From Actinernus sp. WN-2022 (lineage: Eukaryota; Cnidaria; Anthozoa; Actiniaria; Actinernidae), in contig JAOWCC010001634.1 in NCBI GenBank assembly GCA_030867875.1, positions 50,192,021-50,256,020 of the forward strand: a stretch of DNA of 64,000 bases. Reading direction: 5' to 3'. The notes beneath the pieces were generated by a model that saw nothing but the letters and a program-made list of their open reading frames with translations, was not told the origin of the DNA and ran no database searches. This document shows, one piece after another, positions 1 to 64,000 of this stretch. Positions within the stretch are counted from its first letter, which is position 1. Each line of letters starts with the position of its first letter. The position numbers and the translations under genes are program-made.

Positions 1-988
1 TTTTGTCGTGACAGATTCTATTCAATGTGTTCGGCAAGTTTCCTTTCATGTGGAAACTAAACCACAGCCAGCCTATTATGTTACATTACTTCAAAACCTG
101 ACCCGAAATTGAAATAAACCTACCCTTCTCCGATAGTAAAACACAGGGAAATGACGACTGAGCTCATCTAGGGCGAGAAATCCCAAGTAAACAGCTGACT
201 CAGATGCAAACGAACAGTCTCAACCGAGTGACCTCTGACATGAACTGCCCATCATAACAATCTCCGAGGCTGGCTTGTTCTAATGTCAAACTGATATCGT
301 ACACATGCCATTGCTTTTCTCAACGTGATCTGACATATTTTGAAATGTAAATTAGCCGTAAGTCGCACTGGTGACAGTTGAATGGCCATTCAGAAGACGT
401 GTAAGAATGAGCATTAGTAAAAACCAATCAAAGGAGGGTACATATAATCGTGCTACTCCGCTGGGGGTCCAAAACAAGCTTTCGTTCGTTAATTCGCAGA
501 CGGACTTAACCTGGGTTCAGTTCGGATGCGACGCAGGCTACTTAATAGAGGAATTACGGTACCTACATGTAAGATACTTACTGCTACATGTAAGAGAGTG
601 AAAACCTCTTCCTGTAACCCCTGCTTCCCACATTTTTGTTTCAGCAGTTTGTTGAGTTGAGTTTGCTGTTCTTTATTTCTAGAAGAGAAATTATGTTATA
701 ATTTATTCATGATAGACAAAGAATAGCGGAGCCTCAACATCTTTAATACAGGCACTGAAATGACAGGATTGTGGTGTCTGCATTACAGTTGAGCCTCTAG
801 ATAATAAAAACCTTCATAACATATATTCCATTAAAATATGGAGCCAGCTCTGCTAAGAAAAAGTGCATATTACATGAATGTACATCGTGCAAAGCTTTAG
901 ACATGGTAAGAGAATGTCTCTGCCCTTCAGAAAATCCACAAAACTCTAAAACTAACATATGGCTATTCAATACAACACCAAAAACAAA
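1..988. other. No gene recognised
   Basis: AT-rich sequence with no coding region I can support. The only open frame of note (371-601, 76 codons) has no recognisable motif and no splice signals around it. A short near-duplication containing TACATGTAAG occurs near 565-600. Confidence 0.5.
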
Positions 989-2610
989 AGGAAATGCTGG
1001 ATGCGAGAGTTAGGAAAGAAGCTTTAATAAATATTAAGCAAATGTACAGACACATTTTAATAAATTTGAAGCAAATAACAGCATTAGATATGTGACAAGC
1101 AATGCATGTTAGTAATGAGATTCCAAAACACAAGGCTTTGCACTCATAATGCATATTCCTCAGTCACATATTCATACAATAATTATATGCAGACAGATTT
1201 AACAAAATTAATATGAAGCAAATAACAGCATTAGATATGCAACGAGCAATGCATGTAACTAATAAGATTCCAAAACACAAGGCTTCGCACTCATAATGCA
1301 TATTCCTCAGTCAACATTAACATAATAATATTAATTATGTTGACACATTTAACAAATATGAAGGAAATATCAGCATTAGATATGTGACGAGCAATGCATG
1401 TTAGTAATGAGATTCCAAAACACAAGGCTTCGCACTCATAATGCATATTCCTCAGACACACATTAATAGAATAATTATATGCAGACAGATTGAATAAATA
1501 TGAAGCAAATAACAGCATTAGATACGTGACGAGCAATGCATGTAACTAATGAGATTCCAAAACACAAGGCTTCGCACTCATAATGCATATTCCTCAGTCA
1601 ACATTAACATAATAATAATTATTATGTACAGACACATTTAACAAATATGAAGGAAATATCAGCATTAGATATGTGACGAGCAATGCATGTTAGTAATGAG
1701 ATTCCAAAACACAAGGCTTCGCACTCATAATGCATATTCCTCAGACACACATTAATAGAATAATTATATGCAGACAGATTTAATAAATATGAAGCAAATA
1801 ACAGCATTAGATACGTGACGAGCAATGCATGTTAGTAATGAGATTCCAAAACACAAGGCTTTGCACTCATAATGCATATTCCTCAGTCACATGTTCATAC
1901 AATAATTATATGCAGACAGATTTAACAAAATTAATATGAAGCAAATAATAGCATTAGATATGTGACGAGCAATGCATGTTAGTAATGAGATTCCAAAACA
2001 CAAGGCTTCGCACTCATAATGCATATTCCTCAGACACACATTAATAGAATAATTATATGCAGACAGATTTAATAAATATGAAGCAAATAACAGCATTAGA
2101 TACGTGACGAGCAATGCATGTTAGTAATGAGATTCCAAAACACAAGGCTTTGCACTCATAATGCATATTCCTCAGTCACATATTCATACAATAATTATAT
2201 GCAGACAGATTTAACAAAATTAATATGAAGCAAATAATAGCATTAGATATGCAACGAGCAATGCATGTAACTAATAAGATTCCAAAACACAAGGCTTTGC
2301 ACTCATAATGCATATTCCTCAGTCAACATTAACATAATAATATTAATTATGTACAGACACATTTAATAAATATGAAGCAAATAACAGCATTAGATACGTG
2401 ACGAGCAATGCATGTAACTAATGAGATTCCAAAAAACAAGGCTTTGCACTCATAATGCACATTCCTCAGTCACACATTAACACAATTATATACAGATTTA
2501 ATAAATATGAATCAAATAACAGTATTAGATATATGATGAGCAATGCATGTAACTAACGAGATTTCAAAACACAAGGCTTTGCACTAATAATACAATATTC
2601 CTGTCACACT
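989..2610. repeat. Satellite array, ~145-bp unit, about 11 copies
   Basis: A tandem array seen directly from the recurring segment TTCCAAAACACAAGGC, found at 1122, 1268, 1413, 1555, 1702, 1844, 1991, 2133, 2280 and 2427, with a weaker copy near 2562. Spacings alternate between about 147 and 142 bp, which suggests a two-unit higher-order arrangement. Each unit also carries GCAATGCATG and ATAATGCATATTCCTCAG. Short minus-strand open frames recur in each unit only because the DNA repeats, so I do not regard them as genes. A diverged unit lies near 2735-2795. Confidence 0.9.
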
Positions 2611-3255
2611 TTGGTTCAATTTTTACATTGTCTTGAGTAATCTGTGCTAACACATAATGCTCACGGTTTGTGTTCTGAAATTTTTGACTCTCACAAAATG
2701 GGAGTTCAGCACACTATGCATAATGGTAGCTCCTGGGCCTTTAATGCGATTACCAAACCACAGGCCTCCGCCACTCGTATAATGCATATTCCTAAAACCT
2801 ATTAACATTTTAAAACATTTTGTTCATGTACATGCTACACAAGAGCAAAGGCATTTGTCTGTATTGTACAAATTAAGTAGCAGTTATATAAAGCTTTAAA
2901 TGCAAATGAGGGCATTAAAATAAAATAAAACATGGAATGCTGCATTTGAATCATTATTTTGTAAACAGATTGCACCTAACTTGTACAGTGTACCAGTTAA
3001 AATTAAAACCACAAGGATGTGTCACCCTAATAAGGCATGATTAAACAATGCATGACAGAACATGAGGTGGTGTGAGTTCAAACTCTCACATTCATTTGAA
3101 CATAAGGGGTGGTCAGATTGGTGCTAGTGATTGTGATGTCACCTTTTTAGCAGGCACTAGCATGCATTCCAAGCTTCGACCATGGAAAATGATTATTCCT
3201 CCAGTGCTCCAAACAGGAAGTTGACAGATATCAGAATCAGAAGTATTGTGCTAAC
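2611..3255. other. No gene; one decayed satellite unit
   Basis: Non-coding sequence after the satellite. A diverged copy of its core (CACAGGCC followed by ATAATGCATATTCCT) is visible around 2735-2795. Nothing else is recognised. Confidence 0.5.
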
Positions 3256-3860
3256 TCAAGGTTCAAGGTTCAAGGTTCAAGGTTTTTATTTCCACAAAAC
3301 AAAACAATAATTACATTTAGGACATGCGACAAAAGATAGTTGCTAATGTGGAGGAGCACAAGCATAAAACCACGAGGGTTACCAAAGTTGCTTATGCCCC
3401 TGGAAAACTTATTTAAATTAATCTATATATAAGACAAATACAGGATATATAAAAAATGATTGTAGATAGTGCACTAGATCTAGTATAAGAGTTTGTGTAA
3501 ACTAGACTGAAACAGAAATAAATGTATTTTGTAAAATAAGATTAAAGTAATAGAGTAATAGAGTTTTGGTTAAGTATTACATCTACGAGAAAGAGCAAAA
3601 ATTGTAATTAGCACAAACGACAGCTGCAAACGACAGAAATTTATCATTAATACTCAGGAGGAAGAGCTAATAGATATTTTTTGTAATTATTTTTGAAAGA
3701 TTTCAAGTTAGGCGATTGTTTTATATCTAAAGGTATACTAAAGGTATACTAAACTAAAGCCGGTCTGCTAGATTGTGCTGGGTAAACAAATCATCCTGCC
3801 TCCTATAAACTCTTGCTGATTTTACTGGATCCTACAGTGTAGTTGATAGCAGTTTAGTTT
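3256..3860 (-). pseudogene. LINE 3' end with ACCTTGA-repeat tail
   Basis: On the minus strand this stretch starts with decayed coding sequence. One frame near 3850-3765 contains VYRRQDDLFTQHNLADRL. A second frame, 3740-3645, contains a segment ending KSFKNNYKKYLLALPPEY and then a stop. This layout (a short hydrophobic run, then a 'SFK-N-KK-LL' motif just before the stop) is typical of the C-terminus of non-LTR reverse transcriptases. A non-coding 3' UTR follows and ends at 3256-3280 in three to four copies of ACCTTGA, the kind of simple-repeat tail found on CR1/L2-like LINEs. The element is strongly 5'-truncated and frameshifted, so it is not functional. Confidence 0.6.
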
Positions 3861-4240
3861 AACTGACGAGGTCATCCTGTTAAAAATATTATTATTAACT
3901 CACAGGCTCTCATGTTTGACTCATAATGCTGATTTGGTCTCTTATGTGCACTCACCTTTTCTCTCTTAGGAGCTAGTGCTAATGTACTAGTAGGGCTGGC
4001 TGCAAGGGACTTAGTTCCTTAGACTTAGTACCCTACATGTAGGTGAAGAAATATTGACCGAAAACCTTTAGTTTTCTATTGGGCTCCGTTCAATATCCGT
4101 AACCTCCCTCTCTCTCGAGGGATCTGGCGAATTAGTGTGGAATAAATCTTATACATAGCTATAGCGGATGATGTGTAGATTGTGACTACTAGTGAAAATA
4201 TCCAGCTTAATTTTAAACAATATGCTAAAAATTTTGGTAA
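3861..4240. other. No gene recognised
   Basis: AT-rich, non-coding spacer. Nothing recognised on either strand. Confidence 0.4.
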
Positions 4241-4292
4241 TTCAAACGTCGTGCTGCCGCCGTGTCGACACGGCGGTAGCACGACGTTTGAA
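4241..4292. repeat. 52-bp near-perfect palindrome
   Basis: The sequence TTCAAACGTCGTGCTGCCGC and its reverse complement meet at a central GTCGAC with no loop and only one mismatch. It is GC-rich inside AT-rich DNA. It could be a tiny foldback element or a transcription-factor site. It sits just beyond a candidate splice donor on the minus strand. Confidence 0.85.
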
Positions 4293-4346
4293 CGTACAAT
4301 ATAATACGCGGAAAACAGTAGTATTTTACCGACTTTACAACCGTAC

Positions 4347-4481
4347 CTTGTGAACCGGATAGACTGCCTTGATCAGAATTGGAAGAGTTATCAATGACCA
4401 AGAAGTCGGCAGAGAGATCGCCATATTATAAATCCCATTATCAGTCGTACTCGTAGCATAATTTCTTCTGGGAAGACGGGC
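4347..4481 (-). other. Candidate internal exon (minus strand)
   Basis: This 135-nt segment (45 codons) has an acceptor-like ATTTCAG immediately upstream and a donor-like GTACGG immediately downstream on the minus strand. One of its three frames is open throughout. That frame does not match the phase left by the upstream candidate exon (5007-5103), so the two may not be joined directly. No protein family is recognised. Weak evidence only. Confidence 0.25.
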
Positions 4482-5006
4482 CTGAAATGTATAAAAACAC
4501 ACACATGAACTAATAATACATACTAATACACCAATTTAAAGTTGAAAAGTTATATTGTAGTTATTTAAAAACAGAATATTGCTGAAAAAGATAATTCTAC
4601 ACGAGTTAAAACGCCTAAAACCGTAGAAGTTTGCAGTGCCGTTGTTCCTCGTTGCTATAATTGCGCCAAAATGTCTACGCATGCTCGCTAGCACTCAACC
4701 GCTGAGTTTGTATGCGGCGCATAAGTGCGCGAAAACATATCACGTGGTTTCACTTCAAGAAAGCACATGGTTCACTGAACTACTGTACCTCAGCCTTTCC
4801 TTTTCATCTTCGATAATCTTGCCTGCTTTCTTCTTAACGAGCCGACGGTCTTTAAAAAGTCTCGTCCTCAAAACGTCCTGCAAGATCTTCGCCGTCGAGG
4901 AATTTTTTGTCTGTGAAAGTTGAAATTTAAGCAGTCAGTCAGCCCGGGGACACCACTGTGAGCCTCTACGGTTAGCGCAATATCAGTTTGAGATAATTTT
5001 ACTTAC

Positions 5007-5103
5007 TTGCAATTCTTTCGATGGTGTCAGGCTTGAAATTATTTTCCTCCAACCAATTCTTGACCTGTTCGCTAGAGAAGGTTCGGTCGAATTCCGTTGA
5101 CAT
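5007..5103 (-). CDS. Candidate first coding exon, SAM-like N-terminus
   Basis: On the minus strand an ATG at 5103 opens 32 codons beginning MSTEFDRTFSSEQVKNWLEE. The frame runs directly into a strong splice donor, GTAAGT, at 5006-5001. The residues 'SSEQVKNWLEENNF....IERI' resemble the first helices of a sterile alpha motif (SAM) domain, which mediates protein-protein contacts; this is a family-level impression from a short stretch. The exon ends in phase 1. The next candidate exon (4347-4481) does not keep an open frame in that phase, so the downstream exon may be elsewhere or the gene may be broken. This is the most convincing host gene fragment in the window. Confidence 0.5.
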
Positions 5104-6039
5104 TGCGTAGCCTACAGCTACTGACTCGTCTGATTCGATGGCGGCACTTAGGGCGGAATGACTCAGCTTACCACTGTTTGAACAGTGTCCTCTACGCGGG
5201 GAAATCAGCGAAGAAAAGAGGCAAAATGAATGCCGGGCTTGCGATTTATACCCAAGAGTAAATTACAGTCACGAGTCTTTCCGAGAAACCAATAGAATTA
5301 AAAGAAGCTGACGTACGTAATATCTGAATACCCTGCACCGACCAGCAATTCATGATCCTTCATGAATTTTGAGGAGGGGGGGAGAAAACACTGAGCTATT
5401 AGGGAAAAAATAGTTAACAAGTACATGCTTTTGCTATCAGCTATCCACTAGTCATTACAAATTTGACGGGTGGCCCCCCCCTCCCCCCCCCCCTCCTCCC
5501 CCCTCCCCACGATGAAATTATACCTCTACCCACATACTAGTTTAATAGTTGGGAGGAATGCGTGACGATATAAACGAACGTCTGCGTAGGAGGCTACCCA
5601 CGTACCGGATATGTGCAATGTTGGTTGATCGTAATCGTGCACTATTAGAATCACATGATCAAACGGAGTCAAATCATATTCACATGCACAGCGCAGAGTC
5701 GAGGCTGTGGCCTTGCCGCCTTAGTCATGCCTTTTAAGTGTAATATGTGCACACCGGGTGCCGTTATGATAACTTTTGCACTTCTTTTCAATCATTACCA
5801 ACGAGTAATGTGCCGAAGCAAACGCTGTAAACTTGGAGTTTGCATTGCAAGTTTGGATTTCTCTATATATAGGTATAGTGTTTGTAACACCCAGTTTAAA
5901 CGTTGAACTTTTCATGTGTCAAATCTAATACAAATCTCATATGCATTGCTTAGCTTGATCATTTACATCAAATTTCACATGTTAAACTGCATCTTTATCA
6001 GTTTAGTTAGGGTCATAATTGTAATGAAAAATGCAAGGG
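5104..6039. other. Non-coding, with C-rich tract and a repeat fragment
   Basis: Holds a strongly C/CT-biased tract at 5472-5511. At 5541-5612 lies a fragment (GGGAGGAATGCGTGACGA ... TCTGCGTAGGAGGCT) related to the inverted-repeat element at 30545-30672. No gene recognised. Confidence 0.5.
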
Positions 6040-6680
6040 GTGAATTTAATTACTGGGGAGCCTGTTTTGCGAAAAGGGGGCTGTTTTGAATATAATTGAG
6101 AGGACTGAGGGCTGAAACAGCCCAATTGTACAGTTTAACCCTTTACTGTGTTGAAATGACTAAACCAGGGCTGTTTTGGGAAAAAGGGGGCTGTTATAAA
6201 TATTGAGAGGGCTGAATGTTACATAGGGCTGAAACAGCTCTTGTGAACAATTTGACCCTGTACGGTGTTGAAATGACTAAACCAGGGCTGTTTTGGGAAA
6301 AGGGGGGCTGTTTTGAATATTGAGAGGGCTGAATGTTACATAGGGCTGAAACAGCCCTTGTGAACAATTTGACCCTTTGCGGTGTTGAAATGGCTAAACC
6401 AGGGCTGTTTTGGAAAAGGGGGGCTGTTTTGAATATTGAGAGGGCTGAATGTTACATAGGGCTGAAACAGCTCTTGTGAACAATTTGACCCTGTACGGTG
6501 TTGAAATGACGTTGAAAGGGGCTGTTTTGGAAAATTATAGTACTGTTTTGAAACGTCATGGGGCCATTTTGGTTTTCTTTGGAGCTATTTCAGCCCCCCT
6601 TGGTCACAACAGTCCAACAAGGGGCTGAAATAGGTACTCTGTCAAAAGGGCTGTTTTGGACTTTAGGGCTAAATCAGTTC
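6040..6680. repeat. Minisatellite, ~117-bp unit, about five copies
   Basis: GCTGAAACAG recurs at 6111, 6228, 6345 and 6461 (spacing 116-117 bp). Each copy is framed by GGGGCTGTTTTG and by a segment containing ATTGAGAGGGCTGAATG. The outer copies are more diverged. The unit is full of GGCTGTTTT / AAACAGCC pairs, so the transcript or single strand could fold. No coding role is apparent. Confidence 0.85.
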
Positions 6681-8557
6681 TGTCAAAATTACAGTGTGCG
6701 ACAAGACCCTGTGGCCGAACGATAATTTCAAAAACACAGGATCTTGTCGCAGACTCTACTTTCCCCCCTCCATGCAGTCTTTCTCTTTCTCCCCCTTACC
6801 CCTCTTCTCTCCCACCACAAGAACCCCAAACAACCAATAGCCCCAAATCAACCAGAACCTGCAAGCAGGCTAGGGCCTTGGCCGAATGGCATCAAATTAG
6901 GCAAAAAGCCTTTATTTACTATCAATTGTTGCAGTTTGTATCGTTGGCAGGATTTCAGGTTTCATTCACGACAAACATAATCATGTAAATAGCCTAAAAG
7001 AGGAGTAAAGGGAGGGTTGTTTAGTAAAGACTTAGAGGAGACAAGAGTGACCCCGTCCCCTCCTCTTATGCCGCTTCGCAAACTTCTAGTCTGATGCTTT
7101 TATTTAGTGCACGATAACTCTGTTGTGAACAAAGCTGGCTTGCTTTTCGCCTATTTTTGAAAAATTCAACAGCTGTTATAGGGTTATATAAAAAAAAACG
7201 TTGGGTTAGCGGCACTTTAAGCCCAACGCCTTTCGCCGCTGGCTAATTAGCGAAAAGTTGTTGATTTCACTTTTGACCGTGAAAAGTTCTTTATGCAGAT
7301 CAACTAGATCTATAGATCGACGATCCATGCACGTGTTCTTCTGACTAAGGTTAGGTTTTTTAATATGTTGGGTTATAGGGTTTGGATTAGTTCACAGGAC
7401 CATTAAATAAACAACACTGTAATTCCTCTTCTAATCTAACCCTGACTTAGTATCCCCAATTGCTCGCTAATTTGGGGTTAGTCACTAGACCACGTGGATC
7501 GTGGCTCCTTACCGGCCCCGTAAAATACCTGAGCTGCTGTCCGTACAGAGATTAACACGAAAACACTTACCCGAACCTACAGGAACAAAAATGTCAGTCA
7601 GCTGTCAGGATCGTTCTGGACGCCTCTTTGTTGGTGCTGCGCTCTGCTTTTGGCCATTTTCTTGCCTTTTCGTGTTTGGATATTTCTTCAGTAACACCAA
7701 ACGGCTGGGAGCCTCTGCGCCAGCCAATGCATAAGGAAGCTAGGGCGATGCGCCTACAATGCTTTGAAAAGCGCAGTTCACTTCCGTGCGTTCGCCGCTA
7801 AAACTTAGCTTCCTAGTTTTCACGGCTCTTCATTCGCACTGCTAGTTTTCACGTTATATGCACACATTACATGACTACACCAACCAGTGCAGCGGGGAAA
7901 AAGCTTGCCTCTACGGTATCCAGGACGAGGACATTAAACAACCCATTTGGACATGTTGGATGTTAATTGTTTTGTTTCTTATTTATTTTGCGCTGTACCA
8001 AATTTGGTTATGAAATCTCAATGAATGGTTTACCATTCATATCAGAAGTACAGCCAGCCTCAACTGACTGTATAGAAGGCCTATACAATACCATTAGGGA
8101 AAGTTCGAATGAGATATAAGCCGGATAAATAATTTGTTAATTTTCCCTTGTGCTGTTGTTCCCACTAGGGTTTGTAACCCCCCGCTTATTTATTTCATCT
8201 CTCTCCCTTCTTTCCCTTCCCTCCCTCCCACCCTCTCCAACGAGAGCGCGTGACATGACCACGCAAACACAAGAGCGCGTGACATGCATAAAGCTGGTTG
8301 TATATAACTGCTGCCTACAAAAACACGAAATGCAATCGAAACAGTGGATTTTTTTGCAGCTAGGTATGTTTTTAATGCATTTCCTGTATTAAGTGGTCAA
8401 AAGCCATTCGATTAATGCAAGAATCCGGCGTTATTATTCCATCATGTCTGGAGCTGACCCGCCGAACAGTTAATTGGTAATTGTGATCTTGGATTACAAC
8501 AATTGAAGAGGGCCAACTTAGAAGGAAGAAAACTTAGCAAGAATCGATTTTCTAGCA
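6681..8557. other. No gene recognised
   Basis: Contains several short open frames with biased composition (for example 6656-6988 and 7501-7734), but no domain, splice pattern or codon signal that I can support. A pyrimidine-rich stretch lies at 8190-8240. Confidence 0.4.
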
Positions 8558-8570
8558 ATGGGTTTAAAAG
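8558..8570 (+). other. Possible very short first exon with splice donor
   Basis: ATG at 8558 is followed after 13 nt by GTAAGT (8571), a consensus 5' splice site, in the context CTAGCAATGGGTTTAAAAG. A 13-nt coding start exon is possible in an animal gene, but the signal is too small to stand alone. Confidence 0.2.
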
Positions 8571-9944
8571 GTAAGTTCATTCAACTCTTTTAAGTTATGT
8601 TTATTGTTAAAAACTGCTGGTTCAATAGGTTTCTGCTCGATATTTTGCACTATTATCGAAGAGTACGACTTGACTGTTTACAAATTCATGTTGTCATTTC
8701 GTCGAAATTCACACCGCTCGTGTGAAGCACTGAGAAGATAACCCAAACTAATTCTCATATATGTTTTAGATCAATGCTAACTTGTATCAAAAACGAAGTT
8801 TCAATGTATTCTGAATTATACCACATATAACATTTATTTTTCAAAAAAGTGCCCTGAAATAAGGTTTTCAAATTAGCAAACTACAGCGTATTTAAGTGGG
8901 CTCTCAGGATCTTGAGAATAAAGCTATAATCTAATTATTGCACTCAAACAGTTGATCAATACTTTCTAAACAAATATCCGAATTCGAAAAATGCGAAGCT
9001 CCTTTAGCGTTTGTACAGGGCAAGGTTAGAGAGACCGGTAAAATCACTCTTATTTCAGGCTGTCTCGGACTCACGCCGGCCGTAACCGTTTTTTAATTTT
9101 TTCTCAAAGTTAAATAAATTTTTGAACAAAAGAATCCCAGCACGTTTACTAACTGACCAAAGTCTATCTTTGAACGAAATATTAAGGATTTTTTTTTTTC
9201 ATCTTTTGCCGCGATATTCTGATTTCGCTCGATATTAGTGGACAGTCGCTCTTAAATTTCTATTCTGTTTATTTCGGTCTGTTCATTTCGGTTCTGTATC
9301 TGGAGAATACTGATTCCAAAAGGTCGTCAAAAAAAATGCTTGCTTTATATCGTTAATCGGAAAGAAAGTCAAATTCTCTTGGACTTGGCTCAGCCGATCT
9401 TCGAAATTTCCACTCTGCACTGCGATAGATCGTCTTTTTCCCGCCATTTTTTCCTGTAACATTTCAACTCGCAACACGCACTTTTCAACTCGCACTTTTC
9501 CTATCCCCGGTCATCTGAATAAGGATTGGTATGAGTGTTTCATCAGCAGTACTGGAAAGAATCGATTGAACTTTAATTTGCCTGGCTAAATTTTGTTTTT
9601 GATTAATTATATTTTTTTTTGCATGGCTCGCATGGCTCGCATCGCTGGCTCGCCTGCCTCGCTGGCTCGCACATTGTAGAGACCCGAAGCGTTTGGCTTA
9701 TTATTATTTTTCTTTAGCTCTTTCTGTTTGGAGAGAAGGACTTTCCTTGTCTTCTCAAATACGAAGTCATTCATGATACTGACGGAGTAGCTTTTCTTCT
9801 TCAGGTGTCGCTCAAAACTTGCTAATAAACTTCGGAGCGAAGAGGTGGACAGAAAGCACTGTGCACGTGGACACTGATAGACTTCGAAAATACAGAGAGT
9901 TTGAATGCGAGCAAAGACGAAAGTGTTTTGTGCCATTTGTAGCT
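8571..9944. other. No gene; short GGCTCGC-type repeat
   Basis: AT-rich non-coding DNA. At 9621-9672 there are about five imperfect copies of a short unit built on ATGGCTCGC/CTGGCTCGC. Nothing else is recognised. Confidence 0.4.
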
Positions 9945-11010
9945 GTTATTTACCCTGGTTCCAGATGTTTTCTAGAGAGAACAGAAGAGCCGAGGAGAAC
10001 AGAAGAGCCGCAAAGCGGCGAGCGAGCTGCGAAGCAGGGAGAGAAGAGAACATCTCTGGTATCGGTGGGTGCTAATCTCACTTTCATGAGGGTCAAGATC
10101 TGACTGTCTTTTCTGATTGGAGGAATATTTAATGAGCTCAACAAGAACTGTGATTGGTTAGATATATTGTTCTCAGGGACGGAAGGATACTGTAAACATT
10201 TTGACATCGTATGGTCAACTGGTAATTATTTACGTTTGCTGGCTCAGCTTCGATCCAAGTCCGCTCGATCTCGTAGTCATTCGTACGGCGATTCCTCAAA
10301 GCATCTATGAAGACATCGCTGATCATCTGTACTAAAAGATCGCTTTCCCACTGACTGGTATAAAGCAAGACAAAGCGTCATTTGGCGTTATAAATCGGAA
10401 ATCCTACCGATTGGTCATGGCAAGTCGATAATTTTTCAGGTGCTGGGTTTAGTTATCCACGGAACGTAATAGTTATTGTTATCTGGCCTCTAAAATCAAT
10501 GATGGGCTCTCCATTGATCTAAGGTCTTCTCGAACTTCAGAATAGTTCTGTAGCATAATTTTCTTGACACCGGATCACTTGTGAAACATCATCTCTGTAC
10601 TGATCGGCTACGTGCTTTAATGTTTATCCTGCAGACTCTGCAATGGTCGTTTATTGTTCGAGATTTTACGGCTTCAGTGAGTGGTGTTTTAATTTTACGG
10701 GGAGTTCTCTGCTGTGAACTGAATCGCCTGCATTTGACATGTAAACAAATTAATCTTCTGGCACAGCATTCTTTTACTCTAGCTAAATTATAATGTGACC
10801 CGCACGTGTATCTCTCTCCTGATTGGTCGATGTATTAATTACTCAGTTGATATGTTTGACAGTTTTCAAAACATGAAAGTGAGATTAGCACCCACCGATA
10901 CCAGAGGTTTTCTCTTCTCGCTGCTTGGCAGCTCGCTCGCCGCTTCGCGGCTCTTCTGTTCTCTCCTTCTGTTCTATAGAAAACCTCTGGAACCAGGGTA
11001 GCTGTTATTT
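9945..11010. mobile_element. Foldback element with ~145-bp inverted arms
   Basis: The segment 9945-10096 is present in reverse complement at 10868-11010. The outer part reads TAGCTGTTATTTACCCTGGT on the left and ends ACCAGGGTAGCTGTTATT on the right. The inner edge is CCGATACCAGAG or its complement. Both arms contain a GCCGCTTCGCGGCTCTTCTG-type stretch. The ~770 bp between the arms holds no recognisable coding sequence. This looks like a non-autonomous foldback transposon; no target duplication was evident. Confidence 0.7.
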
Positions 11011-11510
11011 GGCTAAAACCAAAAGTTTCTTCGACTGAAATGCTAAGATGTTGAGTTTTTCTAGGGTTGACAAACGTATTACGGACTTTCGAGGGAGATT
11101 TCGCACATTTTACGACAACATAACTGGCGCTCCTGAACGCACGTGGTCCAGTAATAATCGACATATGTAAGTAAACAAATGATATAAACTTTACCAGCTT
11201 GTAGTAGTGGCGTGTTTATTTGTGCCTTTTAAAAATGATGGCTTAAAATATATAGTAAATGGCCTAAATTTTCAGTTCGGATCATGTTTACAATCTAAGC
11301 TTATGTAGTTACGACTCCATTGTCAAATGGTGTTGTAAACTTGACATGATCCCTCATCAGTTCTTTGATATGAAGCCAGCTTAGTACCTCTTCTCGGTAA
11401 GCGTCAGGAGTACTTTTAAATATTGATATGAGTATCTTCTTGTTTAATATTCGTTTCTGTTAAAAGTAATGGCATCAATTACAGCAGTAAATAGCCCAAT
11501 TTAGGGGGAG
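11011..11510. other. No gene recognised
   Basis: AT-rich spacer between the foldback element and the poly-G-ended element. Confidence 0.4.
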
Positions 11511-11850
11511 CCCCGGGGGGGGGGGGGGGGGGGGGGGGGGACGACTCCCTTATGTGAGGGGTACATGGATGCTCGTCGTACCTTTTAGGGGTCAAAATCA
11601 GGAGTTTGGTACCACTTAGGGTATCCACCATCAAACACAGACATTTCTATGTAAAGCGGTACCTTTTAGGGGTCGGGTGTCAATTGAACAAAAAAGCTGT
11701 TATCAATTTACATTTTTATTATCTTTTAGGGGTCAAAATAAGCTTGACCACGCCCATTTTAGTACCTCTTAGGGGTCAAATCGAAAATGTCCGACGAGCA
11801 TCCCTACCCCTTTTATATGGGAGTCCCCCGGGGGGGGGGGGGGGGGGGGG
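11511..11850. mobile_element. Poly-G-ended MITE, copy 1
   Basis: A 340-bp element begins CCCC followed by a run of more than 20 G and ends in a similar CCCC-G(n) run. Just inside, the ends are inverted copies: GACTCCCTTATGTGAGGGGT on the left and the complement of ACCCCTTTTATATGGGAGTC on the right, followed by GATGCTCGTCG or its complement. Between them lie about five imperfect copies of TACCTTTTAGGGGTCAAAA. There is no coding capacity. The element at 27501-28099 shares the same design. The G runs are likely length-variable or poorly assembled. Confidence 0.75.
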
Positions 11851-11930
11851 TTAAGCGCTTCGCCTCTCACCTCTGTGGCCCAGGTTCGAATCCCGGACGC
11901 GGCGCCATATGTGAGTTGAGTTTGTTGGTA
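11851..11930 (+). mobile_element. tRNA-derived SINE head
   Basis: Contains a pol III B-box-like GTTCGAATCCC preceded by a tRNA-like GCGCTTCGCCTCTCACCTC stretch and followed by GCGCCATATGTGAGTTGAGT. From memory this matches the head of a SINE family abundant in corals and other cnidarians. There is no intact cloverleaf, so it is not a tRNA gene. It directly abuts the poly-G element on the left and the LINE-A 3' end on the right. Confidence 0.65.
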
Positions 11931-12239
11931 TCTCGCCCTTCATCATCAACAACTTTATTATACACGGTATCCCATCATTATACAGAAATAAATGCTCTTC
12001 CAGGGAGCCGTGTGAAAATATGTAAGTAATATAAGATAAGTTAAATAATACATACACTATCTGCAATTATAAATTTCGACTCTAAATATTAATACATGTA
12101 GTTGATAAAAATGGGCCCTAAATAAATATTTAATATACAATGCTAGGTAAAATTACTTTACTTATAAAAGATAATCAAATGTGATTGCGTACAAGTCTTT
12201 TAAAAACATTAGTATTTTGTTCGTTTATTGCCTCATTAG

Positions 12240-12712
12240 TTAGATTGTTCCAGAGAACTGCCCCTCTATAATGAAGCTGTGTTTGGCAGCTTCAGTTAGG
12301 GGTCTCGGGATAAAAAGGTTAGTAGATGATTTCCTAAGATTGTGGGAATGTATATTGGAAATTTTAGTAAAGACATTTTTTAGATAGGGTGGGAGACAGC
12401 CCTGCATCACTTTATGCATAGTAATTGCCAACTGTTGGGCTCTTCTGGTTACGAGATCAGGCCAATTTAACCCTAGAAGTAACTCAGCAGATCTTTTATC
12501 ATAATGAGAAAAAGTGATTACTCTGGCAGCTTGATTTTGAAGTCTTTCGAGTTTGTCGGATAGTACTACAATAATCGAAATATGGTAGTATTAGCGCTCT
12601 GTACATGGAGAGTAATACTTCGAAAGGAGCCAGATACCTTACACGTTTTAAAACACCAATGCCAGCTGATACTTTCTTAGAGATAGAGTTAATGTGGTGT
12701 TCCCAAGATAGA
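12240..12712 (-). pseudogene. LINE-A reverse transcriptase C-terminal region
   Basis: Minus-strand frames continue the reverse transcriptase after the Ty3 insertion: a segment with SWEHHINSISKKVSAGIG and YRALILPYFDYCSTIR (about 12712-12540), then another frame down to about 12240 with QGCLPPYL. The 'W..HI..I..K...GIG.L' and 'LI.PYFDYCS..W' motifs are characteristic of the thumb/connection part of CR1/L2-type LINE proteins. At least one frameshift separates the two parts. Confidence 0.75.
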
Positions 12713-13390
12713 GTTAAGAATCCTAAAACCGGGAAGAAGTACTCTATTGAATGTGTTGTTGTTGCTGATAATTTAACACCCCTGATACGCGCACGTACAG
12801 CGCAACAAATGGAACTGATAACGGTGCATGCAGATAATTTCGTTTCAGTTTCACCGCCAAAGAGGAAAACACACGAAAATGTCCGAAAGATCGAGACAGC
12901 AGACGAGCTAATCCGACGCCATGCAGAAGTATTCGCGAAAGACCTGGGAACCCTACCCAGTACAGTCCATCTACAGACTGATGAAAACGCCGAACCATCC
13001 ATTACGCCGTCCCGACGAGGCCCGACAGCACTTAGAGAGAAGTTCAAAGCAGAACTAGACCGACTGGAGAGTCTGGACGTCCTAGCCAAAGTGGATGAGC
13101 CCACAGCATGGGTAAGCAGTGTTGTCATAGCAACAAAGAAGTCAGGCGCTCTACGAATATGTATAGATCAGCGCCCGTTGAATCAAGCACTGAAGAGAGA
13201 AACATATCAGCTGCCGGTCCTAGATGACTTGATGCCGGAGCTAGCCCAAGCGAAATTATTTTCAACTGTCGATCTGACGGCAGGCTACTGGCATTGCGTG
13301 CTTGATGACGAGTCCAGTCTACTCACTACATTCACAACCCCCTTCGGAAGGTATAGATGGAGGAGACATTTGGGTTGTCAGCATCAAGTG
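12713..13390 (+). pseudogene. Ty3/gypsy Pol fragment (protease end and RT fingers)
   Basis: Reads in one frame through NPKTGKKYSIECVVVADNL, then LTPLIRARTAQQMELI (typical of the protease-RT linker of cnidarian Ty3 elements). It goes on to DVLAKVDEPTAWVSSVVIA, a TKKSGALRICIDQRPLN motif and KLFSTVDLTAGYWH, which carries the first catalytic aspartate of the RT palm. It breaks off after TTPFGRYRW, before the YxDD motif. The apparent upstream start codon at 12605 lies in antisense LINE sequence and is not real. Confidence 0.8.
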
Positions 13391-13399
13391 AGATTTTTC

Positions 13400-14186
13400 A
13401 GAAACGTGTCATATCTGGTGTTTCCGCGATAACAGGGTTCTCTCTCGTCTTCTTCGGTGGTAGCGGTTTCTCCTGTAGGTTTCTCCGTCGGGTGTTTCTA
13501 TCCTGTATGATCTTTCGTCTAGTCTTGACGTGACTGTGCCTTTCTTCCACACCTTGTTTCCCATTTGGAAGGGCTTCATTCGTACTACATCGCCTTCCGT
13601 GAGTGCGGGTAAGTCGCGAGTGTGTTGGTTGTAGTATTTGGACTGTTGCTTTTGCCGCTTCGTCAACTCCTTGATATCTCGGTCTGGATAGGGGGTTCTG
13701 GGTTGCAAGAGAGCTTTCGTAGTAGGCAGGAGTGCCCGTGTCCTCCGGTTCATTAGGCGCTGTGCTGGACTTGACTCCATTCCTTGTGTTGGAGTATTTC
13801 AGTAGTCGAGGATTGCGATGTATGGGTCTGTTCCAGCGTCTAAAGCTTTCCGGATGAGGTTCTTCCAAATGGGAAACAAGGTGTGGAAGAAAGGCACAGT
13901 CACGTCAAGACTAGACGAAAGATCATACAGGATAGAAACACCCGACGGAGAAACCTACAGGAGAAACCGCTACCACCTGAAGAAGACGAGAGAGAACCCT
14001 GTTATCGCGGAAACACCAGATATGACACCTGTCGGAAACCCTGAGGACAACACATCACCGACCAAGCCTACAGAAGAACCGCGTACAGACAACACCAGCA
14101 AATCTGCAGAAGTCACACCAAAGACTCCAGCACGACCTCAGCGCATCAGACGACCCCCATCATATCTGGGAGATTACATGCGGTAA
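13400..14186. pseudogene. Ty3/gypsy integrase C-terminal segments, head-to-head duplicate
   Basis: The minus strand of 13780-13409 and the plus strand of 13862-14186 both encode the integrase C-terminal (GPY/F-like) module. The shared stretch is FQMGNKVWKKGTVTSRLDER, followed by RSYRIETPDGETYRRNRYH. The minus copy extends further upstream (an RRTRALLPT segment and a TEGDVVRMKPF segment). The plus copy extends further downstream into a Pro/Thr-rich tail ending near 14186. This arrangement cannot come from simple insertion and implies an inversion or template switch. Confidence 0.75.
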
Positions 14187-14495
14187 CGAACTGTGATCCT
14201 GTGTGACTGATGGACGAGAAGCAATGTACAGATAACTTAGAGACTATTAGAAACCTGTTACTGTTTGATAGTGATTAATTTTATGCGTGATTACCATTTT
14301 TAGTAATACCTTAGTTGCAAGAGACACTTCCAAAACAGGAACGATGTTACAATATGTCATGTACACGTCAATCATAGATGAATTAGTCTTAGTATAATTA
14401 GCATATAATATATTGTATCGTATGTCACTTTGAGTTTGAGCTTGGGAGTAAAGCACGATTCAACTGAAACTACTCTTATAATCATGATCCCGAAG

Positions 14496-15757
14496 CTATT
14501 GAAACAGGTCAAATTCTAAGCCCAGGTATTTATAGGTTTCGTATCTTAGTATATCTTGATCGTTAATTTCGATTTTAAATTCGTGTTGAAGGTGTGCTAT
14601 GTTGTACTGACTACCTATAATCACGTATCTCGTTTTTACGACATTTAGGCTGAGTTTATTGGCCTTGAGCCATTCCTGGACCTCATTTATATCATGGTTC
14701 ATTAATTGCTCAAGGACAATGGGACCTTTCGATGCCATAGAAAGGCTAGTATCATCAGCATATAACCTTGGTTTGGAATAAAGACTACAAGCAGACAGAT
14801 TTATAATATAGATTATAAATAGTAATGGCCCTAAGATCGAATCTGAGGAACACCACATTGTATGACTACGCTCAAATAGGTATGAGGAAAACCATTTAAG
14901 TGACTTTTGGCAAATGCCAAGGTATTGCAACTTTTCCAACAGGATTTGGTGGTCAATAGTGTGTCAAAGGCCTTTTTAAGGTCTAACAAGATTACTCCGT
15001 ATAGAAGACCTTTGTCAATATTAAAGTACCAATCATTTGTTGTATCTAAAAGAGCACTTAGTGTTGAATGCAATGGTCTGAAGCCAGACTGAGAATCGGC
15101 AAGTAGGTTATTCTCTGTCAAGTAAGCATACAGTTGATTAAAAATGATTCTTTCAATGAGTTTACTAACAACAGAAAGAACAGATATAGGCCTATAGTTA
15201 TGTGGATCGGTTTTAGATTCGGCCTTATAAATTGGGTAAACTTTGGCATGTTTCCTATCGTTTGGAAAAATGCCAGTTTTAATAGATTGATTGAAGATGT
15301 GCGTTAGAGATGAAACAATAACAGGGCCAGCTTCCTTTAGTAGACGACATGGGATTCCATCTAGCCCAGGGGATTTGTTAGTGGGTAGAGCATTAATGAG
15401 TTTTAACACCTCATCGACTGAAGTTTCTGTAATAGAAAATTGACTCTGTGTTGGGGTTAAGTAATCTTTAAAGTCAGCTATTCGTGTTGGTATCTGAGCA
15501 GCTAGTTTTACCCCTACAGATGAAAAATGGGAATTCATTGCATTACTAATTTGGTTTGGTGTAAAACTATATTTGTTGTCATAATTAATACAGTTGATAT
15601 CAGTGGATCTGGTGTTCCTACTTAGAATTTCATTAACACCGGTCCATGTTTTCCCCATGTCTCCAATATTGGATTTGAAGAAAGAATTATATATAGTATG
15701 CAATTTAGCATGCTTAATCGGATGCATTGACTTTATTCCTGGCATATTTATAGTCAA
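14496..15757 (-). pseudogene. LINE-A reverse transcriptase domain
   Basis: The upstream frame (15757-14831, 308 codons) holds the linker and RT fingers/palm. It shows the canonical LINE motifs NKSPGLDGIP (about residues 127-136), NYRPISVLS (187-195), SGFRPLHST (224-232) and DLKKAFDT (259-266). A frameshift around 14930-14950 moves the reading into the second frame (14939-14496), which carries GPLLF and the catalytic YADD (about residues 60-63) and ends shortly after YKYLGLEF, where the Ty3 insert begins. RT of this type primes reverse transcription at nicked target DNA. The copy is inactive because of the frameshift and insertion. Confidence 0.85.
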
Positions 15758-16538
15758 TCCAGCTTTGATCAGTGTTTAATCTGGAAGCTGTCTTCTTCAG
15801 TCTATCTCTCTCAAACATATCGTTCTTTATTTTTAGGTTCAGCCATGGGGCTGGTGAAGACCTTATTTTCTTTTGCCGTATAGGGACATGGTAATTACAA
15901 ATAGAAAGGAAGGTATTCTTCCAGATTTCCCATGCATGATTAGGATCATCTTGGTTTTCGATAATATTCCAAGGGGCTAACAAAAGATCATTTCTGAATT
16001 TGGTATCGTTGAAGTGTTTGTACTGCCTAGTAGAGATAATCTTAGGACCAGATTTGGTTGAGAGAAATTTTCTAATGGCATAAATTAGACTGTGATCACT
16101 TATACCAAGGTGGGAAACTCCTGTTTGGCAGTAGTTAGCAATGTTATTAGTCAGAAATAAGTCAATAGTAGTAGCTGTAGAACTTGTTAAGCGAGTGGGT
16201 TCTGGAATAACCTGATGAAACTGATATAAATTGCACAAATCTAGCAATTTACGGGTATGGTTAGCAGGGGAGGTGGCACCAACGTCACAGTTGAAATCAC
16301 CCATGATATTTGTCTCAATATTAAGAGATTCTAGCTTTTCTATTAATTTCTCAAAAATATTCATAGATTCAATTGATGCTCCTGGGGGTCTATACCAGGT
16401 TGCCACTAAAAATGGCTTAGATTTTGGCTTAATAACCTTGATACAAAGCCATTCTAGCTCCATCCCAGTAGGATTGTAAGAGCAATCGACAGCATAATTA
16501 ATAGTGTTTCTAATATAACTGAAGTGCAACTCCACCAC
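15714..16538 (-). pseudogene. LINE-A apurinic/apyrimidinic-type endonuclease domain
   Basis: A 274-codon minus-strand frame lacking the first endonuclease motifs but containing VATWYRPPG (about residues 45-53), GDFNCD (80-85, catalytic Asp/Asn), TTIDLFLTN (123-131) and SDHSLI (147-152, catalytic Asp-His). These are the order and spacing of the exonuclease III-like endonuclease of CR1/L2/Jockey-group LINEs, which nicks target DNA. Its end overlaps the RT frame in another register, showing a frameshift where one continuous ORF2 should be. Confidence 0.85.
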
Positions 16539-16810
16539 CGGACCTATTTCGGTCTTTCCTCTCTAGAACGTATCCAGGTATGTTTACTTCATCATTGGAA
16601 ACACTGTTATCTAGTCGAGTTTCATTTATAGCTAAGATGTCAATTTCCTTGGAGAACATATATATTCTTAGTTGATCTATATGTTAAGGGATACTGGCAA
16701 TATTAATGGCTGTTAGTTTGAAACCTCTTGCCTTAGGAAGGCCAAGGGAGGGTTTTTGAGCAGAAATAGAATCAGATCGATTAATTATATAGATCAGATT
16801 GCGGGGTTAC

Positions 16811-17272
16811 TTCATTAGGAGGCAGTTCTCTAGGAACAACTACGGGATATCAATAACTTACACTGAAGCAATTTATGAGATTTGATTCTAAAACGGAAAT
16901 CCATCCTTGGATCCCTTTTATCATCGAGTCTCCAATAATATATGACTGTGGTAAAAGGTTTTTCTCAGTTTACATCAGTCTTATCACTGGACTGATGACT
17001 GATCACTAGCTGCATTTGGGTTCTTGGCACTAGTGGAGGAATTCATTAGGAGGCAGTTCTCTAGGAACAACTACGGGATATCAATAACTTACACTGAAGC
17101 AATTTATGAGATTTGATTCTAAAACGGAAATCCATCCTTGGATCCCTTTTATCATCGAGTCTCCAATAATATATGACTGTGGTAAAAGGTTTTTCTCAGT
17201 TTACATCAGTCTTATCACTTGACTGATGACTGATCACTAGCTGCATTTGGGTTCTTGGCACTAGTGGAGGAA
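16811..17272. repeat. 231-bp recent tandem duplication
   Basis: 16811-17041 and 17042-17272 are direct tandem copies, differing at one clear base (CACTGGACTG against CACTTGACTG). It lies in the 5' part of LINE-A, so the duplication post-dates its insertion or is an inherited feature of this source element. Confidence 0.9.
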
Positions 17273-17293
17273 TGCTGAGATGACTGAGCGGCT

Positions 17294-17509
17294 CTAGCTG
17301 TACTCGAACTCCTGGCACTTGTCGAGGGCTGAGATGACTGATCTTTGGCTGCATTCGAGTTCATTCTCGATGTTGATCGGTTTACATGTTTGTTTTAATT
17401 TGTAGGAGGACCGTTCAATATGTTGCTTAGTTTGGCGATTCTTTCGACTATTTCTTTTGCTTACAACTTGAATGAAACCGGCATCTTCCTCATCGTCAGG
17501 TATAAACAC
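17294..17509 (-). pseudogene. Possible LINE-A ORF1 remnant
   Basis: A 71-codon minus-strand frame rich in Lys, Arg, Gln and Asn (for example SKRNSRKNRQTKQHIERSS). It lies upstream of the endonuclease region and fits the place and basic composition of a nucleic-acid-binding LINE ORF1. No domain is recognisable. It is called by position only. Confidence 0.3.
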
Positions 17510-17724
17510 TGGGGTCTGAGATATGGGACCGGAACTTTATGTGCAGCGGGGCTTTTTTATATTTAAACAATATTTGGGCTTTACGTTTGCCCCAAGAGCT
17601 CTAAGCTCATCGTGGGGGCTCACGTGAATTAATTTATACAATGTTGACCACGAAGAAGCACAGAACAAACACAACGAGAAAGGAAATAGAAATAAATAAA
17701 AACTAAGATAACAAATTACATCTC

Positions 17725-18315
17725 TTAATTAAAACGTCCAGATTGGCATATGAAAGTCCTTACGGCAATAAAGATAACAGCATTAGCTTTGAAATTCAAA
17801 ATTGTTAAACCGTTCAGTAAAACATCTACTCTTTTAGATAAATTAAGTGATGACCAGGCGTTGCCGGCACTCTGCATAACGGAGGTAAGCATTGTCACAC
17901 GTAGAGCAGCAAAACGAGGGCAAATCATCAAAAAATGTGTAACATCCTCCTTGGACGCACCGCAAGCACAAGAAGGTGACGGTACACAATTAATTAAATA
18001 AAGATAATAATTCAAACCACAATTCTTGAGTCTCAGTCTAGTATGTAAAATAGATAAATATCGATCCCCTAAATAAAAAAGTTTATTAACAGGAGATACG
18101 TAAAATATATTACGCAGCAAGTCGTTTTTAAAAGAAGCTACAGAAGTACAATCACGGGATGATTTCAGCAGAGTATTCCACTGTTTTGTAGTTGAATAAA
18201 GAAAATAATTCTTCATTTTTTCAGTGCGTATAGAGGGTAAGCACAAGTTATTCCTAGTACGAAGTGCATAAGAACTCCTCTGGCTAACATAAGGAGGGCA
18301 AAGTGATGAGTGCAA
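17725..18315 (-). pseudogene. LINE-B C-terminal region with Cys-rich motif
   Basis: A 196-codon minus-strand frame with CLPSIRTEKMKNYFLYS and KQWNTLLKSSRDC ('W..L......S..SFK..L', typical of the LINE C-terminus). It ends in a CACGASKEDVTHFLMICPRF stretch. The C-x-C-x(8)-H-x(4)-C pattern is the CCHC-like zinc finger seen at the end of several LINE RT proteins ('C.CG...ET..H.L..C'). It is separated from the RT core by a short stretch with a stop. Confidence 0.75.
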
Positions 18316-18542
18316 GACTATTAATCATTTTATACAACAAAATCATTTTTTTATATTTTCCTCCTATCACTAAGCCTATGCAATCCACTTTCAACTAACA
18401 AACTTTCCCTATGCGTGCCCTTCATAGCACCAGTAATTAATTTTACAGCATCAAATTGAACACTTTCAAGCAAGTCCGATTCGCCCAAAGAACACCCGTT
18501 CCAAACAATATTAGCATATTCTAAATTAGAGCGAACAAGTGA

Positions 18543-19100
18543 TTAGTACAAAATCTCGAGGATTGATCGTGAAAGTTTGAATTTAAGACCCTTGAGTAAA
18601 TTTAACTTTTTAAATGCCTTTTGGTGTATTTTAAGAATGTGAGCCCTCCAAGACATATTACTAGAAAGCGAGACACCTAAATGCTCGTGACTGCTAACTT
18701 CATCAATTGCTCTGTCACGCATTTTCAAAAGAGGATGGTATGGCTTATCTCTTTTAAGAGAAAACACCATACTTTTAGTCTTTGAAGCGTTCATTGTAAC
18801 CAACCAACTATCGGACCACGACGTTATTACGTTCAAATCATCATTTAAACTTCGAGCAGTCGACTCAGGTGAATAAACTTCTTCCAGTAATAACGTGTCA
18901 TCAGCAAATAAAAAACAATTAATATGATCAGAAAGGTCATTAATATAAATCAAAAATAAGAGCGGCCCAAGGACAGATCTTTCAGGCACACCAGCTTGGA
19001 TTTCTTTCCACGAAGAACAACTACCTTCAATAACGACCCGTTGCATCCTACCACTTAAATAACTTTCAAACCATTTAAATAAAATTCCTTCAATGCCTAA
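18543..19100 (-). pseudogene. LINE-B RT palm/thumb
   Basis: A minus-strand frame containing FKWFESYLSGR, QAGVPERSVLGPLLF and the catalytic FADD (about residues 47-50 of the open stretch starting at 19046). LGVSLSSNMSWRAHI and KLNLLKGLKF follow and the frame stops at 18543. These are the RT palm and thumb motifs of a non-LTR retrotransposon. Translation across the left end of the DNA insert and its right flank restores the expected order, showing the insert split a once continuous RT. Confidence 0.85.
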
Positions 19101-21837
19101 CCCCAGTAAAAATATATTGTGATCACGCTGTGATCACACATGTGATCACATCATTAGTAAAGTGTGATCACAGTGTGATCACGTGTGATCACGCGTAAAA
19201 ACTTTTACATGTGATCATGGTGTGATCATGGTGTGATCACAGAATCCCAGTGAAAATATGCTGGATCACACGTGTGATCAGTCAGATGTGATCACGCGTA
19301 AAAACTTTTACATGTGATCATGGTGTGATCACGGTGATACTGTGATCACAAATGTCTGGAGTGAAGGAATTGAGGAAGTGTGATCACAAGTGTGGAGTGT
19401 GATCATGCTTACAAGTGTACACTAAATTCCTTCATGATAATTTTGATCACACATGATCTGATGCAAATTCAATAAAGTTTAATTATGATTAAATGTCTTA
19501 ATTGCCAACTGTAATACTACATAATGATAAGCAGAAGTAAATATGCCAGTAAATATTTAAATAATGTAACACAATTAATTACAATTATTATTTCACTGAA
19601 TCATATATTTTTTAAGAAATAATCAGATACATGTAATGTCAAAGGTTGTCCTGGCCATGCTCTACACTTGAACCTCATATACAGACCTCTACCTGGCAAA
19701 ACATGGAAGAAATACATGTAAGAAAACTGGTAATTAACTTACATTTGTATTTGTACTAGCTGTTATAAATGTCCATTAGATTGCATATTAATTGTCATGG
19801 GCAGCCAGCAGGTCATTATGCACTGCAATTATACACTGAATGACACCATGGTACTGTCATGATTTCCAATATTGATTGTTCTTGTTCTTGAAGCACTGAC
19901 AGCATGCCCTAATTTCAATTGTTGCTGATCAGTCAATGTACATTGTAAATATATTATGTACATGCGGAGGATGCTAATCTACTCGTGCAGCGGCACAGGA
20001 TTAGCCCAGGATCGATATTTGTGGTCAAAAATTATAAGGCTAGTGTATTTATTAACTGCAATTGTATAGGAATTTGCGATTTGTGAAATATATCTATAAT
20101 TTTTTCACCTTAAAGTGAATTTTAGTTGCCTGATGTGCCAGCAGATGACCTTCTTGTTCTCTGGTAATCAAGCTATTTCAAAGAATTTGAACCTCCTCAG
20201 TTCCTCCTCAATAGCATTCACAAATCATGATATTACTCATTTGTAGGGCTTTCTGTGTGCAGACTGTCTTTAAGGCAGTCACTGACACTCTCAGAGTGTA
20301 CTTTAAGTTTACATTTTAAGAACTCCGACAAACCCTGATCTCCTGTGATCGATCACTTTGCTAAATTGTATTCTATATACATAAAACTTGATAATATTCC
20401 GGATTTGCTCATTAAAAGTGAAGGGGTTAATGCATGATGAGTTCTTTTTCAAAAAAGAGTCAGTCTCAAATCTCGTAGTAGTCGACTGTGCATGATAATT
20501 TTAACCTAAATTAGCGTGAAATTCCCTTTTTTCCTGGTTACAAACCATACAATTTTACTATCACATCTTACCTTTGTAGTTTTCTAACCTTCCAGGTGTT
20601 TTGAAGATTCTTTTGCCAAGTTTGGAAGGCCTATTATACAGATTTTACAAGAGATCGCACATCTAACGGCTTTTTTGAACGATTGCGCCAAGAGGTTTCT
20701 GAAACCGCCCGCATGATTCAGGTCAGCGGTATTATACAAAGCAGTGCATCATGGGATCGATTCATGGCGGCCATATTGGTTTGTAGAGTGAAGGCAGGGT
20801 TGTCTTCGTCTAATAGTAATGGCATTAAGGATTGGAAAATGGTCCAGATGGCTATGTCTCTGACGAATCTAAGATGCTAATGGACTGGTTTACTTACTCG
20901 TCTGTCTGGGAAAGCAAAAAAAAACCTGAGGCTGGGTGGGTTGCGTATTTAAAACTACAACCAGAATCCAGCTTTGAGAAGTCAACTGTTTTAAAAACAT
21001 ATTTGTAATGTACGTAACTGCCGTAAGCTTACATGTAATTATAAGCTTATTAGTTAATTCTTCTAGATGAAATGGACACTTTAGAAATGTATTCCTAAAG
21101 TATTAATGCGTAATTAAATGGATTAGTTGTCAAAAAATTAATGTGCTTAACTTGCATCAGCGGCCTATTTTGGAGAGGCATGATTCCATGAATCATATTC
21201 GTCAGCCAATGGACGTGTGAACTCGATGATTGTTCTGAATTCTATTCTGGTTATTATGTCCTACTTTCCAAATATTGTTGAACATAACTTATAGCTGTTT
21301 CATGGGATCAGGCAAGCTACTTATTTTTTTACATGTGATTTTACTTGATATGAGTACATTGTTTTAACTGTATGCAGCCTAGCTTTCTTGATCTCTACAT
21401 GTACATTCGACTTTTCTTTATTTGAACAGATTTATTCAATGCAATTTCCCAAGAGCTGTAGTCAGGCTCACCAAAGGGGCTCTTGTAAAATAGCTAAATA
21501 AATTGGTGATAAAATCTAGAGGGAATTAACAATAGAAATGTAGCTAGATACATTAAAACAATTAACTATATAAGAATAGAAAATTAATTTAAGTGTAATT
21601 GTACTCATGATCATGATATTGCACTTGTGCATGATCACAGTTTGTTATTGTGATCACATGTTGTTATTGTGATCACATGTTGTTATTGTGATCACATGTT
21701 ATTTTTGTGATCACATATTACTTAGTGTGATCACACTTTGATTGCATATCACACCATGACTCAGATGTGATCACAATTTTAGGTGTGATCACATGTGTGA
21801 TCACACCCAAAACCGTGATCACATATTTTTACTGGGG
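19101..21837. mobile_element. 2.7-kb DNA element with TGTGATCACA subterminal repeats
   Basis: The ends are inverted copies of CCCCAGTAAAAATAT. Inside each end is a dense cluster of the palindrome TGTGATCACA and close variants: more than fifteen cores in 19115-19460 and about ten in 21605-21825. A longer direct duplication (GTGATCACGCGTAAAAACTT and following bases) occurs at the left end. The host LINE reads TAA before the left end and AA after the right end, consistent with a 2-bp (AA/TT) or eroded 3-bp (TAA/TTA) target duplication. The interior has no transposase-like frame, so the element is non-autonomous. The superfamily is unresolved. Confidence 0.85.
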
Positions 21838-22161
21838 AAATGTTTCAACTTAGCTAAGAGACCCACGTGCCAAACCTTATCAAATGCTTTCGATATATCC
21901 AGCGGGGCTTTCTGTGCCATTTGTAGTGTATTTGGCTTGATGCGATTTCTTCTGATAATTATTGAGGATCTCAATCGTAGAGATAATTGACTTTTCAGCT
22001 TCCAGTCTGGACACTTTAGTTCGGAGTCGAGTGATGATTTCGAGTTGTTCGGCGAGCTGGTCATGTTCGGTTGAACTCTCTTTTGACAAGTAACATTCTT
22101 GATTTGATTTGCTTCGCTGACACTGCAATTTCAATTCGTTTAATTCCGATCGTAGGGACAT
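21838..22161 (-). pseudogene. LINE-B coiled coil fused to RT fingers
   Basis: In one minus-strand frame (22161 to about 21990), heptad-like residues such as EQLEIITRLRTKVSRLEAEK predict a coiled coil, common in LINE ORF1 proteins. In another frame (about 21935-21838), APLDISKAFDKVWHVGLLAK gives the RT fingers/palm motif with the first catalytic aspartate. The close apposition of these two normally distant parts shows an internal deletion with a frameshift. Confidence 0.7.
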
Positions 22162-22751
22162 AACTTCAGATAAACATCAGGGATGGGATCTTTAGACTTG
22201 AGATTCACAGCAGTGTTGCTTGCAGTTGTACATGTTTTCACTGAGGAAGTCTGCGAAGGTTCAATGATTTGAGTAACGAATTCATTGCCTGCCACGACAT
22301 CAGCGCCATTGTTCACTTCGTGGGAAATTTGAATACGGCCATTGTTCTTGATGGAATCATGGCGGGAGATTTCATTTAGGATTGACTTCGTAAGTCTTTC
22401 ACTCAGAGTGGCGTTTTTTCCACTTTTACTCAATCCCCTTTCGCCCAGTTCAGATTTCAGTTCTTGATAAGTTAAGGACTTGATGTTTCTTTCATTCAGC
22501 ACCGTGATAATCGGTTGTTCGCTTGGCTGTTTGCTTGGCTGCTCACCAGAAGTGCTCGACAACCCGATTAAGCCGTTGTTAGTTTCCTTGTTAAATTTAC
22601 TCTGTTGTTTAAAATCAGAGATATCCAGATTATCAAATGCTGAATTCTTGCTTAATGTACCAATATCTGGTAATGAGGCCGACCTTCGCAACTTATTGGA
22701 GATGAACTTGGGATTTAGATCGGGAGCTCTGTAAGCACGTCCGTTCTCCAT
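22140..22751 (-). pseudogene. SAP-domain ORF1-like protein of LINE-B
   Basis: A 203-codon minus-strand frame starting MENGRAYRAPDLNPKF. Residues about 93-124 contain LTYQELKSELGERGLSKSG followed by NATLSERL, a good match to the SAP motif (a helix-extended-helix DNA-binding module: L..ELK..L..RGL...G.K..L..RL). The rest is low-complexity and Ser/Gln-rich (two EQPSKQPSEQP-like copies). The coiled coil overlaps in another frame downstream. I infer an ORF1-type nucleic-acid-binding protein of LINE-B because it lies in the correct place and strand. It could instead be a host SAP gene captured or truncated here. Confidence 0.55.
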
Positions 22752-22774
22752 GTCTGCTGACTGCTAACTTCCGG

Positions 22775-22862
22775 TTTACTCGGGCGAGGGTTTTTCTCCG
22801 AGTTCTCCGGTTTTCCTCCCTCCGCAAAAACCAACACGCTAAATTCCAATTCGATCTGTGGA
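22775..22862 (-). mobile_element. Coral-type SINE body fragment
   Basis: GGTTTTTCTCCGAGTTCTCC followed by GGTTTTCC..CC and CAAAAACCAACAC, then TAAATTCCAATTCGATCTG, resembles (from memory) the body of the same tRNA-derived SINE family whose head is at 11.9 kb. In SINE orientation it reads on the plus strand; the head is absent here. The strand is given to match the adjoining LINE and is uncertain. Confidence 0.5.
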
Positions 22863-23430
22863 TTAGCCGGGATCTGGCTTTGATCAGCCGCCATGGTCGT
22901 TTCAGGTCTCGTTAGAAATTCAGAATTCCTGTTGTAGGCCATGGCCAGCGTCGGTATTTTCACTCAGTCACTTCATGACATAGTAAGAATTCGGGAAAGC
23001 CGAGTGATCGAAGAAAACGTGTGGAAATTACGTACGATTCGTTATAAATTTCAGCCTCCTGCAAGATGTAGAAAATGAACACTAGCTCTAATCTTGGAAA
23101 ATTCACCACTCTACTCGAAAATGAAACTGCATACAGATCTAGATAGATGACTTTATTTATTGAGACCAACCCTAAATATTCACAAGGGGTATCTATAGCT
23201 GTTATTAGCTAAAGGAAAAGTTACATGTATTCCACAATATAATAGCACCTGTGCTTGGACAGTGAAGTTAGAAATAATATTATCAGTCCATTAGTCCTAC
23301 TGAAAAGCATTGATTTCTAAGAATGTTGAAAAGTATGGGTTGGTTAAACCCTGCTAAAAAGAATTGTTTTCTAAAATACAAAAAAAATCAATTAATATTT
23401 TTGAGCAAGTTGGTTCAGAGAGAGTGTTAT
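22863..23430. other. No gene recognised
   Basis: AT-rich spacer. No supported feature. Confidence 0.4.
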
Positions 23431-23695
23431 GTGAAGTTGATTTATTATAATTACTGGGAGCAGTCATGTGCTGGTATAATACTTTGTGAACGAAGAAATT
23501 GAGCTTGTGACCTGTGGCCATGGGAAAGACATTGCCATGGATGCTGGATGGCAAGCCGATCTTTAAAAACGCCGTGTACAAAGATTGGCAATCGACTAGA
23601 AGTGGAAAATAGCATTTACAAACAGGTTTTGCTAAAAACACTACTGATCTCGTACAAGTGCCTTTAAATATATGAATTAAGATTTGTTTGCCATC
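23431..23695 (-). repeat. Dispersed repeat, copy related to 31253-31510
   Basis: A minus-strand stretch with partial coding look (VLDGKQILIHIFKG, LAKPVCKCYFPLL, HGNVFPMATGHKLNFFVHK). The same order appears on the minus strand at 31447-31253 (LLDGKQTLKCCFKN, LLIKPVLP). At DNA level both share GCATTTACAAAC.GGTTTTG and TTTGTTTGCCATC.AGTA, in opposite orientation where compared. The two are diverged copies of one repeat, perhaps a decayed transposon or gene fragment. The family is not recognised. Confidence 0.45.
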
Positions 23696-23701
23696 TAGTA
23701 C

Positions 23702-23905
23702 AGGCCTACTCTGGGTCCTTAGGTCGCCGCGATGAAGTGCGACATTGAGCGACTTAAGGCGACATAAGCATTTTTTTACAAAAAACAATGAAATATTAGG
23801 CAACATTGGGCATTATAAGGCGACATTGGGCATTATAAGGCGACATTGGGCGATATAAGGCGACATTGGGCGACATAAGGCGACCTAAGGACCTAGAGTA
23901 GGCCT
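23702..23905. mobile_element. 204-bp MITE with internal 21-bp tandem repeats
   Basis: The ends are inverted: AGGCCTACTCTGGGTCCTTA on the left and the complement of TAAGGACCTAGAGTAGGCCT on the right. The 6-bp sequence TAGTAC flanks both sides (23696-23701 and 23906-23911), a likely target duplication. The interior is built of about six copies of a ~21-bp unit with the consensus GCGACATTGGGCGATATAAG. It inserted into or beside the dispersed repeat at 23431-23695. Confidence 0.85.
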
Positions 23906-23998
23906 TAGTACAGCCATGTGATTGCATTCCTACAGAAGGTTATTCCCATTATATATTAATGTTCATGAGCATGAACAGTGAACTGAATAGACCTAGTT

Positions 23999-24170
23999 AG
24001 CTTGCCTGTTTGTTGTACCATTTCAGACCACCTGACTTCCTTCAATAATGCATTTTTATTTTTCTGTATCCCAAGAGGAAATGTACCAATTTCTATAATT
24101 GGAAAACAAAGCACTGAATCTTCTGGAGAACTATCACATGGTTTGAAATGGGGCAACAAACAGGCAAGCT
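23999..24170. mobile_element. 172-bp inverted-repeat MITE, copy 1
   Basis: AGCTTGCCTGTTTGTTGTAC at the left is matched by the complement of CAACAAACAGGCAAGCT at the right. The arms continue inward (CCATTTCAGACCA / TGGTTTGAAATGG). The interior shares GGAAAACAAAGCACTGAATC with the copy at 33069-33249. No coding capacity. Confidence 0.7.
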
Positions 24171-24239
24171 GACGACTTCTATTATCTGCCTACCCTAGCA
24201 CAAACCATGTATGACACAAAAATATGTTGGAACTCCATG

Positions 24240-25500
24240 AACTCAGGGCCTCTTGTTTCTCGTTATAAAATAACCCACAGAAAATACGCGCTCTGATTGG
24301 TTGAAAGCCGTGTTTCTATAACTCTTTATAAAATAACCCAGAGGAAACTCGCGCGCTGATTGCCTGAAAGCCGTGTTTATATGAGAGTCCATAGACATGG
24401 AAATTCGCTGGCACGCGATTGTGAATGAACTGATCAAAATGGCAAACGACAAGGAAGAATGTTGACTTTCAATAATATGATTCAGTGTAATCAGCAAAAC
24501 CGACATATATATTTAACAAAAATACAGCCAACCGACGAAGTTATCAAATTTGCTAACCATCCCGGCCAAGATATTTTTATTTGTGGTCCAACAAACAAAA
24601 GTCGAAACCACTTTTCGTCTAACTTATTTCGTACGGTAAAACTAAAACACACAAACGGCTAACAAGTCTAGTTTTTAAACAACCTCCTTATAGATGAATA
24701 GAGCAAAGAATGGAGCTAGAGACTAGAGTAGACGAGAGGGAAAAGCAAGGCAACACTCTTTCAATTTTTGTTCTCTGTCGTTTTTTATCCCAAACTAAAA
24801 CTAGAAGGACATATACGTATTTGTCGGCGACGAAGTCACGAAATAATAAGCCTTCATATAAGGCAAATTGTTATCATTCACTCTGTTTGGTCTTAGATAA
24901 TTCAGATAAGGTTTTTAGCTTTCTCCTTGCCATTTTATGAACAACTACATGAATTTTGCAAACTCACGTGCGACAGTTGTGAAGTTGATATTTTGTTGAT
25001 TTTTTCACAGAACAAAATGAGTTTTTCCCTCTTACCTTGCACTCTTAGCCTCATCTCATTGGAAGGAAAGTTCCAACAGCTAGATCTTTCCATTGAGTTT
25101 GGTGAAAATAAAAGTTCATTCACCTAATTAAAACCTGCTTCAAAGTTCAACAGGGGAATCATGTTTCCTCGTGTACAAAAACACCCAGTTCAAGTCCTCC
25201 ACTCCTTGAATGCCTTTCGCCTTAAATTTCCGGGAAAGCATGTCTTGACTCCGGAGTTAGTCTTTTCGGGGACTGTTGAAGCAGAGGTTTTTAAAATAGA
25301 GCCACACACTGACACAGAGCCAGAGGACACAGAGCATTCCTTCGTTTCTCTCAGTTCTGTATCGGGGGATTTCCCGCGCTGTGCAAACTCACCGTCGGTC
25401 GATTTCCGGCGACTGTTACGGTTAGGAGAATTGATCTTCTGATCGTGCGTGCGTACGATTTTCTCTCGTGTTTTTCCTGTTCGTTATTTTATAAAAGCAA
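24240..25500. other. Non-coding, with a ~70-bp tandem duplication
   Basis: At 24256-24387 two imperfect copies of a ~70-bp segment each contain TTATAAAATAACCCA and TGAAAGCCGTGTTT. Otherwise no feature is supported. An open frame at 25161-25442 has no recognisable domain. Confidence 0.5.
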
Positions 25501-25673
25501 TATAACACGCTTTTCATGTCTTTGTTCTCTTATATAAACACTTGGGATATGTTGGGAGAACGCAGAAAAACTTGAAAATCACTCGCCTAGCGGCTCGTGA
25601 TTTTCAAGTTTTTCTTTGTTCTCCCAACATATCCCGCGTGTTTATATAAGAGAACAAAGACATGCGTGTTATA
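25501..25673. mobile_element. 173-bp foldback element
   Basis: A near-perfect palindrome. The left arm TATAACACGC...TCATGTCTTTGTTCTC...GGGATATGTTGGGAGAAC and the right arm carrying its complement meet around CACTCGCCTAGCGGCTCGTG. Arms are about 80 bp. Probably a small foldback MITE. Confidence 0.8.
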
Positions 25674-26141
25674 GAGCTCTATTCCGGTTGCTTAAATAGA
25701 AACATGGCAAATTATGCCGGCATCGTGGCCTTGAACTCAATTTGAAACTCGGCGAAATAATTCCTACACTTTTCTAAAAACATTGAGCACTAAATTCAAT
25801 TCGACGAAGAACCAGCTACAGTATTGTAAGAAACGACAATGTGTTGTTAGTTTAGGAACAAGCCGATGTTTTATTGAACTCAAAACAATCTCAAAGTACG
25901 AATTACAACATTCATTTCTGTGGACAAAGTTGAGTTGGTCGCAATTTGTGTGATATTAAACAATCATTTTCGCCAAAACAGTCTATTTTGGCTGACTAAG
26001 CTCAATTAAAAACCATCGTTTGGTAGATTTAAGCCGGAGAACTTAAAAAAATCCTGTCTTAAATATTTCTAGATGCACAAAATAGAGGTTAAAATAGAAA
26101 TGGAAATAAAAAATACAGCAAATGTGGAGCACAAACCTGAC
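25674..26141. other. No gene recognised
   Basis: AT-rich spacer. No supported feature. Confidence 0.4.
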
Positions 26142-26367
26142 AAAGTTGATGGGTGTTACTAAAACGAGTAACGCAGTAACGAGTAATGAGTAACGGAGTA
26201 ACGGGAAAACGAGTAACGACCAAAAATTGCAAGAGGTAAAAAAATTAGAAAACGAGTAACGACCAAAAATTGCAAGGGGTAAAAAATAAGAAGAATTCTT
26301 TACAGAAAATATTTACAGAAAATTTACGGAGATACCAAGATATGGTAAATGGGGAAACATATTTTCC

Positions 26368-27438
26368 CACAGAAATATAGTTTTGACTAGCCTGAATTTC
26401 AGCCGTCTCCTGCAGTTCGTTCCTCCGAACCGGAGGAGACGGCTGAAATTCAGGCTAAGTTTTGGTAGCAATTTTTCACATACCAAAAACTGTTAAAAAA
26501 GGAAGTTTTTAACCGGAAGTAAAACGTTCTGTTTGATTGACAGCAGGTCAATTAACACATGACATGTGCTCACTCGCCCGTGACGACTAGCATAAATTCA
26601 TTTCATGTTTATTGAGAAACGTTTTTCCACCCTCGATCCATGGGTTGTTGGTCTCATGTCTTCCAAAAGGGAAATCTTGCGCTATTTTCTACGCTTTCGA
26701 TTTTCAACCAAAACAGAGTTTTTAAAAAGCTTTAACTCAAGAAGAATTTATTCGATTTGTCTGATTTTTTTACAAAATGTCAATTGATATCTCTGCTGCA
26801 AAAATTGTTGGGGAATTCTAAAAAGAGAGCTCTTGACGGTGTTTGCATTCCCGCATATCTACCCTTATATCTAGTCGGATTTATGTTTTCGCCTTTTCAC
26901 AGAAAGCATGATAACCAAATCGAATTTTGATATTCCCCTGCACGGTTTTGTATAAACGATTCCCCCGAAATGCGACAAAGCAACCATAAAATATTTTTGG
27001 AGTTGGAGCTTCTGAAAGCCATCTCACTTCTTCTTTATGTTCAGATGTGGACCACTCGGCACTCTGTCTGAACTTGTCGGGTTTTGCGAGGCTCGTAGTC
27101 GTATGCATTGTTTGGCCTTGGTTTGCTTCTTTCCAAGCTAAGGGCATCCTGCTGGAGCTTAGCCCTGCTGGAGCATTTAGCCATGCTTGCTTTTTGGAAG
27201 ACATAAGGCCAACAACCCATGGATCGGGGCTGGAAAAATGTCATGTGTTAATTGACCTGCTGTCAATCAAACAGAACATTTTACTTCCGGTTAAAAACTT
27301 CCTTTTGCGTACTGATTTTTTTTGTTACAGTTTTTGGTATGTGAAAAATTGCTGCCAAAACTTAGCTTGAATTTCAGCCGTCTCCTCCGGAGGAGACGGT
27401 TGAAATTCAGGTTAGCCAAAACTACATTTCTGTGGAAA
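26368..27438. repeat. Nested foldback with two related hairpins
   Basis: Within the MULE-like element, 26368-26580 is present in reverse complement at 27241-27438. It includes GTCAATTAACACATGAC or its complement, and TTTTTAACCGGAAGTAAAA or its complement. Each arm contains a hairpin with the stem GAATTTCAGCCGTCTCC (26388-26457 and 27364-27416). The middle also pairs (CATGGGTTGTTGG at 26640 with CCAACAACCCATGG near 27209). The whole could fold into a very long stem. A 107-codon minus frame (26881-27204) is not recognised. Confidence 0.75.
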
Positions 27439-27500
27439 AGTATTCCCCCCCCCCCCCCCCCCATTTTTTAAATTTTAAAGGAAATTTGAGATCTTCGTAT

Positions 27501-28099
27501 CCCCGGGGGGGGTACTCCTGTTTGTGACGTATTATGTATGTGCCGCCCGGGTGGGTCAGGGTTTTGAGCTCGGTTTGGGCAGGTAGGGTCAGGGTTTTGA
27601 CCTGATTTGGGCAGATCAGGGTCAGGATTTGAGGATAATTTGGGTTCAGTCAGGGTCGGGGTTCAGGTTTTTTAGGCAGTTAGGGTTCAGTTTTTTTTAG
27701 CTACTATGTCAAAAAAAGACATTCTGTTGCTGCATTTTGATCGCCTGCCCACATGCAAGCACTGAGGTTCCCATACATCGTGACGCCGCTAATTCGTATT
27801 TCAGTACTTATCTATGTACTTCATCTGCTGATTTGTTTACCCAATGACACGTCCCGACTTGAAATGTTCCGTATTTTGCATGCAATCCTGGTATGCGGTA
27901 TACCGGCCGGGGTATATATCCGACCGTGTTTTGAAAACAATTTAAAGAAGGGGCAATCAGGGTTTTTTTTTCCCAAAAGGGGGCAATCAGGGTTTTGGAG
28001 CTCGGATTGGGTCAAACAGGGTCAGGGTTTGAGTCTCTTGGCCTCACATACATACCCATTTTTCATGTAAGTACCCCCCCCCCCCCCCCCCCCCCCGGG
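27501..28099. mobile_element. Poly-G-ended MITE, copy 2, with 7-bp target duplication
   Basis: Starts CCCCGGGGGGGGTACTCC and ends in GTAC followed by a C run and GGG, an inverted pair that continues with TATGTATGTG or its complement. TTCGTAT flanks both ends (27494-27500 and 28100-28106). The surrounding DNA (AAATTTGAGAT.TTCGTAT) recurs uninterrupted at about 28240-28260, confirming an insertion. The interior carries repeats of AGGGTCAGGGTTTTGA type. The overall design matches the element at 11511-11850. Confidence 0.85.
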
Positions 28100-28310
28100 T
28101 TCGTATCACTGTATCACCGTATCATCGTATCACCGTATCACCGTATCACTGTATCTTGGTATCTCCGTATCATTGTATCTTGTAACACGTTATATACCAA
28201 GCCATTTAGCGGGGCCATTTCGCGTCCGCATAAAACTAGGAAATTTGAGATGTTCGTATCACTGTATCACCGTATCTGTATCTTGGTATCTTGTAACACG
28301 TTATATGCCA
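28100..28310. repeat. CGTATCAC microsatellite in two blocks
   Basis: About ten imperfect copies of the 8-mer CGTATCAC/TGTATCAC at 28101-28190 are followed by TTGTAACACGTTATATACCAAGCC. A shorter second block with the same tail lies at 28253-28310. The two blocks form a larger direct repeat. Confidence 0.8.
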
Positions 28311-28550
28311 AGCCCTAAAGGACGCCATGACTAAAGTCCAGTCTGCATTCTTTGTCAAGTGACATTTATGGCGCGAAAATGGAAGGCCGGGCATTGTTGA
28401 CATTTTCGTAAATTTTCTGTAAATATTTTCTGTGAAGAATTCTTCTTATTTTTTACCCCTTGCAATGTTTGGTCGTTACTCGTTTTCTCGTTACTCCGTT
28501 ACTCATTACTCGTTACTGCGTTACTCGTTTTAGTAACACCCAAAGTTGAT

Positions 28551-29764
28551 CAGCATCCAAGTGCTACAGTCTTCTACAGATGCTAAAACTCCATCCAACG
28601 CCGTCCCTTTCGACTACTCTTGGTTAATTGAGGAATGTACGGTTCAGTATGACTCTCTACAGGTGCCGTAGAGGATGAGAATGGCAAGGAAATCTGATCA
28701 AGCTTGAAGTGTCTGATGAAAACAACCTGCCGTCCGTATGCGACCGCATGAGGCATGACACACGGCGAATCGACGAAGAACTATTCTAGTCCTTGGAAGA
28801 CAGAATGTACAAAACAACTGATGACCCGAGTGATGACTTCCATGCTTTGTAGCTCTAGATTTTAAAGACCCAGGGTCGACCATCACGCATAGCGCGCCTC
28901 TGTTTTTGTTTTGTTCGGCACCAAGACGAGGCTTCTGTTGTTTCGAGTGAACTGAACTGCGCTTGTTCTTCGTCGTGTGGTTCGTTCAGTCGTTGGCACG
29001 AAGCTTTTAAAGAACAAACGGTTCCACGAGGGATTCCAATTCATCTATTGGTTCAGTAGAGCAAGAATGGAGATGAAATGCGTATGGCTCGTTAATTGTG
29101 GATATTCAAATCGACGAAGAACTAAAGGAAGTTTGATCTTCGACTTCGATTATTATCTGTGAACAGGATAACAACATTACTCGATTTATTAATCTCAGTC
29201 GGGTCATCCTGGAAGCCGATTTAAACCGAGTAAAATGCACATGCAAAGGTCAGAGCACAATGAGTAGAAGCAAGGTTTCTTGAAAATGCCGCGAAATACG
29301 AAAGCCGCGCGAAGTGTCACGACCTAGGTGGTTGCGATAAAACAAGGTAAGCTGTAAGTTGACTGGGATTAGCTGACAGTAATGTTGTTTGAGATTGTCT
29401 CGATGATACAAATGATGTGTTATTTATATTTCGGTTTAACAGAACGAAGAAAGAGCCGATAGCATTCAACCTGCAGCGGTGCAAGATGGGGGCCATACGA
29501 TTATGAGTTATAATTTCTCAGGGTGAAATAAAAGTATTAAAAATACGTATAATTTTCAGAAATCGTATTTAATACCTGTTTCAACCCAACTTGGATCCCT
29601 TCGTAGCACAATCACATGAAAATCTTTTGATTGCTCATTTTCAACAGAAAAGCATGCACAATTTTGCAATGAACACCTTCCCAAAAAAATGAAAATAACT
29701 ATAAATAAAAATGCATGTATAGGTAAATAAGTTGTCTTTTTAGTACTTTGTTTCAAGCCTGGAC
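28551..29764. other. No gene recognised
   Basis: Mixed-composition spacer. The small open frame at 28977-29162 has a weak zinc-finger-like look (NCGYSNRRRTKGS) but too little to call. Confidence 0.4.
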
Positions 29765-30245
29765 ATGGAGAAAAAAGACAAGCTATTGATCAACCTTTTA
29801 GGCATGAGTAGAGGCAGCCTAATTGACTTCACAAAACAGCTAGTTGGAATACCTGGAGAAAACTGGGGACCACCTGCAGGAAATCGTCCAGACTGGTGTA
29901 AATTCAAGGTGTCTGCCCATGCCAGACAAACAGAATGTGTGTTGCAAGTGGGTAACCTGTGTTACTGCACATACAGCTCGTAGAAACGTTTTTAGACAGA
30001 TATATCCTGGAGGTCTGTATCAAAACAAGGTGCGACACATGTAGATGAGTTTAATTTCACAATGGAAAGTTTTAGGAAAGCTGCATATAAATAACTTGCC
30101 CTGTGGAGGTATGGAAAGATTGGCAGAGGATAGACACGTCATATCTGATTGTTCAGTTATAGCCTCTTACCCACCCTCAGTTGGGAGTTCCCTCCAGACT
30201 TTATGGAGGGTGGGTAAATGGCTATGTAGGCTACTTCAGTCATGA
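29765..30245 (+). pseudogene. Broken P2X7-C-terminal-like (Cys-rich) gene fragment
   Basis: Across three plus-strand frames the sequence follows the cytoplasmic C-terminal domain of P2X7-type receptors, a module that is also common in free-standing form in cnidarian genomes. One frame has GNRPDWCK. The next has RCLPMPDKQNVCCKWVTCVT. A third has LDRYILEVCIKTRCDTC and FRKAAYK, then LALWRYGKIGRG. Finally DRHVISDCSVIASYP appears. The family pattern is W-C-x-C..C.PMP....CC, then C(L/I)..R.D, then (AY)RQ..LW..G..G, then R.VIPSC. The order is right but frameshifts and stops interrupt it several times. It is a decayed copy and is assigned from memory of the family. Confidence 0.65.
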
Positions 30246-30540
30246 TGACTGAATCCAGTATCCTGTACCAGACGAGGGCACATGGGTTTTCGGGCTAGTT
30301 TACATCTTACAACTATACATAATGGTCTGGGATCAATTCAGTAAAACTTTTACACCTTTAATTAATAGTAATTTTAACATAGCTGGCAATGGACATACTT
30401 GTAAAATACTGTGTAAAAGTTTTACCAAATTGGCCACTGGTTCAGTATCACTCACAATAATTTATAAGCATAAGTACAAGCATTTTACTCAGCTGCAATC
30501 ATAGGTGCCTACTGCTTGTACCTACACCAATTTCTTTTTG
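30246..30540. other. No gene recognised
   Basis: AT-rich, non-coding. Confidence 0.4.
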
Positions 30541-30544
30541 CTCA

Positions 30545-30672
30545 TTATGCAGTCCTCCCAAAAACGTCTGCTGAAATGAGCAACACATTCCTTTCCCAGA
30601 GACTGACCAATCAAAGGCTTCCAAAATTATTGGGAGGAATGTGTGACGAGCCAAAAGAGTATCTGCATAAGA
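30545..30672. mobile_element. Imperfect inverted-repeat MITE
   Basis: TATGCAGTCCTCCCAAAAAC and GAGCAACACATTCCT on the left are answered on the right by GGAGGAATGTGTGACGAGCC and TCTGCATAAGAGGCT. A related right-arm fragment exists at 5541-5612, so this is a dispersed family. Arms are diverged. Confidence 0.55.
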
Positions 30673-31252
30673 GGCTTGTGTAGGTTTATCGACAGATCTT
30701 TGCTCACATTAAAATTAATGTATTTGTTATTTGCCATTAACAGATTCCTTACTGGAAATGGTATATTAAAGTAATATTTTTTAAACTATTTAGGTAGCCA
30801 CATCAATTACAATCTCAGTTGGAACAGTGATAACTTATATGGCTTTTACATAGCTGGACATCGAAAAAGCTGGAAAACCATTATGTAATATACCTTTTGG
30901 GTAGAATGCATAAAGCTAAAGAACACTCAAATGTTGTTACAGAGTACATGTAGTTGTTTTGTGGTAAAAAAAATACACAAATCAAGGAACATTGTTTGTG
31001 CACCCATTTCTCCTAGAAAATAATGGTTCACCTTGGCCACTTTGAGGAAATAGCAAGAATGTGGAATTATTTGTAGTTATGTTGGCAATATGTGTAGTCA
31101 AATGCAATTAGACCACTACCAAACATTTTAAAGACGATGACATTTCTAGTCTTCCCTGCATTCTCACCCCACAAATGCCTGCTCGTCCGACATTCCTTTC
31201 TCGATTGTCATTGTGTCATGTAGTTTCCTTCAAAACTAGTGTTATGGGCCAA
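30673..31252. other. No gene recognised
   Basis: AT-rich spacer. Nothing supported. Confidence 0.4.
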
Positions 31253-31510
31253 TCACTTGGTTGTACTGACAGGGTGGCAAAAAATATTCATATATGAGAT
31301 TGGTAGTACTGGTTTTATTAGCAAAACCAGTTTGTAAATGCTATTTTCCACCTCCAACCATAATATTGTTGGGTTTTTAAAGCAGCATTTTAAAGTTTGT
31401 TTGCCATCCAGTAAAGCCTTTCCCATTGAATCACGAGTGCAATTCATTCACTATTGAAGTGATACATCAGCATGTGACTGTTTCCAATAAAACTGATACT
31501 ATTTATGTTT
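31253..31510 (-). repeat. Dispersed repeat, copy related to 23431-23695
   Basis: See the related copy for shared motifs. Here the minus strand shows LLDGKQTLKCCFKN and LLIKPVLP in one frame. Identity is partial and the copy is not coding. Confidence 0.4.
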
Positions 31511-31589
31511 CAAAAAGTATTTGTAGTTTGCATATGAATCAGGGGCATAGCAAGGGGATGCCCTTGACCCCCCTTTGGTAAATTATTGA

Positions 31590-31745
31590 ATAATAATAAT
31601 TGAAGACCTCTGTGGAAAAAGGGCATAAGAGACTCTTGATCACATTCTAAATTCTCCTTCAATTTCTTTGTTTTCTAAGGGAGAATTTAGAATGTGATCA
31701 AGTCACTTACACCCTTTTTCCATTAAGGTCTTCAATTATTAATAA
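31590..31745. mobile_element. 156-bp foldback element
   Basis: AATAATTGAAGACCTC..TGG and AAAAAGGG on the left pair with CCCTTTTTCC and GGTCTTCAATTATT on the right. The inner arm TGATCACATTCTAAATTCTC pairs with GAGAATTTAGAATGTGATCA. The loop is about 20 bp of TTCAATTTCTTTG. Confidence 0.8.
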
Positions 31746-33068
31746 CATGCCCTTTGAGGTAAGCACCTCAGTCCAACATTTGTGTTGGGACCCCCCTGGG
31801 AATAAGAATAATTTATTTTAACTTGTGATCTTCAATGAAGTACATGCTGCCATTCCTAAATGCTCTAAGGGTAGCCATTTTCTTTTTGTTGTACAATCTT
31901 GTGGCCAAGGTCAACTGACTGTGGAAAGCTAATTCTGATTGGTCAAACATTGAGAAAGTAATGTCCATTGCAGGCATTGTGGGGTGAGAATGTGTGATGC
32001 CCTAAAAATTAATGGGGGGAGGCTGTGCTTCATCCTCTGAAGAATTATAGAATTTAGCAAATCATGACATATTGGTCTGTATAATAATTATTATTCATTA
32101 GCTCATTACTGTTTTCAATGAAGCGATACCTTGGAAGTTAGAAAAATTGTATTTAGCTGACCATCAATCAAAAGGTAATTAAGCCTGGTTAAAGCTTTGT
32201 ATGAGACAAGACTCTTGTTTGATCGACATATGGGTAAATGCAATTTTTCAACTTCAAACACCCAGGGTCTCACTTCAACGAATACAATGTACAGTAATAA
32301 TCAAACTTAAATCTAGAGCCCAAACTAGGTCATGTCTAATTGGTATGCAAAGTGGAAATAGTTAATGGTTGGCTTACAGCCAAGTATTATTTCTGCCAAA
32401 AAGTATGAAAATATTTCTTTGCCATCTTGTTTTTACTTATTTTAAAATTACCCAAGTATTCTATAGTCCTCTAATAGCCAACATGTATCGAAGGAACCTC
32501 GTTACTTGTAATTTCAAGAAAAAGCTTTATTTTTCTTCATCTTGGATTTTTACAAAGTGGTTGTTGCGACATTGATAGACCTATTGTTCACTAAAAGAAT
32601 AAGCATTTCCCTTGTTAAAAAATCGAGTTGTCCAACAAACATTTTGACTTCAAATCAGTCAGAGGTAGTCAAAGTTAGGGATATAACTTATAAGAAACTA
32701 GGTCCCCCAGGTAAACAACATACATCTTTGATTCAAGGGGCTCCATCAACCCTCTAATGATAAACTTTCTCATGATGAAAGACAACATAATTACAATGTA
32801 GTAGTATGCCAGCTATACTTGGCAAAGTTTGAGTGAATGAAAAATACTACTTTTAAGTTCCTAAAATAAGCTTTTGTAATCCACTTTAATCTTTACCATC
32901 CTCTGCTGAAAAAGTTTGAAAAAAGCATATCAGAACATTCACATGGTACTTCTCTTCTAATAATATAAGGCTGACGATCAGCTGGGTAATCAAAATGTCA
33001 GTCACCAGCAACAGTACTTTGCAAGACTACCGGTACTACCACCCAGACAACTTCCAATCGACCGATTT
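31746..33068. other. No gene recognised
   Basis: AT-rich spacer with short unsupported frames (32369-32757). Confidence 0.4.
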
Positions 33069-33249
33069 AGCTAGTACATTTAATTTGTTGTCCCAATTCA
33101 GGTTACCTGAATATTGTCCCTTCGGTAATGTTTTCTTGTTTTTCTGTATCCAAATTGGAATGTATAAATTTCTCTGAATGGAAGACAAAGCACTGAATCC
33201 CTAGCGAGCTGTTGCATGCTCTGAATTGGGACAACAAATGCACAAGCTA
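33069..33249. mobile_element. Inverted-repeat MITE, copy 2
   Basis: The outer AGCT..T and TTTGTTGTCCCAATTCAG on the left pair with CTGAATTGGGACAACAAA and AGCT on the right. The interior AGACAAAGCACTGAATC is shared with the element at 23999-24170. Diverged copy of the same family. Confidence 0.65.
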
Positions 33250-33255
33250 CATGTA

Positions 33256-33419
33256 ATGTACTGATCAAATTGAAACATCAACATATCTTTCCCTCCCCCC
33301 TGGCATTTGAACTGTTGGATTTTGGGTTGTTCAAATTATCATCCCCCAGTCCAAAAATGTTGTTCAAATGCCTGATACCACTGTCATTTTAGGCAATGTT
33401 TCGATTTGATCAGTACATA
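33256..33419. mobile_element. 164-bp foldback element
   Basis: ATGTACTGATCAAATTGAAA on the left pairs with the complement TTTCGATTTGATCAGTACAT on the right. A GGCATTTGAAC / GTTCAAATGCC pair lies further inside. No coding capacity. Confidence 0.75.
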
Positions 33420-33786
33420 AATCAGTCTATTGTTGGAGCAATGTCCTTTGGATTGAAGTTATCTTCATCAGACTGCTGAGAGAAATTGCCCTCGAACTGT
33501 TTCCATTCTTACAGCATTTGAGCAGTCATGTAGGAGAAGTAGGCATACATGTATATGTACATATATTTTCTCCTCCTTCACTTCTGCATGGTACTTCTGG
33601 GTTCTTCCAGACTTGGTCTCCACAGGCTTGCAGAAGAGATGTATGTTGTGATCAACAGCAGCAAGGATAATTTTCATGAAATACAATGTAGGGGTACCTG
33701 TAGCCATGAAATATTAAGTTTAGTTTTAGACAAAGTTCTGCAGAACAAATCATTAAATAGAGGGGGCATGGAATGTTGAGGAAACT
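33420..33786. other. No gene recognised
   Basis: Spacer. Short frames on both strands overlap here without recognisable domains. Confidence 0.4.
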
Positions 33787-35085
33787 AGTTTATGCACTAG
33801 TCAATTGAAACCCCCACCCCCCCGGTCCCGGGGAAGGGTGGGGGATAACAGGGGCATTGATCACTTTTGAACCACAGTCTGTCCCGTGGGGGTAGTAGAT
33901 TTGACTGACTTCGACTTTTCGGGTGTCCCCACCTCGGGGAAGAGGGGAACTGGGAACTAGTATGGAAGCTTCCAAGATACCCTGCGAGCAGAGGTTTCTC
34001 ATCTCTCTGCCTTTCCTGTCGGCGAGAGAAACCTCTGCCACGAAACGATTGCTTTTGCCGTTGAACATGCGCACTTGCAACCTCCAAAATCTTGGAGGTA
34101 AACCACGTGATAAACCAGTTACCAAACCGGTTTTACCTGTTTGATATCACTCGGGCATGACTTTTTGGTGATCTTCGCTCGTTTTGCAAGAGCCCACAGT
34201 ATCCTTCGCAGCCGTTATTTATGTCGTCACACGTTTGTTGTTTGCCGACCATTGATACGAACGGGCTTCAAACTCCGGCTTTGTCTTCTTCTTACTTTAC
34301 TGAACTGCACAGAAGACCTTGAAATTACCGTTCAATAAATCTACCTTAATTTATCCTAAAGAAAGCTTTGATTTATACCTTCGAAGAAGGACATTAATTT
34401 TATTTTCTCCACTGCCGTTTATAACAATAGGAAATGGACAATTTGAAATCTACATACAATGAATCTACAATGCTTACCGCCTCGTTTTTTTTCGGCCAAT
34501 GGCAATCCAGATACCGTGGCGCATGCTCAACGTGAAAAGCAATCGTTTCGTGGCAGAGGTTTCTCTCGGCGACAGGAAAGGCAGAGAGATGAGAAACCTC
34601 TGCTCGCAGGGTACTTCCAAGATGGCGGACAAGTAGACTTTCTCAAAGTCCTTCTCGCACTCGCTTTTTGACCCAGTAATCGCTTACCAAGTGACTCAGC
34701 GAGTTCGACTTGGAGCAAGTCTAGCGGACAAGCTGATACTTCTTTTGAATAAATCTTTCTATAGATGGTTTGTTGATTTTAGAGTAGAGACGAGTTCTCC
34801 TTTAAGCTGAACTTCAGCCAAGAGAGACTTAGTTTGTGTGATTACTAAAGAAAACTATAAAAGCTACACAAATCTTGGAAGAACATCATTAAAAATCTCT
34901 CCTTTTAAAAGTTTTTTTCACTTAATTTTTTTCGACCTCAACTTTCTTGCCCCAGGGATAGGGGCGTTTGATCTGAACTAAAGCCTCTGGGGTGGGGGTA
35001 TTGATGATTTTTGATCAGGTCTCTGTCAAATCCCCCATCCTTCCCCGGGACCAGGGGGGTGGGGGTTTCAATTGACTAGTGCATT
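33787..35085. mobile_element. 1.3-kb foldback element with G-rich ends
   Basis: ATGCACTAGTCAATTGAAAC followed by a C-rich run (left) is answered by the complement at the right end (GGGGGTTTCAATTGACTAGT, then GCAT). An inner pair of about 95 bp, 33980-34075 and 34520-34613, contains GAGGTTTCTCATCTCTCTGC and GCCACGAAACGATTGCTTTT or their complements. The centre (34140-34500) holds no recognised gene. The minus-strand frames at 33790-34125 and 34527-34718 look similar only because the arms are copies. The element ends 6 bp before the palindrome at 35092. Confidence 0.75.
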
Positions 35086-35091
35086 ACAAGG

Positions 35092-35326
35092 AGTAGTATA
35101 GCCGGTATTAAAATGATACCACTTTTTCTTGTGCAACAAAACTCAAAAAGTTGTCTACTTATGGACGCCTTGGTTTTCTTGCACAAGGGGCGTCATAAAG
35201 CGAATTCAGAAATCCACTTCATGACGCCCCTTGTGCAAGAAAACCAAGGCGTCCATAAGTAGACAACTTTTTAAGTTTATCTTGCACAAGAAAAAGTTGT
35301 ATCATTTTAATACCGGCTATACTACT
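35092..35326. repeat. 235-bp palindrome bounding the virus-like island
   Basis: The left arm (35092-35196) and right arm (35221-35326) are near-perfect inverted copies. The outer ends are AGTAGTATAGCCGGTATTAA and its complement; the inner ends are CAAGGGGCGTCAT and ATGACGCCCCTTG. The spacer is 24 bp. It separates the host transposon remains from the virus-like genes, and its right end lies 111 bp before the first start codon. It could be a foldback MITE or a remnant of a hairpin-type element terminus. Confidence 0.85.
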
Positions 35327-35372
35327 AGGGGTAACTAAGGGTCATTCAAAGTGTCAGCCTTTCTTACACATA

Positions 35373-35423
35373 AAAATCCAAAACTTGAGTATCTGTTAGA
35401 GACATGATTATTATACTGTATAT
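35373..35423 (+). promoter_or_regulatory. Upstream element, copy A (putative promoter)
   Basis: Contains the exact 20-mer ATGATTATTATACTGTATAT at 35404-35423, ending 14 nt before the start codon of the F-box/ankyrin-like gene. The whole ~50-bp segment, from AAAATCCA onward, is repeated after that gene at 36153-36202. The TATA-like TTATTATACTGTATA core suggests a promoter; this is inference from position and repetition. Confidence 0.5.
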
Positions 35424-35437
35424 CGATATCTTCCACT

Positions 35438-36151
35438 ATGGATTATGTATCGTGCCTCCCTCTAGAAATCTTGACTAAGATCGTAGAGCATGCAGGGCCT
35501 ACGTCATTCTCAAGCATTGCAAGGGTATCAAAACTCCTAAACGGTGCTGCATCTCTCGCGCGCTACAAAGACGTAGACCGAGAGTTCCGTATACAAGTAC
35601 TATGTTTTGGTTTGAAGTCCACTCGTAACGATGCCGATCGAAACAAATTGGTTAGGACTTTCGGCATTTCCGCAAGCCACATCGACGACAGCCTTCCTCT
35701 CATCTACGCCAGTGATCATGGCAACCTTAATATTGTTAAGTGGCTCACCAAGCACTTTCGTTTCAATAAAATGGATAGGTACACCAATAATACTCTAGAC
35801 GCTGCCTTAAGGTATGGTCATCTTGATCTCGCTAAGTGGCTCACTAAGCACTTCCAGTTCACCAAAGAGAGCAATGCCGTCATGTTTGCTATGATAGAGG
35901 CCATTACGAATGGTCAGCTTAATATCATCAAGTGGCTCATTCAACATTTTCAGATAACCGTAGAGTGTGAATACATTCATTACGCTCTACTATGCGCCTG
36001 TAGAAGTTATTATCTTGATACCTCTGGATGGTTCATTAATTGGTTCATTAAGAACTCCCATCTCACCATAGAGGCTGAAAATGCCCTACTAGACTACTAT
36101 GTGAATGTTTATGAGGCCAGGTATGGACCGATTGAATCCAACTGCACCTAA
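35438..36151 (+). CDS. F-box / ankyrin-like repeat protein
   Basis: A 237-residue intronless gene. The N-terminus (about residues 4-45) reads as an F-box: LPLEILTKIVEHAGP, then ARVSKLLNGAA. F-box proteins recruit SKP1-cullin ubiquitin ligases. From about residue 85 there are three clear and one weak repeat of 33-36 residues with the cores GNLNIVKWLTKHF, GHLDLAKWLTKHF and GQLNIIKWLIQHF. This variant of the ankyrin repeat (GHL-IVKWL) is abundant in giant DNA viruses and their protist hosts. The combination F-box plus ankyrin is a known viral host-control design, so I infer a role in steering host ubiquitination; the target is unknown. The ATG follows the repeated promoter-like element closely. 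The C-terminal 40 residues are less repeat-like. The gene is intact and co-oriented with the next two. Confidence 0.75.
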   Translation: MDYVSCLPLEILTKIVEHAGPTSFSSIARVSKLLNGAASLARYKDVDREFRIQVLCFGLKSTRNDADRNKLVRTFGISASHIDDSLPLIYASDHGNLNIVKWLTKHFRFNKMDRYTNNTLDAALRYGHLDLAKWLTKHFQFTKESNAVMFAMIEAITNGQLNIIKWLIQHFQITVECEYIHYALLCACRSYYLDTSGWFINWFIKNSHLTIEAENALLDYYVNVYEARYGPIESNCT

Positions 36152-36182
36152 GAAAATCCAACTTGAAGTATATGTTAAAGGA

Positions 36183-36202
36183 ATGATTATTATACTGTAT
36201 AT
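36183..36202 (+). promoter_or_regulatory. Upstream element, copy B (putative promoter)
   Basis: A second exact copy of ATGATTATTATACTGTATAT, embedded in a ~50-bp repeat (36153-36202), starting just after the F-box gene's stop codon. It lies 91 bp before the zinc-protein start, with AT-rich GTATATATTC between. Likely the promoter of that gene, or a leftover of a gene-cassette duplication. Confidence 0.45.
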
Positions 36203-36293
36203 TGCCACCGAATGGTATTAGTATATATTCTTTATTCCACAATACTAGCTTACGTTGTTATCTTAGTACGCATTAACACCATACAGATCGAAC

Positions 36294-36755
36294 ATGTCGA
36301 AGAAGAACTCAAATGTAGACGCCACAATGATTGAGGTAGTAACTTGTGATTGGTTGCTGAGAGGGAAGGACACGAAATGCCAAAAGAGGATTTCGAAGAC
36401 AACGAAGTTCTGTTGCCAGCACAACTACCAAATCTCAAAAGGTTGTGCCCCACTCATACCATGCTCGAAGTGCGGTAAAGGATGTCGTACTAGTTACGGG
36501 CTTTGCTCAGGATGCGACCGTCTCGCCATCAAGATGAAGTGTCCCGGTGTCTATATAAAACGCGCTAAGAAGTCCAGCAAGACGCTAGAGGGTCCAAGAA
36601 AGGAGGAACCAAACGTGGTGGAACCGGAGGAGCCTGCTGAGGTAGCATTGCCCGCAGAACCAAGAGTGGTGGAACCAGAGGAAGGTCTCGGAGAGTCTCT
36701 CAACCATGCGCTCAACGAGGTGTTGGCTGCCTTGAGGAACGAGAAGGACGCTTAG
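36294..36755 (+). CDS. Cys-rich zinc-binding protein
   Basis: A 153-residue intronless gene of unknown family. The N-terminal half carries two apparent zinc sites. The first is C18, C29, C40/C41 and H43. The second is C57-x2-C60 with C71-x2-C74, and C64 is also available (motifs PCSKCGKGC and LCSGCDR). The C-terminal half is charged and Pro/Glu-rich, with a duplicated VVEPEE motif, ending in a predicted amphipathic helix (ESLNHALNEVLAALR). The first zinc site has the look of small viral and host zinc proteins that bind nucleic acid or protein, but I cannot name a function. It lies between the F-box gene and the TFIIB-like gene on the same strand and is followed by a strong hairpin with a T-tract. 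Confidence 0.65.
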   Translation: MSKKNSNVDATMIEVVTCDWLLRGKDTKCQKRISKTTKFCCQHNYQISKGCAPLIPCSKCGKGCRTSYGLCSGCDRLAIKMKCPGVYIKRAKKSSKTLEGPRKEEPNVVEPEEPAEVALPAEPRVVEPEEGLGESLNHALNEVLAALRNEKDA

Positions 36756-36764
36756 GAATAGCCA

Positions 36765-36838
36765 CGAAAAAAGAAAAAAGGAAGAATGAAGAAGGTCGTT
36801 GCGTGGCCCTCTTCATTCTTCCTTTTTTTTTTTTTCTA
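36765..36838 (+). terminator. Hairpin with T-tract after the zinc-protein gene
   Basis: AAAAAAGGAAGAATGAAGA and TCTTCATTCTTCCTTTTTT form a ~20-bp stem around a ~17-nt loop, followed by a run of T. It starts 10-20 nt after the stop codon. Several large DNA viruses end transcripts at palindromic hairpins (established for Mimivirus), so I infer a 3'-end signal. It also resembles a bacterial rho-independent terminator in shape, though the context is not bacterial. Confidence 0.55.
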
Positions 36839-36866
36839 TTGAACGTACGACATCTATAGTTGTATC

Positions 36867-37802
36867 ATGGACGAGCTAGTCAGATTGTTCGGTCCTGGAA
36901 TTTGTAGAAGCCTGAATATCAAACCACAATTACATATTAACACAAGTGAAACATGTTCTGATTGTCTCTGTCCCCTGGAAATACAAGGAACGGAATTCGT
37001 ATGTCCCACCTGTGGTCTTGTTTCCGAGGTTGAACCATGTGAAGAAACGAAGATCGACATCATTACTACTCGACTGCGTATAGTAGGTCCGGACGGATTT
37101 CAGTATCAAAGTGATCTAGACCGAGCAAAACCAAAGCAAAGCGATAACACGGAACTACAACGACGAACGCTCCTACAAGAACTACGAGCATACAACACTA
37201 TTTACAAACAAAGTTGTGACCTATCGTTCCCTACGAACACTTTAGGAATCGTAGCTGACGCATTTATCCAAGTAATGAAAGTTCATCCCAAGCGTAGTGA
37301 TGCTAAGAGACATATTCTAGCTGCTCTACTCTACCATGCATGCATACAATGTGGATTCGTCCGATCTAAAGGTGAGGTTGCTCGCTTCATGCAACTAAGC
37401 AACAAAGGCATCCATAGAGGAGAGGTCTTTATACGTTCTCTGTGTGACGACGACGAGATCAATGTAGACTTGAATGCCGAGCGCATAGTTCCTCACATTG
37501 CAACGACTTTCCTACAGCTCGATCCTCAAGGAGTACTTATAGACGCTCAACAAATAGTCCACGAGGTTGTTTCTATGGCAATAGAAAACAATGTAGGCAG
37601 ATCGGTAATTAAGACGAAAGTTGTTGGAGCAAGTTACGAGGTGCTACATCGTTTAGGATCGTCTATGTCTCTTAACGAGGTCGTCGAACGCTGTGACGTA
37701 TTTGGAAATTCAGTCAAGCGTTTTGTCAAGGAGTTGTCTTCTTACCATTCCCACTTTGAATCAATCTACACTAAGCATGGGCTAACTAGCAGTAGGACTT
37801 AG
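36867..37802 (+). CDS. TFIIB-like transcription initiation factor
   Basis: A 311-residue intronless gene. Residues 30-49 form a zinc ribbon: C30-x2-C33 (plus C35) and C46-x2-C49-G (ETCSDCLCPLE, then FVCPTCGLVSE). The region 100-192 fits the first cyclin fold of TFIIB (KRSDAKRHILAALLYHACIQ, then VRSKGEVARFMQLSNKGIHR, matching the family's 'R....I.AA.LY.ACR..G..R...EIA....V....I.R'). Residues about 205-300 fit the second fold (GRSVIKTKVVGASYEVLHRL, then VVERCDVFGNSVKRF). TFIIB bridges TBP-DNA and RNA polymerase II. Virus-encoded versions occur in several nucleocytoplasmic large DNA viruses, where they serve viral genes. Similarity is clear in pattern but distant, and it is not a host TFIIB copy. 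It converges with the hydrophobic-protein gene 51 bp downstream. Confidence 0.75.
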   Translation: MDELVRLFGPGICRSLNIKPQLHINTSETCSDCLCPLEIQGTEFVCPTCGLVSEVEPCEETKIDIITTRLRIVGPDGFQYQSDLDRAKPKQSDNTELQRRTLLQELRAYNTIYKQSCDLSFPTNTLGIVADAFIQVMKVHPKRSDAKRHILAALLYHACIQCGFVRSKGEVARFMQLSNKGIHRGEVFIRSLCDDDEINVDLNAERIVPHIATTFLQLDPQGVLIDAQQIVHEVVSMAIENNVGRSVIKTKVVGASYEVLHRLGSSMSLNEVVERCDVFGNSVKRFVKELSSYHSHFESIYTKHGLTSSRT

Positions 37803-37853
37803 TGAAGTGAAAGTGAGAGCCATGTTCATTTCTTTCATAGGAAACGTTGATTC

Positions 37854-38465
37854 TTACATTCCAAGTTTTTCTCGCATTTCCTTTTGCACTTCTTGCTTGA
37901 GTTCGGCTCGAACCTGATCCGCGCTTTTTTCACCTATGGAAGCCTTGCGACGAATTTCAGATCTCATGATCTCATACTTATTCGCTTCGTTCAGAATGAG
38001 ACTGTATTCGGAGTCAGATATGTTTTCATCACGTAGTGCCTTCGATACTAGATCGCGAATCGTATTGATTTTTGCCTTTGCCAACATAGTTGTCTTTTCA
38101 TGCTTAGAAACCTTCATTCCTAACTTCTTAGCTCCAAGGGTCGTAGATGCTGAAATTAATCCACATAGCCCACCAATAACTCCAAGTGGTAGACCAATCA
38201 CTATTCCAACCCCAGTCAACGCTGCACCCAATCCAGATCCAGATAAGATCACAGATAGACCTCCAGTTGCCACTGCGATGCCATGAACTATTCCTTGAGA
38301 ACGTGCATATTTCTTGCGCACACCTTCGTAGTGCCTTTCTTGAACTTCTATGTCCGAAAGCGTGTCTCGGATCGTTTGCAGTCTAAAGTTCTTTCCAGTG
38401 TCACTAGCAATCTGTGGATAGATACTTGGTGCTGATGGAAACGGTTGAATCGAATCGCCTTCCAT
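37854..38465 (-). CDS. Hydrophobic membrane-associated protein with PSAP motif
   Basis: A 203-residue intronless gene. The N-terminus is Pro-rich and contains PSAP at residues 10-13, the short motif by which many proteins, viral ones included, recruit the ESCRT factor TSG101. Residues about 58-112 are a Gly-rich hydrophobic block (two predicted membrane passes, GLGAALTGVGIVIGLPLGVI and its surroundings). The C-terminal third is helical and charged (ENISDSEYSLILNEANKYEI). From memory, proteins with this layout (aromatic/Pro N-term, Gly-rich membrane hairpin, 'ISD.E..LIL.E...Y' helix) recur in many copies in cnidarian genomes, often near Polinton-like genes. A role in virion membrane or exit is inference. 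It starts 19 bp after the penton-like gene ends, so the two are probably co-transcribed. Confidence 0.6.
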   Translation of the reverse strand: MEGDSIQPFPSAPSIYPQIASDTGKNFRLQTIRDTLSDIEVQERHYEGVRKKYARSQGIVHGIAVATGGLSVILSGSGLGAALTGVGIVIGLPLGVIGGLCGLISASTTLGAKKLGMKVSKHEKTTMLAKAKINTIRDLVSKALRDENISDSEYSLILNEANKYEIMRSEIRRKASIGEKSADQVRAELKQEVQKEMREKLGM

Positions 38466-38484
38466 TGTACGTTATACGTATAGC

Positions 38485-39195
38485 TTACTCAAGCTTCAAC
38501 ACGTATCGTATAGGTCGACCACGGAAGTCTATCAGATTGCCTTTCTCATCGAGAATTGTCAGACGAAGGCTGCTTTGTATCGTACCTAGAGCTTTGACAT
38601 CTAGAGGTTGTAGTGAGGCATACGTCGTTTTCACAAATCTAGCGCCTCGGACATCTATGCTAGCCAAGACTTTCGAGCGTTTTCCCTCTAGGAGTGAGAA
38701 GCTGGAATCCACTACGTCACAGTGGACATATACCGTATCGATCTCAAAGAGGATATTTATATTGAAAGTGCCTACCGCTATAGTTAAAGTCTTGTTAGGA
38801 ATATCTATGGCCACTCTACATTCTTTAATAAACAGTCTACAGATATTTTTGCTAAGAATGATAGGTTTCATGACATCTAGGATACAACTCCCTGTCGATA
38901 AGAGTTTCCCGAATTTTATGATACCAGCGTCGATTGCGGGTTTGAAGAGGGTCTGGAGGGTTGGTATATCGTAGTTCCCCACCTTAATTTCGTGTGGAAA
39001 CATCACACCATTGACCTTCCAATGAAAGCTCCCTGGCTCTTCTAGGTTCCACCAACTGTTCTCGAAAGTGATCTCGACTAGTGAAATGTTCCGTATAAGA
39101 ATAGGGTCGTCGAAGTAGACAGTATGGTCAGCCGATGTTGTGGTGATATATAAGAGAACCATCTTATATGTTGAAGGTATAACTATATCTAGCAT
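38485..39195 (-). CDS. Penton / minor-capsid-like protein (Polinton-adintovirus type)
   Basis: About 236 residues from ATG at 39195 (a second possible ATG is at 39162). The N-terminal part has PILIRNISLVEITFENSWWN, then FPHEIKVGNYDIPTLQTLF. The C-terminal part has IDTVYVHCDVVDSSF, then a basic/aliphatic strand, then YASLQPLDVKALGTIQSSLR and ILDEKGNLIDFRGRPIRYVL. This order, an 'ISL.E..F.NSW.N' strand, 'G.YDI..L', 'VY..CD.V..S', '.Y.PL......I..I.I.I.D..G..I.F.G..I...L', fits the jelly-roll penton proteins of Polintons/adintoviruses and their unannotated relatives in cnidarian genomes. It forms the capsid vertices in that family. It is intact. Its first codon lies inside the first palindromic tip of the satellite array. 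Confidence 0.6.
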   Translation of the reverse strand: MLDIVIPSTYKMVLLYITTTSADHTVYFDDPILIRNISLVEITFENSWWNLEEPGSFHWKVNGVMFPHEIKVGNYDIPTLQTLFKPAIDAGIIKFGKLLSTGSCILDVMKPIILSKNICRLFIKECRVAIDIPNKTLTIAVGTFNINILFEIDTVYVHCDVVDSSFSLLEGKRSKVLASIDVRGARFVKTTYASLQPLDVKALGTIQSSLRLTILDEKGNLIDFRGRPIRYVLKLE

Positions 39196-39250
39196 GTTTT
39201 CACAAAAGGGGGTGTTAGGTTCCAAGGCTCCTTTTGTGAAAACATGCTAG
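39189..39250. repeat. 62-bp palindromic tip at the island/array border
   Basis: CTAGCATGTTTTCACAAAAG and its complement CTTTTGTGAAAACATGCTAG flank a 20-22-nt unpaired centre (GGGTGTTAGGTTCCAAGGCT). The same 62-bp sequence occurs at 21 of the 35 internal junctions of the array. At this border copy the left side continues into the penton-like gene (start codon at 39195-39193) instead of into a repeat unit. Confidence 0.9.
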
Positions 39251-42200
39251 ATCTTGTGTGCCTTTAAGCTTTAAAAGCCAGTTACTCGTGTTTCTGCCGT
39301 TTTCGTGAAAGCGCAAATGACAGTTTACGACTTTTCTGGCCTTTCTTTCCAATAATTGATCTGTAGGTATTTTATGAGGGTGGTGTGGGGTGGGGAGGAG
39401 TAGTTCAAATTTTTTCGCGAAAAACCAACTTTGCCTGACGTATGGCGCAACGATTTGCTTAGTGAAAGATGTACATTTTCCACTAGGTCTGAGAAAAAAG
39501 GTGCATTTTTGGGATGAAAACGTTGAAAAGTGAGTTACTGGCTTTTAAAGCCAACAAGTACGCATTAATTTACTTGTGTAACCTAAATTTCAAAGTGGCG
39601 CCATTTCTCGACCTTTTAATGGATTTCGATGCACTATACGGCAATACAACGTTCTCTTCATGTAGATTGCGTGTAATTGATGGAAGTTTCCTGTATTTTG
39701 AGTAACAATACCAGAAAATGGCCTTTTTCTAACCTAAGCATAACCTCTAGGTCTCAAATAAAGAAATTATGGGATAGATCTCACACAAGTAAATTATGGG
39801 ATAGAAAGGCCATTAAAGTCTTCAACTGTCATTTGCCGTTTCAAGAAAACGGCAAAAACACGAGTTACTGGCTTTTAAAGCTTAAAGGCACACAAGATCT
39901 AGCATGTTTTCACAAAAGGGGGTGTTAGGTTCCAAGGCTCCTTTTGTGAAAACATGCTAGATCTTGTGTGCCTTTAAGCTTTAAAAGCCAGTTACTCGTG
40001 TTTCTGCCGTTTTCGTGAAAGCGCAAATGACAGTTTACGACTTTTCTGGCCTTTCTTTCCAATAATTGATCTGTAGGTATTTTATGAGGGTGGTGTGGGG
40101 TGGGGAGGAGTAGTTCAAATTTTTTCGCGAAAAACCAACTTTGCCTGACGTATGGCGCAACGATTTGCTTAGTGAAAGATGTACATTTTCCACTAGGTCT
40201 GAGAAAAAAGGTGCATTTTTGGGATGAAAACGTTGAAAAGTGAGTTACTGGCTTTTAAAGCCAACAAGTACGCATTAATTTACTTGTGTAACCTAAATTT
40301 CAAAGTGGCGCCATTTCTCGACCTTTTAATGGATTTCGATGCACTATACGGCAATACAACGTTCTCTTCATGTAGATTGCGTGTAATTGATGGAAGTTTC
40401 CTGTATTTTGAGTAACAATACCAGAAAATGGCCTTTTTCTAACCTAAGCATAACCTCTAGGTCTCAAATAAAGAAATTATGGGATAGATCTCACACAAGT
40501 AAATTATGGGATAGAAAGGCCATTAAAGTCTTCAACTGTCATTTGCCGTTTCAAGAAAACGGCAAAAACACGAGTTACTGGCTTTTAAAGCTTAAAGGCA
40601 CACAAGAATCTTGTGTGCCTTTAAGCTTTAAAAGCCAGTTACTCGTGTTTCTGCCGTTTTCGTGAAAGCGCAAATGACAGTTTACGACTTTTCTGGCCTT
40701 TCTTTCCAATAATTGATCTGTAGGTATTTTATGAGGGTGGTGTGGGGTGGGGAGGAGTAGTTCAAATTTTTTCGCGAAAAACCAACTTTGCCTGACGTAT
40801 GGCGTAACGATTTGCTTAGTGAAAGATGTACATTTTCCACTAGGTCTGAGAAAAAAGGTGCATTTTTGGGATGAAAACGTTGAAAAGTGAGTTACTGGCT
40901 TTTAAAGCCAACAAGTACGCATTAATTTACTTGTGTAACCTAAATTTCAAAGTGGCGCCATTTCTCGACCTTTTAATGGATTTCGATGCACTATACGGCA
41001 ATACAACGTTCTCTTCATGTAGATTGCGTGTAATTGATGGAAGTTTCCTGTATTTTGAGTAACAATACCAGAAAATGGCCTTTTTCTAACCTAAGCATAA
41101 CCTCTAGGTCTCAAATAAAGAAATTATGGGATAGATCTCACACAAGTAAATTATGGGATAGAAAGGCCATTAAAGTCTTCAACTGTCATTTGCCGTTTCA
41201 AGAAAACGGCAAAAACACGAGTTACTGGCTTTTAAAGCTTAAAGGCACACAAGATCTAGCATGTTTTCACAAAAGGGGGTGTTAGGTTCCAAGGCTCCTT
41301 TTGTGAAAACATGCTAGATCTTGTGTGCCTTTAAGCTTTAAAAGCCAGTTACTCGTGTTTCTGCCGTTTTCGTGAAAGCGCAAATGACAGTTTACGACTT
41401 TTCTGGCCTTTCTTTCCAATAATTGATCTGTAGGTATTTTATGAGGGTGGTGTGGGGTGGGGAGGAGTAGTTCAAATTTTTTCGCGAAAAACCAACTTTG
41501 CCTGACGTATGGCGCAACGATTTGCTTAGTGAAAGATGTACATTTTCCACTAGGTCTGAGAAAAAAGGTGCATTTTTGGGATGAAAACGTTGAAAAGTGA
41601 GTTACTGGCTTTTAAAGCCAACAAGTACGCATTAATTTACTTGTGTAACCTAAATTTCAAAGTGGCGCCATTTCTCGACCTTTTAATGGATTTCGATGCA
41701 CTATACGGCAATACAACGTTCTCTTCATGTAGATTGCGTGTAATTGATGGAAGTTTCCTGTATTTTGAGTAACAATACCAGAAAATGGCCTTTTTCTAAC
41801 CTAAGCATAACCTCTAGGTCTCAAATAAAGAAATTATGGGATAGATCTCACACAAGTAAATTATGGGATAGAAAGGCCATTAAAGTCTTCAACTGTCATT
41901 TGCCGTTTCAAGAAAACGGCAAAAACACGAGTTACTGGCTTTTAAAGCTTAAAGGCACACAAGATCTAGCATGTTTTCACAAAAGGGGGTGTTAGGTTCC
42001 AAGGCTCCTTTTGTGAAAACATGCTAGATCTTGTGTGCCTTTAAGCTTTAAAAGCCAGTTACTCGTGTTTCTGCCGTTTTCGTGAAAGCGCAAATGACAG
42101 TTTACGACTTTTCTGGCCTTTCTTTCCAATAATTGATCTGTAGGTATTTTATGAGGGTGGTGTGGGGTGGGGAGGAGTAGTTCAAATTTTTTCGCGAAAA

Positions 42201-45200
42201 ACCAACTTTGCCTGACGTATGGCGCAACGATTTGCTTAGTGAAAGATGTACATTTTCCACTAGGTCTGAGAAAAAAGGTGCATTTTTGGGATGAAAACGT
42301 TGAAAAGTGAGTTACTGGCTTTTAAAGCCAACAAGTACGCATTAATTTACTTGTGTAACCTAAATTTCAAAGTGGCGCCATTTCTCGACCTTTTAATGGA
42401 TTTCGATGCACTATACGGCAATACAACGTTCTCTTCATGTAGATTGCGTGTAATTGATGGAAGTTTCCTGTATTTTGAGTAACAATACCAGAAAATGGCC
42501 TTTTTCTAACCTAAGCATAACCTCTAGGTCTCAAATAAAGAAATTATGGGATAGATCTCACACAAGTAAATTATGGGATAGAAAGGCCATTAAAGTCTTC
42601 AACTGTCATTTGCCGTTTCAAGAAAACGGCAAAAACACGAGTTACTGGCTTTTAAAGCTTAAAGGCACACAAGATCTAGCATGTTTTCACAAAAGGGGGT
42701 GTTAGGTTCCAAGGCTCCTTTTGTGAAAACATGCTAGATCTTGTGTGCCTTTAAGCTTTAAAAGCCAGTTACTCGTGTTTCTGCCGTTTTCGTGAAAGCG
42801 CAAATGACAGTTTACGACTTTTCTGGCCTTTCTTTCCAATAATTGATCTGTAGGTATTTTATGAGGGTGGTGTGGGGTGGGGAGGAGTAGTTCAAATTTT
42901 TTCGCGAAAAACCAACTTTGCCTGACGTATGGCGCAACGATTTGCTTAGTGAAAGATGTACATTTTCCACTAGGTCTGAGAAAAAAGGTGCATTTTTGGG
43001 ATGAAAACGTTGAAAAGTGAGTTACTGGCTTTTAAAGCCAACAAGTACGCATTAATTTACTTGTGTAACCTAAATTTCAAAGTGGCGCCATTTCTCGACC
43101 TTTTAATGGATTTCGATGCACTATACGGCAATACAACGTTCTCTTCATGTAGATTGCGTGTAATTGATGGAAGTTTCCTGTATTTTGAGTAACAATACCA
43201 GAAAATGGCCTTTTTCTAACCTAAGCATAACCTCTAGGTCTCAAATAAAGAAATTATGGGATAGATCTCACACAAGTAAATTATGGGATAGAAAGGCCAT
43301 TAAAGTCTTCAACTGTCATTTGCCGTTTCAAGAAAACGGCAAAAACACGAGTTACTGGCTTTTAAAGCTTAAAGGCACACAAGAATCTTGTGTGCCTTTA
43401 AGCTTTAAAAGCCAGTTACTCGTGTTTCTGCCGTTTTCGTGAAAGCGCAAATGACAGTTTACGACTTTTCTGGCCTTTCTTTCCAATAATTGATCTGTAG
43501 GTATTTTATGAGGGTGGTGTGGGGTGGGGAGGAGTAGTTCAATTTTTTTCGCGAAAAACCAACTTTGCCTGACGTATGGCGCAACGATTTGCTTAGTGAA
43601 AGATGTACATTTTCCACTAGGTCTGAGAAAAAAGGTGCATTTTTGGGATGAAAACGTTGAAAAGTGAGTTACTGGCTTTTAAAGCCAACAAGTACGCATT
43701 AATTTACTTGTGTAACCTAAATTTCAAAGTGGCGCCATTTCTCGACCTTTTAATGGATTTCGATGCACTATACGGCAATACAACGTTCTCTTCATGTAGA
43801 TTGCGTGTAATTGATGGAAGTTTCCTGTATTTTGAGTAACAATACCAGAAAATGGCCTTTTTCTAACCTAAGCATAACCTCTAGGTCTCAAATAATGAAA
43901 TTATGGGATAGATCTCACACAAGTAAATTATGGGATAGAAAGGCCATTAAAGTCTTCAACTGTCATTTGCCGTTTCAAGAAAACGGCAAAAACACGAGTT
44001 ACTGGCTTTTAAAGCTTAAAGGCACACAAGAATCTTGTGTGCCTTTAAGCTTTAAAAGCCAGTTACTCGTGTTTCTGCCGTTTTCGTGAAAGCGCAAATG
44101 ACAGTTTACGACTTTTCTGGCCTTTCTTTCCAATAATTGATCTGTAGGTATTTTATGAGGGTGGTGTGGGGTGGGGAGGAGTAGTTCAAATTTTTTCGCG
44201 AAAAACCAACTTTGCCTGACGTATGGCGCAACGATTTGCTTAGTGAAAGATGTACATTTTCCACTAGGTCTGAGAAAAAAGGTGCATTTTTGGGATGAAA
44301 ACGTTGAAAAGTGAGTTACTGGCTTTTAAAGCCAACAAGTACGCATTAATTTACTTGTGTAACCTAAATTTCAAAGTGGCGCCATTTCTCGACCTTTTAA
44401 TGGATTTCGATGCACTATACGGCAATACAACGTTCTCTTCATGTAGATTGCGTGTAATTGATGGAAGTTTCCTGTATTTTGAGTAACAATACCAGAAAAT
44501 GGCCTTTTTCTAACCTAAGCATAACCTCTAGGTCTCAAATAAAGAAATTATGGGATAGATCTCACACAAGTAAATTATGGGATAGAAAGGCCATTAAAGT
44601 CTTCAACTGTCATTTGCCGTTTCAAGAAAACGGCAAAAACACGAGTTACTGGCTTTTAAAGCTTAAAGGCACACAAGAATCTTGTGTGCCTTTAAGCTTT
44701 AAAAGCCAGTTACTCGTGTTTCTGCCGTTTTCGTGAAAGCGCAAATGACAGTTTACGACTTTTCTGGCCTTTCTTTCCAATAATTGATCTGTAGGTATTT
44801 TATGAGGGTGGTGTGGGGTGGGGAGGAGTAGTTCAAATTTTTTCGCGAAAAACCAACTTTGCCTGACGTATGGCGTAACGATTTGCTTAGTGAAAGATGT
44901 ACATTTTCCACTAGGTCTGAGAAAAAAGGTGCATTTTTGGGATGAAAACGTTGAAAAGTGAGTTACTGGCTTTTAAAGCCAACAAGTACGCATTAATTTA
45001 CTTGTGTAACCTAAATTTCAAAGTGGCGCCATTTCTCGACCTTTTAATGGATTTCGATGCACTATACGGCAATACAACGTTCTCTTCATGTAGATTGCGT
45101 GTAATTGATGGAAGTTTCCTGTATTTTGAGTAACAATACCAGAAAATGGCCTTTTTCTAACCTAAGCATAACCTCTAGGTCTCAAATAAAGAAATTATGG

Positions 45201-48200
45201 GATAGATCTCACACAAGTAAATTATGGGATAGAAAGGCCATTAAAGTCTTCAACTGTCATTTGCCGTTTCAAGAAAACGGCAAAAACACGAGTTACTGGC
45301 TTTTAAAGCTTAAAGGCACACAAGATCTAGCATGTTTTCACAAAAGGGGGTGTTAGGTTCCAAGGCTCCTTTTGTGAAAACATGCTAGATCTTGTGTGCC
45401 TTTAAGCTTTAAAAGCCAGTTACTCGTGTTTCTGCCGTTTTCGTGAAAGCGCAAATGACAGTTTACGACTTTTCTGGCCTTTCTTTCCAATAATTGATCT
45501 GTAGGTATTTTATGAGGGTGGTGTGGGGTGGGGAGGAGTAGTTCAAATTTTTTCGCGAAAAACCAACTTTGCCTGACGTATGGCGTAACGATTTGCTTAG
45601 TGAAAGATGTACATTTTCCACTAGGTCTGAGAAAAAAGGTGCATTTTTGGGATGAAAACGTTGAAAAGTGAGTTACTGGCTTTTAAAGCCAACAAGTACG
45701 CATTAATTTACTTGTGTAACCTAAATTTCAAAGTGGCGCCATTTCTCGACCTTTTAATGGATTTCGATGCACTATACGGCAATACAACGTTCTCTTCATG
45801 TAGATTGCGTGTAATTGATGGAAGTTTCCTGTATTTTGAGTAACAATACCAGAAAATGGCCTTTTTCTAACCTAAGCATAACCTCTAGGTCTCAAATAAA
45901 GAAATTATGGGATAGATCTCACACAAGTAAATTATGGGATAGAAAGGCCATTAAAGTCTTCAACTGTCATTTGCCGTTTCAAGAAAACGGCAAAAACACG
46001 AGTTACTGGCTTTTAAAGCTTAAAGGCACACAAGATCTAGCATGTTTTCACAAAAGGGGGTGTTAGGTTCCAAGGCTCCTTTTGTGAAAACATGCTAGAT
46101 CTTGTGTGCCTTTAAGCTTTAAAAGCCAGTTACTCGTGTTTCTGCCGTTTTCGTGAAAGCGCAAATGACAGTTTACGACTTTTCTGGCCTTTCTTTCCAA
46201 TAATTGATCTGTAGGTATTTTATGAGGGTGGTGTGGGGTGGGGAGGAGTAGTTCAAATTTTTTCGCGAAAAACCAACTTTGCCTGACGTATGGCGCAACG
46301 ATTTGCTTAGTGAAAGATGTACATTTTCCACTAGGTCTGAGAAAAAAGGTGCATTTTTGGGATGAAAACGTTGAAAAGTGAGTTACTGGCTTTTAAAGCC
46401 AACAAGTACGCATTAATTTACTTGTGTAACCTAAATTTCAAAGTGGCGCCATTTCTCGACCTTTTAATGGATTTCGATGCACTATACGGCAATACAACGT
46501 TCTCTTCATGTAGATTGCGTGTAATTGATGGAAGTTTCCTGTATTTTGAGTAACAATACCAGAAAATGGCCTTTTTCTAACCTAAGCATAACCTCTAGGT
46601 CTCAAATAAAGAAATTATGGGATAGATCTCACACAAGTAAATTATGGGATAGAAAGGCCATTAAAGTCTTCAACTGTCATTTGCCGTTTCAAGAAAACGG
46701 CAAAAACACGAGTTACTGGCTTTTAAAGCTTAAAGGCACACAAGATCTAGCATGTTTTCACAAAAGGGGGTGTTAGGTTCCAAGGCTCCTTTTGTGAAAA
46801 CATGCTAGATCTTGTGTGCCTTTAAGCTTTAAAAGCCAGTTACTCGTGTTTCTGCCGTTTTCGTGAAAGCGCAAATGACAGTTTACGACTTTTCTGGCCT
46901 TTCTTTCCAATAATTGATCTGTAGGTATTTTATGAGGGTGGTGTGGGGTGGGGAGGAGTAGTTCAAATTTTTTCGCGAAAAACCAACTTTGCCTGACGTA
47001 TGGCGCAACGATTTGCTTAGTGAAAGATGTACATTTTCCACTAGGTCTGAGAAAAAAGGTGCATTTTTGGGATGAAAACGTTGAAAAGTGAGTTACTGGC
47101 TTTTAAAGCCAACAAGTACGCATTAATTTACTTGTGTAACCTAAATTTCAAAGTGGCGCCATTTCTCGACCTTTTAATGGATTTCGATGCACTATACGGC
47201 AATACAACGTTCTCTTCATGTAGATTGCGTGTAATTGATGGAAGTTTCCTGTATTTTGAGTAACAATACCAGAAAATGGCCTTTTTCTAACCTAAGCATA
47301 ACCTCTAGGTCTCAAATAAAGAAATTATGGGATAGATCTCACACAAGTAAATTATGGGATAGAAAGGCCATTAAAGTCTTCAACTGTCATTTGCCGTTTC
47401 AAGAAAACGGCAAAAACACGAGTTACTGGCTTTTAAAGCTTAAAGGCACACAAGAATCTTGTGTGCCTTTAAGCTTTAAAAGCCAGTTACTCGTGTTTCT
47501 GCCGTTTTCGTGAAAGCGCAAATGACAGTTTACGACTTTTCTGGCCTTTCTTTCCAATAATTGATCTGTAGGTATTTTATGAGGGTGGTGTGGGGTGGGG
47601 AGGAGTAGTTCAAATTTTTTCGCGAAAAACCAACTTTGCCTGACGTATGGCGTAACGATTTGCTTAGTGAAAGATGTACATTTTCCACTAGGTCTGAGAA
47701 AAAAGGTGCATTTTTGGGATGAAAACGTTGAAAAGTGAGTTACTGGCTTTTAAAGCCAACAAGTACGCATTAATTTACTTGTGTAACCTAAATTTCAAAG
47801 TGGCGCCATTTCTCGACCTTTTAATGGATTTCGATGCACTATACGGCAATACAACGTTCTCTTCATGTAGATTGCGTGTAATTGATGGAAGTTTCCTGTA
47901 TTTTGAGTAACAATACCAGAAAATGGCCTTTTTCTAACCTAAGCATAACCTCTAGGTCTCAAATAAAGAAATTATGGGATAGATCTCACACAAGTAAATT
48001 ATGGGATAGAAAGGCCATTAAAGTCTTCAACTGTCATTTGCCGTTTCAAGAAAACGGCAAAAACACGAGTTACTGGCTTTTAAAGCTTAAAGGCACACAA
48101 GATCTAGCATGTTTTCACAAAAGGGGGTGTTAGGTTCCAAGGCTCCTTTTGTGAAAACATGCTAGATCTTGTGTGCCTTTAAGCTTTAAAAGCCAGTTAC

Positions 48201-51200
48201 TCGTGTTTCTGCCGTTTTCGTGAAAGCGCAAATGACAGTTTACGACTTTTCTGGCCTTTCTTTCCAATAATTGATCTGTAGGTATTTTATGAGGGTGGTG
48301 TGGGGTGGGGAGGAGTAGTTCAAATTTTTTCGCGAAAAACCAACTTTGCCTGACGTATGGCGCAACGATTTGCTTAGTGAAAGATGTACATTTTCCACTA
48401 GGTCTGAGAAAAAAGGTGCATTTTTGGGATGAAAACGTTGAAAAGTGAGTTACTGGCTTTTAAAGCCAACAAGTACGCATTAATTTACTTGTGTAACCTA
48501 AATTTCAAAGTGGCGCCATTTCTCGACCTTTTAATGGATTTCGATGCACTATACGGCAATACAACGTTCTCTTCATGTAGATTGCGTGTAATTGATGGAA
48601 GTTTCCTGTATTTTGAGTAACAATACCAGAAAATGGCCTTTTTCTAACCTAAGCATAACCTCTAGGTCTCAAATAAAGAAATTATGGGATAGATCTCACA
48701 CAAGTAAATTATGGGATAGAAAGGCCATTAAAGTCTTCAACTGTCATTTGCCGTTTCAAGAAAACGGCAAAAACACGAGTTACTGGCTTTTAAAGCTTAA
48801 AGGCACACAAGATCTAGCATGTTTTCACAAAAGGGGGTGTTAGGTTCCAAGGCTCCTTTTGTGAAAACATGCTAGATCTTGTGTGCCTTTAAGCTTTAAA
48901 AGCCAGTTACTCGTGTTTCTGCCGTTTTCGTGAAAGCGCAAATGACAGTTTACGACTTTTCTGGCCTTTCTTTCCAATAATTGATCTGTAGGTATTTTAT
49001 GAGGGTGGTGTGGGGTGGGGAGGAGTAGTTCAATTTTTTTCGCGAAAAACCAACTTTGCCTGACGTATGGCGCAACGATTTGCTTAGTGAAAGATGTACA
49101 TTTTCCACTAGGTCTGAGAAAAAAGGTGCATTTTTGGGATGAAAACGTTGAAAAGTGAGTTACTGGCTTTTAAAGCCAACAAGTACGCATTAATTTACTT
49201 GTGTAACCTAAATTTCAAAGTGGCGCCATTTCTCGACCTTTTAATGGATTTCGATGCACTATACGGCAATACAACGTTCTCTTCATGTAGATTGCGTGTA
49301 ATTGATGGAAGTTTCCTGTATTTTGAGTAACAATACCAGAAAATGGCCTTTTTCTAACCTAAGCATAACCTCTAGGTCTCAAATAATGAAATTATGGGAT
49401 AGATCTCACACAAGTAAATTATGGGATAGAAAGGCCATTAAAGTCTTCAACTGTCATTTGCCGTTTCAAGAAAACGGCAAAAACACGAGTTACTGGCTTT
49501 TAAAGCTTAAAGGCACACAAGAATCTTGTGTGCCTTTAAGCTTTAAAAGCCAGTTACTCGTGTTTCTGCCGTTTTCGTGAAAGCGCAAATGACAGTTTAC
49601 GACTTTTCTGGCCTTTCTTTCCAATAATTGATCTGTAGGTATTTTATGAGGGTGGTGTGGGGTGGGGAGGAGTAGTTCAAATTTTTTCGCGAAAAACCAA
49701 CTTTGCCTGACGTATGGCGTAACGATTTGCTTAGTGAAAGATGTACATTTTCCACTAGGTCTGAGAAAAAAGGTGCATTTTTGGGATGAAAACGTTGAAA
49801 AGTGAGTTACTGGCTTTTAAAGCCAACAAGTACGCATTAATTTACTTGTGTAACCTAAATTTCAAAGTGGCGCCATTTCTCGACCTTTTAATGGATTTCG
49901 ATGCACTATACGGCAATACAACGTTCTCTTCATGTAGATTGCGTGTAATTGATGGAAGTTTCCTGTATTTTGAGTAACAATACCAGAAAATGGCCTTTTT
50001 CTAACCTAAGCATAACCTCTAGGTCTCAAATAAAGAAATTATGGGATAGATCTCACACAAGTAAATTATGGGATAGAAAGGCCATTAAAGTCTTCAACTG
50101 TCATTTGCCGTTTCAAGAAAACGGCAAAAACACGAGTTACTGGCTTTTAAAGCTTAAAGGCACACAAGATCTAGCATGTTTTCACAAAAGGGGGTGTTAG
50201 GTTCCAAGGCTCCTTTTGTGAAAACATGCTAGATCTTGTGTGCCTTTAAGCTTTAAAAGCCAGTTACTCGTGTTTCTGCCGTTTTCGTGAAAGCGCAAAT
50301 GACAGTTTACGACTTTTCTGGCCTTTCTTTCCAATAATTGATCTGTAGGTATTTTATGAGGGTGGTGTGGGGTGGGGAGGAGTAGTTCAAATTTTTTCGC
50401 GAAAAACCAACTTTGCCTGACGTATGGCGCAACGATTTGCTTAGTGAAAGATGTACATTTTCCACTAGGTCTGAGAAAAAAGGTGCATTTTTGGGATGAA
50501 AACGTTGAAAAGTGAGTTACTGGCTTTTAAAGCCAACAAGTACGCATTAATTTACTTGTGTAACCTAAATTTCAAAGTGGCGCCATTTCTCGACCTTTTA
50601 ATGGATTTCGATGCACTATACGGCAATACAACGTTCTCTTCATGTAGATTGCGTGTAATTGATGGAAGTTTCCTGTATTTTGAGTAACAATACCAGAAAA
50701 TGGCCTTTTTCTAACCTAAGCATAACCTCTAGGTCTCAAATAAAGAAATTATGGGATAGATCTCACACAAGTAAATTATGGGATAGAAAGGCCATTAAAG
50801 TCTTCAACTGTCATTTGCCGTTTCAAGAAAACGGCAAAAACACGAGTTACTGGCTTTTAAAGCTTAAAGGCACACAAGATCTAGCATGTTTTCACAAAAG
50901 GGGGTGTTAGGTTCCAAGGCTCCTTTTGTGAAAACATGCTAGATCTTGTGTGCCTTTAAGCTTTAAAAGCCAGTTACTCGTGTTTCTGCCGTTTTCGTGA
51001 AAGCGCAAATGACAGTTTACGACTTTTCTGGCCTTTCTTTCCAATAATTGATCTGTAGGTATTTTATGAGGGTGGTGTGGGGTGGGGAGGAGTAGTTCAA
51101 TTTTTTTCGCGAAAAACCAACTTTGCCTGACGTATGGCGCAACGATTTGCTTAGTGAAAGATGTACATTTTCCACTAGGTCTGAGAAAAAAGGTGCATTT

Positions 51201-54200
51201 TTGGGATGAAAACGTTGAAAAGTGAGTTACTGGCTTTTAAAGCCAACAAGTACGCATTAATTTACTTGTGTAACCTAAATTTCAAAGTGGCGCCATTTCT
51301 CGACCTTTTAATGGATTTCGATGCACTATACGGCAATACAACGTTCTCTTCATGTAGATTGCGTGTAATTGATGGAAGTTTCCTGTATTTTGAGTAACAA
51401 TACCAGAAAATGGCCTTTTTCTAACCTAAGCATAACCTCTAGGTCTCAAATAATGAAATTATGGGATAGATCTCACACAAGTAAATTATGGGATAGAAAG
51501 GCCATTAAAGTCTTCAACTGTCATTTGCCGTTTCAAGAAAACGGCAAAAACACGAGTTACTGGCTTTTAAAGCTTAAAGGCACACAAGAATCTTGTGTGC
51601 CTTTAAGCTTTAAAAGCCAGTTACTCGTGTTTCTGCCGTTTTCGTGAAAGCGCAAATGACAGTTTACGACTTTTCTGGCCTTTCTTTCCAATAATTGATC
51701 TGTAGGTATTTTATGAGGGTGGTGTGGGGTGGGGAGGAGTAGTTCAAATTTTTTCGCGAAAAACCAACTTTGCCTGACGTATGGCGCAACGATTTGCTTA
51801 GTGAAAGATGTACATTTTCCACTAGGTCTGAGAAAAAAGGTGCATTTTTGGGATGAAAACGTTGAAAAGTGAGTTACTGGCTTTTAAAGCCAACAAGTAC
51901 GCATTAATTTACTTGTGTAACCTAAATTTCAAAGTGGCGCCATTTCTCGACCTTTTAATGGATTTCGATGCACTATACGGCAATACAACGTTCTCTTCAT
52001 GTAGATTGCGTGTAATTGATGGAAGTTTCCTGTATTTTGAGTAACAATACCAGAAAATGGCCTTTTTCTAACCTAAGCATAACCTCTAGGTCTCAAATAA
52101 TGAAATTATGGGATAGATCTCACACAAGTAAATTATGGGATAGAAAGGCCATTAAAGTCTTCAACTGTCATTTGCCGTTTCAAGAAAACGGCAAAAACAC
52201 GAGTTACTGGCTTTTAAAGCTTAAAGGCACACAAGAATCTTGTGTGCCTTTAAGCTTTAAAAGCCAGTTACTCGTGTTTCTGCCGTTTTCGTGAAAGCGC
52301 AAATGACAGTTTACGACTTTTCTGGCCTTTCTTTCCAATAATTGATCTGTAGGTATTTTATGAGGGTGGTGTGGGGTGGGGAGGAGTAGTTCAAATTTTT
52401 TCGCGAAAAACCAACTTTGCCTGACGTATGGCGCAACGATTTGCTTAGTGAAAGATGTACATTTTCCACTAGGTCTGAGAAAAAAGGTGCATTTTTGGGA
52501 TGAAAACGTTGAAAAGTGAGTTACTGGCTTTTAAAGCCAACAAGTACGCATTAATTTACTTGTGTAACCTAAATTTCAAAGTGGCGCCATTTCTCGACCT
52601 TTTAATGGATTTCGATGCACTATACGGCAATACAACGTTCTCTTCATGTAGATTGCGTGTAATTGATGGAAGTTTCCTGTATTTTGAGTAACAATACCAG
52701 AAAATGGCCTTTTTCTAACCTAAGCATAACCTCTAGGTCTCAAATAAAGAAATTATGGGATAGATCTCACACAAGTAAATTATGGGATAGAAAGGCCATT
52801 AAAGTCTTCAACTGTCATTTGCCGTTTCAAGAAAACGGCAAAAACACGAGTTACTGGCTTTTAAAGCTTAAAGGCACACAAGAATCTTGTGTGCCTTTAA
52901 GCTTTAAAAGCCAGTTACTCGTGTTTCTGCCGTTTTCGTGAAAGCGCAAATGACAGTTTACGACTTTTCTGGCCTTTCTTTCCAATAATTGATCTGTAGG
53001 TATTTTATGAGGGTGGTGTGGGGTGGGGAGGAGTAGTTCAAATTTTTTCGCGAAAAACCAACTTTGCCTGACGTATGGCGCAACGATTTGCTTAGTGAAA
53101 GATGTACATTTTCCACTAGGTCTGAGAAAAAAGGTGCATTTTTGGGATGAAAACGTTGAAAAGTGAGTTACTGGCTTTTAAAGCCAACAAGTACGCATTA
53201 ATTTACTTGTGTAACCTAAATTTCAAAGTGGCGCCATTTCTCGACCTTTTAATGGATTTCGATGCACTATACGGCAATACAACGTTCTCTTCATGTAGAT
53301 TGCGTGTAATTGATGGAAGTTTCCTGTATTTTGAGTAACAATACCAGAAAATGGCCTTTTTCTAACCTAAGCATAACCTCTAGGTCTCAAATAAAGAAAT
53401 TATGGGATAGATCTCACACAAGTAAATTATGGGATAGAAAGGCCATTAAAGTCTTCAACTGTCATTTGCCGTTTCAAGAAAACGGCAAAAACACGAGTTA
53501 CTGGCTTTTAAAGCTTAAAGGCACACAAGATCTAGCATGTTTTCACAAAAGGGGGTGTTAGGTTCCAAGGCTCCTTTTGTGAAAACATGCTAGATCTTGT
53601 GTGCCTTTAAGCTTTAAAAGCCAGTTACTCGTGTTTCTGCCGTTTTCGTGAAAGCGCAAATGACAGTTTACGACTTTTCTGGCCTTTCTTTCCAATAATT
53701 GAGCTGTAGGTATTTTATGAGGGTGGTGTGGGGTGGGGAGGAGTAGTTCAAATTTTTTCGCGAAAAACCAACTTTGCCTGACGTATGGCGCAACGATTTG
53801 CTTAGTGAAAGATGTACATTTTCCACTAGGTCTGAGAAAAAAGGTGCATTTTTGGGATGAAAACGTTGAAAAGTGAGTTACTGGCTTTTAAAGCCAACAA
53901 GTACGCATTAATTTACTTGTGTAACCTAAATTTCAAAGTGGCGCCATTTCTCGACCTTTTAATGGATTTCGATGCACTATACGGCAATACAACGTTCTCT
54001 TCATGTAGATTGCGTGTAATTGATGGAAGTTTCCTGTATTTTGAGTAACAATACCAGAAAATGGCCTTTTTCTAACCTAAGCATAACCTCTAGGTCTCAA
54101 ATAAAGAAATTATGGGATAGATCTCACACAAGTAAATTATGGGATAGAAAGGCCATTAAAGTCTTCAACTGTCATTTGCCGTTTCAAGAAAACGGCAAAA

Positions 54201-57200
54201 ACACGAGTTACTGGCTTTTAAAGCTTAAAGGCACACAAGATCTAGCATGTTTTCACAAAAGGGGGTGTTAGGTTCCAAGGCTCCTTTTGTGAAAACATGC
54301 TAGATCTTGTGTGCCTTTAAGCTTTAAAAGCCAGTTACTCGTGTTTCTGCCGTTTTCGTGAAAGCGCAAATGACAGTTTACGACTTTTCTGGCCTTTCTT
54401 TCCAATAATTGATCTGTAGGTATTTTATGAGGGTGGTGTGGGGTGGGGAGGAGTAGTTCAATTTTTTTCGCGAAAAACCAACTTTGCCTGACGTATGGCG
54501 CAACGATTTGCTTAGTGAAAGATGTACATTTTCCACTAGGTCTGAGAAAAAAGGTGCATTTTTGGGATGAAAACGTTGAAAAGTGAGTTACTGGCTTTTA
54601 AAGCCAACAAGTACGCATTAATTTACTTGTGTAACCTAAATTTCAAAGTGGCGCCATTTCTCGACCTTTTAATGGATTTCGATGCACTATACGGCAATAC
54701 AACGTTCTCTTCATGTAGATTGCGTGTAATTGATGGAAGTTTCCTGTATTTTGAGTAACAATACCAGAAAATGGCCTTTTTCTAACCTAAGCATAACCTC
54801 TAGGTCTCAAATAATGAAATTATGGGATAGATCTCACACAAGTAAATTATGGGATAGAAAGGCCATTAAAGTCTTCAACTGTCATTTGCCGTTTCAAGAA
54901 AACGGCAAAAACACGAGTTACTGGCTTTTAAAGCTTAAAGGCACACAAGAATCTTGTGTGCCTTTAAGCTTTAAAAGCCAGTTACTCGTGTTTCTGCCGT
55001 TTTCGTGAAAGCGCAAATGACAGTTTACGACTTTTCTGGCCTTTCTTTCCAATAATTGATCTGTAGGTATTTTATGAGGGTGGTGTGGGGTGGGGAGGAG
55101 TAGTTCAAATTTTTTCGCGAAAAACCAACTTTGCCTGACGTATGGCGCAACGATTTGCTTAGTGAAAGATGTACATTTTCCACTAGGTCTGAGAAAAAAG
55201 GTGCATTTTTGGGATGAAAACGTTGAAAAGTGAGTTACTGGCTTTTAAAGCCAACAAGTACGCATTAATTTACTTGTGTAACCTAAATTTCAAAGTGGCG
55301 CCATTTCTCGACCTTTTAATGGATTTCGATGCACTATACGGCAATACAACGTTCTCTTCATGTAGATTGCGTGTAATTGATGGAAGTTTCCTGTATTTTG
55401 AGTAACAATACCAGAAAATGGCCTTTTTCTAACCTAAGCATAACCTCTAGGTCTCAAATAAAGAAATTATGGGATAGATCTCACACAAGTAAATTATGGG
55501 ATAGAAAGGCCATTAAAGTCTTCAACTGTCATTTGCCGTTTCAAGAAAACGGCAAAAACACGAGTTACTGGCTTTTAAAGCTTAAAGGCACACAAGAATC
55601 TTGTGTGCCTTTAAGCTTTAAAAGCCAGTTACTCGTGTTTCTGCCGTTTTCGTGAAAGCGCAAATGACAGTTTACGACTTTTCTGGCCTTTCTTTCCAAT
55701 AATTGATCTGTAGGTATTTTATGAGGGTGGTGTGGGGTGGGGAGGAGTAGTTCAAATTTTTTCGCGAAAAACCAACTTTGCCTGACGTATGGCGCAACGA
55801 TTTGCTTAGTGAAAGATGTACATTTTCCACTAGGTCTGAGAAAAAAGGTGCATTTTTGGGATGAAAACGTTGAAAAGTGAGTTACTGGCTTTTAAAGCCA
55901 ACAAGTACGCATTAATTTACTTGTGTAACCTAAATTTCAAAGTGGCGCCATTTCTCGACCTTTTAATGGATTTCGATGCACTATACGGCAATACAACGTT
56001 CTCTTCATGTAGATTGCGTGTAATTGATGGAAGTTTCCTGTATTTTGAGTAACAATACCAGAAAATGGCCTTTTTCTAACCTAAGCATAACCTCTAGGTC
56101 TCAAATAAAGAAATTATGGGATAGATCTCACACAAGTAAATTATGGGATAGAAAGGCCATTAAAGTCTTCAACTGTCATTTGCCGTTTCAAGAAAACGGC
56201 AAAAACACGAGTTACTGGCTTTTAAAGCTTAAAGGCACACAAGATCTAGCATGTTTTCACAAAAGGGGGTGTTAGGTTCCAAGGCTCCTTTTGTGAAAAC
56301 ATGCTAGATCTTGTGTGCCTTTAAGCTTTAAAAGCCAGTTACTCGTGTTTCTGCCGTTTTCGTGAAAGCGCAAATGACAGTTTACGACTTTTCTGGCCTT
56401 TCTTTCCAATAATTGATCTGTAGGTATTTTATGAGGGTGGTGTGGGGTGGGGAGGAGTAGTTCAAATTTTTTCGCGAAAAACCAACTTTGCCTGACGTAT
56501 GGCGCAACGATTTGCTTAGTGAAAGATGTACATTTTCCACTAGGTCTGAGAAAAAAGGTGCATTTTTGGGATGAAAACGTTGAAAAGTGAGTTACTGGCT
56601 TTTAAAGCCAACAAGTACGCATTAATTTACTTGTGTAACCTAAATTTCAAAGTGGCGCCATTTCTCGACCTTTTAATGGATTTCGATGCACTATACGGCA
56701 ATACAACGTTCTCTTCATGTAGATTGCGTGTAATTGATGGAAGTTTCCTGTATTTTGAGTAACAATACCAGAAAATGGCCTTTTTCTAACCTAAGCATAA
56801 CCTCTAGGTCTCAAATAAAGAAATTATGGGATAGATCTCACACAAGTAAATTATGGGATAGAAAGGCCATTAAAGTCTTCAACTGTCATTTGCCGTTTCA
56901 AGAAAACGGCAAAAACACGAGTTACTGGCTTTTAAAGCTTAAAGGCACACAAGATCTAGCATGTTTTCACAAAAGGGGGTGTTAGGTTCCAAGGCTCCTT
57001 TTGTGAAAACATGCTAGATCTTGTGTGCCTTTAAGCTTTAAAAGCCAGTTACTCGTGTTTCTGCCGTTTTCGTGAAAGCGCAAATGACAGTTTACGACTT
57101 TTCTGGCCTTTCTTTCCAATAATTGAGCTGTAGGTATTTTATGAGGGTGGTGTGGGGTGGGGAGGAGTAGTTCAAATTTTTTCGCGAAAAACCAACTTTG

Positions 57201-60200
57201 CCTGACGTATGGCGCAACGATTTGCTTAGTGAAAGATGTACATTTTCCACTAGGTCTGAGAAAAAAGGTGCATTTTTGGGATGAAAACGTTGAAAAGTGA
57301 GTTACTGGCTTTTAAAGCCAACAAGTACGCATTAATTTACTTGTGTAACCTAAATTTCAAAGTGGCGCCATTTCTCGACCTTTTAATGGATTTCGATGCA
57401 CTATACGGCAATACAACGTTCTCTTCATGTAGATTGCGTGTAATTGATGGAAGTTTCCTGTATTTTGAGTAACAATACCAGAAAATGGCCTTTTTCTAAC
57501 CTAAGCATAACCTCTAGGTCTCAAATAAAGAAATTATGGGATAGATCTCACACAAGTAAATTATGGGATAGAAAGGCCATTAAAGTCTTCAACTGTCATT
57601 TGCCGTTTCAAGAAAACGGCAAAAACACGAGTTACTGGCTTTTAAAGCTTAAAGGCACACAAGATCTAGCATGTTTTCACAAAAGGGGGTGTTAGGTTCC
57701 AAGGCTCCTTTTGTGAAAACATGCTAGATCTTGTGTGCCTTTAAGCTTTAAAAGCCAGTTACTCGTGTTTCTGCCGTTTTCGTGAAAGCGCAAATGACAG
57801 TTTACGACTTTTCTGGCCTTTCTTTCCAATAATTGATCTGTAGGTATTTTATGAGGGTGGTGTGGGGTGGGGAGGAGTAGTTCAAATTTTTTCGCGAAAA
57901 ACCAACTTTGCCTGACGTATGGCGCAACGATTTGCTTAGTGAAAGATGTACATTTTCCACTAGGTCTGAGAAAAAAGGTGCATTTTTGGGATGAAAACGT
58001 TGAAAAGTGAGTTACTGGCTTTTAAAGCCAACAAGTACGCATTAATTTACTTGTGTAACCTAAATTTCAAAGTGGCGCCATTTCTCGACCTTTTAATGGA
58101 TTTCGATGCACTATACGGCAATACAACGTTCTCTTCATGTAGATTGCGTGTAATTGATGGAAGTTTCCTGTATTTTGAGTAACAATACCAGAAAATGGCC
58201 TTTTTCTAACCTAAGCATAACCTCTAGGTCTCAAATAAAGAAATTATGGGATAGATCTCACACAAGTAAATTATGGGATAGAAAGGCCATTAAAGTCTTC
58301 AACTGTCATTTGCCGTTTCAAGAAAACGGCAAAAACACGAGTTACTGGCTTTTAAAGCTTAAAGGCACACAAGAATCTTGTGTGCCTTTAAGCTTTAAAA
58401 GCCAGTTACTCGTGTTTCTGCCGTTTTCGTGAAAGCGCAAATGACAGTTTACGACTTTTCTGGCCTTTCTTTCCAATAATTGATCTGTAGGTATTTTATG
58501 AGGGTGGTGTGGGGTGGGGAGGAGTAGTTCAAATTTTTTCGCGAAAAACCAACTTTGCCTGACGTATGGCGTAACGATTTGCTTAGTGAAAGATGTACAT
58601 TTTCCACTAGGTCTGAGAAAAAAGGTGCATTTTTGGGATGAAAACGTTGAAAAGTGAGTTACTGGCTTTTAAAGCCAACAAGTACGCATTAATTTACTTG
58701 TGTAACCTAAATTTCAAAGTGGCGCCATTTCTCGACCTTTTAATGGATTTCGATGCACTATACGGCAATACAACGTTCTCTTCATGTAGATTGCGTGTAA
58801 TTGATGGAAGTTTCCTGTATTTTGAGTAACAATACCAGAAAATGGCCTTTTTCTAACCTAAGCATAACCTCTAGGTCTCAAATAAAGAAATTATGGGATA
58901 GATCTCACACAAGTAAATTATGGGATAGAAAGGCCATTAAAGTCTTCAACTGTCATTTGCCGTTTCAAGAAAACGGCAAAAACACGAGTTACTGGCTTTT
59001 AAAGCTTAAAGGCACACAAGATCTAGCATGTTTTCACAAAAGGGGGTGTTAGGTTCCAAGGCTCCTTTTGTGAAAACATGCTAGATCTTGTGTGCCTTTA
59101 AGCTTTAAAAGCCAGTTACTCGTGTTTCTGCCGTTTTCGTGAAAGCGCAAATGACAGTTTACGACTTTTCTGGCCTTTCTTTCCAATAATTGATCTGTAG
59201 GTATTTTATGAGGGTGGTGTGGGGTGGGGAGGAGTAGTTCAAATTTTTTCGCGAAAAACCAACTTTGCCTGACGTATGGCGCAACGATTTGCTTAGTGAA
59301 AGATGTACATTTTCCACTAGGTCTGAGAAAAAAGGTGCATTTTTGGGATGAAAACGTTGAAAAGTGAGTTACTGGCTTTTAAAGCCAACAAGTACGCATT
59401 AATTTACTTGTGTAACCTAAATTTCAAAGTGGCGCCATTTCTCGACCTTTTAATGGATTTCGATGCACTATACGGCAATACAACGTTCTCTTCATGTAGA
59501 TTGCGTGTAATTGATGGAAGTTTCCTGTATTTTGAGTAACAATACCAGAAAATGGCCTTTTTCTAACCTAAGCATAACCTCTAGGTCTCAAATAAAGAAA
59601 TTATGGGATAGATCTCACACAAGTAAATTATGGGATAGAAAGGCCATTAAAGTCTTCAACTGTCATTTGCCGTTTCAAGAAAACGGCAAAAACACGAGTT
59701 ACTGGCTTTTAAAGCTTAAAGGCACACAAGATCTAGCATGTTTTCACAAAAGGGGGTGTTAGGTTCCAAGGCTCCTTTTGTGAAAACATGCTAGATCTTG
59801 TGTGCCTTTAAGCTTTAAAAGCCAGTTACTCGTGTTTCTGCCGTTTTCGTGAAAGCGCAAATGACAGTTTACGACTTTTCTGGCCTTTCTTTCCAATAAT
59901 TGATCTGTAGGTATTTTATGAGGGTGGTGTGGGGTGGGGAGGAGTAGTTCAATTTTTTTCGCGAAAAACCAACTTTGCCTGACGTATGGCGCAACGATTT
60001 GCTTAGTGAAAGATGTACATTTTCCACTAGGTCTGAGAAAAAAGGTGCATTTTTGGGATGAAAACGTTGAAAAGTGAGTTACTGGCTTTTAAAGCCAACA
60101 AGTACGCATTAATTTACTTGTGTAACCTAAATTTCAAAGTGGCGCCATTTCTCGACCTTTTAATGGATTTCGATGCACTATACGGCAATACAACGTTCTC

Positions 60201-63200
60201 TTCATGTAGATTGCGTGTAATTGATGGAAGTTTCCTGTATTTTGAGTAACAATACCAGAAAATGGCCTTTTTCTAACCTAAGCATAACCTCTAGGTCTCA
60301 AATAATGAAATTATGGGATAGATCTCACACAAGTAAATTATGGGATAGAAAGGCCATTAAAGTCTTCAACTGTCATTTGCCGTTTCAAGAAAACGGCAAA
60401 AACACGAGTTACTGGCTTTTAAAGCTTAAAGGCACACAAGAATCTTGTGTGCCTTTAAGCTTTAAAAGCCAGTTACTCGTGTTTCTGCCGTTTTCGTGAA
60501 AGCGCAAATGACAGTTTACGACTTTTCTGGCCTTTCTTTCCAATAATTGATCTGTAGGTATTTTATGAGGGTGGTGTGGGGTGGGGAGGAGTAGTTCAAA
60601 TTTTTTCGCGAAAAACCAACTTTGCCTGACGTATGGCGCAACGATTTGCTTAGTGAAAGATGTACATTTTCCACTAGGTCTGAGAAAAAAGGTGCATTTT
60701 TGGGATGAAAACGTTGAAAAGTGAGTTACTGGCTTTTAAAGCCAACAAGTACGCATTAATTTACTTGTGTAACCTAAATTTCAAAGTGGCGCCATTTCTC
60801 GACCTTTTAATGGATTTCGATGCACTATACGGCAATACAACGTTCTCTTCATGTAGATTGCGTGTAATTGATGGAAGTTTCCTGTATTTTGAGTAACAAT
60901 ACCAGAAAATGGCCTTTTTCTAACCTAAGCATAACCTCTAGGTCTCAAATAAAGAAATTATGGGATAGATCTCACACAAGTAAATTATGGGATAGAAAGG
61001 CCATTAAAGTCTTCAACTGTCATTTGCCGTTTCAAGAAAACGGCAAAAACACGAGTTACTGGCTTTTAAAGCTTAAAGGCACACAAGAATCTTGTGTGCC
61101 TTTAAGCTTTAAAAGCCAGTTACTCGTGTTTCTGCCGTTTTCGTGAAAGCGCAAATGACAGTTTACGACTTTTCTGGCCTTTCTTTCCAATAATTGATCT
61201 GTAGGTATTTTATGAGGGTGGTGTGGGGTGGGGAGGAGTAGTTCAAATTTTTTCGCGAAAAACCAACTTTGCCTGACGTATGGCGCAACGATTTGCTTAG
61301 TGAAAGATGTACATTTTCCACTAGGTCTGAGAAAAAAGGTGCATTTTTGGGATGAAAACGTTGAAAAGTGAGTTACTGGCTTTTAAAGCCAACAAGTACG
61401 CATTAATTTACTTGTGTAACCTAAATTTCAAAGTGGCGCCATTTCTCGACCTTTTAATGGATTTCGATGCACTATACGGCAATACAACGTTCTCTTCATG
61501 TAGATTGCGTGTAATTGATGGAAGTTTCCTGTATTTTGAGTAACAATACCAGAAAATGGCCTTTTTCTAACCTAAGCATAACCTCTAGGTCTCAAATAAA
61601 GAAATTATGGGATAGATCTCACACAAGTAAATTATGGGATAGAAAGGCCATTAAAGTCTTCAACTGTCATTTGCCGTTTCAAGAAAACGGCAAAAACACG
61701 AGTTACTGGCTTTTAAAGCTTAAAGGCACACAAGATCTAGCATGTTTTCACAAAAGGGGGTGTTAGGTTCCAAGGCTCCTTTTGTGAAAACATGCTAGAT
61801 CTTGTGTGCCTTTAAGCTTTAAAAGCCAGTTACTCGTGTTTCTGCCGTTTTCGTGAAAGCGCAAATGACAGTTTACGACTTTTCTGGCCTTTCTTTCCAA
61901 TAATTGATCTGTAGGTATTTTATGAGGGTGGTGTGGGGTGGGGAGGAGTAGTTCAAATTTTTTCGCGAAAAACCAACTTTGCCTGACGTATGGCGCAACG
62001 ATTTGCTTAGTGAAAGATGTACATTTTCCACTAGGTCTGAGAAAAAAGGTGCATTTTTGGGATGAAAACGTTGAAAAGTGAGTTACTGGCTTTTAAAGCC
62101 AACAAGTACGCATTAATTTACTTGTGTAACCTAAATTTCAAAGTGGCGCCATTTCTCGACCTTTTAATGGATTTCGATGCACTATACGGCAATACAACGT
62201 TCTCTTCATGTAGATTGCGTGTAATTGATGGAAGTTTCCTGTATTTTGAGTAACAATACCAGAAAATGGCCTTTTTCTAACCTAAGCATAACCTCTAGGT
62301 CTCAAATAAAGAAATTATGGGATAGATCTCACACAAGTAAATTATGGGATAGAAAGGCCATTAAAGTCTTCAACTGTCATTTGCCGTTTCAAGAAAACGG
62401 CAAAAACACGAGTTACTGGCTTTTAAAGCTTAAAGGCACACAAGATCTAGCATGTTTTCACAAAAGGGGGTGTTAGGTTCCAAGGCTCCTTTTGTGAAAA
62501 CATGCTAGATCTTGTGTGCCTTTAAGCTTTAAAAGCCAGTTACTCGTGTTTCTGCCGTTTTCGTGAAAGCGCAAATGACAGTTTACGACTTTTCTGGCCT
62601 TTCTTTCCAATAATTGATCTGTAGGTATTTTATGAGGGTGGTGTGGGGTGGGGAGGAGTAGTTCAATTTTTTTCGCGAAAAACCAACTTTGCCTGACGTA
62701 TGGCGCAACGATTTGCTTAGTGAAAGATGTACATTTTCCACTAGGTCTGAGAAAAAAGGTGCATTTTTGGGATGAAAACGTTGAAAAGTGAGTTACTGGC
62801 TTTTAAAGCCAACAAGTACGCATTAATTTACTTGTGTAACCTAAATTTCAAAGTGGCGCCATTTCTCGACCTTTTAATGGATTTCGATGCACTATACGGC
62901 AATACAACGTTCTCTTCATGTAGATTGCGTGTAATTGATGGAAGTTTCCTGTATTTTGAGTAACAATACCAGAAAATGGCCTTTTTCTAACCTAAGCATA
63001 ACCTCTAGGTCTCAAATAAAGAAATTATGGGATAGATCTCACACAAGTAAATTATGGGATAGAAAGGCCATTAAAGTCTTCAACTGTCATTTGCCGTTTC
63101 AAGAAAACGGCAAAAACACGAGTTACTGGCTTTTAAAGCTTAAAGGCACACAAGATCTAGCATGTTTTCACAAAAGGGGGTGTTAGGTTCCAAGGCTCCT

Positions 63201-64000
63201 TTTGTGAAAACATGCTAGATCTTGTGTGCCTTTAAGCTTTAAAAGCCAGTTACTCGTGTTTCTGCCGTTTTCGTGAAAGCGCAAATGACAGTTTACGACT
63301 TTTCTGGCCTTTCTTTCCAATAATTGATCTGTAGGTATTTTATGAGGGTGGTGTGGGGTGGGGAGGAGTAGTTCAATTTTTTTCGCGAAAAACCAACTTT
63401 GCCTGACGTATGGCGCAACGATTTGCTTAGTGAAAGATGTACATTTTCCACTAGGTCTGAGAAAAAAGGTGCATTTTTGGGATGAAAACGTTGAAAAGTG
63501 AGTTACTGGCTTTTAAAGCCAACAAGTACGCATTAATTTACTTGTGTAACCTAAATTTCAAAGTGGCGCCATTTCTCGACCTTTTAATGGATTTCGATGC
63601 ACTATACGGCAATACAACGTTCTCTTCATGTAGATTGCGTGTAATTGATGGAAGTTTCCTGTATTTTGAGTAACAATACCAGAAAATGGCCTTTTTCTAA
63701 CCTAAGCATAACCTCTAGGTCTCAAATAATGAAATTATGGGATAGATCTCACACAAGTAAATTATGGGATAGAAAGGCCATTAAAGTCTTCAACTGTCAT
63801 TTGCCGTTTCAAGAAAACGGCAAAAACACGAGTTACTGGCTTTTAAAGCTTAAAGGCACACAAGAATCTTGTGTGCCTTTAAGCTTTAAAAGCCAGTTAC
63901 TCGTGTTTCTGCCGTTTTCGTGAAAGCGCAAATGACAGTTTACGACTTTTCTGGCCTTTCTTTCCAATAATTGATCTGTAGGTATTTTATGAGGGTGGTG
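39251..64000. repeat. Tandem array of 710/647-bp units with palindromic junctions (36 full units plus a partial)
   Basis: The unit body is 648 bp (first copy 39251-39898). Its two ends are inverted copies of each other over about 73 bp with about five mismatches, and with weaker similarity to ~115 bp: ATCTTGTGTGCCTTTAAGCT at the start and the complement of AGCTTAAAGGCACACAAGAT at the end. Units are arranged head to tail, so every junction is a palindrome. Of 35 internal unit-to-unit spacings, 21 are 710 bp (62-bp tip present) and 14 are 647 bp (tip absent, junction CACAAGAATCTTGTG). Units are almost identical; variants seen are GCGCAACG/GCGTAACG, CAAATTTTTT/CAATTTTTTT, AATAAAG/AATAATG and TTGATCTG/TTGAGCTG. 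The array runs off the window end. Open frames of 63 and 83-92 codons in each unit are by-products of repetition. Confidence 0.95.
47456..51589. repeat. Higher-order 2,067-bp trimer, two adjacent copies
   Basis: Units at 47456-49522 and 49523-51589 repeat the same three-unit pattern: a unit with GCGTAACG and a long junction, a unit with GCGCAACG and a long junction, and a unit with CAATTTTTTT plus AATAATG and a short junction. The same trimer occurs again at 58375-60441. This indicates block duplication or unequal exchange after the variants arose. Confidence 0.75.

Follow-up and report, generated by a model that had tools for sequence, protein, structure and literature searches.

Do the five intact, intronless genes that fill a 3.9-kb block of this cnidarian DNA descend from a virus and, if so, from which kind? 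The initial annotation had proposed a lineage combining genes of giant viruses with those of Polinton or adintovirus elements, on the strength of five gene identities: F-box/ankyrin-like, Cys-rich zinc protein, TFIIB-like, hydrophobic PSAP protein and penton-like. We analysed the block within the window, that is, the whole 64-kb stretch of DNA, in which the following features bear on the question.

35092..35326, no strand: near-perfect palindrome with two arms of about 117 nt, at the left edge of the block (92% self-inverse match)
35373..35423, + strand: direct repeat of about 50 nt, copy 1, upstream of gene 1 (87% identity to 36153-36202)
35438..36151, + strand: gene 1, 237 aa, F-box-like N-terminus and ankyrin repeats (Pfam)
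36153..36202, + strand: direct repeat, copy 2, immediately after the gene 1 stop (repeat comparison)
36294..36755, + strand: gene 2, 153 aa, Cys-rich protein (sequence)
36766..36836, + strand: strong hairpin and T run, in the gap that separates genes 2 and 3 (folding)
36867..37802, + strand: gene 3, 311 aa, TFIIB-like (Pfam, NCBIfam, PDB)
37854..38465, − strand: gene 4, 203 aa, helical protein with a hydrophobic centre (relatives, motifs, hydropathy, model)
38485..39162, − strand: gene 5, 225 aa from this ATG, proposed penton-like protein (ORF)
39187..64000, no strand: satellite array of 710/647-bp units, at the right edge of the block (37 unit starts, the last at 63875)

The five ORFs all begin with ATG, do not overlap, measure 153-311 aa and span 35438-39162, separated by gaps of 142, 111, 51 and 19 nt, with genes 1-3 on the + strand converging on genes 4-5 on the − strand. 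When 35327-39181 was shuffled with its dinucleotides preserved, ATG ORFs reaching 150 aa were missing from 984 of 1000 shuffles and the remaining 16 held one (the longest of 205 aa), against six in the unshuffled sequence, the sixth being an antisense overlap of 179 aa. So dense an intronless array is therefore far beyond chance, and the tight packing of five intact genes in 3.9 kb that had been annotated is borne out by ORF map and shuffles alike. For each gene inside the block, the 1 kb that follows it contains neither AATAAA nor ATTAAA in sense orientation, and the G+C content does not set the block apart from the 2 kb on its left. No further copies of genes 1-5 lie elsewhere within the 64-kb window. 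A common motif upstream of the five genes was considered and rejected, as shuffles equalled it in 98 of 100 cases for 7-mers, 86 of 100 for 8-mers and 16 of 100 for 9-mers.

The surroundings are repeat-rich. The stop-to-stop ORFs left of 35400 that reach 110 aa number 21; at Pfam E <= 0.01, four of them match reverse transcriptase (one below cut-off), one an endonuclease and one a SAP domain, and 15 have no match. No Rfam family reached its gathering score. On the right, the satellite starts 24 nt before the gene 5 ATG, a junction set by comparison with five later copies, and the other candidate starts of gene 5 (ATG 39192 and TTG 39225) fall inside it. The palindrome starts with AGTAGT and finishes with ACTACT, the AGT/ACT-type ends given for Mavericks (PMC8097293, in part), and perhaps represents two Polinton/Maverick terminal repeats whose interior has been lost. 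It adjoins the genes rather than enclosing them, and its flanks, ACAAGG and AGGGGT, form no 6-bp target duplication, sharing just the 3 bp AGG/AGG. Because the palindrome abuts the block on the left and the satellite abuts it on the right, the block is probably a fragment.

Gene 4, judged by its protein sequence, is a member of a conserved family and no chance ORF. A protein search returned 21 relatives at E <= 0.1 among 1299 candidates (identity 43-56%, best E 4.4e-51), none of the 21 with a name or a Pfam domain. The N-terminus of gene 4 carries PSAP and IYPQI, and hydropathy places a hydrophobic centre at about residues 70-108, confirming both the motif and the hydrophobic stretch that had been noted. 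The pattern [LIV]YPx[LIV] recurs at the N-terminus of all 22 family members and resembles an ALIX late domain; the strict late-domain rule is YPxL, and the final residue is L in 8 of the 22, the window's copy ending in I. P[ST]AP is present in 4 of 22 members, the window's included, two of the four being near-copies; a single clade of these four is no more than a candidate: the tree requires two changes, and one suffices in 24% of 200 bootstrap trees. Beyond residue 40, neither motif occurs in any member. Viruses use PTAP and YPDL-like motifs to bind ESCRT-I and ALIX (PMC2958808, in part). The family has the N-terminal YPx[LIV], joined in 4 of 22 members by P[ST]AP, in common with the Gag proteins of retroviruses and further late-domain proteins of viruses. 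The likeness is one of motifs, with the final L in the 8 members mentioned, and the model of gene 4 is a hairpin of helices.

Structure prediction was applied to two of the five proteins. For gene 4 it gave, at moderate confidence (pLDDT 64.1), two helices folded into a hairpin whose tip is hydrophobic; compared with PDB folds, this model returned 402 matches at E <= 10 and none at E <= 0.001, and we took this as no match, the 50 of the 402 listed being helical bundles, BAR domains, alpha-pore-forming toxins and similar folds. The single-sequence model of gene 5 was unusable (pLDDT 32.5). Gene 5 had no relative at E <= 0.01 among 290 candidates in the protein search and no family match, which leaves its identity as a penton protein unproven.

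The search beyond the array for a major capsid protein, packaging ATPase, polymerase B and integrase, which the initial annotation had advised, turned up none of them by Pfam, nor a protease, among the five genes and all 21 left-hand ORFs; the scan covered intact ORFs of at least 110 aa, and divergent versions of these genes, capsid genes included, may escape Pfam. Neither the Maverick/Polinton/adintovirus core (protein-primed PolB, rve integrase, double jelly-roll MCP, packaging ATPase and protease) nor the NCLDV set (MCP, A32 ATPase, PolB, VLTF3 and RNA polymerase) was found in these genes and ORFs. Since the block is probably a fragment, the lack of Maverick genes is compatible with Maverick/Polinton/adintovirus descent. 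The block might then be a piece of an ordinary host-lineage element of this kind, with genes 1-3 as accessory cargo, a captured TFIIB and no new lineage, an explanation we think unlikely. Stephens reportedly found in 2024 that polintoviruses are widespread in stony corals, which we counted in its favour. Dense intronless genes in two convergent sets, an inverted repeat near the block with (AGT)2//(ACT)2 ends and a small membrane-active-type protein (compare the 'Macc' grouping; PMC11071296, in part) are shared with Mavericks/Polintons and adintoviruses; vertebrate Mavericks generally have convergent modules that face each other and accessory regions with diverse ORFs (PMC8097293, in part), and the capsid genes of cnidarians lie outside the main Maverick cluster (PMC10120064, in part). 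This account has to accommodate, however, the TFIIB-like and F-box/ankyrin genes that set the block apart, the lack of any identified core Maverick gene in the block or the left ORFs, a palindrome with no 6-bp duplication and gene 4 relatives that all go without a name or Pfam domain.

The TFIIB-like identity of gene 3 is supported by its predicted protein, which contains a four-Cys ribbon (CxxC at 30 and 46) and one or more cyclin repeats and is collinear with a PDB TFIIB chain, its best PDB match (E 0.013), and the annotation is upheld although the scores stay below curated cut-offs: E 3.2e-4 for the Pfam TFIIB repeat, 7.4e-5 for the C-terminal part alone (23.1 bits, cut-off 23.6) and 0.0012 for NCBIfam TFIIB. 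None of 1448 candidates in a protein search with gene 3 reached E <= 0.01, and phage records held no match to it. TFIIB is found in cells too. In gene 1 the ankyrin half of the assigned identity stands (Ank_2, E 6.5e-13, above cut-off), and the F-box half stays suggestive, with an N-terminal position that fits F-box proteins and sub-threshold Pfam matches to F-box-like (E 0.0028, 17.8 bits against a cut-off of 24.3) and F-box (E 0.0039, 17.5 bits against 20.5). Gene 2 is Cys-rich as claimed, with the pattern C-x10-C-x10-C-x2-H, two subsequent CxxC pairs and a Pro/Glu-rich tail; it has no family or PDB match, its sole profile match being Zn_Ribbon_1 at E 4.4, and zinc binding is a putative property. 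The hairpin that follows it folds at -41.7 kcal/mol (z -8.1, with 0 of 200 shuffles as good) and is like a terminator or 3'-end signal. The four other folded stretches have ordinary z values (-0.58 to 0.83), and we rejected the hairpin as a general rule at gene ends, given that it is strong in one of five.

F-box/ankyrin genes are typical of Nucleocytoviricota. A TFIIB-like gene, an F-box/ankyrin gene and a hairpin between genes are shared with this group, mriyaviruses included, and it is conceivable, if quite improbable, that the block is the remnant of an NCLDV insertion in which TFIIB and F-box/ankyrin are native and genes 4-5 are poorly known NCLDV genes. TFIIB is described as a near-universal NCLDV marker (PMC12638062, in part), NCLDV marker genes have been reported from Hydra and Exaiptasia (PMC5294986, in part), the hairpin lies 3' of gene 2, and the repeat that flanks gene 1 on both sides would suit a gene duplication. 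Yet TFIIB would be the sole NCLDV marker, with MCP, VLTF3, A32 ATPase, PolB and RNA polymerase all unseen near the block, and the longest contigs with gene 4 relatives measure 0.9-31.6 kb in 19 of 21 cases, the other two reaching 1.8 and 2.8 Mb. Nor did the IMG/VR scans made yield a relative: single-sequence patterns, which reach close relatives only, returned 5, 4, 2, 34 and 14 stretches for genes 1, 2, 3, 5 and 4, and the 22-row gene 4 family alignment returned 189, none confirmed by tblastn. The same alignment gave 39 stretches in GTDB genome contigs, none confirmed. The mriyavirus paper does not contain the word TFIIB.

Animals commonly have ankyrin, F-box and TFIIB domains, and retroelements lie around the block, both of which would suit host genes or host-domesticated retrogenes that came to lie together by chance. 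We regard this as very improbable in view of five ORFs that lack introns and lie 19-142 nt apart, a gene 3 far from typical cellular TFIIB (best PDB E 0.013), late-domain-like motifs in gene 4 and no AATAAA/ATTAAA soon after the genes.

We consider it fairly probable that the block derives, as a fragment, from an endogenised dsDNA virus, most likely of the Polinton-like or small-relative-of-giant-virus kind, with the palindrome on its left and the satellite on its right. We infer a viral origin because of the dense intronless array, the TFIIB-like gene and the ankyrin gene with its weak F-box; because of the gene 4 family motifs, the hydrophobic-tip hairpin and gene sets that converge as in vertebrate Mavericks; and because of the AGTAGT//ACTACT palindrome, the hairpin after gene 2 and the lack of AATAAA/ATTAAA within 1 kb. 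Set against it are the missing hallmark genes (Pfam) and IMG/VR relatives (in the scans made), TFIIB and F-box scores below cut-offs, the unproven identity of gene 5, an L-ending motif in only 8 of 22 and not in the window's copy, the missing 6-bp duplication, one strong hairpin only among five stretches and an undistinguished G+C content; moreover, the two gene sets could have been joined by rearrangement.

If the block is such a viral fragment, the + set would be regulatory and the − set structural. The TFIIB-like factor of gene 3 would recruit an RNA polymerase to viral promoters, gene 2 would be the Cys-rich zinc protein of the regulatory set, and the F-box/ankyrin protein of gene 1 would hand over a protein of the host or of a rival for ubiquitin-mediated breakdown. 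Gene 4 would present ESCRT-recruiting late-domain-like motifs at its N-terminus, followed by a helical hairpin that would insert into a membrane; gene 5 would perhaps be the vertex (penton) protein. The function of gene 4 and the F-box activity of gene 1 are candidate roles read from the predicted proteins.

A bolder proposal, which we hold to be somewhat unlikely, is a lineage of DNA viruses, as yet undescribed, that integrate into animal genomes and stand between Polinton-like and giant viruses, with its own TFIIB and a small virion protein that recruits ESCRT through ALIX/Tsg101 motifs. Such a virus would bring its own TFIIB and would therefore partly run its own transcription; ESCRT recruitment through these motifs is a route familiar from enveloped viruses. 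The annotated combination of giant-virus and Polinton genes draws on the block, the TFIIB-like gene, the gene 4 family and the Maverick-type palindrome, but it stays conjectural because no hallmark gene was found nearby, and for its Polinton side it depends on genes 4 and 5, both of them lacking a relative of known identity. Among the literature matches listed, titles and abstract openings never linked an animal Polinton to TFIIB or to late domains. Were the proposal true, a transcription-initiation factor that marks giant viruses would be carried by an animal-integrating DNA virus, and the transition from Polinton-like to giant viruses would be easier to place. The gene 4 family itself, with 22 members, none named, and conserved YPx[LIV] N-termini, provides a testable lead on the use of ESCRT by midsize DNA viruses.

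Two smaller observations concern gene 1. That the upstream copy of the 50-nt repeat is the tail of a lost gene 1 copy is only a guess, and gene 1 itself contains a 96-nt repeat, present three times.

The five intact open reading frames (ORFs) reported in the initial annotation are present, three on the forward strand and two on the reverse, and the two sets converge at 37802/37854 with spacings of 19–142 nt between neighbouring genes. Such an arrangement is not expected by chance: among 1000 shuffles of 35327–39181 that kept dinucleotides, an ATG-initiated ORF of at least 150 aa was absent in 984 and occurred once in each of the other 16, against five, plus an antisense overlap, in the block. 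The window holds no additional copies of genes 1–5, and the G+C content of the block (0.42–0.43) equals that of the 2 kb on its left (0.42–0.43), with lower values in the satellite (0.38–0.40). We consider the block most likely to be a fragment of an integrated DNA virus, in which genes 1–3 would form a regulatory set and genes 4–5 a probable structural set; convergent gene sets are described for vertebrate Mavericks (PMC8097293).

Features of the block and its edges
35092–35326, palindrome of two arms of ~117 nt, 92–94% complementary, adjoining the block on the left
35438–36151 (+), gene 1, 237 aa
36294–36755 (+), gene 2, 153 aa
36867–37802 (+), gene 3, 311 aa
37854–38465 (-), gene 4, 203 aa
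38485–39162 (-), gene 5, 225 aa
39187–64000, satellite of 710-bp and 647-bp units with 37 unit starts, the block's right edge

Gene 4 carries the PSAP motif and the hydrophobic character (centre, around residues 70–108) ascribed to it, and belongs to a family: 21 of 1299 candidates are relatives at E ≤ 0.1 (4.4e-51 to 5.8e-36, 43–56% identity), all without a name or Pfam domain in the search table, and their longest contigs measure 0.9–31.6 kb in 19 cases and 1.8 and 2.8 Mb in the other two. A Pfam scan of the 22 members (these relatives and the window's protein) returned scattered weak matches, the best to DUF677 (8.8e-4; 5 of 22); the other hits are to a PHROG whose function is unknown (0.0024) and to a single PDB chain (0.021). 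The family tree places the window's protein on a long branch (0.73) without a well-supported partner.

All 22 members share [LIV]YPx[LIV] within their first 30 residues, with Y and P invariant and L, V or I at the final position in 8, 11 and 3 proteins, respectively (I in the window's gene 4). P[ST]AP occurs in four, preceding the YP motif in the window's gene 4 and following it in the relatives P0004, P0006 and P0009, the first two of which are near-copies; beyond residue 40, neither motif is found in any of the 22. PTAP and YPDL-like motifs are described as binding ESCRT-I and ALIX (PMC2958808), and this N-terminal conservation may have another cause. In the model built from the 22-row alignment (pLDDT 64.1, pTM 0.38), confidence is low at the N-terminus, a pair of long helices (24–83 and 87–146) is predicted to turn inside the hydrophobic region, and two further helices are shorter; a fold search of the PDB gave no match at E ≤ 0.001. 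As modelled, gene 4 resembles the membrane-active capsid core ('Macc') class, described as a loosely defined functional grouping and not one of homology (PMC11071296).

The TFIIB-like label of gene 3 is supported by collinearity, with profile scores below their cut-offs. Its best PDB chain is a TFIIB (E 0.013; residues 99–188 on 104–197 of a 316-aa chain, which we take to be human). The Pfam TFIIB repeat is matched at 3.2e-4 by the whole protein and at 7.4e-5 by the C-terminal portion (23.1 bits against a cut-off of 23.6), and NCBIfam TFIIB at 0.0012, far under its cut-off. The four-Cys ribbon at residues 30–49 is not diagnostic alone, because a Cas12f-type ribbon model (5e-4) outscores the TFIIB ribbon (0.59). 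Given length, order and collinearity, a TFIIB-like factor appears to be the best reading. The large protein search gave no relatives among 1448 candidates at E ≤ 0.01, and none was confirmed in IMG/VR. TFIIB is described as a marker of NCLDVs (PMC12638062), and gene 3 points towards giant-virus-like transcription.

For the F-box/ankyrin label of gene 1, the ankyrin half is clear (Ank_2, 49.5 bits, cut-off 27.3) and the F-box half suggestive, its Pfam matches lying at the expected position with scores under cut-off. Ankyrin-repeat proteins, many designed, make up its PDB hits (best 60 of 169 matches), and it matches a PHROG of unknown function at 4.4e-5. A direct repeat of ~50 nt lies before gene 1 (35373–35423) and right after its stop (36153–36202), perhaps a trace of tandem duplication of the gene. 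Gene 2 is Cys-rich as annotated, with eleven Cys (C-x10-C-x10-C-x2-H, then two CxxC pairs), and may bind zinc; it has no family in Pfam, PHROG or NCBIfam (best E 4.4) and no PDB match. For gene 5, the proposed penton, the N-terminal part may resemble Polinton-type pentons; there is no Pfam or NCBIfam match, a PHROG at 0.12 only, no PDB hit better than E 0.4, a single-sequence model with pLDDT 32.5, no relative among 290 candidates at E ≤ 0.01 and none confirmed in IMG/VR.

Gene 2 is followed by a 71-nt hairpin and T run (-41.7 kcal/mol, z -8.1, matched by 0 of 200 shuffles); the four other stretches that were folded gave ordinary values. Every sense-strand AATAAA/ATTAAA in the block either falls within a gene or follows a stop by over 1 kb, and no shared motif upstream of the genes rises above shuffles.

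Since the palindrome bounds the block on the left and the satellite takes over near 39187, a distance of 24 nt upstream from the gene 5 ATG, the block is most likely a fragment that has lost the region upstream of gene 5. The palindrome ends exactly in AGTAGT/ACTACT, a Maverick-type likeness spotted post hoc: the commonest end motif reported for vertebrate Mavericks is 5'-(AGT)2//(ACT)2-3' (PMC8097293). However, the 6-bp target duplications described for intact vertebrate Mavericks (PMC8097293) are missing at the palindrome, whose flanks are ACAAGG and AGGGGT, with a 3-bp AGG repeat on both sides. The palindrome could represent a Polinton with an internal deletion, or a palindromic element of another kind, and genes 1–5 all lie outside it.

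The initial annotation raised an undescribed lineage and suggested looking for hallmark viral genes beyond the array. None was found to the left of 35400, where the scan covered the 21 unbroken ORFs that reach 110 aa; at E ≤ 0.01, five match reverse transcriptase or endonuclease, one a SAP domain (22143–22763 (-), 2.6e-8) and 15 nothing. As hallmark genes were not found in the scanned ORFs, we regard a new lineage as possible but less likely than not. Cnidarian precedents are already in print for both the Maverick/Polinton and the NCLDV kind. Polintoviruses were reportedly seen in stony corals by Stephens in 2024. NCLDV markers are described in Hydra and Exaiptasia (PMC5294986), and capsid genes of cnidarians have been placed apart from the main cluster of Mavericks (PMC10120064).

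The surroundings hold further repeats. Immediately left of the palindrome, 33792–35084 is another repeat element, where 35030–35084 matches 33792–33846 in reverse; inverted repeats lie at 34000–34072/34519–34591. Toward the window's left end, 1042–2609 is a tandem array with a 147/289-bp unit. At the six junctions viewed, the 710-bp and 647-bp satellite units differ by a small palindromic segment of ~63 bp (GATCTAGCATG...CATGCTAGATC), and the first unit also has 135-nt inverted arms.
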